From Pseudomonadota bacterium (lineage in GTDB: Bacteria; Pseudomonadota; Alphaproteobacteria; UBA828), in NCBI GenBank assembly GCA_027624955.1, contig JAQBTG010000025.1, positions 1 through 55,494 of the forward strand: a stretch of 55,494 nt of DNA, in the 5' to 3' direction. Positions 1-55,494 of the stretch are shown here, one piece after another. Every line of letters starts with the position of its first letter. The first letter of the stretch is position 1. Under the pieces are notes generated by a model. The model worked only from the letters and a program-made list of their open reading frames with translations, was not told where the DNA came from and did not search any database. The translations under genes were made by a program, and so were the position numbers.

Positions 1-520
1 GTCAACTCGATGCTTGAAACTACAGGCGGCTCGAATTTTCTGGCACGCCCACGTTCCTCTGACAGTACCATAATCCGGGCTAATGACTGTTTGTGTTTCT
101 TTGCTAACGCTATCTATCTAGAATTTATACTGCCATTGATAGTAATACATATATGCTGGTGCCGCGAGCAACATATGATTTCTCGCGCGCCGCAATATTT
201 CTGAAATGTGTCTGTCAACGGCGACCAATCCGTACTCCTCAGTCGTTTGATGGCCTTGCCACCACATGAGGAGATCACCGCTCAAGCGATTTAGCTTTAG
301 GGAGGCCCATTTTTGCAATTTGGTAAATCTTTCCCGACGAGAAGAACTGACACAACAGACACCTAAAAAAGAAAGCGGCCGACAGCAATGCCGAGGTTCG
401 AAAGCTACCCAATGCTCTGCTGAGCTCCTGTTACCCCGAAATCGCCTATAGTGAGCCGCGCGCCGGATATCGGCCTCTCAAGAGCTATTTTCAGTAGCGT
501 GCGGTCACTTTTTGGTCACT
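1..520. other. left arm without a recognisable gene
   Basis: This stretch is visibly richer in A and T than the genes to its right. The only open frames are short (about 60-66 codons) and overlap one another on both strands; the longest on the minus strand (118-318) has no motif or ribosome binding site that I recognise. It may be an accessory or decayed region beside the tRNA-Ala gene, but I see no integrase or transposase sequence in it. Confidence 0.5.
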
Positions 521-521
521 T
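503..521. repeat. short direct repeat GGTCACTT x2 beside the tRNA terminator
   Basis: GGTCACTT occurs at 503-510 and again at 514-521, separated by three T residues, directly next to the terminator of the tRNA-Ala gene. Short repeats beside a tRNA 3' end can be protein-binding or recombination sites, but this pair is brief and could be chance. No function is claimed. Confidence 0.35.
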
Positions 522-560
522 GAAAGAAAAAGGGACTTAGCTGTAACCAGCTAAGTCCCT
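521..560 (-). terminator. rho-independent terminator of the tRNA-Ala gene
   Basis: Read on the minus strand, a perfect 13-bp stem (531-543 pairing with 548-560) with a 4-base loop is followed by a run of T residues (complement of 521-530). It begins only 8 bases after the CCA end of the tRNA-Ala gene, so it should end that transcript. Confidence 0.9.
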
Positions 561-568
561 GATATACT

Positions 569-644
<76 letters not shown>

Positions 645-722
645 GAAATTATCCTCTGCCCCGGGCGGACGGAAAGTATTGACCCGAAGGCTTTCATGCA
701 AGCCCGGGCGCCGAAACCATAC

Positions 723-1109
723 TCAATTGTCGACCTTTTCCGGCGCCTCAATACCTACAATGACTTCGGCCATGTCGTCTTCATCTTCACCCAACTCGGA
801 CGGGTCTTCTATTGCCTCGGCGGCCTCTTCTTCCACATCGTCGTCATCGCTATCGTCATCGGCGACGGCCAGCACGTCCGGGTCACCCTGGTCCGCCACC
901 GAGCCGTCTTCAGTCTCGGCCGCCGCCACGGGGGGCTTCAAAACCGCCGCACGTTCGACCGGCGCGCCTTGCCGTCTTGTCCGGGTCGGCGCGCCGACCT
1001 CGAAGGGCACCTCGCAACCGGGGCAAATGATCGGGTCGCGCCGCATATCGTAAAACCGCTTGCCGCACCCGAGGCACAATCGCTTGGTGCCCCATTTCGA
1101 ATCCGCCAC
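723..1109 (-). CDS. TIGR02300-type 'FYDLN acid' zinc-ribbon protein
   Basis: This 128-residue protein opens with a zinc-ribbon-like segment: GTKRLCLGCGKRFYD supplies one Cys-x2-Cys pair and IICPGCEVPFEVG the second. The rest is strongly acidic, with D/E runs near the C terminus, which is the layout of the alphaproteobacterial TIGR02300 / FYDLN acid family of unknown function. I chose a GTG start at 1109 because GGGAGA lies 8 bases upstream and the family begins just before the GTKRLC motif; a longer frame from an ATG at 1154 adds residues unlike the family. It is transcribed divergently from aroA and lies upstream of tRNA-Ala on the same strand. Confidence 0.88.
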   Translation of the reverse strand: MADSKWGTKRLCLGCGKRFYDMRRDPIICPGCEVPFEVGAPTRTRRQGAPVERAAVLKPPVAAAETEDGSVADQGDPDVLAVADDDSDDDDVEEEAAEAIEDPSELGEDEDDMAEVIVGIEAPEKVDN

Positions 1110-1261
1110 TATGAAGATCTCCCATAAAATCTTTCTACGCGCATATCGATGCACGCAAATTCAAGCCGAATTGCCACGTTCGGCAGACTCTGTCAAAAAT
1201 AAAATGATTTAGATCGCGTGCCCTGGTTTTTTGCCGCGCCCGGTCATGGTAGAGACATGCT

Positions 1262-2665
1262 GTGAAAACAAGCGAACAAAGCATTTTAGATCAACCCGCT
1301 GCGCCGCAAAAAAACGCCGCCGGAGAGGCACTTTCAGGCCCGCGGCCGGTCATCTCGGAGCCCTCGGGCCCGTTGTCCGGAGAGGCCGTTTTGCCCGGCG
1401 ATAAATCCATTTCTCACCGAGCATTGATCGTTGGTGCGCTAGCGGTCGGTGAAACGCGCGTCCAGGGATTGTTGGAGGGCGGCGACGTTCTCGCGACCGC
1501 ACGCGCACTCGGCGAGTTCGGCGTGGACATCGAGCGCGACAATGCCGGCACGTGGCGGATATGGGGTGTCGGCGTTGGCGGCTTTCAGGAACCGGCACGC
1601 CAGTTGGACCTAGGCAACGCCGGTACGGCTGTGCGGCTTCTGATGGGCGTAGCTGCTCAGCATCCGTTCACCAGCTTTTTTAGCGGCGATGAATCACTGC
1701 ACGCGCGGCCGATGGGCCGGGTCGCCGAGCCCCTCACACTAATGGGCGTGCGAATCACGGCTCGAAGCGGCTGCCGCCTGCCGTTGGCGCTCACCGGCAG
1801 CACCGAACTGCTTCCTATCGGATATACACTGCCGGTCGCCTCGGCACAGGTGAAATCGGCGATTCTTTTGGCCGGCCTCGCGGCGCCCGGCGAAACCAGC
1901 ATCGTTGAGCCGGCGCCGACCCGCGATCACAGTGAGCGCATGCTGCGTCATTTCGGCGCCGAGCTGCGAGTTGAGGAGGTTGCTTCGGGCGGCCGTAAGA
2001 TAACATTGTCGGGCCAGCCCGAACTGAGCGCGCAGACGCTATCGGTTCCGGCCGATCTCAGCTCTGCCGCCTTCCCGCTCGCCGCTTCACTGATCGTGCC
2101 GGGGTCAGACGTGCTGCTCAGAAATGTCGGCATCAATCCGTTGCGCAGCGGCCTGCTGGATTGTGTTCGCGAAATGGGCGGCACGATCGAATTGCGTAAT
2201 TCAAGTGAAGTTTCCGGCGAACCCGTGGCCGACATTATGGTCCGCGCCTCCAAATTGCACGGAATCGACGTGCCAGCAGCACGCGCTCCCAGCATGATTG
2301 ATGAATATCCAATTCTCGCGGTCCTGGCCGCCTGCGCAAAGGGCCCAAGCCGCCTGTGCGGTCTCGACGAACTGCGTCACAAAGAGAGCGATCGCTTCGC
2401 TGCCATCGTCGCCGGTCTGAGCGCCGCCGGTTGTGCCGTGACTGTCGAGCAGGACGATATCCTGATCTCCGGTGCGGGCGCGCCGCCGCCGGGCGGGGCT
2501 AAAGTCGTAACCTCCCTGGACCACCGCATCGCCATGGCATTTCTGGTACTCGGCATGGCTTGCCGAGACGGCATGACAATTGACGACGGCGCCCCGATCG
2601 CAACAAGTTTTCCCGGCTTCGTCGAATTGATGAACGGTCTCGGTGGGGGGATACGCCATGGTTGA
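1262..2665 (+). CDS. aroA: 3-phosphoshikimate 1-carboxyvinyltransferase (EPSP synthase)
   Basis: Transfers enolpyruvate from PEP to shikimate 3-phosphate in the cytoplasmic chorismate pathway. Visible motifs are GDKSISHRAL near residue 43, LGNAGTAVR, the SGDESLHARPMGRV segment, SAQVKSAILLAGL, LRHKESDR and a C-terminal LDHRIAMAFLVLGMA. The overall pattern (RPMGRV, TRDHSERML, APSMIDEYPILA) is that of class II enzymes such as the Agrobacterium CP4 protein. The 467 residues include about 35 extra N-terminal residues before the conserved fold. The start is GTG at 1262. It overlaps cmk by 8 bases, so the two are probably co-translated. Confidence 0.96.
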   Translation: MKTSEQSILDQPAAPQKNAAGEALSGPRPVISEPSGPLSGEAVLPGDKSISHRALIVGALAVGETRVQGLLEGGDVLATARALGEFGVDIERDNAGTWRIWGVGVGGFQEPARQLDLGNAGTAVRLLMGVAAQHPFTSFFSGDESLHARPMGRVAEPLTLMGVRITARSGCRLPLALTGSTELLPIGYTLPVASAQVKSAILLAGLAAPGETSIVEPAPTRDHSERMLRHFGAELRVEEVASGGRKITLSGQPELSAQTLSVPADLSSAAFPLAASLIVPGSDVLLRNVGINPLRSGLLDCVREMGGTIELRNSSEVSGEPVADIMVRASKLHGIDVPAARAPSMIDEYPILAVLAACAKGPSRLCGLDELRHKESDRFAAIVAGLSAAGCAVTVEQDDILISGAGAPPPGGAKVVTSLDHRIAMAFLVLGMACRDGMTIDDGAPIATSFPGFVELMNGLGGGIRHG

Positions 2666-3314
2666 AGCCGCACAAGCCGGAAAACCGGCGGTGAAGATCG
2701 CTGTGGACGGCCCGGCGGCCTCTGGGAAAGGCACGTTGGCGCGGCGTTTGGCAGACCATTTCGGCCTCAGCCATCTTGATACGGGCGGGCTTTACCGCGC
2801 GGTCGCGGTGCGCGTGTTACGCCAAGGCGGCGATCCATCTGACGAAACCGCCGGCGAGAATGCGGCGCAAAATCTTGAAACACGGGATCTCGAAGCACCA
2901 AATTTGCGCGCCGAGGAAGTGGGTCAGGCCGCCTCGATCGTATCCGCCCATCCCACAGTGCGCGCCGCCCTTTTGGTCTATCAACGCGACTTTGCCGCCA
3001 CGCCGCCGGGGGCGGTTTTAGACGGCCGCGACATCGGTACCGTGGTCTGCCCGGAGGCAGACGCCAAAATCTATCTTGACGCTTCGGTTGAAGCGCGCGC
3101 TAAACGGCGCGTGAAAGAGTTGCGGTTACGCGGCCTGGAGAGTATAGAATCGCGCGTTTTGCAGGAAATGCAAGATCGCGACGCCCGCGATAGCGGTCGC
3201 GCGGTTGCGCCGCTGAGAGCGGCGGACGATGCACTCAAGATTGATACCACCGATCTTTCGCCCGATGAGGTGTTTGATCGGGCGCTTTCTTATATCGCGG
3301 CGCGGCTGGGATAA
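2658..3314 (+). CDS. cmk: cytidylate kinase
   Basis: Phosphorylates CMP and dCMP with ATP in the cytoplasm. The N-terminal P-loop GPAASGKGTLARRLA is followed by the HLDTGGLYRAVA segment and DGRDIGTVVCPEAD, all typical of the cmk family; 218 residues is a normal length. I place the start at ATG 2658 because a GGGGGG ribosome binding site ends 7 bases before it; a GTG at 2643 is the alternative. The aroA-cmk-rpsA order is conserved in proteobacteria. Confidence 0.95.
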   Translation: MVEAAQAGKPAVKIAVDGPAASGKGTLARRLADHFGLSHLDTGGLYRAVAVRVLRQGGDPSDETAGENAAQNLETRDLEAPNLRAEEVGQAASIVSAHPTVRAALLVYQRDFAATPPGAVLDGRDIGTVVCPEADAKIYLDASVEARAKRRVKELRLRGLESIESRVLQEMQDRDARDSGRAVAPLRAADDALKIDTTDLSPDEVFDRALSYIAARLG

Positions 3315-3423
3315 TCCGGTCGAGGGACATGGGTTTAGCCGCTAGCGGCGGATTTGAGAGCATATGCCGGCTTGGAATTTGACCGAGGCGGTGATGTGAA
3401 ATGATTGTTGGACAGGAGAACAG

Positions 3424-5325
3424 ATGACAACGCAAATGGCCGCGGCGCAGGCACCGAGCACAGAAAATTTTGCTGAATTGCTTGAGGAATTTGTCGGCGA
3501 CAACAGAAATTTTGAAGGCCGCCTGATCAAAGGCACGGTGCTATCCATCGATAATGACGCGGCACTTATTGATGTCGGACTAAAAGTCGAAGGACGCGTT
3601 CCCCTAAAAGAGTTCTCGCTGCCGGGTCAGCCGGTTGAGCTCAAGGTCGGAGATCAGGTAGAAGTTTTCATCGAGCGCATCGAGAACCGGCGCGGCGAAG
3701 CTGTCCTCAGCCGCGAGCGTGCGCGCCGCGAAGAGGCCTGGGAAAAAATTGAAAAAGCCTCTGAAGATGGCGTGCGAGTGGAAGGCGTAATCTTCGGCCG
3801 GGTCAAGGGCGGCTTCACCGTTGATCTTGACGGCGCCGTCGCGTTCTTGCCGGGCAGCCAAGTGGATATCCGCCCGGTGCGCGATATCACGCCGTTGATG
3901 GGCACTGAACAACCATTCCAGATTTTGAAAATGGACCGCCGACGCGGCAACATCGTGGTCTCGCGCCGGGCCGTCCTAGAAGATACCCGGGCTGAGCAGC
4001 GCAACGAGCTGATCGCCAATCTGCACGAAGGCCAGGTGCTTGAAGGTATCGTCAAGAACATCACTGATTATGGCGCCTTTGTCGATTTGGGCGGCGTCGA
4101 CGGCTTGCTGCATGTCACCGACATTGCGTGGCGCCGCGTCAACCACCCGACCGATGCTTTGCAAATTGGCCAGAGCGTCAAGGTTCAGGTTATTCGCTTT
4201 AACGCCGAGACCCAGCGTATTTCGCTCGGCATGAAGCAGCTTGAAGCTGACCCGTGGGAAGGCGTGGGCGCGAAGTATCCGATCAGCACCAAATATACCG
4301 GCCGAGTGACGAACATCACCGATTACGGTGCGTTTGTGGAACTTGAGCCCGGCGTTGAGGGCCTGGTCCATGTTTCGGAAATGAGCTGGACCAAGAAAAA
4401 CGTCCATCCTGGCAAAATCGTGTCGACGAGCCAAGAAGTCGAAGTCATGGTACTCGACGTCGATCCGGACAAGCGGCGTATCAGCCTTGGCCTCAAGCAG
4501 TGCCTGGCCAATCCGTGGACAACCTTTGAAGAGGAAAATCCCGAAGGCACCGTGCTCGAGGGCGAGATCAAGAACATCACCGAATTCGGCCTGTTTGTGG
4601 AACTGGCGGGCGAAATATTCGGCATGGTTCATTTGTCTGATATCAATTGGGCCTTGCCCGGCGAAACCGCCATTCAGAGCTACAACAAGGGCGACAACGT
4701 CAAGGTCAAGGTGCTGACCATCGATATAGAGAAGGAACGCATCGGCCTCGGCATCAAGCAATTGGATGACGATCCGTTCCAGGCCGCACACGCGAAGAGA
4801 GGACAAGCTGTCACCTGTACCGTCACCGCGCTGCATGACCAAGGCGTGGATGTCGAACTGCTCGATGGCCTGACAGGGTTCGTGCGGCGATCAGATTTGG
4901 CGCGTGACCGTAATGAGCAGCGGCCCGACCGCTTTGCCGTGGGCGACAAATTCGACGCCAAATTGATGCAAATCGATCGCGGCGGACGGCGCATTACGCT
5001 TTCCATTAAGGCGCTGGAAGCCGAAGAAGAGAAACAGGCCGTCGAGGAATATGGCTCGACTGATTCCGGTGCCAGCCTGGGCGATATTCTTGGTGCGGCC
5101 ATCAGCCGCAAACAGAAACAGGCAGCCGGCACCAGCCAACCCGCCGATGCGGACGACGCCGACACTGCGGAGGCCGAAGCGCCAATCAAGGCCGATGAGG
5201 CCACAGAAGAAGCCACGGTAGTCGAGGCTGAGGCGACAGAAGAAGTCACAGAAGTCGCAGACGAAGTGGTGACGGCGGAAGCCGAAGCGGCGGACGGTGG
5301 CGAAGAGGACAAGAAGGACTCGTAG
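3424..5325 (+). CDS. rpsA: 30S ribosomal protein S1
   Basis: Binds mRNA on the small ribosomal subunit and helps initiation. Six S1 (OB-fold) repeats can be read at roughly residues 36-100, 118-185, 205-275, 290-362, 377-448 and 460-535; repeats 3-5 carry the classical ITDYGAFV / ITEFGLFV signature. After the sixth repeat a tail of about 95 residues is almost entirely Ala, Glu, Asp, Thr and Val, ending KKDS. With 633 residues it is longer than the roughly 560 usual in the family because of this tail. AGGAGAA lies 5 bases before the ATG. Confidence 0.97.
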   Translation: MTTQMAAAQAPSTENFAELLEEFVGDNRNFEGRLIKGTVLSIDNDAALIDVGLKVEGRVPLKEFSLPGQPVELKVGDQVEVFIERIENRRGEAVLSRERARREEAWEKIEKASEDGVRVEGVIFGRVKGGFTVDLDGAVAFLPGSQVDIRPVRDITPLMGTEQPFQILKMDRRRGNIVVSRRAVLEDTRAEQRNELIANLHEGQVLEGIVKNITDYGAFVDLGGVDGLLHVTDIAWRRVNHPTDALQIGQSVKVQVIRFNAETQRISLGMKQLEADPWEGVGAKYPISTKYTGRVTNITDYGAFVELEPGVEGLVHVSEMSWTKKNVHPGKIVSTSQEVEVMVLDVDPDKRRISLGLKQCLANPWTTFEEENPEGTVLEGEIKNITEFGLFVELAGEIFGMVHLSDINWALPGETAIQSYNKGDNVKVKVLTIDIEKERIGLGIKQLDDDPFQAAHAKRGQAVTCTVTALHDQGVDVELLDGLTGFVRRSDLARDRNEQRPDRFAVGDKFDAKLMQIDRGGRRITLSIKALEAEEEKQAVEEYGSTDSGASLGDILGAAISRKQKQAAGTSQPADADDADTAEAEAPIKADEATEEATVVEAEATEEVTEVADEVVTAEAEAADGGEEDKKDS

Positions 5326-5335
5326 GCCCGACGCC

Positions 5336-5372
5336 GCCGGTCAACGCGGCGTATTCCTGCTGTTTGACCGGC
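5336..5372 (+). other. inverted repeat downstream of rpsA
   Basis: GCCGGTCAA (5336-5344) pairs perfectly with TTGACCGGC (5364-5372) across a 19-base loop, between the rpsA stop and sppA. There is no T tract, so it is not a classical terminator; it may stabilise the rpsA mRNA 3' end or attenuate transcription into sppA. Confidence 0.55.
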
Positions 5373-5394
5373 AACTCGGAGCGGGATCGGCTGG

Positions 5395-6315
5395 ATGAAA
5401 CTTGATCCGGATAGGTTGCTCGATCGCCGGCGTCTCAAACGGGGCGTCGTGGTTTGGCGCAGCCTGGCGATCGTTGCAGTGGTCGCGCTAGTCGTCGTTG
5501 CGGTCGGCCGATTCGCCCTGGATGGCCCGGCGGGCGGCAATTATATAGCCCGCCTGTGGGTCACAGGATTGATCGTCGACGAGCCCGAGCGTGCCGAGCT
5601 CTTGGCCGAAATCGCCGACGATAGCGACATCAAGGCACTGATCGTCCGCATCAACTCACCCGGCGGCACTATGGCCGGAAGTGAGGCGCTGTTTCTCTCT
5701 CTCAGCGCTGTCGCGCGAGAAAAACCGGTTATTGCGGTAATGGATGGAACTGCGGCATCGGGCGGGTATATGGCAGCGCTTGCCGCTGAGCGCATTATCG
5801 CCCGCAATTCCACGATCACGGGCTCGATCGGTGTAATCTTGCAGACTGCGGATGTGAGCCAAATGCTTGCCGATCTCGGCGTCAGGACCGAGGCGATCAA
5901 AAGCGCGCCGCTGAAAGGCGTGCCGTCACCCTTTGAGCCGCTTGACGAGAGCGGTCGCGCCGCCAGCCAGGCGGTGGTTGATGATATGTACGAGCTTTTT
6001 GTCGGGCTTGTGGCCGAGCGGCGCGGCCTGGAGCCGGCGGCCGCGATAGCGCTGGCGGATGGCCGAGTGTTTACTGGGCGCCAGGCTGTGGCGAACGGCC
6101 TGGTCGACGAAATAGGCGGCGAATCAGAAGCCTTGGCCTGGCTTGACAGTAAGCGCGGCGTCTCGTCTTCGCTGCCGGTCTATGATTTGGATGCCACAGA
6201 GGCGGATGATATTGTCGAACGTCTCGTCTCGTCCGTCAGGGGGGCGGTTGTGCCGCGCCGTCTGATGCTTGACGGCCTACTCGCCGTTTGGCACCCTGGC
6301 CTCGGTCGCGAGTAG
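5395..6315 (+). CDS. sppA: signal peptide peptidase SppA, short form (S49 family)
   Basis: A membrane-anchored serine protease that degrades cleaved signal peptides at the inner membrane. One transmembrane segment lies near residues 20-43 (rich in V, A, L) after a basic N terminus. The S49 core shows INSPGGTMAGSEALF, the serine motif MDGTAASGGYMAAL and, further on, IKSAPLKG with the presumed general-base lysine. At 306 residues it is the short single-domain form. It sits between rpsA and ihfB, its usual place in alphaproteobacteria. Confidence 0.92.
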   Translation: MKLDPDRLLDRRRLKRGVVVWRSLAIVAVVALVVVAVGRFALDGPAGGNYIARLWVTGLIVDEPERAELLAEIADDSDIKALIVRINSPGGTMAGSEALFLSLSAVAREKPVIAVMDGTAASGGYMAALAAERIIARNSTITGSIGVILQTADVSQMLADLGVRTEAIKSAPLKGVPSPFEPLDESGRAASQAVVDDMYELFVGLVAERRGLEPAAAIALADGRVFTGRQAVANGLVDEIGGESEALAWLDSKRGVSSSLPVYDLDATEADDIVERLVSSVRGAVVPRRLMLDGLLAVWHPGLGRE

Positions 6316-6384
6316 AAAAACTCAAGCAAATAGATAACTTGCTCGCATATTGGCGAAATAGGACGGCGATAGAGGGAGCGGAAT

Positions 6385-6672
6385 ATGACCAAATCTGAAC
6401 TCATTCAGCGGCTCGCGGAGATGTATCCCGATCCTCGTCTTTATCACCGGGATTTCGAGCGTGTGGTGAACAAAGTGTTCGACGAAATTAGCACCGCTTT
6501 GGCCCGCGGCGACCGTGTGGAATTACGCGGTTTCGGCGCCTTTTCGGTGCGCGCGCGCGGCGAGCGCGTTGGGCGCAATCCGCGCACCGGCGAATCGGTC
6601 GACGTGGCAAAGAAGCATCTGCCGTTTTTTAAGACCGGCAAGGAACTGCGCGAGCGTATAAATCAGAATTAA
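6385..6672 (+). CDS. ihfB: integration host factor subunit beta
   Basis: One half of the IHF heterodimer that bends DNA in recombination, replication and transcription. The 95-residue protein has the HU/IHF pattern: [12 protein letters not shown], a [12 protein letters not shown] segment, the DNA-minor-groove arm [12 protein letters not shown] and a C-terminal [16 protein letters not shown] purine-rich GAGGGAGCGG element precedes the ATG. The rpsA-sppA-ihfB-lapA order supports beta rather than HU or IHF alpha. Confidence 0.96.
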
Positions 6673-6762
6673 CCGCCAGAAGTAACTACGCCGTCCCTCC
6701 CGTTCCACCCGCGTCTGTTGCGGGGCGCGTCCGGCGCGGTCGAGGTGCTGAGGAAATAGGGC

Positions 6763-7125
6763 GTGAGATTTATCGGTTGGATTGTCGCCGTCCCGGTGGC
6801 GTTTATCGTTATCGCTTTTGCGATCGCGAACCGGACTCCGGTTGGCGTTCATTTTGATCCCTTGCCGTATGAGCTGGATATTCCCCTTTGGGCCGCGGTT
6901 ATCGGCGCGCTCGCCTTCGGGTTCATCTTAGGCGCCTTGATACGATGGCTGTTCGATCATCGCTGGCGCGCTGAAGTTCGCCGAGGCAAGCGCCATGTGC
7001 GCGCACTGGAGCGGGAGATATCCTCGCTCAGGCAACGCTTGGACGGCGCGCCGGGTGGCACGGATGAAGCCGCTATAATCGGCGCCGGGCGGAATCGCAT
7101 CGCGCCGCCTCGGGATGTCCCCTGA
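6763..7125 (+). CDS. lapA: LapA-domain (DUF1049) inner membrane protein
   Basis: A 120-residue membrane protein with two transmembrane helices (about residues 4-22 and 42-64) and the family pattern IANRTPVGVHFDPLPY between them. A basic, predicted coiled-coil segment (RHVRALEREISSLRQRL) follows on the cytoplasmic side. In E. coli LapA works with LapB in control of lipopolysaccharide synthesis; here that role is inferred from family and position only. The start is GTG at 6763 with AGGAAATAGG upstream. No lapB is seen next to it. Confidence 0.85.
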   Translation: MRFIGWIVAVPVAFIVIAFAIANRTPVGVHFDPLPYELDIPLWAAVIGALAFGFILGALIRWLFDHRWRAEVRRGKRHVRALEREISSLRQRLDGAPGGTDEAAIIGAGRNRIAPPRDVP

Positions 7126-7228
7126 ACATCGGATGCGGCGCTAACATGCGGCACGGCGCGAATGCGCGAAGTTCTTGACGTCGGGCCCCGGATCATCGAA
7201 TAAGCGCCCAGCGCGAGTGTGCGTATTT

Positions 7229-7915
7229 ATGACAAAACTGGATTCTGGCATGGCCCAAACCGGCCTCAGCGCTAAAATATGCGGCTTGAGCGATACAGCG
7301 GCCGTCGCTGCGGCGGTGGAAGGTGGCGCGCGGTTTGTTGGTTTCGTGTTTTATCCGCCATCACCGCGCAGTGTCTCGCCGGCACAGGCCGGTGAGCTTG
7401 CCCAGGCAGTGCCGGTGGGTGTTTTCCGGGTCGGGGTGTTCGTCGATCCCGAGGATGATCTGCTGGACAGCGTCTTCGCCAGCCTGCGATTGGATTTCGT
7501 GCAGTTGCATGGCAGCGAAAGTCCGGCGCGCGCCACTGAAATTAAGGCACGGACCGGTGCCGGCATCATCAAGGCGATCAAGCTTGCGGCGCCCGGCGAT
7601 GTCGCCGCGGCGGAGCCCTACCGCACCGTCGCGGATTGGATATTATTTGACGCTAAGGCGCCGAAGACCCTCGCAGGCGCACTGCCGGGCGGTAATGCTA
7701 TAGCTTTTGATTGGCGGATGCTGGCCGAGCAGCCGGACCTGGCCGGTGGTTTGCCGTGGCTGTTATCCGGCGGGCTTAATATCGACAACTTGGCCAAAGC
7801 CGTTAGGATATCGGGTGCCCGATCGGTTGACGTCTCTTCCGGCGTCGAAACGGTGCCGGGCAAAAAAGATCCCGAACTGGTGCGGCGCTTTCTCGCCCTA
7901 AGCGCAACGCTTTGA
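7229..7915 (+). CDS. trpF: phosphoribosylanthranilate isomerase
   Basis: Converts N-(5-phosphoribosyl)anthranilate to CdRP in tryptophan synthesis. AKICGL near the N terminus carries the catalytic Cys, [14 protein letters not shown] the family signature, FVQLHGSE the next strand, LFDAKAP the aspartate region, and [10 protein letters not shown] plus VDVSSGVE the phosphate-binding loops. The start is uncertain: ATG at 7229 gives 228 residues, ATG at 7250 gives 221, closer to the family norm; neither has a strong ribosome binding site. It precedes trpB by 28 bases. Confidence 0.93.
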
Positions 7916-7943
7916 ACCGGACGGATCATTACTCGGAAAGCAA

Positions 7944-9155
7944 ATGAATACAGCCAATACCTATCGCGCCGGACCGGACGCAGACGGCCATTTCGGGAAA
8001 TTCGGCGGGCGCTATGTCGCCGAAACGCTGATGCCGCTTATTCTCGACCTCGAGGCCGCCTATGGCGCGGCGAAAATAGATGCCGCATTTGCCGATGAGA
8101 TGCGTTATTGGCTCAAGCATTATGTCGGCCGGCCGAGCCCGCTTTACTATGCCCAGCGTCTTAGCGCCCATTGGGGCGGAGCGAAAGTCTATTTTAAGCG
8201 CGACGAGCTTAATCATACCGGCGCCCACAAGATCAACAATTGCATCGGCCAGATCCTGTTGGCCCAGCGTATGGGAAAGACGCGCATCATCGCCGAAACC
8301 GGTGCCGGGCAGCATGGCGTCGCCACCGCCACGGTCTGTGCGCTGTTCGATCTGCCATGCACGGTCTATATGGGCGCGGTCGATATCGAGCGGCAAAAGC
8401 CCAACGTCTTTCGTATGAAGTTGCTCGGCGCCGAGGTCGTGCCCGTCACGTCCGGCTCAAAGACCTTAAAGGATGCAATGAACGAGGCGCTCCGCGATTG
8501 GGTCACCAATGTCGAATCAACCTATTATTTGATCGGCACCGTGGCCGGGCCGCATCCCTATCCGGAAATGGTGCGCGATTTCCAATCGATCATCGGCGAA
8601 GAGGTGCGCGAGCAGATTCTTGAAGCCGAAGGCCGGTTGCCCGATACATTGATCGCCTGTGTGGGCGGCGGCTCGAACGCGATTGGCCTGTTTTATCCGT
8701 TTCTTGATGATCCGGAGATCTCGATGATCGGCGTCGAAGCGGCTGGGCACGGCATCGAATCGGGCCAACATGCCGCCTCGCTCAGCGCCGGCAGCCCCGG
8801 CGTTTTGCACGGCAACCGCACCTATCTGCTGCAGAACGAAGATGGTCAGATCACGGAAGCACATTCTATTTCCGCCGGCCTGGATTATCCCGGCATCGGG
8901 CCCGAGCATTCCTGGTTGAAGGATATGGGGCGCATCGATTATGAACCGATCACCGACACCGAAGCGCTCGAAGCCTTTCAACTATGCTCTCGTATGGAAG
9001 GCATCATTCCAGCATTGGAGCCCGCCCATGCCTTGGCACATGTCGCCAAAATCGCCCCCAGCCTACCCGCCGATCATCTCATCGTCATGAACATGTGCGG
9101 GCGCGGCGATAAGGATATCTTCACGGTGGCGGAAGCGTTGGAGACCAACATATGA
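7944..9155 (+). CDS. trpB: tryptophan synthase beta chain
   Basis: PLP enzyme that condenses indole with serine in the alpha2-beta2 complex. The PLP lysine lies in HTGAHKINN, the serine-binding loop is [12 protein letters not shown], and the phosphate-binding GGGSNAIG and C-terminal NMCGRGDKD are present. The length of 403 residues is typical. The stop overlaps the trpA start (ATGA), so the two chains are translationally coupled. Confidence 0.98.
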
Positions 9156-9991
9156 GCTGGCGTATCGAACGGCGCTTCTCGGCGCTGCGGGAGGCTGGGC
9201 GGAGTGGCCTGATCACGTTTACTATGATGGGCGATCCGGATATCGAGACCTCGTTCGAGATTTTGCGCGGTCTGCCCGCCGCCGGCGCAGACATTATCGA
9301 AATCGGCTCACCCTTTACTGACCCGATGGCCGACGGGCCGGTTATTCAGGCCGCCGGCCAGCGCGCGCTCAAGGCCGGCATTACCCTGGAGAAAACCATT
9401 GGTCTTGTACGCCGCTTTCGCGAAGAGGATGGCGAGACGCCGTTGATCCTGATGGGCTATTACAATCCGATCTATATTTATGGTGTCGCGCGCTTCTTAA
9501 GCGACGCGCTAGAGGCCGGGCTCGATGGCCTAATTATCGTCGATCTGCCGCCCGAGGAGGATGGCGAATTATGTCTGCCGGCCTTGGAGGCGGGTTTGGC
9601 CTTTATTCGTCTGACCGCGCCGACGACCGATGACGCGCGCCTGCCACGCGTGCTAGCCAACAGTTCGGGATTTGTCTATTACATTTCCATCACCGGCATC
9701 ACTGGCGCCGCCAGCGCTTCGTCCGATTCGATAAATACCGCCGTCGCCCGGCTACGTCGGCATACCGATCTTCCCATTGCCGTCGGCTTCGGCATTAAGA
9801 CGCCGGAACAGGCGGCGGCCGTGGCCGCGTCGGCGGATGCTGCGGTGGTTGGTTCCGCGATCATTTCGGCGATTGAAAACAGTTTGAACGATAGCGGGGC
9901 CGCGACGCCACAAACAGTAGATAGCGTTCTTTCTCTGGTCCGGGCCTTAAGTTCCGGCGTGCGCCAGTCGGCCAAGGAGGCTTCAGGATGA
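9152..9991 (+). CDS. trpA: tryptophan synthase alpha chain
   Basis: Cleaves indole-3-glycerol phosphate to indole, which is channelled to Trp[22 protein letters not shown] holds the catalytic Glu (EIGSPF) and Asp (DPMADG); [24 protein letters not shown] and GFGIKTPEQ complete the TIM-barrel pattern. It has 279 residues. It overlaps trpB upstream and accD downstream by 4 bases each. Confidence 0.97.
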
Positions 9992-10890
9992 GCTGGCTCG
10001 ACCGATTTGCCCGCCCCAAGGTGCGCGGGTTGTTCCGCAAGGACGACATTCCGCAGGATCTGTGGGAAAAATGCCCCAGCTGCGAGCAAATGATTTTTCA
10101 CCGCGAGCTCGAGAATAATCAGCGTGTGTGCCCACATTGCGATCATCATTTGCGCTTGGACGCGAAAAAGCGCCTGGCCTATCTGTTCGATGACGGCGAA
10201 TATCAGACCATCGAATTGCCCGAGGTGACGGCCGATCCGCTACGCTTTCGTGACCGCAAGCGCTATCAGGACCGCCTCAGGGATGCGCGCAACGAGCCCA
10301 ATCAGGACGCAGTTATCGTCGCGCATGGCTCGCTCGGCGGCCAACCCGTAGTTATAGCAGCGTTCGAATTCGCCTTTCTCGGCGGTTCCATGGGTGTTGC
10401 CGTTGGCGAGGCTTTGCTCGCCGCCGCGCGGCTGGCGGTGCTGCAGGATTCCACCTTTATCGTCGTGCCGGCATCGGGCGGCGCGCGCATGCAGGAGGGC
10501 ACGCTCTCGCTCATGCAAATGGCCCGCACCACTGTGGCGGTGGATGAACTGAAAGAGGCGCATCTGCCCTATATCGTCGTCCTGACGCATCCGACCACGG
10601 GCGGTGTGACGGCGTCTTTCGCCATGTTGGGCGATATTGCCATCGCTGAGCCTGGTGCGGTGATCGGTTTTGCCGGCGCGCGCGTGATCGAGGATACGAT
10701 CCGAGAAAAATTGCCGGAAGGATTTCAACGCTCCGAGCATCTTTTGGAACATGGTATGATCGACATGGTGGTACGCCGCCATGACTTGCGCGACACGCTG
10801 AGCAGAGTGATCGCGCTGTTGCGCGACACCGTCCCTTCCGCCCAGGTGGTCGAGCTGTCGCCGGTCCAAGCCGACCAAGCTCACGAATGA
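9988..10890 (+). CDS. accD: acetyl-CoA carboxylase carboxyltransferase subunit beta
   Basis: With AccA it moves the carboxyl group from carboxybiotin to acetyl-CoA, forming malonyl-CoA for fatty acid synthesis. An N-terminal four-cysteine zinc finger (CPSC...CPHC, about residues 28-50) is followed by the crotonase-like core with [32 protein letters not shown] and [16 protein letters not shown]. It has 300 residues. The trpA-accD-folC linkage, with ATGA overlaps on both sides, is common in proteobacteria. Confidence 0.97.
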
Positions 10891-12203
10891 CCGATTTACC
10901 GGCGGATCCGAGCGCTCGCATTCTCGCCCGCCTGCATCACCTCCATCCCAAGCTGATCGATCTTTCGCTGGGCCGCATGGAGCGATTGCTGAACATCCTG
11001 GGCAATCCCGAAACCCAATTGCCGCCGGTGCTGCACATCGCTGGGACCAATGGCAAAGGCAGCACCGTCGTCTATTTGGAGGCCATGTTGCGCGCTGCTG
11101 GGCAGCGGGTCGATGCTTATACGTCGCCGCATCTGGTTCATTTTAACGAGCGTATCCGTCTCGATGGAACCGACATCGCGGCGCCTCGCCTCGCCTCGCT
11201 ATTGCGCGAATGCGAAACCGCCAACGCGGGGGCGCCGATCACATTCTTTGAAATCACCACCGCCGCGGCTCTTCTCGCCTTTGCCCGGAGCGGTGCGGAT
11301 TTTCTGGTGCTTGAAGTCGGTCTCGGCGGGCGATTGGACGCAACCAATGTGGTGCCCCGCCCGGCCCTCAGCATCATTACCCCGGTCTCGATCGATCACA
11401 CGCAATATCTGGGCGACACGCTCGCCGAAATTGCCGGGGAAAAAGCCGGCATTCTGAAACCGTGTGTTCCAGCGATTATCGGTGAACAAGCCGCCGCGGC
11501 CGATGCGGTAATAGAAGCCCGCGCAGCCGAATTAAATGTGCCGCTGTCGCGTTATGGCCGGGAATGGAAGGTCCGTGCTGAACGAGAAGGGCTGCGCTAT
11601 GAAGGCCCATCCGGCTCTTATCAATTTCCATTGCCTGCTCTCATTGGCCGGCACCAGATTGGCAATGCGGGCATCGCGATCGCCGCGCTGGAGGCCATGG
11701 GCGCGCCGCTGTTCTCTCCGACTGCGGTCGAGAAAGGGTTGCGCGGCGCACGCTGGCCCGGCCGCCTACAACAGGTTTCGCCGCCGTTGTTACCGGCCGG
11801 CTGGGAGCTGTGGTTGGATGGTGGGCACAATGAAGCGGCGGGTGTGGCGATCGCGGAGGCGATATCCTGGCGCGATAAGCCGCTCTACCTGATCGTTGGC
11901 ATGCTGAACACCAAGCCGCCGGCGGATTTCCTACGCCCGCTTGCCGCGCATTCGGTCGGCCTGACTGGCGTCGCAGTACCGAACGTGGAAGCTAGTTTTA
12001 CCCCCCAAGATATTTGCCAAGCGGCAACTGGCCTCGGCCTGGCAAACCGCCCGGCGGAGAATGTGCAATCGGCGCTCGACCGGTTGATCCGGGAGGAGGC
12101 GCCCGGCCGAGTTCTCATTTGCGGCTCTTTGTATTTGATTGGCACCGTGCTCGCCGATTTTGAATTGGAAAGCGGCGCGGCAGCGCGTATGGCTAATTGT
12201 TGA
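10887..12203 (+). CDS. folC: bifunctional folylpolyglutamate synthase / dihydrofolate synthase
   Basis: Adds glutamate to dihydropteroate and to folates in the cytoplasm. [19 protein letters not shown] is the ATP-binding loop, [12 protein letters not shown] the substrate loop, [14 protein letters not shown] the family signature, and [12 protein letters not shown] marks the C-terminal domain. It has 438 residues. It begins inside the accD stop (ATGA) and ends the tightly packed trp-acc-fol run; 52 bases separate it from the next gene. Confidence 0.95.
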
Positions 12204-12255
12204 CGCGGGGCGTGCCTAGGTTTTTTATGCAGGAAGCAAAAGAGAAGAGGGGGTC

Positions 12256-14130
12256 ATGAAAGCCAGACGATGGGCCATGGCGGCAAGTGTCGCGGTGCTT
12301 TTGACTCCCGCTATCGGGTGGGCTCAATCCGATACTCTTCTCGATAATTACAACCAGTACGCCACCTTTTTCGGGCAGGGAAAATTTCAGGAGGCGCTAC
12401 CGTTCGCCCTTGAAATCATTGCATTGCATAAGAAAGAGTTTGGCGTTGATCATCCCACTGCCGCAGTCCTGCGCGCCAATGTCGGCGAGCTTTACGTCGA
12501 AATGGGCCGTCTTGAGCTGGCCGAACCGCTCTTTGTCGAGGCCGTACAAATCGCCGAACGCTCGCTCGGCCAGGGCCATCGTACCACCGCCGTGCTGGTT
12601 GGCAGGTTAGCGAAGTTCTATCGCCAGCAAAACCGCTATGATCTGGCGGAAACCCTGTATATGCGGACGATCCTGATCAAGGAGAGGGAATTCGGCCCCA
12701 ATCATATGGCGGTTGCCGTCAGCCTGAATGATTTGGCTCAGCTTTATTATCTGGAAGGCAGATTCGCCGAGGCCGAGCCGCTCTATCGCCGTGCCCTCTC
12801 TATCTTGGCCGAAATCGAGCGCGTGCATCCGCTCACCAGCGCCGTCCTGTTCAACAATGTGGCGGAGCTATTCTCGGCTCAGGGCCGGAGCGTCGGCGCC
12901 GTCATGCCGCGGCTGGCCGCCCGCATCGATGCTGAGGAGGCGGCAGCGGAAGAGTCCGAAACCACGAAAGTCGAGCAAATCGCCGACACCGAGACGACGC
13001 CCGAGGTGCGTGAGGAAGTGATCGTCGAGGCGACTGCCGAAGTCTCGCCAGAGTCGCCAGAAGAGATCATCGTCGTGGTCGCCGCCGCCGCCGTAGCCAC
13101 TGACGGAGCGCCGGAGCTGTCGAAAAAGGCAGTCGCTACAAGAGCCGAGGAAAAACCTCAGGCGCCATTAAATGATTCGGTTGTCGCACAAGCTGCTGAG
13201 ATCTCGCCGAAACCTCTGAACTCGGTTGGTGACGCAGAAGCCGACCTGAAAATGGCGCCCGACGCGCCGCCAGATGGGCCGCGGGTAGTGGACCGCAGGG
13301 AAGTCGTGGTTGCTGCGACATTACCTCGCAAGATCATCGACATACGCGCGGCCAAGCGTGAGCCTGTCGAGATCACTGTGGAGGATTCCGCGGCAGAGAT
13401 TGTGGTCGTGCGGCCCGCCGAAACGCCGCCGCAGAACCCAACCGCCGAGCCCGAAGAAATCGTGATCGTGACAGCCGCGGCTGAAACAGAGACGCCGCGA
13501 GAGCCGGTTGAGGCGGTCGTGGCGGAAATTGTCGAGCCCGTCTTGGAAGAACAGGCCGAAAGCCTGAAGCAAATAGAAATAGCGCCTGAACAACCGATTG
13601 CCGAAACAGTGGTCGTTGCCTTGGAGCCTGAACTTGTGCCTGTGCCTGAGCCTGAGCCCGAACTTGTCCCTGCGCCTGAACGTGAACCCGTTCCCGTAGT
13701 GGAAGAAATTCCTGTGCAGCCAGCGGATTTGCGGGTCGAAAAAGCAGCAACCGAAAGCGCCTCGCTTAGCAACGCGGAAGTGGAGTGGGCGCGTATCGAC
13801 GCTGTGCTCGATGTATCGCGAGAGAATCAGGCGTCGGATGCTCCCGCAGGGGAAGACGCGGCAGAGATGCATTTCGATCTGGCCGGCGTGATTATTGACG
13901 GCTCTTCGATTTATTCGACGAGCGAATTGCTGCCGAGCTACCGGCGCTTTCTCGGCCAGGATGTGTCGGTGAACGATCTCTACAAGATATCGCAGGCCAT
14001 CACGGCGCGTTATCAGGCGGATGGCTACGGCGAAACCTCCGCCGTGGTGCCGGCTCAGCTGATCCGCAGCGGCGTCGTGATCATCCGCATCGAGGAAGGC
14101 TTCGTCGGCAACGCTATCTTGGTCAATTGA
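12256..14130 (+). CDS. secreted TPR protein with a C-terminal POTRA domain
   Basis: I do not know a named homologue. A signal peptide (residues 1-23, ending AIGWAQ) precedes about four kinesin-light-chain-like TPR units (about 30-215; for example AEPLYRRALSILAEI and ETLYMRTILIKEREFG). Residues 220-535 are low-complexity, rich in E, V, A and P with recurring EEIVIV-like and PEPEPEL strings. The last 87 residues (538-624) fit a POTRA domain of the ShlB/TpsB type: FDLAGVIIDGSSIYS, ITARYQADGY and VVIIRIEEGFVG. The frame stops there, so no outer-membrane barrel follows. It should be periplasmic. GAGGGGGT lies just before the ATG. Either a barrel was lost or this is a free-standing POTRA scaffold. 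Confidence 0.75.
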   Translation: MKARRWAMAASVAVLLTPAIGWAQSDTLLDNYNQYATFFGQGKFQEALPFALEIIALHKKEFGVDHPTAAVLRANVGELYVEMGRLELAEPLFVEAVQIAERSLGQGHRTTAVLVGRLAKFYRQQNRYDLAETLYMRTILIKEREFGPNHMAVAVSLNDLAQLYYLEGRFAEAEPLYRRALSILAEIERVHPLTSAVLFNNVAELFSAQGRSVGAVMPRLAARIDAEEAAAEESETTKVEQIADTETTPEVREEVIVEATAEVSPESPEEIIVVVAAAAVATDGAPELSKKAVATRAEEKPQAPLNDSVVAQAAEISPKPLNSVGDAEADLKMAPDAPPDGPRVVDRREVVVAATLPRKIIDIRAAKREPVEITVEDSAAEIVVVRPAETPPQNPTAEPEEIVIVTAAAETETPREPVEAVVAEIVEPVLEEQAESLKQIEIAPEQPIAETVVVALEPELVPVPEPEPELVPAPEREPVPVVEEIPVQPADLRVEKAATESASLSNAEVEWARIDAVLDVSRENQASDAPAGEDAAEMHFDLAGVIIDGSSIYSTSELLPSYRRFLGQDVSVNDLYKISQAITARYQADGYGETSAVVPAQLIRSGVVIIRIEEGFVGNAILVN

Positions 14131-14163
14131 TATTAGCGCGCGCGCGCGCCGGCGGTGCTAATA
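14131..14163. other. hairpin between convergent genes
   Basis: TATTAGC (14131-14137) pairs with GCTAATA (14157-14163) around a very GC-rich alternating GC core. It starts directly after the TPR-POTRA stop codon and overlaps the stop of the convergent SDR gene. It may act as a bidirectional terminator, although no T tract follows. Confidence 0.5.
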
Positions 14164-14919
14164 GGTGGCGCGTCCGCCCGTCAGGTCGAAGACATATCCG
14201 GTATTGAAACTGCACGCCGGCGAGACGATCCAGGCGATCATCCGCGCCACTTCCTCTAGCTCGCAACAGCGCTTCATCGGAATCTTGTCGGTCATATAGC
14301 TGACGGTTTCTTCCGGTAGGACATCCACCATCGGGGTCCGCACCACGGCGGGCGCAATGGCGTTGATGGTGACGCCGCTCTGTGCATAGTCCTTTCCCAG
14401 CACCTTAACCAAGCCAATGAGGCCGGCCTTGGATGTGGAATAGGCCAGCATGCCGGCGTTGCCCTCCTTGCCCGAAATCGAGGCGACATGTAAGAGGCGG
14501 CCATAGCCGCGCGCCAACATGCCGGGCAGCACCGCCTGGGAGACGATCAACGCGCCGCGCACATTGATATTGTGCACCTGATCGAAATCATCCAAATCGA
14601 CATCGCAGCCCTTAAGCGCCGTCTTGCCGGTGATGCCCGCACAGTTCACCAGCCCGGAGATCCCGCCCAAAATATCTTCCACGTGATCGAGCGCGCGCGC
14701 AGTACTTGCCGGGTCGGTTACATCCATCGCGTAGGAGCAGGCCTTGCCGCCCGCCGCCTCGATCGCTCGGGCTGTATCCTCTGCGGTCTCCGCATCCTGG
14801 TCCAGGCAACCCACGGAAGCGCCCATCGCACCCATCAGTTCAGCCGCCGCTTTGCCAATTCCGCTGCCGGCGCCAACCGCGACCACCGTATAGGGCAGAG
14901 TGTCGAAATATTGCAGCAT
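14158..14919 (-). CDS. short-chain dehydrogenase/reductase (SDR) family oxidoreductase
   Basis: A 253-residue NAD(P)-dependent Rossmann-fold enzyme. The nucleotide loop is GAGSGIGKAA, followed by the DVTD acidic turn, LVNCAGITG, the active-site serine in HVASISGKEG and the YSTSK pair (Tyr and Lys of the YxxxK motif). The C-terminal segment FDLTGGRATY is of the family type. The substrate cannot be read from sequence. It lies 53 bases downstream of the haloalkane dehalogenase on the same strand, so it may oxidise the alcohol that enzyme makes. Confidence 0.88.
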   Translation of the reverse strand: MLQYFDTLPYTVVAVGAGSGIGKAAAELMGAMGASVGCLDQDAETAEDTARAIEAAGGKACSYAMDVTDPASTARALDHVEDILGGISGLVNCAGITGKTALKGCDVDLDDFDQVHNINVRGALIVSQAVLPGMLARGYGRLLHVASISGKEGNAGMLAYSTSKAGLIGLVKVLGKDYAQSGVTINAIAPAVVRTPMVDVLPEETVSYMTDKIPMKRCCELEEVARMIAWIVSPACSFNTGYVFDLTGGRATY

Positions 14920-14972
14920 GAAGCTCTCCGTAGTCGCCGGCGTCGGGCGCGGCCTGCAAGGTTAGGAGTCAG

Positions 14973-15851
14973 TTACAGTCCGCGAATCCACTCGGCCAGT
15001 GCCACGCCGATCTCGTCCGGCGAATCTTCCTGAATGAAATGATTTCCTGCTACGGTCACTTCGCTGGTGTTTGGCCAAGCGCGGCAATGATCGGCCAGGG
15101 GCCCCTGCAGGATGGCGCCAGGTTCCGCGTTGACGAACAGTTTCGGCATGTCGCTCGCCTTCAAGAAGGCATCGTTGGCGCGCACGATATCGACCACTTC
15201 GGCCGGCTCGCCGTCGATCGGAATTTGTCGCGGCCAGGTGAGAGTAGGCCGCCGGCTTTCGCCCGGTTCGATAAATGGCCGCCGGTAGACCGCCATCTCA
15301 GCCTCGTTGAGGTCGCGGATAATGGAGCCCGGCAGGACCCGTTCGACAAATATGTTCTTTTCGAGCACCATATTATCGCCCGCAGGAGAGCGGAAAGCCT
15401 GGAACAGTTGGCGCGCTTGTTCGGGCCATGCGTCCCACTTCATCGGCGTTACGATGGTTTCCATGTAGGCGACGCCCTTGGCCGCTTCGGCGTGCCGCCG
15501 CAGCCAATCGAAGCCGAGCGGACCGCCCCAATCATGGACGACCATGATGACGTTGTGGGAGACGCCGAGGACATCCAATAAGCCGTCGAGATAGGTTTGG
15601 TGTTCGGCCAGGCGGTAGCTCTCGGGCCCCGAATTGGCCAGCTTGTCCGAATCCCCCATGCCGATCAGGTCCGGTGCGATGCAGCGGCCCAACGCTTCCG
15701 CATGAGGCATCACATTTCGCCACAAATAAGAAGACGTTGGGTTGCCGTGTAGAAATATGATGGGATCGCCAGTGCCGACCTCGAGATAGGCCATGCGTGC
15801 ACCATTCACCTCGGCAAATTTTTTGGTATAGCGCTCGTCGCTCGAAATCAT
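14973..15851 (-). CDS. dhaA: haloalkane dehalogenase (HLD-II type)
   Basis: An alpha/beta hydrolase that replaces a halogen on an alkane with hydroxyl, releasing halide (EC 3.8.1.5). The diagnostic residues are in place: HGNPTSSYLWRN with halide-binding Asn37, VVHDWGGPLGFDW with nucleophile Asp107 and halide-binding Trp108, the acid Glu131 in YMETIV, and His271 in GNHFIQEDSPDEIG. This pattern is that of the DhaA/LinB subfamily rather than epoxide hydrolases. It has 292 residues and no signal peptide. GGGAA precedes the ATG. It is flanked on the same strand by pckA upstream and the SDR downstream. The natural substrate is unknown. Confidence 0.9.
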   Translation of the reverse strand: MISSDERYTKKFAEVNGARMAYLEVGTGDPIIFLHGNPTSSYLWRNVMPHAEALGRCIAPDLIGMGDSDKLANSGPESYRLAEHQTYLDGLLDVLGVSHNVIMVVHDWGGPLGFDWLRRHAEAAKGVAYMETIVTPMKWDAWPEQARQLFQAFRSPAGDNMVLEKNIFVERVLPGSIIRDLNEAEMAVYRRPFIEPGESRRPTLTWPRQIPIDGEPAEVVDIVRANDAFLKASDMPKLFVNAEPGAILQGPLADHCRAWPNTSEVTVAGNHFIQEDSPDEIGVALAEWIRGL

Positions 15852-15903
15852 CGCCTGTTTCCCTCAATCTTCCCGGCCGTTAGCCGCGCGCCGCTCGTCG
15901 GCG

Positions 15904-17511
15904 TTAAGCCGTGTGGGGAGCAGCGGCTTTTACTTCAGCACCGACATGGGATTCGAACTGGGTGAAATTACTGTGGAAGCGCCCGACCAGATCGCTGGCC
16001 TGAGTGTCATAAGCACTCTTGTCGTTCCAGGTGCCACGCGGATTCAGCACCTCATCCGGCACGCCGGGACAAGTTACCGGCACGTCGAGGCCAAACGACG
16101 GATCGCGGCGCATTGCGACCTTGTCGAGTGATCCGTCCAATGCGGCCCGCAGCAAGGCTCGGGTATGGGAAATTTTCATGCGCTCGCCGACGCCGTATGC
16201 GCCGCCCGTCCAGCCGGTGTTGACGAGCCAACAGCGCGCCCCTGTCTGCTGAATTCTATCGCGCAGCATTTCCGCATAGACGGATGGATGACGTGGCATG
16301 AACGGCGCACCGAAACAGGTCGAGAAGGTCGCTTGCGGCTCGTTGCCAAGGCCCTTTTCGGTGCCTGCAACTTTGGCCGTATAGCCCGATAGAAAATGAT
16401 ACATGGCCTGGGCCGGGCTCAACCGCGCGATCGGCGGCAGCACGCCGAAAGCATCGGCGGTCAGCATGATGACATTGTCCGGATGACCGGTGGTCCCAAC
16501 GGCACTGGCATTGGGTATAAAGGAGAGGGGATAGGCGCCGCGCGTGTTTTCGGTGTGGCCAGCATCGTCGAGATCGAGCTCGCGCGTTTCGTCGTTCATC
16601 GCAACATTTTCGAGGACCGTGCCGAACATCCGTGTGGTCGCGTAAATTTCTGGCTCCGCCTTTGCCGACAAGCGGATCACCTTGGCGTAGCAGCCGCCCT
16701 CAAAATTAAACAGACCGCTATCTGACCAGCCATGTTCGTCATCTCCGATCAGGGTACGCTCGGGGTCGGCGGAGAGCGTTGTTTTGCCGGTGCCGGAAAG
16801 GCCAAAGAAAATCGCCGAATCGCCGCCTTTGCCGGTGTTTACCGAGCAGTGCATCGGCAACACGCCTTTTGCCGGCAGCAAAAAATTGAGGATGGTAAAG
16901 ACGGATTTTTTACATTCACCGGCATAGGAGGTGCCGCCGATTAAGACCAAGCGCTTGGCGAAATTGACCAAGATGCAGGTCTCGGAGTTCACCCCGTCCG
17001 TGGCTGGATCGGCGGAGAAACCCGGCGCCTGCACGATGGTGAATTGCGGCTCGTGGCCGGCCAATTCGTCGAGGCTGGGCGTGATGAACAGATTGCGCGC
17101 GAACAGGCTGTGCCAAGCATATTCTGATACCACCCGAATCGGCAGGCGATAGGCCGGGTCGGCGCCGGCAAAGCAATCCTGCACGAAGACGTCTTTGCCC
17201 TTGAAATGTGCCATCATGCGGCGCTCGATGCTGTCAAAGCGTTCGGTATCGATCGGCCGGTTGACGTTTCCCCACCAAATATCGTTTTCCGTCGACGTTT
17301 CGCGGACGAAAAACTTGTCGTTTGGCGAACGCCCGGTGTGGATTCCGGTCAGCGCGACAAGCGGCCCGCCCTTAGCGACACGAGCTTCGCCTCGGCGGAC
17401 GGATTCTTCGTAGAGTGCGGGGGTGGGTAAATTCCAGTGGGCAGTTCGAACCTGTTCGATACCCAGCGAGTCCAACCCGTGAGGGCTGACGAATGGACCT
17501 CGATGTTGCAT
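15904..17511 (-). CDS. pckA: phosphoenolpyruvate carboxykinase (ATP)
   Basis: Converts oxaloacetate and ATP to PEP, CO2 and ADP, the first committed step of gluconeogenesis. [12 protein letters not shown] binds substrate, [21 protein letters not shown] lies in the core, the P-loop is [16 protein letters not shown], and LIGDDEHGW carries the metal-binding Asp. It has 535 residues, as usual for the ATP form. AGGAATTC directly precedes the ATG. Together with acsA elsewhere in the window it fits growth on acetate or other C2 and organic acids. Confidence 0.96.
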
Positions 17512-17685
17512 GAATTCCTGTGTTTTGGCGGGCTTGAGTTAACGAGAAATCACACTGTTTTGCCGGTGTTGTGGCATCGCGGCGCAAGAGTCATTCAACA
17601 CCCATCATCTGTGCGAAACAAGCACATAGGAGCCAAATATTTGCCTAAATAAGGATTTTGTATCGGAATATTCTTCGCGCTCGGA

Positions 17686-18417
17686 TTAGGAGCTCAAAGT
17701 CGGCGATAATCGGCGTTGTCGGGAGCCGCCCATGCGACGGTGCAGGAATGCCGTCAGCGCGCCAAGCGCCAGCCAAAACGCGGCGCTGGTGGCGAGTGAA
17801 GCATAAATGAATCGCTCGGCCATTTCTTCCGGCGCCAGGCCGCCATGATGCTCCGGGGCTGGCGCGCCGATGAAATGCGGAATGGCAATCGGAATAACAC
17901 CGAGCGCGCGCACATAGACAGGCCGGGCGAAAGCGATGATGCCGAGGCCGAGCGCGGTCAGGACGACGGTCAATATCCACCAGCCCTGGCGCCCTTCGAG
18001 CGCTGCCGCCTCGCTGCCAGGAAGCTCCGGCGGCAGGCCGAGGGCCGGCGCCAGATTGAATATCGCGAATCCGGCGAGACCCCACAACAGGCCGCCACGC
18101 CACACCACACTTCGCTGCCTCGCCGATAAGAGAACAAAAGAAACCGACAGCAGCAGGCCGAAGCCGATGGCTGCGATGATGTTGGCGAGCAACGTCATGC
18201 TGACGCGTTCCAGGCCATCGTCAGGCGCCCAGGGTTCTGCTTCGTGAGTTTCGATTGCGTCCGATTCGTGCACATGCCCGCCAGCCGCAACCGTCTCGAA
18301 GGTTTCCGCCTCATATATGAGCGGAATAACCTCGATATGTTGCAAGCCTGTCAGGAGTGCGCCGGCGATGACGCCGGCGATGACGGCGGGCAGGAGAATT
18401 CGCGCAAGCAATTGCAT
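17686..18417 (-). CDS. cbtA: CbtA family cobalt transporter subunit
   Basis: A 243-residue inner membrane protein with about five hydrophobic helices (near residues 5-25, 75-97, 105-125, 145-163 and 210-230). A His/Glu-containing periplasmic-type loop (GGHVHESDAIETHEAEP) lies between the first two helices, and LPPELPGSEAAALEGRQGWW is typical of the CbtA family. CbtA and CbtB were proposed as a cobalt uptake system for cobalamin makers. Its start lies 20 bases after the cbtB stop, so the two are one transcript. Confidence 0.88.
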   Translation of the reverse strand: MQLLARILLPAVIAGVIAGALLTGLQHIEVIPLIYEAETFETVAAGGHVHESDAIETHEAEPWAPDDGLERVSMTLLANIIAAIGFGLLLSVSFVLLSARQRSVVWRGGLLWGLAGFAIFNLAPALGLPPELPGSEAAALEGRQGWWILTVVLTALGLGIIAFARPVYVRALGVIPIAIPHFIGAPAPEHHGGLAPEEMAERFIYASLATSAAFWLALGALTAFLHRRMGGSRQRRLSPTLSS

Positions 18418-18437
18418 TTCGCGCTGCCCGATCAGGC

Positions 18438-18635
18438 CTAGTGGCAGGGAAACGCTAGCGAATGCCTCGAATCATGGGCGGCATTGTGCAGCGTTGAAGA
18501 ATCGGCAAGTCCGACGCCGTAGATGATCGACATGCCCAGCAAAGCCGCAAAAAATACCGGCCAAAGCCGGCGAACGGAACGGGCGGTATCCTGTGACGCG
18601 TACTGATTAGTCTTCAGTTGAGCTGATTTTGCCAT
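18438..18635 (-). CDS. cbtB: CbtB family cobalt transporter small subunit
   Basis: A 65-residue protein with one transmembrane helix (about residues 25-45) and the diagnostic C-terminal His motif HNAAHDSRHSLAFPCH, the presumed metal-binding site. GAGGAAGAT lies a few bases before the ATG. It is the first gene of the cbtBA pair and is transcribed divergently from the MATE transporter. I searched the 180 bases upstream for a cobalamin riboswitch box on the minus strand and saw none. Confidence 0.92.
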   Translation of the reverse strand: MAKSAQLKTNQYASQDTARSVRRLWPVFFAALLGMSIIYGVGLADSSTLHNAAHDSRHSLAFPCH

Positions 18636-18816
18636 ACTTTATCTTCCTCGAATTTCCGCTCGTATCATCCTTTTTGCCCAACCGGGCGGGCCCGATCAAA
18701 CTAGATGCAATCATAATAGGTTGTCGCTTGCAGCGTTACCAGCGCCTTGGCAGGGGACAAAATAATTTATTTTCGGTCCTTATCCAGCTGCCTCGGTTCG
18801 GATAGTCTCTGGCGCA

Positions 18817-20211
18817 ATGCCCACCCGTAAAATCACCGCCGAAACTTTGGGCGGCGCCGAGAATATCGGCCCGACGATGAATTTCGCCACCCATTTGAAA
18901 CGCACCGTCCGCCTCGCGGTGCCGATGATCATTGCGCGCGCCGGCTTGTTAGTGATGGTCGCGGTGGATACCGCCATGATCGGCCATTACGGGACGCTTG
19001 ATTTGGCGTTCTACGCCGCCGCCAACGCGCTGCAAGTGGTCATGATACTGGTTGTCGTCGGGCTGTTGCAGGGAACTGTGGTGCTGGTGGCACAGGCGCA
19101 TGGCGCCGGCGCGTACCGCGATTGCGGCGTGTATTGGCGGGTCGGTCTGATTCATGGCCTCGTGCTGGGCCTGGCAATGGCGGGAATCTGCTTTCTTGGC
19201 GAAATTGTCCTCAGCGTCATCGGACAAACGGATGAATTGTCGGCCGGCGGCGGCGGCGTGCTGCGTATGATCTCGTGGGGATTGCCCGCCTTGAGCATGT
19301 GGGTGGCGACATCCTTCTTTCTTGAAGGGCTGAGCCGTCCGCTGCCGGTAATGGTGCTTACTATTCTTGCGGTGTTCGCCAATGCCGGGCTCAATTTAAT
19401 ATTCATCTATGGCGCCTTTGGCGTGCCCGAAATGGGCGCCGAAGGTGCCGCGCTATCGACCTCGATCATACGCTGGGCCATGTTCGGCGTGCTCACTCTC
19501 TATGTGCTGAACTTGGGCAGGCGAGCGGATTTGGGCATCGGCGGAGCGATTCGGAATTTTCGCGAAACGGCGCGCAAACTTCGCCGCATTGGCCTTCCCA
19601 TGGGCCTGGCGCGCGGCCTCGAAGCCGGCGCGTTTAGCGCCCTGACGATGCTGGCCGGCTTCCTCGGGACAGTGCCTCTGGCCGGATATCAGATCGCCTT
19701 CAACTTGGTGGCGATGGTTTTCATGAGTGCCATTGGCGTGGCTGGAGCCGGGACGATACGCGTCGGCAACGCCGTCGGGCGGCACAATGCCTCCGATATC
19801 CGCAGCGCCGGCTGGTCCGCGTTTTTTTTGATCTTTCTCATCATGGCTGTTTTTGCCGGCCTCTTTTTCGCCGTTGGTCCGTCGCTCGCGCAAATCTATA
19901 CCGACGACATGGCGGTGGTTCTGATTGCGACGCCGCTGATTTTTATCGCTGGTCTGGTGCTGATTTTCGATGGCTGGCAGGCCGTGCTGATGGGCGCTTT
20001 GCGCGGCATGGCGGATGTGTGGCTGCCGCCAGTTTGGCAGTTTGTGTCGTGGTGGGGGGTGGCCGTTCCGGTCGCCTATCTCTTGGCCTTTGAAGCCGGC
20101 ATCGGCCCGCCCGGCTTGATGTGGGGATTTTTAGCCGGCGCGATCGTCTCCTGCTCTGGCCTGGTGCTGCGCTTCGTTCTGGTGTCACGACGCCCGATCC
20201 GGCGATTATAA
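18817..20211 (+). CDS. MATE family efflux transporter
   Basis: A 464-residue inner membrane antiporter with about twelve hydrophobic segments in two similar halves. VDTAMIGHYGTLDLAFYAAA near residue 50, LQGTVVLVAQAHGAG, and in the second half AGYQIAFNLVAMVFMSAIGVAGAGTIRVGNAVG are MATE signatures of the NorM (DinF-like) type. It should export organic cations or drugs using a sodium or proton gradient; the substrate is unknown. The start may instead be the ATG at 18877 (MNFATHLKRTVRLAVP), which removes 20 polar residues. Confidence 0.9.
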   Translation: MPTRKITAETLGGAENIGPTMNFATHLKRTVRLAVPMIIARAGLLVMVAVDTAMIGHYGTLDLAFYAAANALQVVMILVVVGLLQGTVVLVAQAHGAGAYRDCGVYWRVGLIHGLVLGLAMAGICFLGEIVLSVIGQTDELSAGGGGVLRMISWGLPALSMWVATSFFLEGLSRPLPVMVLTILAVFANAGLNLIFIYGAFGVPEMGAEGAALSTSIIRWAMFGVLTLYVLNLGRRADLGIGGAIRNFRETARKLRRIGLPMGLARGLEAGAFSALTMLAGFLGTVPLAGYQIAFNLVAMVFMSAIGVAGAGTIRVGNAVGRHNASDIRSAGWSAFFLIFLIMAVFAGLFFAVGPSLAQIYTDDMAVVLIATPLIFIAGLVLIFDGWQAVLMGALRGMADVWLPPVWQFVSWWGVAVPVAYLLAFEAGIGPPGLMWGFLAGAIVSCSGLVLRFVLVSRRPIRRL

Positions 20212-20302
20212 AGTGGCAAGCGACGCCTCGTTGCCAGCCCGGACTGGCGCCTCGGGCTATTCCGCAGTAAGTTTACGAAGCAATCGGGGGCAGTCGAGTC
20301 GC

Positions 20303-21940
20303 GTGCGAAACCCAGCATTTATCATCTTCAGATTCTTCCGCCGTATCTCGCGAACGGCCGCGATCGGCGGTTCGCGCCGTCTCGGCACGGCAATGCTGAC
20401 TATCATCCTATTGGCCGTCGTGTCCTGCGCAGAGGGACCAATAGCGGAACCCGGCTCGCGCGCTGACCGTGTGTTCGCTATGGCCAATGAAGGCGATTCT
20501 ACGGCGCAGACCGCGCTTGGACTTCTGTATGAGCGCGGTCTCGGCGTGCCACACGATCCGGCGTTGGCGCTCACATGGTATCGCCGTGCCGCCGACCAAG
20601 GCGATGCCTTGGCGGAATTTCATATCGGCTCGCTTTACGAGCGCGGCTTAGGCGTCGAGAACGACTATAGCGAGGCCGCAGCGTGGTATCAGCGGGCTTC
20701 CGACAAGGGCAATGAATCGGCGCAGGCCGCGCTCGCCTATCTGTATGATCGCGGCCTCGGCGTAGAGCGCGATTTTGGCGAGGCCGAAGCGCTTTACAGT
20801 CAGGCGTCGGCAAGCTGGGCCGAAAGCGACACCTATCCGGCCGAGTCCACATTCGCCACTGGGGGGGAAGGCCCAGCTTTGGCGAGCCCGAACATTGTCT
20901 CTGCAACTGTCGGCGATCAACGGCCGGAATTCACTGCCGGTCGGGAGGGGGCACCGACCATTGAGATAGATCTTGCGGCCCTCGACGACGTACCTGAGCG
21001 CGCAGCCGCCGCCACAGTTTTCGACGGACCGGAGCCGATCGCTGGGCGAGGTGAAAACTTCCCGCTCGCCACCGGGTCGCGCACGACGCCCGAGCGAACG
21101 CGCGATAGCGAATCGGGCGCGTCGCCCGGCAAGGTGCAATCGGGCGCGGTCGATGCGGAAGCCAGCAGATTGCCATTGCCGCCCGGTCCCAAGCCAGTCC
21201 AACCGACGATTTTGCCCAGTGCCGAACAGTTGCCTGCCGCCGAAGCAAAACCGGTGTCGGAGAATGCCGAAGAAGGCTTGCTAATCGTGGCTCAACCCGA
21301 GCCAGAAAGAGTGACCCTGTCGGTCAAGGAATTGCTCCGGGAGGAAAGCGGCGCGGTGAAGGTGATCGAACCATCAGTGCCGGAGAAAAAATCGCCAGTA
21401 CCGGAGGCGCCGGTACCGCAGCCTGAACCGCCGCCTAAGTCGGCTCCCATACCGGTCGCGGAAAGTCCGGCACCGATGAAGGAGGCGGAAGAGTCGGTTG
21501 CCAGCAAGCAAGCGGCGGAGATCCAATTGGGCAAAGCGGAAGAGAAATTGATAGCCAGCCTGGAGGCTGAACTTGACGACGAGGCGGCCGCATTCGAATC
21601 CGGGCGCGGTGCGGTGGCGGATCAAGTGGATCAAGTGGATCAAGTGGACGACGCGGTTGAAGCTGCTCTTGAACCCCTGCCGCCCGCGCCCGAAATCTTT
21701 ATGATCAGCCTCGCAACCTTTGAAACCAGGGCTTTGGCCGAAGCGGAGTGGGCGAAGATTAGCAAAACCCATGCTGGCCTCGTAGGTCGATTACCTCATG
21801 AATTTCAACTCGTTGACATGGGCGACGACGGCCAGTTTTTCGAGCTCATCGTTGGCCCACTGAAATCGTCGGTACAGTCCCGCTCGCTTTGCGGCGCGCT
21901 CCGCGCCCACGACCATGTATGTCGGACGATAGATAAGTAA
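20303..21940 (+). CDS. Sel1-repeat and SPOR-domain envelope protein
   Basis: Three Sel1-like repeats (each with LYERGLGV or LYDRGLGV and a WYRRAA-like helix) occupy about residues 45-170. A long Pro/Glu-rich linker follows, and the last 80 residues (from MISLATFETRALAEAEWAKI) fit a SPOR domain, which binds denuded septal peptidoglycan. The hydrophobic stretch MLTIILLAVVSC near residue 31 looks like a lipoprotein signal with Cys as the lipid site. The start is uncertain: GTG 20213, GTG 20303 or ATG 20393. A triple 9-base repeat (21619-21648) encodes DQVDQVDQVD in the linker. A role in cell division or wall maintenance is inferred. Confidence 0.78.
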   Translation: MRNPAFIIFRFFRRISRTAAIGGSRRLGTAMLTIILLAVVSCAEGPIAEPGSRADRVFAMANEGDSTAQTALGLLYERGLGVPHDPALALTWYRRAADQGDALAEFHIGSLYERGLGVENDYSEAAAWYQRASDKGNESAQAALAYLYDRGLGVERDFGEAEALYSQASASWAESDTYPAESTFATGGEGPALASPNIVSATVGDQRPEFTAGREGAPTIEIDLAALDDVPERAAAATVFDGPEPIAGRGENFPLATGSRTTPERTRDSESGASPGKVQSGAVDAEASRLPLPPGPKPVQPTILPSAEQLPAAEAKPVSENAEEGLLIVAQPEPERVTLSVKELLREESGAVKVIEPSVPEKKSPVPEAPVPQPEPPPKSAPIPVAESPAPMKEAEESVASKQAAEIQLGKAEEKLIASLEAELDDEAAAFESGRGAVADQVDQVDQVDDAVEAALEPLPPAPEIFMISLATFETRALAEAEWAKISKTHAGLVGRLPHEFQLVDMGDDGQFFELIVGPLKSSVQSRSLCGALRAHDHVCRTIDK

Positions 21941-22045
21941 AGAAAACAAGGACGTCGGCGACAGCGCAACAAATCTCATCCCGGACGGGAGAGGGTTATT
22001 AGCGTTTGCGACTGGTGGCTTTTGGCGGGCATAGTTTGCGCCGAC

Positions 22046-23044
22046 ATGACAACCATCAAGCATATCGGCGTTGTTGGCGGCGGCGCCTGGGGGACGGCGT
22101 TGGCGGCTACGGCGGCGCGCGCCGGGCGGACCGTTATATTGTGGGCACGCGAAGAAGACGTGGTGGCATCGATCAACGGCGCGCGCGAGAACAAGCGTTT
22201 CCTGCCAGGCATCTCCCTCGATCCTGCCATTTCGGCAAGCACTGAGGCAGCGGCGCTCAGCACCGCTGATCTCCTGTTGTTGGCCATGCCTGCCCAGTAT
22301 TTACGTTCTATCGCCGCAGATTTTACTGAGCATTTGGACCCTGTGCCGCCGATTGTCATCTGTGCCAAGGGCATTGAACTTGAAAGCGGCGCCCTTATGA
22401 GCGACGTGGCGCGTGACGTCGTAGGCGATCGGCCGATTGCCGTTCTCTCTGGCCCGACCTTCGCGCATGAGGTGGCGCGCGGTTTGCCTAGCGCCGTCAC
22501 TTTAGCTTGTGGCGACAGCGCATTGGGAGAGGCCGTGGCGGCAGCGCTCGGCAGCGCTACCTTCCGGCCCTATCTTTCTGACGACATGATCGGCGCGCAA
22601 ATCGGCGGCGCGCTGAAGAACATTATGGCGATCGCCGCCGGCATCGCCATTGGCCGTGGCTTGGGCGAGAACGCGCGCGCCGCGATCATGACGCGGGGCT
22701 TCGCCGAGATGGTGCGCCTCGCCCGGGCCAGGGGCGCCAGGCTGGAAACTCTGGCCGGGCTTTCGGGTCTGGGCGATTTGGTGCTGACTTGTTCCAGTAC
22801 GCGGTCGCGTAATTTCTCGCTTGGCCAGGCGCTAGGAGAAGGCGAGCCGCTACAAAGCATTCTTGATGGGCGCGACAGCGTGGCCGAGGGTGTCACCAGC
22901 GCCCCCGCTGTGGTCGCGCTCGGCGAAAAGCTGGCGATTGATCTGCCAATTGCCGGCGCGGTCGATGCTGTACTGCACCGGGGTGCCGATATCGGCGAGA
23001 CCATCGCTGCCCTCTTGTCTCGTCCCTTCCGCCCTGAGTTCTGA
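22046..23044 (+). CDS. gpsA: glycerol-3-phosphate dehydrogenase [NAD(P)+]
   Basis: Reduces dihydroxyacetone phosphate to sn-glycerol 3-phosphate for phospholipid synthesis. IGVVGGGAWGTALAA is the dinucleotide loop, ICAKGIELE and LSGPTFAHEVARGLP are family motifs, GGALKNIMAIAAGIA holds the catalytic Lys, and GLSGLGDLVLTCSS the substrate region. The 332 residues are typical. I chose ATG 22046 over a TTG at 22022 because GpsA proteins start just before the Rossmann loop. Confidence 0.95.
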   Translation: MTTIKHIGVVGGGAWGTALAATAARAGRTVILWAREEDVVASINGARENKRFLPGISLDPAISASTEAAALSTADLLLLAMPAQYLRSIAADFTEHLDPVPPIVICAKGIELESGALMSDVARDVVGDRPIAVLSGPTFAHEVARGLPSAVTLACGDSALGEAVAAALGSATFRPYLSDDMIGAQIGGALKNIMAIAAGIAIGRGLGENARAAIMTRGFAEMVRLARARGARLETLAGLSGLGDLVLTCSSTRSRNFSLGQALGEGEPLQSILDGRDSVAEGVTSAPAVVALGEKLAIDLPIAGAVDAVLHRGADIGETIAALLSRPFRPEF

Positions 23045-23134
23045 GTAAACATTTTGGTCAAGCAGTGGTGCGCCGCGCCGCGCGCCGCTAGACTATGCGT
23101 TCACGGGCGATAAGGCAGAACGGGAGAAAAGCGC

Positions 23135-23548
23135 ATGGCGTATTGGTTATTTAAGAGCGAACCGGGCGCGTGGTCTTGGGATGATCAGGTGAAGGATAGC
23201 CCAAGCGAATGGGATGGTGTGCGCAATCATCAGGCCAACAATAATATGAAGGCGATGAAAATTGGCGACCGGGGGTTTTTCTATCATTCGGTCAATGAAA
23301 AGCAGATCGTTGGCGTCGTCGAAATCGTCAAAGAGCATTACCCCGATCCCACCGACGCGAAAGGCGTGTTCGGCATGGTCGATATCAAGGCGTTGATGCC
23401 GGTAAAGAGCCCGGTCACGCTGGCTGACATCAAATCCCATCCCGATCTTTCCGAGATGTTTCTGGTGCGTCATTCGCGCCTCTCGGTCGGCCCGGTCGCG
23501 CCTAAGGAGTGGAAGATCATCTGCAAGTTGGCGGGCGTTGCCGCGTGA
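23135..23548 (+). CDS. EVE domain-containing protein
   Basis: A 137-residue protein made of one EVE (PUA-like) domain: it begins AYWLFKSEPGAWSWDD, followed by WDGVRNHQANNNMKAMKIGDRGFFYHS and a C-terminal LSVGPVAPKEWKIICKLAGV. EVE domains bind modified bases in DNA or RNA; the bacterial single-domain forms (YciO/thymocyte nuclear protein-like) have no firm role. GGGAGAAAAG precedes the ATG. The neighbouring PLP gene starts 13 bases after the stop. Confidence 0.9.
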   Translation: MAYWLFKSEPGAWSWDDQVKDSPSEWDGVRNHQANNNMKAMKIGDRGFFYHSVNEKQIVGVVEIVKEHYPDPTDAKGVFGMVDIKALMPVKSPVTLADIKSHPDLSEMFLVRHSRLSVGPVAPKEWKIICKLAGVAA

Positions 23549-23561
23549 TGGCGCGATCGAG

Positions 23562-24713
23562 ATGACCAGCGGCGAACGCAGGGGCGAAACCATAGCCGCG
23601 CAAGCGGGGCATTTTATTGACCCCGCCAACGGCTCGGTAACACCGCCGATACAGCCCTCCGTAACCTTCGCGCGTGACGCGGAGTATGCGCTGATTGATC
23701 CGGCATTTAGCTATGGCCGCGGCGACAATCCGACGACCGCGGCGGCCGAAGCGGTGCTGGCCAGTCTCGAAGGCGCCGTTGGCGCTCTACTTTTCGCCTC
23801 CGGCCTTGCGGCTGCCAATGCTCTGTTCGCGACCTTGCCGCCCGGCGCACGCGTGGTGGCGCCGCGTCTGATCTATCAGGGAACATTGTCACGCCTCAAC
23901 CAGCTGGCCGCCGCCGGGCAGCTCGAGGTCGCACTGTTCGATGCCACTCAGGCAGGCGCCCTAGAAGAAGCGGTTGGCGCTGCCAAGACCGATCTAGTGT
24001 GGATCGAATCGCCGTGCAACCCAACCTGGGATGTGATTGATATCGCCGCCGCCGCACGCGCTGCGCATGACGCGGGCGCGCGCCTCGCGGTCGATTCGAC
24101 GGTTGCCACGCCGGTGCTGACGCGCCCGCTCGCGCTTGGCGCCGATATCGTTTTTCATTCGGCCACAAAATATCTCAATGGCCATAGCGATGTCCTGGCT
24201 GGCGTCCTGCTGACCGCCAAGGCCGACGATGCCTGGCAACGGGTCAACGAAGCCCGTTGGTTGGGCGGCGCCGTGCTCGGCACCTTTGAAGCGTGGCTTT
24301 TGATACGCGGGCTGCGCACACTTTATCTTCGCGTGCAGCGCGCTTCCGAATCGGCGTTCGCCATCGCGCACCATTTCGAGGGCCATGAAAAACTCGACGC
24401 TGTACTCTATCCCGGTTTGGCCTCTCACCCCGGCCACGCCATCGCAGCGCGGCAGATGATCGGCGGCTTTGGCGGCATGTTATCGGTATTGGTCGCGGGT
24501 GGCAGCGCGGTGGCGATCCAGGCTGCGTCACGCGCCGAAATATTTTTGCGCGCCACGTCGCTCGGCGGCGTCGAGAGCTTGGTGGAACACCGCGCCACGA
24601 TCGAAGGGCCGAAGAGCCATGTGCCAGGGAACTTGCTGCGGCTCTCGATCGGCATTGAAGACGTTGGTGAGTTGATCAGTGATCTTGAACAGATGCTTTC
24701 GGGCAGTTCATGA
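23562..24713 (+). CDS. Cys/Met metabolism PLP-dependent enzyme (cystathionine synthase/lyase family)
   Basis: A 383-residue fold-type I PLP enzyme of the trans-sulfuration family. SYGRGDNPTTAAAEAVLASLEG, the LLFASGLAAANAL loop, WIESPCNPTWDV, VDSTVATPVLTRPLALGAD and the PLP lysine in FHSATKYLNGHSDVLAG are all visible, as is SLGGVESLVEHRAT near the end. Synthase and lyase activities cannot be told apart from sequence. The ATG at 23562 is preferred to a TTG at 23538 that overlaps the EVE gene. The stop overlaps the start of the Rieske gene (ATGA). Confidence 0.88.
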   Translation: MTSGERRGETIAAQAGHFIDPANGSVTPPIQPSVTFARDAEYALIDPAFSYGRGDNPTTAAAEAVLASLEGAVGALLFASGLAAANALFATLPPGARVVAPRLIYQGTLSRLNQLAAAGQLEVALFDATQAGALEEAVGAAKTDLVWIESPCNPTWDVIDIAAAARAAHDAGARLAVDSTVATPVLTRPLALGADIVFHSATKYLNGHSDVLAGVLLTAKADDAWQRVNEARWLGGAVLGTFEAWLLIRGLRTLYLRVQRASESAFAIAHHFEGHEKLDAVLYPGLASHPGHAIAARQMIGGFGGMLSVLVAGGSAVAIQAASRAEIFLRATSLGGVESLVEHRATIEGPKSHVPGNLLRLSIGIEDVGELISDLEQMLSGSS

Positions 24714-25054
24714 ACGAAACCAGCCGCAAGATTCTCTGTAGTCTCACCGATATACCCGACGGCGGCAGCAAGGGTTTCGAGATCGGCGAGGGCCCGCAGG
24801 CGTTCGAATTTTTCATCACCCGCAAGGGTGAGCGGATTTACGCCTATGAGAACAGCTGTCCGCATACCGATGGCCCGCTCGATTGGACGCCCGACCGCTT
24901 CATCGACAAGGATAGCGGGCACATTCTTTGCGCCACCCACGGCGCGCTGTTCCGGGTTGAAACCGGCGAGTGTTTGGCCGGACCATGCGCCGGCGAATGG
25001 TTGCGCGCCTTGCGCGTTTCAATCGATGGCGAAGATATCGTTCTTGAACAGTAG
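24710..25054 (+). CDS. Rieske [2Fe-2S] ferredoxin-like protein
   Basis: A 114-residue soluble single-domain Rieske protein. The cluster ligands are Cys-x-His in NSCPHTDGPL and Cys-x2-His in ILCATHGALF, separated by about 30 residues. It resembles ferredoxin subunits of aromatic-ring dioxygenases or NirD-like proteins, but no oxygenase or reductase gene is adjacent. It is translationally coupled to the Cys/Met PLP enzyme, so it may serve as an electron carrier in sulfur or amino acid metabolism; that link is inference. Confidence 0.88.
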   Translation: MNETSRKILCSLTDIPDGGSKGFEIGEGPQAFEFFITRKGERIYAYENSCPHTDGPLDWTPDRFIDKDSGHILCATHGALFRVETGECLAGPCAGEWLRALRVSIDGEDIVLEQ

Positions 25055-25186
25055 CACCGGCGGCATAAAGGTGGCTGCCACGCCCTTTGCTCGACTTGCC
25101 CGGCGCCGGCAATCAACCGATAATCCCACCAGAAGCTGGCCCTGACCGGCCGGATTGTGACGTATACCGGGAGCTAGGAACGCCAA

Positions 25187-27130
<1,944 letters not shown>

Positions 27131-27134
27131 GCGG

Positions 27135-28103
27135 CTACACGCTGAGCACGATCTTGCCGAGATGGGCGTTGGCGCGCATATGCTCTAGCGCCGCCGCCGC
27201 CTCGGCGAGCGGAAAAACGCGGTCGAGCGGCAAGTGAAGTGTGCCCGCTTGCACCGCCGGCCAGAGATCGGCGCGCATGCTGCGAACGATCTCCCGCACC
27301 TCATCAGCTGATCGCGTACGGAAGGTCACGCCGATATAGTCGATGCGTTTCAGGGCGTGCAGATCGTAATCGAATTCGCCGCTAAAGCCGCCGAGGCGGC
27401 CGACATTTACGATGCGCCCCAACACCCGAGCGGCCTTCATGTTTTGGTTCGCCACGCCGCCGGAAACTTGATCGACGATCAAATCAACACCGCCGCCGGT
27501 TGCTTCGAGCACCGCATCGGGCCACGCCGGGTCGCTTGGGTCGATCGCCATATCGGCGCCAAAATCCTTCAGCCGAGCGCGCCGGGAAGCATCGCGCGAT
27601 GTGCCGATCACCAGCTTGGCGCCGAGATATTTGGCGATCTGCAGCCCCATTAGGCCGACGCCGGAACTGGCGCCTTGAATGAGCACCGATTCGCCGGGCT
27701 TGAGGCGGCCATTCCCGACCAGCGCGTCATGCATGGTCTGAAGCGCAATCGGCAGCGTCGCTGCCTGCTCGAAGCTCATGTCCCCCGCCGGGAGTGGTGA
27801 GACGCGGCCCCAATCCGTGGCGGCATATTCCGCGTATCCGCCAGCGCCCGAGCACATCACCCGATCACCCGGTTTGAAACCCGAGCTTTCGCTGCCGGTT
27901 TCGGCCACCTCACCGGCCCATTCCAGCCCGGCAATGGTTCCGGCGCCGCCCAACGGGCCGTGCATCCGCCCATCCATCATCAGGAGATCAGCCCGGTTGA
28001 GGCCGGCGGCGCGGACGCGAACGAGTATTTGGGTGGGTGTTATCTCCGGCTTCGGCACTTCACTGATCGCCAGGCCGGATTCCGATAATATCGCTGCCTT
28101 CAT
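27135..28103 (-). CDS. zinc-free quinone oxidoreductase-like (MDR family) dehydrogenase
   Basis: A 322-residue medium-chain dehydrogenase/reductase. It has AGLNRADLLMMDGRM near the N terminus, AGLEWAGEVAETG, the nucleotide-binding LIQGASSGVGLMGLQIAKYLGAKLVIGTS region and a C-terminal FPLAEAAAALEHMRANAHLGKIVL. It lacks the Cys/His zinc ligands of alcohol dehydrogenases and fits NAD(P)H:quinone oxidoreductase / enoyl reductase types. Its start overlaps the stop of the upstream kinase by 4 bases, so it is the third gene of an aminotransferase-kinase-reductase cassette. Confidence 0.86.
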   Translation of the reverse strand: MKAAILSESGLAISEVPKPEITPTQILVRVRAAGLNRADLLMMDGRMHGPLGGAGTIAGLEWAGEVAETGSESSGFKPGDRVMCSGAGGYAEYAATDWGRVSPLPAGDMSFEQAATLPIALQTMHDALVGNGRLKPGESVLIQGASSGVGLMGLQIAKYLGAKLVIGTSRDASRRARLKDFGADMAIDPSDPAWPDAVLEATGGGVDLIVDQVSGGVANQNMKAARVLGRIVNVGRLGGFSGEFDYDLHALKRIDYIGVTFRTRSADEVREIVRSMRADLWPAVQAGTLHLPLDRVFPLAEAAAALEHMRANAHLGKIVLSV

Positions 28104-29149
28104 GCTGGTCCCTCCAGCGCGCCGTCCGCGCGCAAATATTGTTCCGCCAACTCGCAGACCATGGTGACGATACTGGGTGCGATTTCTTGCGCCGTCCGCG
28201 TTTCGTTCCGGGTGTGAATCCAGCCGAGATAGGTGAAAGCGCGCAACAAGTAGAATAGCGGCATCAACCGCAATGTTTCATCTGTGAGCGGACGCTCTTG
28301 GCGGTAGCCGGCAATGACGGCGCGCTGCACCATATCGTAGCGTTCGGTCCCGAGAAACAGGATGGAGATGGTCGCCAGGTCGAAGAGATGCCAGCCGGCG
28401 CCACAATCATCGAAATCGATCGCCATGACACGCCCATCACGGATGAGAATATTGTCGAAATTAAGGTCGGCGTGGATGAGGCCGTAGGTTTGTTCTGCCT
28501 CACCGATCTCCATTAAGGCGCGTCGTGCGACAAGGCGCGTCTGCTCCATCAATTGCCTCTGGGCATTTTCGAGGCCGGGAAATTCCCAAAATCTTCCCCA
28601 TAGGGGGGCCTCGCCGGTCAGCCCATCGGCGTCCCAGGCGTGTCGAACGAAACCGTCAGGCCGTTGCCAGCTGGTGGAATGGTTGTGCAGCTGCGCGACC
28701 AAGCGCCCGACTTCGGTGAACGCCTGAGTGATATCGCCGATGCTGTCGCTAAGGCCGCCCTCGATGCTGCCGAGCGGCTCGCCGTCCAGCCACGTCACCA
28801 TATCGACCTGGCGCGGCTCTGGTACGCCGTCCACACGAGTGGTGACGAAGGCCGCGCCGCTGCTGGCGGGGATGATAGCGGGCACTTTGATACCGTCCCG
28901 CTGCAAGGCCCGGATCCAGCTCAATTCTGATTGCAGCGCGGCGTCGGAATGATAGTCAAAGCGGTGAATCCGGAGCGCGGCATCGAAACCGTCCGCCCTG
29001 GTCACGCGAAACACCGCGTTCTCGCGAATTTTTACCAGTTGTGGCCGGCAATCGGTGATGTCCCAAGCTTTGAGCGCCTGCACGGCAAGACGCTCCATGC
29101 GCGCTGCCCGCGCGTCGATGCTGATCTTGTAGAAATCAGAATCAGTCAT
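28100..29149 (-). CDS. APH/choline-kinase-fold phosphotransferase
   Basis: A 349-residue protein kinase-like small-molecule kinase. The catalytic loop is GLIHADLNFDNIL, the metal-binding motif AIDFDDCG, and an N-lobe with ENAVFRVTRADG and LRIHRF precedes them. It belongs with the hydroxylysine kinase / homoserine kinase II / choline kinase group. The adjacent upstream gene encodes a class III aminotransferase-fold enzyme of the phospho-lyase type, and such pairs phosphorylate an amino alcohol and then eliminate the phosphate. The substrate is not determinable from sequence; hydroxylysine and ethanolamine are the known precedents. Confidence 0.83.
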   Translation of the reverse strand: MTDSDFYKISIDARAARMERLAVQALKAWDITDCRPQLVKIRENAVFRVTRADGFDAALRIHRFDYHSDAALQSELSWIRALQRDGIKVPAIIPASSGAAFVTTRVDGVPEPRQVDMVTWLDGEPLGSIEGGLSDSIGDITQAFTEVGRLVAQLHNHSTSWQRPDGFVRHAWDADGLTGEAPLWGRFWEFPGLENAQRQLMEQTRLVARRALMEIGEAEQTYGLIHADLNFDNILIRDGRVMAIDFDDCGAGWHLFDLATISILFLGTERYDMVQRAVIAGYRQERPLTDETLRLMPLFYLLRAFTYLGWIHTRNETRTAQEIAPSIVTMVCELAEQYLRADGALEGPA

Positions 29150-29167
29150 GCGGCGCCCGCGTCGCGG

Positions 29168-30448
29168 TCACAGATCGGCCAGGCTCTCGTCGAGCGTCTC
29201 TATTAACAGGTCCGCGTTTTCGCGGGAGAACGGCAGGGGCGGGCGAATCTTGAGCATATTGTCATCGCGCCCGGTGCGGCTGATGAGGACGCCGCGCTCC
29301 CGCATCGCCTCAACCACGGCGCTGGCTGCTTCTGGCGCCGGCGTCTTCGCCGTGCGGTCCCGCACGAATTCGACGGCTGAGAACAGGCCATGGCCGCGCA
29401 CGTCGCCGATGATATTGTGCGTTTCGGCCAATTTGCTTAGCCCCGCTCGGAGATGGTTGCCCACCTTGAGTGCGTTCGCCTGCAAGCCTTCTTGCGCGAT
29501 CACTTGCAACACCGCGAGACCGACGGCAGCGGCGACCGGGTTGCCGCCAAATGTATTGAAATACATGGCCTTCGCGCCGAATTCCTCGGCCAGTCCTGGC
29601 TTGCTGACGACGCCGGCCAGCGGATGGCCATTGCCCATCGGCTTGCCCATGGTTACGAGATCGGGGGCGGCGCCATACAGTTGATAGCCCCACATGTTTT
29701 CGCCGGTGCGGCCGAAACCGGGTTGCACTTCGTCGGCGATGAAGTAACCGCCGGCGGCGTGGACCGCGGCCACGGCTTTTTCCATTGCGCCGGCCGGCAT
29801 GTTGGGCAGGCCTTCGGTAGCGAACACGGTATCGACGAGAAATGCCGCGGTCTTCATGCCGCTTTCCGCTAATGATGCGATGGCCGCGTCGACCTGCGCG
29901 GCGAACATATCTGCGGCGTCGGCTTCGCTGACACCCGGTGCCAAGCGGTAGGTATCGGGCACCGTGACCGATCGCACATTCGCGCCAATCCCCTCCGGCC
30001 CCGGATAGGCGGTGCTCAGCTCGGCGATGGCGGCGGAATTTCCGTGGTAGCAAAAATCGGTGACGATGACGCCGGTTGCGCCGCTGCACGCCTTGGCGAT
30101 TCTGAGCGCCAATTCGTTGGCCTCGGTGCCTGAGCAACATAGGAACAGCCGGCTCAAATCATCTTCGAAGGTGGCGGTCAGCGCCTCGCCATAATCGAGG
30201 ATTGCCTCGTGCAGGTAGCGCGTGTGGGTGTTCAGGGTTTTCGCCTGTTTTTCGAGTGCCGCGACAACATGGGGATGGCAATGGCCAACATTTGCCACAT
30301 TGTTATAGGCATCGAGGTAGCGTCGGCCTTCAGCGTCGTACAACCAGACGCCCTCGCCGCGTACGAGATGCAGCGGGCGGTTATAAAATAGCGGAGAGGC
30401 GGCGCCGAGCAGGCGATGGCGTCGTTCAAGAAGGGCGTCATCTGGCAT
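29168..30448 (-). CDS. class III aminotransferase-fold enzyme, phospho-lyase-like
   Basis: A 426-residue PLP enzyme. CCSGTEANELALRIAK, FIADEVQPGFGRTG, the PLP lysine in DLVTMGKPMGNGHPL and YFNTFGGNPVAAAVGLAVL are class III aminotransferase motifs. The segment YNNVANVGHCHPHVV followed by LNTHTRYLH resembles ethanolamine-phosphate and phosphohydroxylysine phospho-lyases (AGXT2L1/AGXT2L2) more than ornithine or GABA transaminases. It lies 18 bases upstream of the kinase gene on the same strand, as expected for a kinase plus phospho-lyase pathway. Confidence 0.85.
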   Translation of the reverse strand: MPDDALLERRHRLLGAASPLFYNRPLHLVRGEGVWLYDAEGRRYLDAYNNVANVGHCHPHVVAALEKQAKTLNTHTRYLHEAILDYGEALTATFEDDLSRLFLCCSGTEANELALRIAKACSGATGVIVTDFCYHGNSAAIAELSTAYPGPEGIGANVRSVTVPDTYRLAPGVSEADAADMFAAQVDAAIASLAESGMKTAAFLVDTVFATEGLPNMPAGAMEKAVAAVHAAGGYFIADEVQPGFGRTGENMWGYQLYGAAPDLVTMGKPMGNGHPLAGVVSKPGLAEEFGAKAMYFNTFGGNPVAAAVGLAVLQVIAQEGLQANALKVGNHLRAGLSKLAETHNIIGDVRGHGLFSAVEFVRDRTAKTPAPEAASAVVEAMRERGVLISRTGRDDNMLKIRPPLPFSRENADLLIETLDESLADL

Positions 30449-30595
30449 GATTTGTTTCCCAATCTGAGTTGCCGGTTATTTACCCTATTTTTCCTGCTCG
30501 TGCATTCACGCCGTTCCTCGGCTATGAATATTACCGTCCGCCGCTTATTAGGGCAGCAAGCCGGAAGCCAACCGGGATAGGCCGAGTGCCGCAAC

Positions 30596-31168
30596 ATGCT
30601 AAGTGACAGCAAGGTCGAGGCGTCAACGTTGGAAGAACTGCTGGGCGCCGTGGCAGCGCAGGACCGCAGCGCCTTCGCGCGGCTCTACGACGCGAGCAGC
30701 GCGAAACTATTTGGCGTTGCCTTGCGTATCTTACGTAACCGGCAGCAGGCGGAAGAGGTACTGCAGGAAGTCTATATCCGAATATGGCGCCGCGCCGCCG
30801 ACTACCGCCCCGAGAAGGGCACGCCTATGACCTGGATGATCACCATCGCGCGTAACCGCGCGCTTGACCGGCGGCGCCAACAAAAGCCTGAGCTGTCTCT
30901 GGACGATGCCGACGGTTATGCCCAGACCGCCGATCCTGAGCCAAGCCCGCTGGCGCAATCGATCGCGGGCGAGCAGCGCCGCGCTCTCGCCGCTTGCCTC
31001 GAGAAGCTCGGCGCCGAACAGCGCGGTTGTATCACCCTCGCCTATCAAGAAGGCTATACCCATGGCGAGCTGGCGGCGCGTTTTGACACCCCGCTCGGTA
31101 CGGTGAAGAGCTGGATCCACCGTGGTTTGCGGCAATTGAAAAAATGCCTCGAGCAAGGAACGCCTTGA
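30596..31168 (+). CDS. ECF-type RNA polymerase sigma factor (SigK-like)
   Basis: A 190-residue extracytoplasmic-function sigma factor. Region 2 spans about residues 25-95 (FARLYDASSAKLFGVALRI, AEEVLQEVYIRIWRRA, MTWMITIARNRALDRRR) and region 4 about 128-185 (LGAEQRGCITLAYQEGYTH, then GTVKSWIHRGLRQLKKCL). There is no region 3. An RskA-type anti-sigma gene begins 2 bases after its stop, so the pair is co-transcribed and probably autoregulated. It diverges from the aminotransferase gene across 147 bases. The inducing signal is unknown; the ferritin-like gene downstream hints at redox or metal stress. Confidence 0.93.
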   Translation: MLSDSKVEASTLEELLGAVAAQDRSAFARLYDASSAKLFGVALRILRNRQQAEEVLQEVYIRIWRRAADYRPEKGTPMTWMITIARNRALDRRRQQKPELSLDDADGYAQTADPEPSPLAQSIAGEQRRALAACLEKLGAEQRGCITLAYQEGYTHGELAARFDTPLGTVKSWIHRGLRQLKKCLEQGTP

Positions 31169-31170
31169 CG

Positions 31171-31917
31171 ATGACGGAAGCCTATAGCGAGAGAGACGGA
31201 TTCGCCGCCGAATATGTGCTGGGCACGCTCGAGGCGGCAGCGCGCCGCGAGGCCGAGGCGCTGTGTGCGCGCGATCCGGCATTCGCCGAACTGGTGGCCG
31301 CGTGGCAGCAACATTTGGCGCCGTTGGCTGATGACATCCAGCCCGTCGCGCCGCCGCCCGAACTTCTCGGCCGCATCGAAAAAATATTGGATATTCTCGG
31401 CGCAGCGCGTGCCGCCGCGCCACCGAAACTTCAACCCGGGCGTCAGGTCCGTACCGCGTGGCGCTGGTCGGCGTTCGGCGCCGGCGCCATTGCGGCGGCG
31501 CTGGCGATCTATATCGCCGCCACCGAGTTGATACCGGAAGCGCCAGGATTGCGTTATGTCGCTGTGCTGAATCAATCCGCGGCCACGCCGATGCTGATGG
31601 TGACGCTCGATTTCACCGCTGATCGCATGATCGTTCGCCCGGTGGCAGCGCCGGAGGCGGTGCTGGCGCGCCAGTTGGCGGCCGGTGAAAGGGCGCTTGA
31701 GTTATGGCTGGTGCCACCTGGTGGCGGCGCGCCGCGCTCGCTCGGCCTGCTCCCCACCGATGCTAAAATTTCGATCGCGCTGACGCCTGAAATGGAGAAA
31801 GTTCTCCTGAGCGCGGTGGCCCTGGCGGTGAGCGTGGAGCCGCCAGGCGGCTCGCCGAGCGGTGCGCCTACCGGCCCGGTGATCTATCAGGGCGCCGTCC
31901 TGCCGAGCGCCGGCTAG
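31171..31917 (+). CDS. RskA-type anti-sigma factor
   Basis: A 248-residue membrane protein. The N-terminal cytoplasmic part (AAEYVLGTLEAAARREAEAL, then FAELVAAWQQHLAPLA) is the anti-sigma domain, one transmembrane helix lies near residues 97-117 (FGAGAIAAALAIYIAATEL), and the remaining 130 residues form the periplasmic RskA domain with ALELWLVPPGGGAPRSLGLL. I chose the ATG at 31171, which has AAGGAA upstream and does not overlap the sigma gene; a longer frame starts at 31144. It should hold the ECF sigma factor inactive until a signal in the envelope. Confidence 0.92.
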   Translation: MTEAYSERDGFAAEYVLGTLEAAARREAEALCARDPAFAELVAAWQQHLAPLADDIQPVAPPPELLGRIEKILDILGAARAAAPPKLQPGRQVRTAWRWSAFGAGAIAAALAIYIAATELIPEAPGLRYVAVLNQSAATPMLMVTLDFTADRMIVRPVAAPEAVLARQLAAGERALELWLVPPGGGAPRSLGLLPTDAKISIALTPEMEKVLLSAVALAVSVEPPGGSPSGAPTGPVIYQGAVLPSAG

Positions 31918-32066
31918 GCCACAACAAATATTCCTGCATCCAAAAGCGGCTGGCCTGCGTAACTGCTGAGGTCATGCGGATCACGGCGGGCCGTGCCGTC
32001 TACGCGCCTAACCGCCAATCGATCGGCCTTACATAATGATGTCAGCCACTTAGCAGGAGAAAATCA

Positions 32067-32678
32067 ATGTCGACAATCATCACCTCGATGGAAAGCAAGG
32101 TCACCGATAGGTCGCGCCGAAGGTTCATCAACGGCCTCGGCAAAGCAACACTTTCAGCCGCTGCCGTTGGCTTGATCGCCGGCTGCAATAGCATGGCGGC
32201 GGAGAAAAGCATGGCTTCTGGTGACGCCGCCGGCGATTTGTGGATCCTCAACGATGCCCTTGGCCTCGAGCACCAGGCGATCAATGCCTATCAGCTGGGC
32301 GCCGAAAGCGGCCTGCTGGAGGATGGCGTGCTGGGCGTGGCGGTCGCCTTTCAAAGTCAGCACAAGGGGCACCGCGACGCGCTCGCCGGCGCGGTCAGCG
32401 CCCTTGGCGGCACGCCGGTCGAGCCCAAATCGATGGGCGAATACGCCACCGACCTAAACGCTGGTACGCTCAAGAACCAGACCGATGTGCTGATGCTGGC
32501 GGCGCGCCTCGAAAAAGAGGCGATCGAGGGCTATCTCAGCGTGATTCCCAAATTCGGCGACGTTGCTTATTCACATGTCGCCGGGCGCATTGCGGTCGAC
32601 GAAACCATGCACTGGACCGTCCTCGCCCAAGCTCTCGGCCTCGCATTGCCGCAAGGCCCGCTCAGCTTCGGCGCCTAG
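32067..32678 (+). CDS. Tat-exported ferritin-like domain lipoprotein
   Basis: A 203-residue protein with a twin-arginine signal (RSRRRFINGLGKA) and a lipobox LIAGC, so it should be folded in the cytoplasm and anchored to the membrane outside it. The mature part is a four-helix ferritin-like domain: EHQAINAYQLG, QSQHKGHRDAL, ARLEKEAIEGYL and VDETMHWTVLA carry the Glu and His residues expected for a di-iron site (ExxH-type). AGGAG lies 9 bases before the ATG. It follows the sigma/anti-sigma pair by 149 bases and is a likely target of that sigma factor. Confidence 0.85.
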   Translation: MSTIITSMESKVTDRSRRRFINGLGKATLSAAAVGLIAGCNSMAAEKSMASGDAAGDLWILNDALGLEHQAINAYQLGAESGLLEDGVLGVAVAFQSQHKGHRDALAGAVSALGGTPVEPKSMGEYATDLNAGTLKNQTDVLMLAARLEKEAIEGYLSVIPKFGDVAYSHVAGRIAVDETMHWTVLAQALGLALPQGPLSFGA

Positions 32679-33131
32679 AGAACGGGCCTCCGTCGCACCA
32701 CTGTTCGCCGTTTCCCCTCAGCGGCGATCACCCCGCCAGCGTGCCCCGGTGCATATGGCAAGCACCGCCGGCGCGTTGGCGGGGATTGGTGCGAGGAAAA
32801 GGCGAAGTTTTTCACAAGGTCTAAGCAGCCGAGATGGCGTGCAAAAATATGATGAATTCGTGCCGGCAAAGTTACAGCCAGTCACAATCATCCGACCCAG
32901 CGCATACGCCACATTCGAGCCGATCGCCGGATGGGTCGGATATCGTGATGATCCGTGGGCTGGCGCGTGCGAGATTTCGAAATATCACGGCCGGCAATCC
33001 AGGAGCTAGCCACATAGTTTGAACCAATCGATAGATCCAGACAATTTTCCCGAAACACCGACCGTGTGACGCTGTAGAATAGCCTTCGGAGTGAATCGAA
33101 ACGGCGCGTCATTTTAGCACGGAGAAAGACA
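32679..33131. other. 453-base gap without a recognisable gene
   Basis: The short open frames here are shadows or chance, with no ribosome binding site or motif. The gap separates the stress cassette from the catabolic locus and should hold the promoter for the acyl-CoA dehydrogenase gene. I could not identify a confident promoter or operator. Confidence 0.5.
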
Positions 33132-34424
33132 TTGGATTTTGGTTATAGCGACAAGGCGAACGATATTCGCGACCGGGTGGCGGCGTTTATGGAAGCGCAT
33201 GTCTATCCAAATGAGCAGAAGATGTTGGCCGAGATCGCCACGGGCGACCGCTGGCAGCCGATCCCCTATCTCGACGTGCTGAAGGAAAAGGCCAAGGCGG
33301 CGGGCCTGTGGAACCTGTTCCTGCCCGGTAGCGAACTTGGCGCCGGGCTCAGCAATCTCGAATATGCGCCGGCCTGCGAAGAGATGGGGCGCTCGCATTT
33401 CGGCCCCGAGGCGTTCAATTGCTCGGCGCCCGATACCGGCAATATGGAAGTGCTGGTGCGCTACGGCAGCGACGCACAGAAGAAGCAATGGCTTGAGCCA
33501 TTGTTGGCGGGAGAAATCCGCTCGGCCTTTGCCATGACCGAAATCGAGGTGGCGTCGTCGGACGCCACCAACATCGAGACGCAAATCCGCCGTGACGGCG
33601 ATGAGTATGTCATCCACGGCCGCAAATGGTGGACGTCGGGCGCGCTCGACCCGCGTTGCCGAGTTTTGATCGTCATGGGCAAAACCGATCCCGACAATGA
33701 GAACCGCCACAAACAGCAATCGATGATCCTGGTGCCGTTGCCGCATCCCGGGGTGACGATTAAGCGCATGCTGCCGGTGTTCGGTTATGACGAAGCGCCG
33801 CACGGGCACGGCGAAGTATATTTCGACAACGCGCGAGTGCCAGCGGGCAACATGCTGCTCGGCGAAGGGCGCGGCTTTGAGATCGCGCAAGGCCGTCTCG
33901 GGCCGGGGCGTATCCACCACTGCATGCGGCTTATTGGTATGGCGGAGCGCGCGCTCGAGCGCATGTGCCGGCGGACCAAATCGCGCACCACTTTCGGCAA
34001 GGCGATCTCGGACCAGACCGTGACCCAGGAACGCATCGCCGAGGCGCGCATCAAGATCGAGCAATCGCGTCTTCTCACCTTGAAGGCGGCGTGGCTGATG
34101 GACACCGTGGGCAACAAAGTGGCGCGCAAAGAAATCGCCATGATCAAGGTGGCGGCACCGAACATGGCGTGCGAGGTGATCGACTGGGCGATCCAGGCCT
34201 TTGGCGGTGCCGGGGTGACGTCAGATTATGGCCTCGCCAAGGCCTACGCTACGGCACGTCTCTTGCGCCTCGCCGACGGGCCGGACGAAGTGCACCGCAA
34301 TCAAATCGCGCGCCTGGAATTGCGCCAATATGACAACAATGAAAGCACGCGCGGCGCCAACGCCTATGTGCCGCCGCTCGACGAAGGCGACGACCCGCTC
34401 GGCCCGCCGCGCTGGGTGGTCTAG
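33132..34424 (+). CDS. acyl-CoA dehydrogenase (ACAD10/11-like)
   Basis: A 430-residue FAD enzyme. [19 protein letters not shown] and [15 protein letters not shown] bind the flavin, [22 protein letters not shown] is the middle helix signature, and [33 protein letters not shown] ends the fold in the manner of the ACAD10/11 group, with Asp where short-chain enzymes have the catalytic Glu. The start is TTG at 33132, supported by GGAGA 7 bases upstream. It is the first gene of a ten-gene run on this strand. The acyl substrate is unknown. Confidence 0.9.
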
Positions 34425-34559
34425 ACGCGGTCGGACCGGGGCGAGATTGTAAGGATACGTGCGGCCTCGTATTGTTAGTTTATCGATGATCCGCCTGCTC
34501 GGACGAAGCGCCGGCCGCGAGCGGATCAACGGCCTATCCCTCAACGGTGCGAGGACTGA

Positions 34560-35675
34560 ATGACAGCGGCTTTAGATGCTCTCCATGAAGATGTGTTTCG
34601 TAAGAACATGGCGCCCTTTTGGGCGGTCGATACCAGCGCCAACCATGACGAGGACCGCCAGGTCATGGACAAGAAAAAGGCGCTGCCGTTCGTTTGGAGA
34701 TACCGCGAGGATATCGAGCCGCTGCTGCTGCGCTCGGCCGAACTCATCACCATGGAATCGTCTGAGCGGCGTTCGCTGATATTGGTCAATCCTGGCCTCG
34801 CGCCGCGCCGCGCGTCGGTATCGACCATGTACACCGCCTACCGCTTGAACGACCCGCGCGAGATCATGCCGCCGCATCGCCATTCGCCAAACGCCATCCG
34901 CTTCGGTCTGACCGGCACGATGAATTTCACCGGCGTCGAGGGCGAAGATATTGTGTTTGGTCCTGGTGATATGGTGCTGACCCCGCATGACACCTGGCAC
35001 AATCATGGCAACCAGGGTGACGACCCGGCGGTAAATTTAAGCGTTCTCGATTTGCCGTTGGTCGAGACGTTGAACGCGACCTATTTTGAGCATGATTACA
35101 CTGAGGAAGTAGACGGCGAGCGGATTCGCAAGAATGTTCAGTCGGCCCGGGTGTCGAGCGAATATTCCCGCGAGATTTATAGCCGTGGCGGCATGATGCC
35201 GCGATTTGTCACGCATGACCGCGGCACCGGCAATGCCTCTCCAATGTATGTCTATCGCTGGGAAGTGATGCGCGAATTGCTGGAGAGTTTCCGCGATTGG
35301 GACGGCGATTCCTATGAGGGCCTGATCGTTGAATATGTCGACCCGACCAACGGCCAACCGGTTTTTAAAACCATCACTTTCTTCGCCCAGATGTTGCGCC
35401 CCGGAGAACGCACCCAGCCACTGAAACAGAATGCCAGCCTGTTGGTCGCACCGTTCGAGGGCAGCGGGCACAGTATCATCGGCGGCGAGCGCATCGACTG
35501 GGCGCCGTTCGACACGGTCGCGGTCCCGGGCGGCCACTGGTGCGAGCATGTCAACGGCTCTGACAGCGAACCGGCGGTCCTGTTTGTCGCCAGCGACGAG
35601 CCGACGCTGAAAGCGTTGGCGCTGTATCAAAAGCATGGCAAAACGCCCGAAGGCGACATCGTCAGAATCGACTGA
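34560..35675 (+). CDS. gentisate 1,2-dioxygenase-like bicupin
   Basis: A 371-residue double-cupin protein. The N-terminal cupin has the iron-binding residues of gentisate / salicylate / 1-hydroxy-2-naphthoate dioxygenases: MPPHRHSPNAIRFGLTG with His106 and His108, and TPHDTWHNHG with His147. The second cupin (from about residue 255) lacks the His pair. GAGGA precedes the ATG. Such enzymes cleave a ring beside a hydroxyl and a carboxyl group using Fe(II). In this locus the substrate could be a hydroxylated pyridine carboxylate instead of gentisate; that is inference. It lies 33 bases upstream of the LVIVD gene. Confidence 0.82.
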   Translation: MTAALDALHEDVFRKNMAPFWAVDTSANHDEDRQVMDKKKALPFVWRYREDIEPLLLRSAELITMESSERRSLILVNPGLAPRRASVSTMYTAYRLNDPREIMPPHRHSPNAIRFGLTGTMNFTGVEGEDIVFGPGDMVLTPHDTWHNHGNQGDDPAVNLSVLDLPLVETLNATYFEHDYTEEVDGERIRKNVQSARVSSEYSREIYSRGGMMPRFVTHDRGTGNASPMYVYRWEVMRELLESFRDWDGDSYEGLIVEYVDPTNGQPVFKTITFFAQMLRPGERTQPLKQNASLLVAPFEGSGHSIIGGERIDWAPFDTVAVPGGHWCEHVNGSDSEPAVLFVASDEPTLKALALYQKHGKTPEGDIVRID

Positions 35676-35708
35676 CAGCCGATTGCACGCGGGGAGCCCG
35701 AGGCAGAT

Positions 35709-36836
35709 ATGGCGAAGGCCAGTAACACCGAACTTTTAGCCCATATCGACTGTCCTGGCGGCGGCCAGGTCTGGGTCGACGGTACGGTGCTTTATGTCGG
35801 ACATATGCGCGAGCCGAGCGGCACCACGATCATTGATGTCGCTGACCCGAAAAAACCGAAAGTCCTCAGCCGTATCGACATGCCGCAAGGCTGGCATTCG
35901 CACAAAGTGCGGGTCGCCGACGGAATTATGATCGTCAATCATGAGCGGCTCGGCCCGGAAGGTGATGAAGCGTTTGGCGGCGGCCTCGGCATATATGACG
36001 TTTCCAACCCGGCCAACCCGAAACCGATCGGCAAATGGCGGACTCATGGCCGCGGCGTACATCGCTATGATTTCGATGGGCGCTACGCTTATATCTCGCC
36101 GACGGCCGAAGGCTATATCGGCAATATCGTCATGATCCTCGATTTGGCGGACCCCACCAAACCCGAAGAAGTCGGGCGCTGGTGGATTCCCGGGCAGTGG
36201 CAGGCCGGTGGCGAAGCCTATCCGTGGGACGATTGGACACCCCCCCGATGCCACCATCCGATTCGGGTGGGCAATCGCCTGTATGTGAGCTATTGGCATC
36301 ACGGTTTCTTCATTCTCGACATCAACGATATGGCCAACCCGAAGGCGATCTCGGGCCTCAACACCTCGCCTAATTTCCCCCATCCCACCCATACCTGCCT
36401 GCCCTTTCCCGAGCCTCTTAAGGGACGTCAAGTGATGATCGTGGCGGATGAGGATGTCGCCAAACTGTGGCCCGCCGCGCCGGCCTTCACCTGGGTCTTC
36501 GACATTACCAACGAACTCAACCCAATCCCGATTTCGACTTTCCAGGTTGCTGGCGTTGATCCCGATGGTGCGCCGCAGCCGGCAATGACCGGATGTCACC
36601 AGCCGTCCGAGCGATTTGTCGGTACGGTCGTGCCGTTTGCCTGGTTTGCCCAGGGTTTGCGGCTGATCGATTTCGCCGATCCCTACAGCCCGCAGGAAGT
36701 CGGATATTACGAGCCCGATCCGCCGGCCGGTTTCGAGCGCGCCTCATCGAACGACGTCACCATCGATGATCGCGGCCTGATCTATCTGATCGATCGCCAA
36801 AATGGCGTCGATATAATTTCTTCATCGGTGATGTGA
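35709..36836 (+). CDS. LVIVD-repeat beta-propeller protein with ordered His residues
   Basis: A 375-residue protein built from LVIVD-type blades (TTIIDVADPKKPKVL, LGIYDVSNPANPKPIG, VMILDLADPTKPEEVG, FFILDINDMANPKAI, TWVFDITNELNPIPI, LRLIDFADPYSPQEVG). There is no signal peptide. His residues recur near the start of the inner strand of successive blades: His63/65, His118, His182/183 with 197/198, His225/228 and His297. That spacing suggests a metal centre in the channel, as in selenium-binding-protein / methanethiol oxidase propellers, though the family is usually annotated without function. It is co-directional with the cupin gene and probably works with it. Confidence 0.75.
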   Translation: MAKASNTELLAHIDCPGGGQVWVDGTVLYVGHMREPSGTTIIDVADPKKPKVLSRIDMPQGWHSHKVRVADGIMIVNHERLGPEGDEAFGGGLGIYDVSNPANPKPIGKWRTHGRGVHRYDFDGRYAYISPTAEGYIGNIVMILDLADPTKPEEVGRWWIPGQWQAGGEAYPWDDWTPPRCHHPIRVGNRLYVSYWHHGFFILDINDMANPKAISGLNTSPNFPHPTHTCLPFPEPLKGRQVMIVADEDVAKLWPAAPAFTWVFDITNELNPIPISTFQVAGVDPDGAPQPAMTGCHQPSERFVGTVVPFAWFAQGLRLIDFADPYSPQEVGYYEPDPPAGFERASSNDVTIDDRGLIYLIDRQNGVDIISSSVM

Positions 36837-36879
36837 GGATGTGGCGTTTGCCAAAATATACAAACAGGAGATTTGTTGA

Positions 36880-37476
36880 ATGCTAAGACTGTTGGGGCGC
36901 GCGACCTCGGGCAATGTACAGAAGGTTCTCTGGCTGCTGGAAGAACTCGGGCTGAAATATAGCCGCGAGGATTATGGCCGCCAGTTCGAAAACACGGCGG
37001 ATGCGGCCTATCTCAGCCTCAACCCGACAGGCAAAGTGCCGACCCTGGTTGACGGTGCGACCGTGGTTTGGGAATCGAATACCATTCTTCGCTATCTTTG
37101 TAGTCGCGAGGGAAGTGCATTTTTACCCGCCGATACGTCGGCGCGTGCCCATGCCGAGCTTTGGATGGATTGGCAACTGGCGTCGCTCAACGGCCCCTAT
37201 TTGGATGTGTTTCGCGAATCCAAAAAACCTGAAGAAGAACGCGGTGAGCTGCAAAAATTTGGTGATGCGCTGGCGGCACAACTAAAGCTGCTCGATGGCC
37301 ATCTCAAGGGGCGTGATTGGCTCGCCGGTGACGCTCTAACGGTTGGCGAATTCGCGCTCGGGCCGATTATTCAGCGCTGCCTCAATTTCCCGATCAGCCT
37401 ACCTGATTTACCGCATCTTCGGCGATGGCAGGGCGGCCTCAGCGAACGTTCGGCATTCCAAAAAGTGGTGAAGTGA
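36880..37476 (+). CDS. glutathione S-transferase family protein
   Basis: A 198-residue two-domain GST: a thioredoxin-like N-terminal half (MLRLLGRATSGNVQKVLWLLEE region, NPTGKVPTLVDG with the cis-Pro, and VWESNTILRYL binding glutathione) and an all-helical C-terminal half with WLAGDALTVGEFALGPIIQR. AGGAG lies 9 bases before the ATG. Catabolic gene clusters often include a GST for isomerisation or thiol conjugation of ring-cleavage products; that role here is inference. The next gene starts 14 bases after its stop. Confidence 0.88.
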   Translation: MLRLLGRATSGNVQKVLWLLEELGLKYSREDYGRQFENTADAAYLSLNPTGKVPTLVDGATVVWESNTILRYLCSREGSAFLPADTSARAHAELWMDWQLASLNGPYLDVFRESKKPEEERGELQKFGDALAAQLKLLDGHLKGRDWLAGDALTVGEFALGPIIQRCLNFPISLPDLPHLRRWQGGLSERSAFQKVVK

Positions 37477-37490
37477 GAGCGGAACTGGAT

Positions 37491-38411
37491 ATGAAAAATG
37501 TAGCGGTCATCGGCATGGGCACCATGGGGCCCGGCATTGCCGCCACCCTGGCGCGCGGCGGCATGAATGTGCGCGGCTATGACACCAGCGCCGACGCCGT
37601 AGCGAAAAGCGACGCTCTGATAAGTGGCGCCTTTGGCGTGTTGGAGGCACTTGGTATGCCGGATCACGGCGGCGCTGAGAAAATCAGCATGAGCGATAGC
37701 CTCGCGGATTGTGTCGCTGGAGCTGATCTGGTGATCGAAACGGTGCCCGAAGATGTGGACCTTAAACTTGAACTTTTGGCCACGTTGGACGGGTTGGTGT
37801 CGCGCGAATGCGTGCTGGCCAGCGATACGTCGGGCATTCCAATCACTCGGCTGCAGCAAGGAAATTCCAATCCTGGCCGGGTCATCGGCATGCACTGGTC
37901 CAATCCACCGCATATTATCCCGATTATTGAGGTTGTCGCCGGGAAGGACACGGCGCCAGAAACGGTCGAGCGGATGACCGCCCTCATCCGGCAAATCAAT
38001 CTGCTGCCGATCCTGATCAAGAAGGACGTTCCGGGCTTCGTTGAAAACCGCGTTCTCTATGCGATCATGCGCGAATGCGTGGATTTAGTTGCGGACGGCG
38101 TCATCGACGCCGAAGCACTCGACCAATGCGTCTCTTGGGGCATCGGCTATAAGCTCAGTGTCGTCGGGCCGATGGCACTTCTCGATATGGCGGGGCTCGA
38201 TATCTATCAGGCGGTGGGAAGTTATCTGAACAAGGAATTGAGTACCCGCGACGATGTCAGCCCGCTGATTACCGAGCGAACGGCAGCCGGGCGTCTCGGC
38301 ATCAAAAGCGGCGGCGGGATCTTCGATTACACGCCGGAAAAGATTGCGGCGTTGCGCCAAGCCCGCGCACAAAAACTTGTCGCGGCGCGCAAGGCGCTGG
38401 AAAACAGTTAG
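37491..38411 (+). CDS. 3-hydroxyacyl-CoA dehydrogenase-fold enzyme, probable FHMPC 5-dehydrogenase
   Basis: A 306-residue NAD-dependent enzyme: Rossmann loop IGMGTMGPGIAATLARGG, then VIETVPEDVDLK, Ser114 in SDTSGIP, His135 in GMHWSNPPHIIP and Glu147 in IIEVV, then PGFVENRVLYAIMREC. HWSNPPHIIP replaces the HFFNP of fatty-acid enzymes, and SWGIGYKLSVVGPMALLDMAGLDIY matches my memory of Mesorhizobium loti 5-formyl-3-hydroxy-2-methylpyridine-4-carboxylate 5-dehydrogenase (mlr6793), a vitamin B6 catabolic enzyme of this fold. I start at ATG 37491, just before the Rossmann loop; a longer frame overlaps the GST gene. The nearby 4-pyridoxolactonase supports the specific call. Confidence 0.75.
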   Translation: MKNVAVIGMGTMGPGIAATLARGGMNVRGYDTSADAVAKSDALISGAFGVLEALGMPDHGGAEKISMSDSLADCVAGADLVIETVPEDVDLKLELLATLDGLVSRECVLASDTSGIPITRLQQGNSNPGRVIGMHWSNPPHIIPIIEVVAGKDTAPETVERMTALIRQINLLPILIKKDVPGFVENRVLYAIMRECVDLVADGVIDAEALDQCVSWGIGYKLSVVGPMALLDMAGLDIYQAVGSYLNKELSTRDDVSPLITERTAAGRLGIKSGGGIFDYTPEKIAALRQARAQKLVAARKALENS

Positions 38412-38548
38412 AAAAATCGGGTGGGGTGCCGTTGACCCGCTGCGCCGCCCGTTACAGAGTGTTATCGTAGCTCAGCAATCCGGGCTCGGCCCAGGAGCCG
38501 GCCCCGGCGGATTGGACGACAGCAATGCAAAAGGGAGGCAATCAACAA

Positions 38549-39613
38549 ATGCATAATTTAATTGCGAATACGACACGGCGCGCCGCCATAGCCGGGCTGG
38601 CACTCGCAGCTATGGTTGCGGTCAGCGTCGGCGCCCAGGCTGGCGATGTGGTGAAGAAGATTGCGGTGTTGGTACCGGAACAGGGCACCGATTACGGTTG
38701 GAACCAACAGGGCGTTGATGCCGCCCGCGCGGTGGCCAAAAAATACAATCTCGAATTCCTGCCAGCCGAAGGGCTCGGCTATGGCGATGTGCGCCCGACA
38801 TTGCGCGAATTGGCCGATGAAGGCGCCAGCCTGATGATCGCCCATGCCAGCGGCTACAACACCGCAGCGCCGGAAATCGCAGCCGAGACCGGTGTGCCAG
38901 TGGCAATTGTCGATAGGCCGGACGGCTTGGTCCCCGGTTTGGTTGGTGACTATACGCTAAGCGGCCATGACGGCGCCTATCTCGCAGGCATTCTCGCCGC
39001 CAAAATGAGCCGTACGGGAACGGTTGGCATCGTTGTTTCCGGAGAGCCACCGTCGTGGAACTCGCAATCGGCTGGTTTCGCCATGGGCGTCCAGGCAACC
39101 GGCATGGCCACCAAGATCGTCTATGCGGTGATCGGCCCGGCAGCTTATGCTGATGCGGCCGGTGGCCGGCGCGTGACTGAATCTGTGATTTCGGCCGGCG
39201 CCGATGTAATTTTTGGCCAAGGCAACGGCTCCAGCTTCGGCATGATTCAGGCGGTTGAAACCACCAAAGCGGTCGACGGTGGCAAGGCGTGGTTCATCGA
39301 TGTGATCGGCGACAAGACCGGGCTCGACAAGGGCCACCTCTTATCGTCGGTCCTGTGGGACATGATTCCCGTTTACAGCGCCATGGTCGAGGATCTGAAC
39401 GCCGGCAAATTCGGCACGGTTGGTTATACGATCGGCCTGGCCGACGATTCCGTGCGTTTGCTCAAGACCGATCACATCCCCGCCGGTATCTGGGACGAAC
39501 TGATGAAGGTTCGCCAGCAGATCATCGACGGTTCCGTTTCGGTCGCCGAAGTATATGACGCTCAAGAAGTCCGCGCTCTGATGACCTCTGTCGAGGCGCC
39601 AGCAGCGGAATAA
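38549..39613 (+). CDS. BMP-family ABC transporter substrate-binding protein
   Basis: A 354-residue periplasmic protein. A signal peptide (TTRRAAIAGLALAAMVAVSVG, cleaved after AQA) precedes a BMP/PnrA-like domain: VLVPEQGTDYGWNQQGVDAA, VIGPAAYADAAGGRRVTESVI, ADVIFGQGNGSSFGMIQA. Typical members bind nucleosides or purines. GGGAGG 10 bases before ATG 38549 decides this start over an ATG at 38525 inside the same leader. It is followed by its ATPase and two permeases, then by 4-pyridoxolactonase, so the ligand may be a vitamin B6 vitamer or another pyridine instead of a nucleoside. Confidence 0.88.
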   Translation: MHNLIANTTRRAAIAGLALAAMVAVSVGAQAGDVVKKIAVLVPEQGTDYGWNQQGVDAARAVAKKYNLEFLPAEGLGYGDVRPTLRELADEGASLMIAHASGYNTAAPEIAAETGVPVAIVDRPDGLVPGLVGDYTLSGHDGAYLAGILAAKMSRTGTVGIVVSGEPPSWNSQSAGFAMGVQATGMATKIVYAVIGPAAYADAAGGRRVTESVISAGADVIFGQGNGSSFGMIQAVETTKAVDGGKAWFIDVIGDKTGLDKGHLLSSVLWDMIPVYSAMVEDLNAGKFGTVGYTIGLADDSVRLLKTDHIPAGIWDELMKVRQQIIDGSVSVAEVYDAQEVRALMTSVEAPAAE

Positions 39614-39630
39614 CGCAGACCATCAACGAC

Positions 39631-39655
39631 GGGGAGGCCCCAGACGGGCCGCCCC
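39631..39655 (+). other. intercistronic hairpin after the binding-protein gene
   Basis: GGGGAGGCCC (39631-39640) pairs with GGGCCGCCCC (39646-39655), one mismatch, with a 5-base loop. It lies 17 bases after the stop of the binding-protein gene and before the ATPase gene, with no T run. Such hairpins commonly keep the binding-protein mRNA more abundant than the rest of an ABC operon. Confidence 0.6.
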
Positions 39656-39707
39656 GGTTTGGGCAAGCGTCGATGAAAATACGCAGCGCACGACCGGGAA
39701 GCATGTT

Positions 39708-41297
39708 GTGAACCCGGCGGCTGACCAGGCGCCCGCAGTATCGCTGCACGCTATCACCAAGCGCTTTCCCGGCGTGCTGGCGAATGATGATATCTCGCTC
39801 GCCTTCCATGCCGGCGAGGTGCATGCGCTTCTTGGTGAAAATGGTGCTGGCAAATCTACTCTGATCGGCATTCTCGCCGGCATGCAACAGCCGGACGGCG
39901 GCCATATCGAAATCGCCGGTGCGCGGGTGCGGATCAGCTCGCCGCGTGAGAGTCTCCGCCTGCGGATCGGCACGGTTTTTCAACATGTACTGCTGGTCAA
40001 CAGCTTGACGGTTATTGAAAACCTCATGCTTGGCGGCGTGTGGTGGCGCAAGCATGACCGCAAAACGGCGCTAGGCCGATTTCACGAAATTTCAGAATTG
40101 CTCGGTGTTAAAATCGATCCAGAAGTGCCGGTCGGCCGCGTTTCACTCGGCCAACAGCAGCAGATTGAAATCATCCGTGCGCTTTGGCATGGCGGAAACG
40201 TGTTGGTGCTGGACGAGCCGACTTCCATGCTCACGCCGCATGGCGTCGAGGAATTAGGCGGCGTCATGCGGCGGCTCCGCGACCAGGGCGTCGCCATCAT
40301 CTTTGTCACCCACAAACTGCGCGAAGCCTATGCGTTTGGCGATCGTATATCGGTACTGCGTCGCGGGCGGCTCGTCGGTGATATCCCGCCGGAGCGCTTA
40401 AGCGCCATGGCGGAGGAGGAGGCGACCGATGAAATCATCCGCTTAATGTTCCGCGGCGCGGGGGAGGCGGACAATGCCGACGCCGAAACATTGGTGCGCG
40501 AGGGACACGCCAAACGGGCACGCGTCGCGTTCGATCGCGCAGCCATTGCAGCAATCACGCTTAACAATATTGTGACGCGCGCCGAGCCTGGGGAATGCGC
40601 GCTCGATGACATCAGCTTCTCCGTTAAACCCGGCGAAGTGTTTGGCATAGCCGGTGTGGACGGCAACGGCCAAAAGCATCTGGCCGAAGTGCTGGCTGGG
40701 CAGCGACCGGCGTTGTCGGGCACCATCGAAGTAAATGGCAAGCCGGCTGATCAAGACGGAGTTCCGGCCCGCCGGCGCCTCGGCGTGCGCTATATCACCG
40801 ATGAGCGGCTTGGCGAGGGAACGGTGGCGGGGCACTCCGTTGCCACCAATCTCGTGCTCAAGGAGATTGGCGCGCCGCCCTATTGGCAAGATGGCGTGAC
40901 TTTGTGGCAGCGTATCTTTCGCCATGCCCGACAAGTTATTGAGACTCACGATATCCGTACACCGTCGGAGCATACGCAACTCGGGCGGCTGTCCGGCGGC
41001 AATATCCAAAAGGTTCTGCTGGCGCGTGAAATCTCCGCCGATTCGTCTGTGGTGATCTTCAACAAACCAACTTATGGGCTTGACCTGCAGAACACCCGCT
41101 TGGCGCGCGAGCGAATTATCGCGGCGGCGGAAGAGGGCATCGCGACCATTGTCATATCGACGGAATTGGACGAATTACTTGAACTTTGCGATCGCGTTGG
41201 CGTGATGTTCGGTGGTGAACTGTCCGGCATCGTCGATAATCATGGCAACGCCGAAGCGCAAATCGGGCGTTTGATGACCGGGGCAAAAGCGGCATGA
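39708..41297 (+). CDS. BMP-type ABC importer, double ATP-binding protein
   Basis: A 529-residue protein with two ABC domains. The first is complete: Walker A GENGAGKSTLIG, signature VSLGQQQQIEI, Walker B VLVLDEPTSML and the HKLREA switch. The second is degenerate: GVDGNGQKHLAEVLAG in place of Walker A, a normal LSGGNIQKVLLAREI signature, but VVIFNKPTYGLD, which lacks the catalytic Glu. One working and one weak site is usual for sugar/nucleoside importers of this class. The start is GTG at 39708. It powers the transporter with the two following permeases. Confidence 0.9.
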   Translation: MNPAADQAPAVSLHAITKRFPGVLANDDISLAFHAGEVHALLGENGAGKSTLIGILAGMQQPDGGHIEIAGARVRISSPRESLRLRIGTVFQHVLLVNSLTVIENLMLGGVWWRKHDRKTALGRFHEISELLGVKIDPEVPVGRVSLGQQQQIEIIRALWHGGNVLVLDEPTSMLTPHGVEELGGVMRRLRDQGVAIIFVTHKLREAYAFGDRISVLRRGRLVGDIPPERLSAMAEEEATDEIIRLMFRGAGEADNADAETLVREGHAKRARVAFDRAAIAAITLNNIVTRAEPGECALDDISFSVKPGEVFGIAGVDGNGQKHLAEVLAGQRPALSGTIEVNGKPADQDGVPARRRLGVRYITDERLGEGTVAGHSVATNLVLKEIGAPPYWQDGVTLWQRIFRHARQVIETHDIRTPSEHTQLGRLSGGNIQKVLLAREISADSSVVIFNKPTYGLDLQNTRLARERIIAAAEEGIATIVISTELDELLELCDRVGVMFGGELSGIVDNHGNAEAQIGRLMTGAKAA

Positions 41298-41349
41298 CGC
41301 TACCGTTTTATAGAGGCTGGAGCGCCGCTGCCGGGATCGGCCTGGCGCG

Positions 41350-42372
41350 ATGATTTCCTCCGTCTCACGCGTTTTACTGCCGATCGTCTTGGCGCTCGTT
41401 GTCGGCGGGCTGATCCTTCTCGCGCTCGGCAAAGATCCGCTTGCCTATTACGATTGTGTTCTGCAACGCGGGCTCTTCAGCTGGAGTGGATTCCAACAGA
41501 CCGTCATCCGCTCGGCGCCCCTGCTGCTGATTGCCTCGGGACTGATCGTCGCCTTCCGGGCCGGCATCTGGAACCTTGGCGTCGATGGGCAATTCCTGCT
41601 TGCCGCGGTCGCTTCCGCCGCATTAGCGCCGCTTCTCATCTCGTCTCTGCCGTCTTGGCTGACCATCGTCATTTGCTGCGCGGTCTCCATCCTGGTGGCG
41701 ATGACCTGGTCTCTGGTGCCGGCATTTTTGAAAATTCGCTACGGGCTGAACGAGATCATCACCACCTTGATGATGACTTTTCTTGGCATTAGTTTGGCCA
41801 ACGTGCTGGTCAAGCTTCCGTTTAACGATCCCACCAATAGCGTGCCGCAAACCATGACGTTGCCGGTGGCGGACCGCTTGGGGCGGCTGTTCGATACCAC
41901 CATCCATAGCGGTATCATCATTGCCTTGGCGGCGGTTTTTGCCGTTCATTTCGTCATGACGAGAACGGCGTTCGGGCTTAGATTGCAAATCGTCGGCGCC
42001 AATCCACGCGCCGCCAAACATGCTGGGCTGAGTGTCGGGCGCCTGACCTACGCCACATTTGCACTTAGCGCCGGCCTCACCGGTCTTGGCGGCGCGGTAG
42101 AGATTCTTGGCGTGTGGGGAACCATGCGGGCGGATTGGAATCCGGCCTATGGGCTGCTGGTCGTGCCGCTGGTTTTTCTCGCCCGCTTCAATGGCATCGC
42201 GGTGATCGGGTTTACGCTGTTTTTCGCCATCCTCATGATCGGCGGCGAGAGTGCGTCGCGGAAGTTGGGGGTGCCCAATTTCTACGTGCTGGTTCTCGTC
42301 GCGCTGCTGCTCATTTTCCTCGCCCTGGTCGAGTATCTTGATCATCTGTCACGCCAGCGCAGGAGGGCCTGA
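41350..42372 (+). CDS. ABC transporter permease (BMP/sugar class), first subunit
   Basis: A 340-residue inner membrane protein with about nine hydrophobic segments. FRAGIWNLGVDGQFLLAAV and YGLNEIITTLMMTFLGISLANVLVK are the family signatures (BPD_transp_2), and GANPRAAKHAGLSVGRLTYATFALSAGLTGLGGAVEILG is the cytoplasmic coupling loop that meets the ATPase. Its stop lies 3 bases before the start of the second permease, whose AGGAGG ribosome binding site lies inside this gene's end. Confidence 0.92.
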   Translation: MISSVSRVLLPIVLALVVGGLILLALGKDPLAYYDCVLQRGLFSWSGFQQTVIRSAPLLLIASGLIVAFRAGIWNLGVDGQFLLAAVASAALAPLLISSLPSWLTIVICCAVSILVAMTWSLVPAFLKIRYGLNEIITTLMMTFLGISLANVLVKLPFNDPTNSVPQTMTLPVADRLGRLFDTTIHSGIIIALAAVFAVHFVMTRTAFGLRLQIVGANPRAAKHAGLSVGRLTYATFALSAGLTGLGGAVEILGVWGTMRADWNPAYGLLVVPLVFLARFNGIAVIGFTLFFAILMIGGESASRKLGVPNFYVLVLVALLLIFLALVEYLDHLSRQRRRA

Positions 42373-42375
42373 GAG

Positions 42376-43311
42376 ATGGACGGGCTTTTTACCGAGATTT
42401 TTGTCGCATCGTTGTTGTTCGGCGCGGTGACAGTCGGAATCCCCTTGCTCCTCGCTGGCTTGGGCGAGCAGATTTCCGAAAAGGCCGGCGTGCTCAATAT
42501 CGGCATCGAAGGCATGATGCTGATGGGCGCCTATGGCGGGTTTGTCGTGGCCTATTATACCGGCTCCTTCTGGCTCGGATTTCTCGCCGGCGGCATGGCC
42601 GGAATGGTCGTCGCATCGCTGATGGTGCTGTTCTGCGTCATTCTCAGCATGAATCAAATTGTCATTGGGATCGCGCTTACCATCGGCGCGGAGGGGCTTA
42701 CGGCGCTCCTCCATCATTTCCAGTTTAGCCGCACCTATCCGCGGCTTTCGGAAGTGCCGACCCTGGATATTCCCGGGCTGAAAGAAATCCCGGTGATCGG
42801 CCCGGCGTTGTTCGAGCGCCACGCCATCGTCTATCTTGCCGTGCTGCTGGTGGTGTTTGTTGCCTGGTTGTTTCGGCGCACCCATATCGGGCTTAATCTT
42901 CAGGCCGCCGGTGACAAACCAGCGGCGCTCGATGCCGCCGGTGTTGATGTCAAATTGACACGCGCCGCCGCCGTTCTCACCACCGGCCTGCTCGCCGGTA
43001 TTGGCGGCGCTTTTATGGCCAATGTTGGGGCGGGTCTGTTTGTCCCGTTCATGACCCACGGCGCTGGGTTCATCGGCATCGTTCTTGCCATGCTCGCGCG
43101 CGGGCATCCGTTTTGGGTTCTGCTTGGCGCGGCGTTGTTCGGCGGCAGCCTAGCGCTGACCACAGCGCTTCAGGTGGCCGGTTTGAATATACCGACCGAT
43201 GTCGTCCAGATGCTGCCGTTCGCGATGGTGATTGTGGTGCTGGTGCTGTTCGCGCGGCATAGCTATTTGCCGCCGGCCCTGGCGCTTCCCTATCATCGCG
43301 GAGAACGGTGA
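42376..43311 (+). CDS. ABC transporter permease (BMP/sugar class), second subunit
   Basis: A 311-residue inner membrane protein with about eight to nine hydrophobic segments. GEQISEKAGVLNIGIEGMMLMGAYGGFVVAYYTGS is the hallmark N-terminal part of the second permease of nucleoside-type importers, and AAGDKPAALDAAGVDVKLTRAAAVLTTGLLAGIGGAFM is the coupling loop. AGGAGG (42361-42366) precedes the ATG. The gene ends 35 bases before 4-pyridoxolactonase on the same strand. Confidence 0.92.
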   Translation: MDGLFTEIFVASLLFGAVTVGIPLLLAGLGEQISEKAGVLNIGIEGMMLMGAYGGFVVAYYTGSFWLGFLAGGMAGMVVASLMVLFCVILSMNQIVIGIALTIGAEGLTALLHHFQFSRTYPRLSEVPTLDIPGLKEIPVIGPALFERHAIVYLAVLLVVFVAWLFRRTHIGLNLQAAGDKPAALDAAGVDVKLTRAAAVLTTGLLAGIGGAFMANVGAGLFVPFMTHGAGFIGIVLAMLARGHPFWVLLGAALFGGSLALTTALQVAGLNIPTDVVQMLPFAMVIVVLVLFARHSYLPPALALPYHRGER

Positions 43312-43346
43312 TGAAATTGACTGGTATGCTAGGCAGGAGTTAGGCG

Positions 43347-44153
43347 ATGAGCGCGAACAAGGTTTATCTTTTGGATGGTGGCTCGTTGGTGATCGACGGT
43401 TATCACGCCTTTTGGAATCGAGGGCCCGGCGGCGAAATCCGCTTTCCGTGTTATTCGGTTCTGATCGACCATCCGGACGGGCTTTACATTTTCGATACCG
43501 GATATGATCACGCCCATGTCGAGCGCGTATTACCATTCGAAAAACCACAGCAAACCGAGGCGCAGACGATCCCCGGGCAGTTGGCAGCGGTGGGCTTAAA
43601 GTCGAGCGACATCAACTATGTCATCAACTCGCATTATCACTTCGATCATTGCGGCGGCAATATTCACCTGACCGAGGCGTGCACGCTGTGTCATGCCAAA
43701 GAGCTTGAAGCCTGTGCATCTCCGCATCCGTTCGAAGTTCTGGGCTATTCAGATTTGAACTTTTCGCCGGAGATTAGAGACAAGCGCGGCTTGGAAGCGC
43801 CGCCGGAACCGGCGCTTGATATCTACACGCCAAAATTCGAAACGCTCAGCAACGATCAGGAAATCGCCAAGGGTTTATGGCTGTTCGAGACGCCCGGCCA
43901 CACCGCGGGCCATTACAGTCTAATGGTGGAACTGGCCGGCCGCCGCCCAATGCTGTTTTCCGCCGATGCCTGTTACAGCAAGAAGAATATGGATTTGATG
44001 TGCATTTCGAGTTTCCACCTCGATCCGGTGGCTAGTTTCCAATCCATGCTGCGCCTGAAGGAACTGGCGGAGAAATTTGACGCGGAACTCTTCTATTCGC
44101 ACGATCCGAAAAGCTTTCCCAACTATCTGCTGGCGCCAAATTTCTATTCGTGA
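43347..44153 (+). CDS. 4-pyridoxolactonase (metallo-beta-lactamase fold)
   Basis: Hydrolyses 4-pyridoxolactone to 4-pyridoxic acid in vitamin B6 degradation (EC 3.1.1.27). It has 268 residues, the length I recall for the M. loti enzyme, and the N terminus KVYLLDGGSLVIDGYHAFWN with RGPGGEIRFP matches it closely in memory. The two-zinc site is complete: His96, His98, Asp100, His101 (SHYHFDHCGG), His185 (TPGHTAGH), Asp207 (FSADACYS) and His252 (YSHDPKSF). N-acyl homoserine lactonases share the fold but not the N-terminal segment. AGGAG precedes the ATG. It closes the transporter operon and converges with pyridoxamine-pyruvate aminotransferase. Confidence 0.87.
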   Translation: MSANKVYLLDGGSLVIDGYHAFWNRGPGGEIRFPCYSVLIDHPDGLYIFDTGYDHAHVERVLPFEKPQQTEAQTIPGQLAAVGLKSSDINYVINSHYHFDHCGGNIHLTEACTLCHAKELEACASPHPFEVLGYSDLNFSPEIRDKRGLEAPPEPALDIYTPKFETLSNDQEIAKGLWLFETPGHTAGHYSLMVELAGRRPMLFSADACYSKKNMDLMCISSFHLDPVASFQSMLRLKELAEKFDAELFYSHDPKSFPNYLLAPNFYS

Positions 44154-44182
44154 GGGCTTGGCCGTTACGGATCTAGCTGGCG

Positions 44183-45361
44183 TCAGGCGATGTTCGGTAT
44201 TTCTGCCATGGCGGCCTCGATCCCACGACCGATATCCGCAGTGATACCGTAGTGGCGGACGGCGGCACCAAACACCGCGACGGCGGCGATAGCATAAATC
44301 GGCTCTGCCACCGGTCCCATGTGACCGATGCGGATCAGTTTGTCATATGTCTCCCGACTTCCGGCTGAAAGCGTTACGCCATAGGTTTGCCGCGCTACGC
44401 TGTGGATTTGTTTGGTGGTTAGACCGCCGGGAATCTTGACGGCAGTTGTGGTTGGCGCGGCAATCGATTCGCGCGCCGGCCAGAGTTCCAGCCCCATCGC
44501 CTTGATGCCGGCGCGGCACGCCCGTGCCGTCAGTGCATGGCGCTGCCAGACAACTTCCGGCCCTTCTTCCAAATAGTGATCGAGCGCGGCGTCGAGACCC
44601 TGCACTTCCGATACCGACGGCGTGAATGGATACCTGTTCTCCTTGCGCCACGCGTCTTTCCAATCGAGCAGACTGAGTACGGACGCACGCGGCGCGGTTT
44701 GATTATTTTCCATATGCGCCCAGGCGGCCTCGCTCACATCAAGAATGGAGAGCCCAGGCGAGCTGCCGAGGCATTTCCCGGGGCCGGTAATGAAAATGTC
44801 GGCCGCACAACTTCCTGGATGGACATCCATGCCGGCAAATGACGAAACGGCGTCGACCAACAACAGCGCGCCGTGAGCCTTGACCACCGCGCCGATCTCG
44901 TCGATCGGATTGATGGTGCCTGACGGCGTGTCGTGATGAACGGCGGAGACGATAGTGACATCCGGATTGGCGCGGAGCGCCTCCGCCACCTGCGCCGGGT
45001 CGATGGCCTCGTTATAGGCCACTTCCACTTCCGTCAGCCGCTTGCAATGGCGCGTCGCCCAATGGCCGAAGCCCTTACCATACACGCCGGAGGCCAGATT
45101 CAGCACGGTATCGTTGGCCGAGATGAGCGATGCTGCCGCCGCCTCAATCGCCACCGCCGGCTCGGCATGCAGGATGAGGGCTGGATTATCACTTCGCATG
45201 GCGCGGCCGGCCTTCAAACAGACCTGCTCATAAAAATTTAGAAAATAGGAGTCGTAGTCGTAGGGTACCGGCCGTGACAATGCTTCCTGGACGCACGGAT
45301 AGATCGCGACCGGGCCGGACGTCAATGTCATGGTCGGCGCCTTGATCGGTGTATTTCCCAT
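44183..45361 (-). CDS. ppaT: pyridoxamine-pyruvate aminotransferase
   Basis: Transfers the amino group of pyridoxamine to pyruvate, giving pyridoxal and alanine (EC 2.6.1.30), without PLP as a cofactor. The 392-residue fold-type I protein follows the M. loti enzyme in many segments: SGVYGKGFGHWATRH, YNEAIDPAQVAEAL, HHDTPSGTINPIDEIGA, VDAVSSFAGMDVHP, FTPSVSEVQGLD and IRIGHMGPVAEPIYAIAA. Lys196 in ITGPGKCLG corresponds to its pyridoxal-binding lysine. Ser- and Ala-glyoxylate aminotransferases are the nearest alternative. I start at ATG 45361, 7 bases after GAGGGA. It diverges from the GMC oxidase across 74 bases. Confidence 0.86.
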   Translation of the reverse strand: MGNTPIKAPTMTLTSGPVAIYPCVQEALSRPVPYDYDSYFLNFYEQVCLKAGRAMRSDNPALILHAEPAVAIEAAAASLISANDTVLNLASGVYGKGFGHWATRHCKRLTEVEVAYNEAIDPAQVAEALRANPDVTIVSAVHHDTPSGTINPIDEIGAVVKAHGALLLVDAVSSFAGMDVHPGSCAADIFITGPGKCLGSSPGLSILDVSEAAWAHMENNQTAPRASVLSLLDWKDAWRKENRYPFTPSVSEVQGLDAALDHYLEEGPEVVWQRHALTARACRAGIKAMGLELWPARESIAAPTTTAVKIPGGLTTKQIHSVARQTYGVTLSAGSRETYDKLIRIGHMGPVAEPIYAIAAVAVFGAAVRHYGITADIGRGIEAAMAEIPNIA

Positions 45362-45435
45362 GCCGGGTTCCCTCTTGCTGGTCAGAGGGCAATATACCGT
45401 GCATCGCTGCCGTCGGTAAGTCATTATCGCGTTCG

Positions 45436-47004
45436 ATGCGACAGGCAACTCGGTTCGATTACGTGATCGTCGGCGCCGGCAGCGCGGGCTGTGTACTCGC
45501 CGCCCGGCTCAGCGAAGACAGCAACACGCGCGTCGCTCTTGTCGAGGCCGGCGGGCCGGCGGATGACCCAGCCATCGCCGATCCGGCGCGTTGGCCGTTC
45601 CTCGCCGGCGCGTCGTGCGATTGGAACTACAAAACGCACGCCCAAGCGCACACCGCCGGGCGCCGGCATGATTGGCCGCGCGGCAAGGTTATCGGCGGCA
45701 CCAGCTGCCTGAACGCGATGGCACATGTGAGAGGGCACCCGGCAGATTTCGACTGCTGGGTTGAAGACGGTTGCCCGGGTTGGGGATACGCCGATCTCTT
45801 GCCATATTTCATCCGCTCTGAAACCAGCAGCTTCGCCGCCTCGCCATATCATGGCGTAGCGGGCCCGGTCTCCCTTCTCACCCCAGAGCACCCGAACCCG
45901 TTAACCCAAAGTTTTTTGGCCGCCGGCGAAGAATGCGGCTTCAAGCCAACGGAAGAGCATAACGGAGCACGGCTGACCGGGCCGACTCTCAACACACTGA
46001 CTATTGTCGACGGTCAACGGCAAAGCGTTGCCGATGCCTATTTGGCTCCGGCTATGGGGCGGGAAAATCTCACTGTCCTCGTACATTGCCGGGCGCGGCG
46101 CCTTCTGTTCGCGAGCGGCGACCACTGCCGGGGTATCGAAGTAGACCAGTATGGGGAGCGCCTGGAAATAACCGCTGAGCAATCGGTTATTCTTGCCGCG
46201 GGTGCCATCGGCTCGCCCGCTCTGCTGTTGCGTTCCGGCATCGGGCCGGCCCAGGATTTGCGCGATGTCGGCATAGCGTGCCGTATCGATCTGCCGGGCG
46301 TCGGCCGCAATTTGCAGGATCATCTGCTTGGCGCCGGCAATCTCTACGCCGCGGCCCGGCCGGTGCCGCCGTCGCGCTATCAACATTCGGAAGCGCTGCT
46401 CTATGCCCGTCTTGCAGATCAGGAAGGCGCGCCCGAACTGGTGGTCGCCTGCGTCTTGCTGCCGGCGGTGACCGAATGTTTCAACGCTCCGGCGGTGGGC
46501 GCTGCGTACACTTTGATGTTCGGCTTCACCCACCCCGCAAGCCGGGGGGTCATTCGCCTGGTTTCGGACGATCCTGATTCGCCGCCGCTCATCGACCCGG
46601 CTTACCTCAGTGCGCCGCAAGACCTCACAAGGTTTGCCGCGTCATTGGATTTGGCACGCCGCATCGGTAGCGCCAAGGCACTCGCAGAGTGGCGCCAGAG
46701 TGAGTTGCTGCCCGGCCCGTCGGTCAAAACCGATCCGGGGCGGCGCGATTTTCTACAGCGCGCCGCCCATACCCATCACCATCCTGTTGGTACCTGCCGC
46801 ATGGGAACGGATAGTGGGGCGGTGGTGGGGCCGGGTCTCAGACTACGCGGTGCCGACGGACTTTATGTCGTCGATGGTTCGGCGATGCCGAGCCTCACCA
46901 CCGGGCCGGTCAATGCCGTGATTGTCGCTATCGCCGAGCGCGCCAGCGACATCATTCGAGATCGCGTGCCGCTTGCGCCGATTTTTTCCGTCCGCTCGGA
47001 TTGA
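45436..47004 (+). CDS. GMC oxidoreductase, probable pyridoxine 4-oxidase
   Basis: A 522-residue FAD enzyme of the glucose-methanol-choline family: [21 protein letters not shown] binds FAD, WPRGKVIGGTSCLNAMAHVRG is GMC signature 1 and AAGAIGSPALLLRSGIG signature 2. In the active site it has His447 and His449 (THHHPVGTCRMG) and Pro491 (TTGPVNAVI) where most family members have Asn or His. M. loti pyridoxine 4-oxidase is reported with His460, His462 and Pro504, the same spacing. That enzyme oxidises pyridoxine to pyridoxal with oxygen. A neighbouring aminotransferase also yields pyridoxal. I chose ATG 45436; an upstream frame lacks family similarity. Confidence 0.8.
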   Translation: MRQATRFDYVIVGAGSAGCVLAARLSEDSNTRVALVEAGGPADDPAIADPARWPFLAGASCDWNYKTHAQAHTAGRRHDWPRGKVIGGTSCLNAMAHVRGHPADFDCWVEDGCPGWGYADLLPYFIRSETSSFAASPYHGVAGPVSLLTPEHPNPLTQSFLAAGEECGFKPTEEHNGARLTGPTLNTLTIVDGQRQSVADAYLAPAMGRENLTVLVHCRARRLLFASGDHCRGIEVDQYGERLEITAEQSVILAAGAIGSPALLLRSGIGPAQDLRDVGIACRIDLPGVGRNLQDHLLGAGNLYAAARPVPPSRYQHSEALLYARLADQEGAPELVVACVLLPAVTECFNAPAVGAAYTLMFGFTHPASRGVIRLVSDDPDSPPLIDPAYLSAPQDLTRFAASLDLARRIGSAKALAEWRQSELLPGPSVKTDPGRRDFLQRAAHTHHHPVGTCRMGTDSGAVVGPGLRLRGADGLYVVDGSAMPSLTTGPVNAVIVAIAERASDIIRDRVPLAPIFSVRSD

Positions 47005-47020
47005 GCAGCGCTGTGCGCGG

Positions 47021-47566
47021 TTATGTGACTGCGCGCCCTTTGCCGATACGCGGATGCGGCCGGCCGCCATCGGAGACCGCCATTACAATTATGATTTCAT
47101 TGGGCCGCGGTGCATCGGCCACAGTGACGGTGATCGTTTCGAATTCATCGAACGACCAGATATTGTCCTTGTTGGCGAGTGGCACATCGATCGACGCGCC
47201 GGCGCTACCCACCTTGGCCGTATGGGGGATGATCGATTCACCGCCGCCGACGGCGGCGCGCATGGGTTTTCCGAGAGTTGGGTGAAGCACCGCCGCAGCA
47301 TGTTCGACGTCGCCGTTAACCCCGACGATCGCTGATTTTCCATATGCCACCGGCGCGCCGTCAAGCATCGCCACCGCCTGGGGCATCAGCTCTTCACCGA
47401 TTGCCAGGGCGGTGTCGAACAATTTCGACAAATCCATTTCAAACTTCCCGGCAAAGGGATTGTCGATCACCGCAATGGCGGCAACCCGGCACACCGGACG
47501 AAGCGCCGGGCTGCCCGCCTCGGCGGTGATCCGCTCTTTAACAAATATAGTTTTTCTTACCGTCAT
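47021..47566 (-). CDS. DUF1185 'amino acid synthesis' family protein
   Basis: A 181-residue cytoplasmic protein of the DUF1185 family. It starts MTVRKTIFVKERITAEAG, then VAAIAVIDNPFAGKFEMDLSKLFD, YGKSAIVGVNGDVEHAAAVLHPTLGKPMR and a C-terminal NEIIIVMAVSDGGRPHPRIGK. The family is small and has no proven reaction; members often sit in catabolic clusters for heterocycles or amides. GGAGG precedes the ATG by 10 bases. It converges with the GMC oxidase gene and diverges from the secreted-protein gene at 47670, so a shared promoter region lies at 47567-47669. Confidence 0.85.
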   Translation of the reverse strand: MTVRKTIFVKERITAEAGSPALRPVCRVAAIAVIDNPFAGKFEMDLSKLFDTALAIGEELMPQAVAMLDGAPVAYGKSAIVGVNGDVEHAAAVLHPTLGKPMRAAVGGGESIIPHTAKVGSAGASIDVPLANKDNIWSFDEFETITVTVADAPRPNEIIIVMAVSDGGRPHPRIGKGRAVT

Positions 47567-47669
47567 ATTCTGGAATCCTCCACTCGGGCAGGTTGGCTGA
47601 CGCTGCGAGAATCATGATACATTGAAGCGCAGGAGAAATTCCGAGAATTAGTAGGCCGAAACTATTTCA

Positions 47670-48104
47670 GTGTTCAGCAAAGCATTTGTTTATATTGGGC
47701 TGCTCGTGCTCATCCTATTGCCGCTCAGTGGACGGGCCGCCGAGCCGTCAGGGCCAAGCGCGCCGGTGCGCCTTGAGATCGTTAGTGCGACGGCGACATC
47801 TCGCCTCGCCTGTCAGCTCGTGCTGGCCCATTTCGTCACCCAGGACATCGCGTCGATTCCGGCCGGGGGTGAGGCCGTGATCGTACTGGATCGGGATTTA
47901 GATGACGGCACATTGATCTATCGGCATGACGGCGGACGGCGCATGGCGGTAGAAAATATCCTCTGCGGCGTTGCCGCCAATTGGCGGGCGACTCGCGCTG
48001 ATTTAAATCTGGCCGCGTTGCGTGCCGGCCGGCGCGCCAATTTAAGAATTATCTGCGAAGCACCGAAAGCGCTGTCCTGCACGGCCGTCGGCATGGCGGA
48101 ATGA
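47670..48104 (+). CDS. small secreted protein coupled to a GMC dehydrogenase
   Basis: I do not recognise a family. The 144-residue product has a signal peptide (about residues 1-23, [19 protein letters not shown]) and four Cys residues in the mature part (RLACQLV, ILCGVAA, IICEAP, LSCTAVG) that could form two disulfides. The start is GTG at 47670 with only a weak ribosome binding site. Its stop codon overlaps the start of the second GMC gene (ATGA at 48101-48104), so the two are translated together. It may be a periplasmic partner or inhibitor of that enzyme; this is inference from position. Confidence 0.7.
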
Positions 48105-49735
48105 GTCCGCCCAACAGCTACGACTATGTAATTGTCGGGGCGGGCTCGGCGGGCTGTACCTTGGCGAATCGACTGTCGGCCGATCCCGGTGTCAGCGTGC
48201 TGGTGCTGGAAGCCGGCGGCTGGGACCGCGATCCGTGGATACATATTCCGCTTGGTTGGGGCAAGATATTGCAGGGTCGGCTGCATGATTGGGGGTATTA
48301 TTGTGAGCCCGAAGACAATGTAAATGGCCGCCGGGTGGAGTGCGCGCGCGGCAAGGTTATCGGTGGCTCATCGTCAACCAATGCCATGGCTTATGTGCGC
48401 GGCAATCCGGCGGATTACGATGGTTGGGCTGCATCAGGCCTCAGCGAATGGTCCTATGCCCATGCCTTGCCATATTTCCAAAAGCAGGAAACCTGGGAAG
48501 GCGGCGGCGGTGATTATCGCGGCGGGTCGGGACCGCTGGGCACGCAATTCTGCCGTTACCGCGACCCGCTGGTCGAAGCCTTCGCTGCGGCCGGCCAGGC
48601 AGCCGGTTTCGGCTGGACCGATGACTATAATGGAGCAAAGCAGGAGGGCTTCGGGCGCTTGCAAATGACCATTCGGAACGGCCGGCGGTCGAGCGGTGCG
48701 TCCGCTTATTTGCGCCCGGTGTTGCGGCGGCAAAACCTCTCCATCAAGACCCGGGCGTTGACCACGCGCGTCAATTTCGAAGGCGGCACCGCGACCGGGG
48801 TGGACTATGTGAAAGACGGCCAAACCCACTCGGTGCGGGCGGAGCGCGAAGTGATTCTCGCGGGCGGGGTGATCAATACGCCGCAATTGCTGATGCTCTC
48901 GGGCATTGGCGATGCGGCTGAGTTGAAGGCGCAGGGCATCCCGGTTGAAGTGGCGCTGCCAGGTGTCGGCAAGAATTTGCGCGACCATGTGTCGGTTGTC
49001 CTCCTATATCAACGCCGCGAGCCAGGACCGTTCCACCGCAACATGCGCGCCGATCGAATCGTCCGCGAACTCGCCAAGGCCTATTTGTTCGGCAAGGGAT
49101 TTGCCGCCGACGTGCCGGGCGGCGTTGTCGCCTTTTTGAAGAGTGGGCCCGATGTTGTATTGCCAGATCTGCAATATCTTTTCACCGCCGCGCCGTTCGG
49201 CGCCGGGCCCTATTTCAAACCCTTCAAGCAGCCGTTTGCCGATGGCTTTGCCACCCGCCTGGTCATGCTGCAGCCGGAAAGCCGCGGCACGGTGAGCCTG
49301 GTTTCAGCCGACCCGACGGCGCATCCTCGCATCTGGCAGAATTTTCTTGCCCGTGATGCCGATTGGCGGACACTCCGTGCTGGCGTGCGGATTGCCCGCG
49401 ACATCGCTGCGCAGAGCCCGCTCGCGCCATTCATCGCCAAGGAAATTATGCCCGGCAGTGATAAGGTTTCGGATGAAGCGATCGACGAAGTGATCCGCAA
49501 CACAGCGATCACCGTGCACCATCCTCTCGGCACCTGCCGCATGGGGACCGATGACGACGAAATGGCCGTGGTGGACCCAGAACTGCGGGTTCGCGGTACT
49601 CAGGGCCTGCGTGTCGTTGACGCCTCAGTGATGCCGACACTCGTGCGTGGCAATATCAACGCCGCAGTGGTCATGATCGCAGAAAAGGCGGCGGACCTCA
49701 TCGCCGGGCGTGGCGTTTTAGCGCCGCGCAATTGA
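48101..49735 (+). CDS. GMC family FAD-dependent dehydrogenase
   Basis: A 544-residue flavoenzyme with [59 protein letters not shown] and the C-terminal [11 protein letters not shown] with [17 protein letters not shown]. Here the second active-site position is the usual Asn, unlike the GMC oxidase 1 kb upstream, so it is probably a dehydrogenase for an alcohol. As I recall, 4-pyridoxic acid dehydrogenase of M. loti is also a GMC protein of this size, which makes this gene a candidate for that step; choline dehydrogenase-like enzymes are the alternative. It has no signal peptide of its own. Confidence 0.82.
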
Positions 49736-49843
49736 TCACCGGCGTGGTCATGCGCTCAGCGCGCTATGCCAAATTGCGTGACGACGATAAGATGCATCCG
49801 CTCTAGCTAGAAATACGGCGGGAACCCTCTCAGTGATGGATAC

Positions 49844-51043
49844 ATGACCACAGACCCTACCAAATCCGGAAATTCCGACCTGTTCTATAACGAGCTGGAG
49901 CCGTTCTACGAATTCGGCGAGTTTGTCGAGCTGGACGCCTATCTGCCGTTGCCCGACGATTGGATCGTCATGCTTACCGATGTTCAGGGATCAACCCGGG
50001 CAATCGAGGCGGGGCTCTACAAGAATGTGAATATGGTGGGGGCGGCCTCGATCACGGCTCTCCTCAACATCTGCGGCGACATCGAAGCGCCATTTGTGTT
50101 CGGCGGGGACGGGGGAACGGTCGTCGTACCCGGCTCGTTGCGCGAAGCTGCCTGCGATGCGCTCGTGGGCCTCAGGGCGATGTCGCAGGAAACTTTCGGC
50201 TTAACATTGCGTGTCGGCGCGATACCGGTTGCGGATTTGCGGGCGCAGGGCGTCGACGTGCGGGTTCGTAAATTAGAGCTCAGTGTGGGAAACTACCTGG
50301 CCATGTTCACCGGTGGCGGCATCGATCTTTGTGACAGTCTGTTGAAGAACTCTCCACCGGGTAGCCCGTACCTGCTTGAGTCCCGATCCGAAGTTGGCGA
50401 ACCCGACCTTGAAGGCTTGTCGTGCCGCTGGGAACCGCTGGCGCCGCAAAACGGACTCATGATGACGATCATGATTCAAGGCACCAACCGCAACCCGGCG
50501 GACGAAAGCGGATTGCTGAGCGACGTCTTACTGAAGATCAGGGATTTACTCGGCTATCACCTGCAAGAATCGGCCCCGGCGAGCGCCGGCTCCATGAAAT
50601 TTAGATGGCCACCGCGCGGCCTTGGGTTGGAAGCGCGCGCCACGGCCGGCGACCGGTCGTTCTTGAAGAGCTACTTCGCCGTTTGGATCTCGTCTCTGAT
50701 CCAGTTTTGGTGCGAACGATTCGATCGCCACGCCGGATCGTACAATGCGCCTATTTACCGAGACGAGCTTCGTACAAACACCGACTTTCGAAAATATGAC
50801 GGCGTTCTACGGATGGTGCTGGATGTAAGTGAAGATCAAGCCGAGCGCATCGAGACATATCTAAAGCACGAACAGGATAACGGGCATCTCGTTTACGGCG
50901 TTCACCTTGCCCGTGCCGCCTTGATGACCTGCCTGGTGTTCAACATGGCGCAAAGCGAACATGTGCATTTTATCGATGGTTCGGACGGCGGGTTCGCAAT
51001 GGCGGCGCGGGGATTTAAGTCCGCTCTCGCCGCGCGCGCCTAA
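49844..51043 (+). CDS. DUF3095 protein with a class III nucleotide cyclase-like core
   Basis: A 399-residue cytoplasmic protein. VMLTDVQGSTRAIEAGLYKNVNMVGAAS and FVFGGDGGTVVVPGS resemble the two metal-binding Asp motifs of class III adenylate cyclases (FTDIxGST and the later Asp), and DUF3095 proteins are related to that superfamily. The C-terminal half (FWCERFDRHAGSYN, FRKYDGVLRMVLDVS) is typical of DUF3095. No sensor or membrane domain is visible. Whether it makes a cyclic nucleotide is unknown. It follows the second GMC gene on the same strand after 108 bases. Confidence 0.78.
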   Translation: MTTDPTKSGNSDLFYNELEPFYEFGEFVELDAYLPLPDDWIVMLTDVQGSTRAIEAGLYKNVNMVGAASITALLNICGDIEAPFVFGGDGGTVVVPGSLREAACDALVGLRAMSQETFGLTLRVGAIPVADLRAQGVDVRVRKLELSVGNYLAMFTGGGIDLCDSLLKNSPPGSPYLLESRSEVGEPDLEGLSCRWEPLAPQNGLMMTIMIQGTNRNPADESGLLSDVLLKIRDLLGYHLQESAPASAGSMKFRWPPRGLGLEARATAGDRSFLKSYFAVWISSLIQFWCERFDRHAGSYNAPIYRDELRTNTDFRKYDGVLRMVLDVSEDQAERIETYLKHEQDNGHLVYGVHLARAALMTCLVFNMAQSEHVHFIDGSDGGFAMAARGFKSALAARA

Positions 51044-51144
51044 GGCCTCAACGCGCGCTGAACACGCTGCCGAGCGCAGCGTCGATCGGCTTACTCAGGT
51101 AGCCCAGCACGGATTCCGGCCGGCGGTAAGATTCGGCGCCGGCG

Positions 51145-53619
51145 TTACGCCTTGATGCGCGCGGATTTTGGATCGTAGAGCGGGCGCAGCGACGCGGTCG
51201 CCGGAGAACGCACGCCGGCGATTTCGATTTCGTAGGTGCCGCAATTCACATAGTCGGAATCGACGCCGTCCGGGTTCTCGACATAGCCCAGAGCAACAGC
51301 ACCGCCGAGCGTATGGCCGTACATTGCCGAGCGTACGTAGCCGGCCAGCTCCCCGTCACGCCAGATTGGCTCATTGTGATAGAGCATCGGATCGGGGTCG
51401 GTGAGCAGGAATTGAACCAGGCGGTTGCTCAACCCCGTCTCGCGCTGGCGCTTGAGCGCGTCGCGGCCGATGAAGCCGCCTGGCTTGTCGAACTTGACGG
51501 CAAAGCCGAGTCCGCCTTCGAGCGGCGTGTCGGCGTCGGTGATGTCGTGGCCGTAATGGCGGTACGCCTTTTCGATGCGCAGCGAATTCATCGCATGCAT
51601 GCCGATTTGGCGCAGCCCGTACGATTCCCCGGCCTCGACCAGAACATCGAAGACGCCGGTGGTAAATTCGCTCGGGATGTAAAGCTCCCAGCCGAGCTCG
51701 CCGACATAACTAATGCGCGACGCTCGCACCATAGCGAAGCCAAGCTCGATCTCGCGACTGGTGCCGAACGGAAAACCGTCGTTGGAAAGATCGTCCGGAC
51801 TCAGCGATTGCAGCAGATCGCGCGCCTGCGGCCCCATCACGCCGAGCATGGAGAGGCCGGACGTGACGTCGGTTAGCACTGCATGAGCGCTGTCCGGAAT
51901 ATGGCGTTTGAGCCAGTGGAAATCACGTATCTGGAATTCACCGGAGGTGACGATAAGAAAATCATCGGCGGCGAGCCGGGTGACTGTCAGGTCGGCCTCG
52001 ATACCGCCACGCTCGTTGAGCCATTGGGTATAGACCACACGCCCCAGTGCCACATCGATATGGTTGGCCGCAACCTGATCCAGCACGCGACAGGCATCGC
52101 GGCCCTGAAGGCGGAATTTGGCGAACGAACATTGGTCCAGAAGACCGACCGCCTCGCGCACTGCGGCATGTTCCTCGGCTGAAGGGCCGAACCAATTTTG
52201 GCGGCCATAGCTATATTCATAGCGCGCATCGGTGCCTTTGGGGGCGAACCAGTTGGGTCGTTCCCAGCCGAAAGCAACGCCATGGCAGGCACCGCGCGCA
52301 ACCAGTCGGTCATGCACCGGCGAACAGCGCGCGCCGCGTCCGGTCTCGGCCTGATGAAACGGCCAATGCATGGCGTATAACAGGCCGAGCGATTCGCTGA
52401 CGCGCTGGCGCAGATATTGACGATTGCTTTGGAATGGCAGATTGCGCCTGACATCGACTTCCCACAGGTCCGGCGGCGGGCTTCCGTCGCGAATCCATTC
52501 AGCGAGTACCTGGCCGACGCCGCCGGCGGACTGAATGCCGATCGAGTTGAAGCCGGCGGCGACGAAGCAATTGGCGAGTTCGGGCACCGCGCCGAGATGG
52601 TAGCGCACATCCGGGGTAAAGCTTTCAGGGCCGCAGAAGAACGTTTGGATGCCGACATCGGCGAGCGCCGGCATGCGGTGCATCGCCTGGGTCAGGATCG
52701 GCTCGAAATGATCGAAATCCTCGGGCAGTTCATCGAAGCTAAAATCCTCTGGGATGCCGTCCATGCCCCATGGCTTGGCGTGCGGCTCGAAGGCGCCAAG
52801 TAGAATTTTTCCCGCATCCTCTTTGTAGTAAGCGCAGGCGTCATAGTCGCGCAGCACCGGCAGGTCCGGCGTGACGCCGTCAAAAGCCTCGGTCACAATA
52901 TAAAAATGCTCGCACGCATGGAGCGGCACATTGACGCCGATTGTTGCGGCCAGGTCACGCGTCCACATGCCGGCGCACAGCACCACCGTCTCGGCCGCAA
53001 TCTCGCCGGCGTCGGTGTGCACGCCGGTGACGCGCTCGCCGTCATGGTGGATAGCCAGTACTTTGCAATTCTCGCGGATCAGCGCGCCGCCGGTGCGCGC
53101 GCCCTTGGCTAGCGCCTGGGTAACATCAACTGGATTGGCCTTGCCATCGGACGGGATATAGACGGCGCCGAGCACGTCTTTGACGTTGATCAGCGGGTAG
53201 CGCTCCTTAACCTCTTCAGGGCCGATCACATCGACCTGAAGATCGAATATCTTGGCCATCGAGGCGTTGCGCTTAAGCTCTTCAAAGCGCGCCTCATTGG
53301 TGGCAATCGAGATCGAACCAGTTTGTTTGAATCCGGTGGCCTGGCCGGTTTCAGCTTCAAGGCCGCGGTACAGCTCGGCGGTGTATCTCGCCAACTGGGT
53401 CATGCGCTGTGAGCCGCGCAATTGGCCGACCAGACCGGCAGCGTGCCAGGTGGTGCCGCAGGTCAGTTGGCGGCGCTCCAATAGAACAACATCCGAAATG
53501 CCGAGCTTGGTCAAATGATAGGCGACAGAACAGCCAATGACGCCGCCACCGACAATGACAACCCGCGCCGAACGCGGCAGCTCTTTGGCGCCGCTCTGGG
53601 TTGTCACTTCACCTGTCAT
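51145..53619 (-). CDS. FAD-dependent dimethylglycine/sarcosine dehydrogenase-type protein with GcvT domain
   Basis: An 824-residue two-part enzyme. The first 400 residues are a DAO-type flavoprotein: VVIVGGGVIGCSVAYHLTKLG binds FAD, and His59 in TWHAAGL lies where dimethylglycine dehydrogenase holds FAD covalently. The second half is a glycine-cleavage T-protein/aminomethyltransferase domain (YTQWLNERGGIEADLT, GVMGPQARDLLQSLS, YVGELGWELYIPSEF, KFDKPGGFIGRDAL) that binds tetrahydrofolate and takes up the formaldehyde unit. It removes a methyl group from dimethylglycine, sarcosine or a related N-methyl compound. I use ATG 53619; a GTG lies 9 bases upstream. Confidence 0.88.
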   Translation of the reverse strand: MTGEVTTQSGAKELPRSARVVIVGGGVIGCSVAYHLTKLGISDVVLLERRQLTCGTTWHAAGLVGQLRGSQRMTQLARYTAELYRGLEAETGQATGFKQTGSISIATNEARFEELKRNASMAKIFDLQVDVIGPEEVKERYPLINVKDVLGAVYIPSDGKANPVDVTQALAKGARTGGALIRENCKVLAIHHDGERVTGVHTDAGEIAAETVVLCAGMWTRDLAATIGVNVPLHACEHFYIVTEAFDGVTPDLPVLRDYDACAYYKEDAGKILLGAFEPHAKPWGMDGIPEDFSFDELPEDFDHFEPILTQAMHRMPALADVGIQTFFCGPESFTPDVRYHLGAVPELANCFVAAGFNSIGIQSAGGVGQVLAEWIRDGSPPPDLWEVDVRRNLPFQSNRQYLRQRVSESLGLLYAMHWPFHQAETGRGARCSPVHDRLVARGACHGVAFGWERPNWFAPKGTDARYEYSYGRQNWFGPSAEEHAAVREAVGLLDQCSFAKFRLQGRDACRVLDQVAANHIDVALGRVVYTQWLNERGGIEADLTVTRLAADDFLIVTSGEFQIRDFHWLKRHIPDSAHAVLTDVTSGLSMLGVMGPQARDLLQSLSPDDLSNDGFPFGTSREIELGFAMVRASRISYVGELGWELYIPSEFTTGVFDVLVEAGESYGLRQIGMHAMNSLRIEKAYRHYGHDITDADTPLEGGLGFAVKFDKPGGFIGRDALKRQRETGLSNRLVQFLLTDPDPMLYHNEPIWRDGELAGYVRSAMYGHTLGGAVALGYVENPDGVDSDYVNCGTYEIEIAGVRSPATASLRPLYDPKSARIKA

Positions 53620-53680
53620 CGCAATCACGCCCTAGACAATGCCCCAGCACACCGCTTGCCAAAACCATCACGGACGGAAT

Positions 53681-53725
53681 TGGCGCACCCGACAGGATTC
53701 GAACTTGTGACCTCTGCCCTCGGAG
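53681..53725 (-). other. 3' half of tRNA-Arg(CCG), attachment-site remnant
   Basis: Read on the minus strand, this is the anticodon loop to CCA of a tRNA: loop CTCCGAG (anticodon CCG), GGCAG half-stem, a T arm with GTTCGAATCC and the 3' acceptor ending GGGTGCGCCA. The 5' half is missing: the sequence beyond 53725 does not match a D arm. A copy that starts in the anticodon loop is what tyrosine integrases leave as an att site. The intact gene should lie to the right, outside the window. Confidence 0.85.
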
Positions 53726-53770
53726 CGTCTCGGAAAAAGTTATGCTCCAACAGCGAGACAGGAGAATATC

Positions 53771-54612
53771 ATGACCGTAAAGATCAACAATACGTTTATC
53801 GGACGGATCGCCCAGGCAAAACCGGAGAAAGTCCGTAAATTTGGAGACGCGGCCTTGCGTGGATTTGTCGCCTGACAACAGCGTTCGGGGTTCATCACAT
53901 ATTACGCGGTTACTTTTAAGGGCAGCGCGAGGAAGGGCAATCGTCGACAGCGAAAAGTCCGTATTGGTGAGCATCCGGCCGTCGCACCATTTGAAGCGCG
54001 GAAAGCCGCCGAGGAACTCATCGCCCAAACTCGCCTTGAGAGCTTGCCGATTGAGAGTAAGCGAGAGCAATGGCTGTTGGTGCGGTTTTTAGACGAGCAC
54101 GACCTTCCTTGGGCCGAGCACCATCTGAAAGATCCCGCCGGGCAAAAGGGCCAACTTCGCCGCTTCAAGGAGTGGGATAAACTGATCCTGGACGAGATCA
54201 ACCAGTACTCAATCGAAAATTGGCGGAACAAACGGCTTGCGGCAAATGCGAGCCCCGGCACCATCAACAGAAACGTCGTTGTCATCAGGGCCGTGTTGAG
54301 CAAGGCCGTGGAATGGGGCTTTCTCAGGTACCATCCGTTGGCGGGCCTAAAAAAACTTTCGGTGGACCGCAGTCTCGCGCCCCAGACGTTGTCCGACGAG
54401 GACCGAACGACGTTTTTCATCGTGCTCGCTGACCGGGACCAAAAGCTCACTGGCGAACGGCGTTCGGCCAACCTGTGGCGGCAAGAGCGCCACTACCCAC
54501 TTTTGCCCAGACTAACATACTTCAGTGACCATCTGACGCCCATCGTCATGACCGCCTAACATACCGGCATGCGACGCGGCGAAATCTTTTCGATGCAATG
54601 GGGCGACGTTGA
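53771..54612 (+). pseudogene. decayed tyrosine-recombinase integrase
   Basis: One frame continues from ATG 53771 (AGGAGA upstream) but carries an in-frame TGA at 53873-53875 and a TAA at 54557-54559. The N-terminal part (ALRGFVA, then YYAVTFKGSARKGNRRQRKVRIGEHP and PFEARKAAEELI) is the arm-binding domain. ANASPGTINRNVVVIRAVLSKAVEWGFLRYHPLAGLKKL is the core-binding domain. HTGMRRGEIFSMQWGDVD, after the second stop, is the start of the catalytic domain with its first Arg. The sequence then breaks off at an IS6-family fragment, so the His-x-x-Arg and Tyr parts are gone. It starts 46 bases from the tRNA-Arg att remnant. Confidence 0.9.
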
Positions 54613-54900
54613 TTGACAGGAACCGTTGGGCCGATCCGGCAACTTGAACCGCTGTTGTTTTCATTCGCGTCGACGAACCGGCCGATGTGAATTCTTCGCC
54701 CGGTTGTTCGCTCGCAATCCCTGATCGTGGACCGCAATCAGCCTTTCTTCGCGAATGGCGACGGCGCACGATATGAGCTTGTCCGTGGTGATGCGCTTCG
54801 GCGCATAACCCTGCTTCTTGAGCAGCTTTCGCAAGAAGTCTCTGCGCCGTTCGCGGGCAGGGTTATCGTGACGCTCTTTAACTGCCTGTCGGCGCCCATT
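54612..54900 (-). mobile_element. IS6-family transposase fragment
   Basis: On the minus strand LLKKQGYAPKRITTDKLIS and HDQGLRANNRAKNSHRPVRRRE match the C-terminal catalytic part of IS6-family transposases (usual form QGLRANNRAENSHQPVRRRERKMQRFKS). A frameshift near 54661 moves the continuation GSAQRFLSIN into another frame. The left edge coincides with the point where the integrase pseudogene breaks off. No terminal repeats or N-terminal half are visible, so it is a dead remnant. Confidence 0.82.
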
Positions 54901-55290
54901 GCGCTGCGCTTCATGCTGAGCCCGAGCAACAAACCAACATGGAAATTTCGCCACGCCAGAGCGGTTAGGAACATCACTGATAGGCATACCGCGTTTGAGA
55001 ATCGAATAGGCTCAAAATATTGATCGATATCATGGGATTCATATGCGCGCGGCGTAGCATGGAGCGTGAATTCACCCACACATAAAAAGGCGAGCGCGGA
55101 CATGGATTACAGAACGTTTCTTCTCCACCTCGACGGCGGCGAGCGGGACGATATGCGCCTCTATATGGCGATGAAATTGGTCGCATTCGATCAGGCTCAT
55201 TTGATCGCCCTACGCATCATTCGGCGGTTGGTTTGTCCGTGTTCATTTAGCATTCATGAATGAAGTGAATTGCATCGAAAGGGTCAGGCA
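54901..55290. other. gap with no supported gene
   Basis: The frames here are short and overlapping. One on the plus strand from an ATG at 55102 (MDYRTFLLHLDGGERDDMRL) has no motif I know and no clear ribosome binding site. The base composition is more mixed than in the core genes, as expected for remnants of an inserted element. Confidence 0.45.
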
Positions 55291-55401
55291 ATGCGAAAAT
55301 TGTACTTAATGATGATTACCTCGCTCGTCGCGTTGGCGGCATCGACCCCTGCTTGGGCAAATGTGAGCGATGAATATCATAGTGGATTTACGATGTGGTG
55401 A
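55291..55401 (+). pseudogene. truncated ORF with a signal peptide
   Basis: A 36-codon frame encodes a convincing signal peptide (MRKLYLMMITSLVALAAS then TPAWA) followed by only 13 residues ending in a TGA. The export signal with almost no mature protein suggests a gene cut off by an insertion or deletion at about 55400. A weak purine-rich site lies upstream. Confidence 0.5.
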
Positions 55402-55494
55402 TCAGCCCCACTTGAGTGGTCCAGTTTGAATGTTAGTGCATGTCCGGCTTTTGGTACATCGGAACGATGGTTTCCGGAGCCGGTGGACGATAGC
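55402..55494. other. possible insertion-sequence end (unproven)
   Basis: Directly after the truncated ORF the sequence changes character. It begins TGATCAGCCCCACTTGAGTG and contains a 12-base palindrome (55408-55419). Such sequence can be the outer end of an IS element, but the window ends before any transposase frame appears. Confidence 0.25.

Follow-up and report, generated by a model that had tools for sequence, protein, structure and literature searches.

Gene organization of the cluster

The window, that is, the whole 55,494-nucleotide stretch of DNA that was analysed, holds a gene cluster, from a marine alphaproteobacterium, whose role is almost certainly the uptake and degradation of vitamin B6. 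Open reading frames together with profile and PDB matches confirmed the genes between 37491 and 47004 as real and correctly placed. The features considered here are as follows.

34560..35675, plus strand: gentisate/5-aminosalicylate 1,2-dioxygenase-like bicupin, proposed ring-opening dioxygenase (PDB 2d40, E=2e-49)
35709..36836, plus strand: LVIVD-repeat beta-propeller protein, conserved with the cupin (PF08309)
36880..37476, plus strand: GST-fold protein that may isomerise the product of ring opening (PF02798/PF13409)
37491..38411, plus strand: FHMPC 5-dehydrogenase (FHMPC-DH; NF042925, 493.9 bits, just below the cut-off of 500; best PDB match 4om8, 5-formyl-3-hydroxy-2-methylpyridine 4-carboxylate 5-dehydrogenase, E=3e-118)
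38525..39613, plus strand: BMP-class periplasmic binding protein (SBP) of the putative B6 importer (NF047927, 474.6 bits, cut-off 400)
39708..41297, plus strand: double-ATPase importer subunit (NF047930, 762.4 bits, cut-off 670)
41350..42372, plus strand: permease subunit 2 (NF047929, 538.3 bits, cut-off 400)
42376..43311, plus strand: permease subunit 1 (NF047928, 540.3 bits, cut-off 465)
43347..44153, plus strand: 4-pyridoxolactonase (NF047925, 449 bits, cut-off 325; PDB 3aj3, E=3e-97; zinc ligands)
44183..45361, minus strand: pyridoxamine-pyruvate aminotransferase (PPAT; NF046070, 605.8 bits, cut-off 600; PDB 2z9u, E=3e-152)
45436..47004, plus strand: pyridoxine 4-oxidase (PNOX)-like GMC oxidoreductase, divergent from PPAT (PDB 4ha6, pyridoxine 4-oxidase, E=7e-152; next enzyme 5e-89)
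47021..47566, minus strand: PF06684 'AA_synth' protein (profile match; 80% identity to the L012 copy)
48101..49735, plus strand: second GMC oxidoreductase, candidate 4-pyridoxate dehydrogenase (PF00732/PF05199)

The arrangement described in an earlier note on this DNA held up in its details. FHMPC-DH lies just 5′ of the importer (ATG at 37491, end at 38411), PPAT and the PNOX-like GMC enzyme lie just 3′ of the importer and lactonase, and the gap between the importer and the 4-pyridoxolactonase gene is 35 bp. The BMP-class importer is complete, with a binding protein, an ATPase and two permeases that all score above the NCBIfam cut-offs, and all metal ligands of the two-zinc site of the lactonase (H96/H98/D100/H101, H185, D207 and H252) were found. 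The span of 37491 to 47004 was correct for the genes within it but not for its start, as the cupin, LVIVD and GST genes beginning at 34560, 35709 and 36880 also belong to the cluster. These three genes, directly upstream, were missed in the earlier note. On the 3′ side the cluster probably reaches 49735, with the second GMC enzyme included. We are unsure of the 5′ edge because the acyl-CoA dehydrogenase gene at 33132 is not generally conserved. A promoter scan revealed nothing above chance.

Comparison with the M. loti pathway

The pyridoxine/pyridoxamine route of M. loti consists of PNOX, PPAT, pyridoxal 4-dehydrogenase (PLDH), 4-pyridoxolactonase, FHMPC-DH, MHPCO and AAMS hydrolase. Homologues of PNOX, PPAT and the lactonase, along with a probable FHMPC-DH, also occur in the window, and its second GMC enzyme could match 4-pyridoxate dehydrogenase. 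The latter gene is linked in L012, L013, L014, L022 and L084 with 61–80% identity, and it probably encodes 4-pyridoxate dehydrogenase. In contrast to M. loti, the window cluster has a dedicated importer inside it.

Assignment of the cluster to the M. loti pathway was borne out by the PPAT, lactonase and PNOX-like genes, with FHMPC-DH just short of its cut-off but closest in the PDB to that enzyme. It was not borne out by PLDH, for which no match reached the cut-off, or by MHPCO, for which the FAD_binding_3 proteins scanned gave no candidate; the cluster has a cupin dioxygenase instead. The best SDR pyridoxal 4-dehydrogenase match in the whole source genome was 200.8 bits against a cut-off of 325, so the predicted B6 route in this genome has a gap at pyridoxal 4-dehydrogenase; the enzyme is present in sister loci (e.g. 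398 bits in L012). The search for MHPCO, the group A FAD monooxygenase that normally opens the ring, used Pfam FAD_binding_3 rather than the M. loti sequence as query, because no NCBIfam model for MHPCO was identified. No MHPCO candidate was found among the FAD_binding_3 proteins scanned in four genomes that carry the cluster, with two hits from genome G163 (L108 and L111) outside the NCBIfam scan. The three FAD_binding_3 proteins of the source genome are UbiH-type, geranylgeranyl-reductase-like and a salicylyl-CoA hydroxylase. Those scanned in the carriers are UbiH-type or unrelated, and only UbiH occurs in more than one of the four genomes. There was no M. loti-type cluster in the genome sample, and a plasmid search with FHMPC-DH recovered only generic 3-hydroxyacyl-CoA dehydrogenases of about 40% identity or less.

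A cupin dioxygenase proposed to act in the lower pathway

The cupin is linked to FHMPC-DH in 12 loci, window included. Among 289 alphaproteobacterial genomes, FHMPC-DH, 4-pyridoxolactonase and the cluster cupin occurred in exactly the same four, all of which have the importer; the cupin scored 746–783 bits in these genomes and the next score was 342. Its scores against NF049978 (219.9 bits) and TIGR02272 (204.3 bits) were both far below cut-off. The LVIVD protein is 72–85% identical across 10 clusters and has many invariant His/Cys residues, and the GST-fold protein, which resembles maleylacetoacetate isomerase only weakly (TIGR01262, 43 bits), is recurrent in the cluster. RidA is present in many sister clusters. 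Compared with M. loti, the cupin, LVIVD and GST genes, with RidA in relatives, are linked in place of MHPCO.

The cluster cupin shares with gentisate, salicylate and 5-aminosalicylate 1,2-dioxygenases the bicupin architecture and a 3-His iron site. The Fe ligands H106/H108/H147 are invariant in the 12 cluster cupins, and R70, R114 and H149, which correspond to the catalytic Arg83, Arg127 and His162 of SDO, are also invariant. In contrast, the substrate contacts Gln108, Trp172 and Asp174 of SDO, which according to PMC11264262 are strictly conserved among the known GDOs, are replaced by Arg95, Asn159 and Ser161 in all 12, and the cluster cupin was not seen in a gentisate cluster. The AF2 model of the cupin was poor (pLDDT 56) and too weak to use. 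The extra Arg and the lost Asp would fit a second carboxylate on the substrate, and we propose that the cupin is the ring-opening enzyme for 3-hydroxy-2-methylpyridine-4,5-dicarboxylate (HMPDC), an aza-salicylate. The putative ring-opening dioxygenase beside the importer appears to stand in for the last steps of the textbook B6 degradation route, which is the less expected part of this analysis. We give about an even chance to the existence of another lower branch of bacterial B6 degradation, not described before and fed by the BMP importer, in which cupin cleavage of HMPDC between C3 and C4, RidA-type imine hydrolysis and GST-type isomerisation would replace HMPDC decarboxylase, MHPCO and AAMS hydrolase.

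Alternatively, the importer could act as described here while HMPDC decarboxylase, MHPCO and AAMS hydrolase carry out the late steps as in M. loti, from genes located elsewhere in the genome, the cupin, LVIVD and GST proteins serving another aromatic compound. The presence of every upper-pathway homologue except PLDH is consistent with this explanation, as is the fact that the cupin's family otherwise acts on gentisate, salicylate or 5-aminosalicylate. We nevertheless consider it unlikely, given that the carrier genomes yielded no MHPCO candidate among their scanned proteins, that the cupin and FHMPC-DH genes are side by side and share the same four genomes, and that the substrate contacts of the cupin are unlike those of GDO and SDO. 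If the proposed cupin step is true, the enzyme family that is known to act on gentisate and salicylate would gain a pyridine ring-opening reaction, and genomes without MHPCO could not be scored as negative for B6 degradation.

Association of the importer family with B6 genes

The importer has the same subunit set (BMP SBP, ATPase and two permeases) as the NCBIfam families NF047927–NF047930, which are labelled 'putative B6 ABC transporter' and are themselves a prediction. The B6-importer hypothesis is well supported but, because NCBIfam already uses this name, it is not new. No experimental work on the family was found in the searchable literature, a scope that excludes most subscription journals. 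The SBP forms a discrete family, scoring 462–495 bits in 7 of the 289 genomes, with a next score of 117.

Comparison of BMP neighbourhoods across genomes revealed that linkage to B6 enzymes recurs in Alphaproteobacteria and Chloroflexota. In the locus scan and genome surveys combined, window counted, the importer has PPAT as a neighbour in 19 loci; the corresponding counts are 16 for pyridoxolactonase and 15 for FHMPC-DH. The Chloroflexota importer loci keep the B6 gene set at an SBP identity of 46–49%. Gene neighbourhoods connect the importer family with B6 genes in two phyla or more, and this linkage is not due to chance. A BMP tree, with low support and a single outgroup on a very long branch, was consulted solely for the distribution of the B6-linked members, which are spread over the family. 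No partner gene was recognised alongside the importer relatives in Desulfobacterales.

Three genomes (G037, G263 and G159) contain the importer, with FHMPC-DH and pyridoxolactonase found nowhere in the genome. Because of these genomes, two of which (G037 and G263) keep PPAT next to the importer, the role of some members is probably not degradation but salvage or the uptake of another pyridine. The proposal that the importer carries a B6 vitamer or a related 3-hydroxypyridine gains from the B6-gene linkage and from the lost ribose contacts described below, but a tie to degradation probably does not extend to all members.

Fold and predicted pocket of the binding protein

The AF2 model of the SBP (pLDDT 84) has the PnrA/BmpD fold by Foldseek (E=1e-19 against PnrA; TMt 0.85 against BmpD), and among solved structures it comes closest to the nucleoside-binding proteins PnrA, Lbp and BmpD. 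Riboflavin-binding RfuA (4iil) was recovered in the structure search with the same fold, so the ligand range given for BMP importers in the earlier note, nucleosides or purines, is drawn too tightly. Nucleoside contacts of BmpA are Asp98, Phe151, Asp225 and Lys242 (PMC13325309). Unlike in PnrA, BmpD and Lbp, the ribose contacts Asp98, Asp225 and Lys242 (BmpA numbering) are replaced in all 23 family members aligned, in the window by Thr113, Ile261 and Trp278, and one stacking Phe (Phe151) is replaced by Gln/Met181 in the family. Thr113 and Ile261 are present in 23/23 members, and position 278 is Trp in 19, Phe in three and Met in one. Likely pocket residues such as W59, H107, W178, N179, Y208 and D259 are invariant (23/23).

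The importer could instead have a broad substrate range that takes in hydroxypyridine carboxylates or related N-heterocycles, B6 compounds being only one of its cargoes. Members lie beside an HpaB/2,5-dihydroxypyridine-dioxygenase-like/amidase cluster on Rhizobium and Ochrobactrum plasmids, where PPAT is present, a relative in Thioclava (L036) lies in an HpaB/amidase pyridine cluster that lacks PPAT, and molybdopterin hydroxylase-like genes occur near the G159 importer copy. We regard such a broad role as quite improbable, since PPAT is the commonest partner, G037 and G263 included, the B6 set is kept in Chloroflexota, and the likely pocket residues do not vary. That the importer is an ordinary nucleoside/purine system placed beside B6 genes by chance is very hard to credit despite its closest solved folds and a ribokinase-like gene downstream of a relative (L026), as the ribose contacts are lost in all 23 relatives, the linkage to B6 genes recurs, and other BMP proteins score far lower. 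The loss of these contacts led us to discard nucleoside import as the principal role.

Proposed pathway

We judge it moderately probable that the window encodes vitamin B6 import and utilisation together with cupin-type ring opening. The BMP-class importer (38525–43311) would take up a non-phosphorylated B6 compound, most likely pyridoxine, pyridoxamine or pyridoxal and possibly 4-pyridoxate. Pyridoxine 4-oxidase and PPAT would both yield pyridoxal, which would be converted to 4-pyridoxolactone by a dehydrogenase not found in the window genome and then to 4-pyridoxate by 4-pyridoxolactonase. A GMC dehydrogenase, probably 48101–49735, would form FHMPC, and FHMPC-DH would oxidise this to HMPDC. 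At this point the pathway would depart from M. loti: the 3-His Fe(II) cupin is predicted to chelate HMPDC through its 3-OH and 4-COOH groups and to cleave C3–C4, and the imine product would be hydrolysed, perhaps by the RidA of sister clusters, and isomerised by the GST to give central metabolites. We infer the ligand, each reaction and the order of the late steps from the observed gene identities, recurrent linkage, co-occurrence and residue changes, and from the finding of no MHPCO candidate among the proteins scanned.

Even for E. coli and B. subtilis, no vitamin B6 transporter has been identified (PMC9997740), and for this reason a family of importers that is strongly backed by genomic data is an aid to genome-based prediction of B6 uptake and a direct target for binding assays. 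P5PAB was shown experimentally to be the PLP importer of Actinobacillus (PMC8427247). In both systems an ABC importer would take up a B6 vitamer with the help of a binding protein, that of the window being predicted from its genes, but the P5PAB binding protein is AfuA-type and specific for the phosphate ester, and so differs in class from the BMP protein of the window.

Conservation of the B6 cluster

The source genome (3.58 Mb in 84 contigs, 98% complete, with the window on contig 25) has uncultured Alphaproteobacteria, some of them marine, as its nearest relatives in the genome collection. An earlier note had described B6 degradation genes around a BMP-class ABC importer, and profile and structure-database matches recovered every gene that it named, with start, strand and spacing as described. 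The 4-pyridoxolactonase contains the complete metal-ligand set of its two-zinc site. The score of 5-formyl-3-hydroxy-2-methylpyridine 4-carboxylate 5-dehydrogenase (FHMPC-DH), 493.9, was marginally below the NCBIfam cut-off of 500; its top solved match was the FHMPC dehydrogenase 4om8 (E=3e-118), with acyl-CoA dehydrogenases far behind. We consider the observation sound. Three genes directly upstream, encoding a cupin, an LVIVD protein and a GST, had been overlooked.

34560-35675, cupin
35709-36836, LVIVD beta-propeller protein
36880-37476, GST
37491-38411, FHMPC-DH
38525-43311, importer (binding protein, 38525-39613)
43347-44153, 4-pyridoxolactonase
44183-45361, minus strand, pyridoxamine-pyruvate aminotransferase (PPAT)
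45436-47004, pyridoxine 4-oxidase-like GMC enzyme
48101-49735, second GMC enzyme

Relatives of the binding protein were sought in 84,980 species genomes, yielding 25 loci, and further loci came from plasmids and a survey of 289 alphaproteobacterial genomes. The proposed comparison of BMP-protein neighbourhoods showed that the linkage recurs: with the window counted, 19 loci have PPAT within the compared flank of the importer, 16 have pyridoxolactonase and 15 have FHMPC-DH. Many of the other loci stop at a contig edge. Lactonase, importer, PPAT and FHMPC-DH were all present in two Chloroflexota loci whose binding proteins are merely 46-48% identical. Within the 289 genomes the binding protein family is discrete (seven at 462-495 bits, next best 117), and FHMPC-DH and pyridoxolactonase occupy an identical set of four genomes, all with the importer (3/3 when the window's own genome is omitted). 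In one of the Chloroflexota loci (L028:13246-16443), a second ABC transporter, of branched-chain-amino-acid type (Peripla_BP_6, LivH-like), directly follows FHMPC-DH.

A candidate ring-opening branch

The upstream genes suggest a possible alternative ring-opening branch, which we regard as a more informative claim than the importer and which could be tested with one purified enzyme. Of the 289 surveyed genomes, the four with FHMPC-DH and the lactonase are also the ones that carry cluster-type cupins (746-783 bits; next cupin 342), and across loci the cupin accompanies FHMPC-DH in 12, each time with LVIVD. The window cupin is related to gentisate (GDO) and 5-aminosalicylate dioxygenases, scoring far under their cut-offs.

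3-Hydroxy-2-methylpyridine-4,5-dicarboxylate (HMPDC) has a C3 hydroxyl beside its C4 carboxylate, a chelating pair as in salicylate, and a second carboxylate at C5. When the 12 cluster cupins were compared with salicylate dioxygenase and two GDOs, all three iron-ligand histidines proved to be retained, as were the residues corresponding to Arg83, Arg127 and His162. However, Gln108, Trp172 and Asp174, reported to be strictly conserved in known GDOs (PMC11264262), are replaced in every one of the 12, by Arg, Asn and Ser respectively. The gained Arg and lost Asp would suit the second carboxylate of HMPDC. The cupin may chelate HMPDC through the C3 hydroxyl and C4 carboxylate; C3-C4 cleavage would then produce a pyruvate imine linked to an aminomethylene-oxaloacetate unit. 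RidA-family proteins are known to hydrolyze imines and enamines. A RidA-family gene lies between LVIVD and GST in eight sister clusters (L013, L014, L016, L019, L022, L076, L079 and L084), where its product is a candidate hydrolase for this imine; none occupies the corresponding place in the window cluster.

The ring-opening flavoenzyme of the M. loti route, MHPCO, is presumably a member of Pfam FAD_binding_3. A Pfam search of the source genome found three such proteins (UbiH-type, geranylgeranyl-reductase-like and salicylyl-CoA hydroxylase), none an obvious MHPCO candidate, and among the proteins scanned in the other carrier genomes no type apart from UbiH was shared.

Many His and Cys residues are invariant in the LVIVD protein (H63, H65, H118, C181, H182, H183, H225, H228, C230, C296 and H297, among others), suggesting a metal site. 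The closest non-cluster cupin relative (42% identity; L112, G157:C13:8000-27900) has a 2,5-dihydroxypyridine-dioxygenase-like gene some 7 kb away.

An SDR pyridoxal 4-dehydrogenase gene lies between lactonase and PPAT in two sister clusters, L012 and L019, and most of the other sister clusters have it at a different position. It is missing from the 29 bp between these genes in the window, and no source-genome protein passed the model in a whole-genome profile search. Either a different dehydrogenase serves in this genome or the pathway is decaying; the closely related L011 lacks both lactonase and dehydrogenase at the corresponding place. Because the second GMC enzyme recurs across these clusters, it is a candidate 4-pyridoxate dehydrogenase.

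The importer and its ligand

The earlier note had inferred uptake of a B6 vitamer or related 3-hydroxypyridine. This remains likely given the recurrent linkage and the NCBIfam matches, but it is not new: all four subunits pass NCBIfam release 20 models named putative B6 ABC transporter, and thus the inference is a curated hypothesis already on record. Searchable papers contained no experimental test of the family. Characterised B6 ABC-type importers differ in class from the BMP-class window importer: P5PAB of Actinobacillus is PLP-specific with an AfuA-type binding protein (PMC8427247), and HmpT is described as an ECF system for pyridoxamine (PMC4860826).

The AF2 model of the binding protein is of good quality (pLDDT 84) and matches PnrA, Lbp and BmpD. 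Riboflavin-binding RfuA was also among the matches, so vitamin binding by this fold would not be without precedent. Among the nucleoside contacts listed for BmpA, Asp98, Asp225 and Lys242 engage ribose (PMC13325309); by alignment, the window protein has Thr113, Ile261 and Trp278 at these positions. Thr and Ile were found in 23/23 relatives, and the Lys242 position was occupied by Trp in 19 of them, Phe in three and Met in one. The Phe151 position was Gln or Met, that of stacking Phe27 mostly Val and that of Phe176 Tyr in all 23, whereas Asp19 was largely retained (D 21, N 2). These altered contacts argue against a nucleoside as the ligand.

Family members may differ in precisely what they transport. 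Two loci, L026 and L017, share 92.6% identity through the last permease gene, at whose end they diverge; a lactonase follows in L017 and, further along, a ribokinase-like gene in L026. In two surveyed genomes (G037 and G263) the importer adjoins PPAT, and FHMPC-DH and pyridoxolactonase are absent genome-wide, which fits salvage rather than degradation. On Rhizobium and Ochrobactrum plasmids (L034, L035 and L037), the importer, PPAT and a different lactonase adjoin an HpaB, flavin reductase, 2,5-dihydroxypyridine-dioxygenase-like and amidase cluster of pyridine-degradation type that may be another B6 degradation route; the same type of cluster adjoins the importer in Thioclava, with PPAT missing. 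The plasmid cluster also has MmgE/PrpD, GntR and more than one amidase. L013, L015, L019 and L022 share a TRAP transporter (DctP/DctM) next to the B6 cluster; it may act as a second uptake system, for an acidic intermediate of which 4-pyridoxate would be an example.

Other genes in the window

At 28100-30448 an APH-family kinase gene adjoins a class-III aminotransferase gene whose product best matches, in NCBIfam, the C-terminal portion of the larger fusion protein PRK06148; the pair looks like a split version of that fusion. An ECF sigma factor gene overlaps one for an RskA-type anti-sigma factor at 30596-31917, and a ferritin-like protein is encoded next, at 32067.
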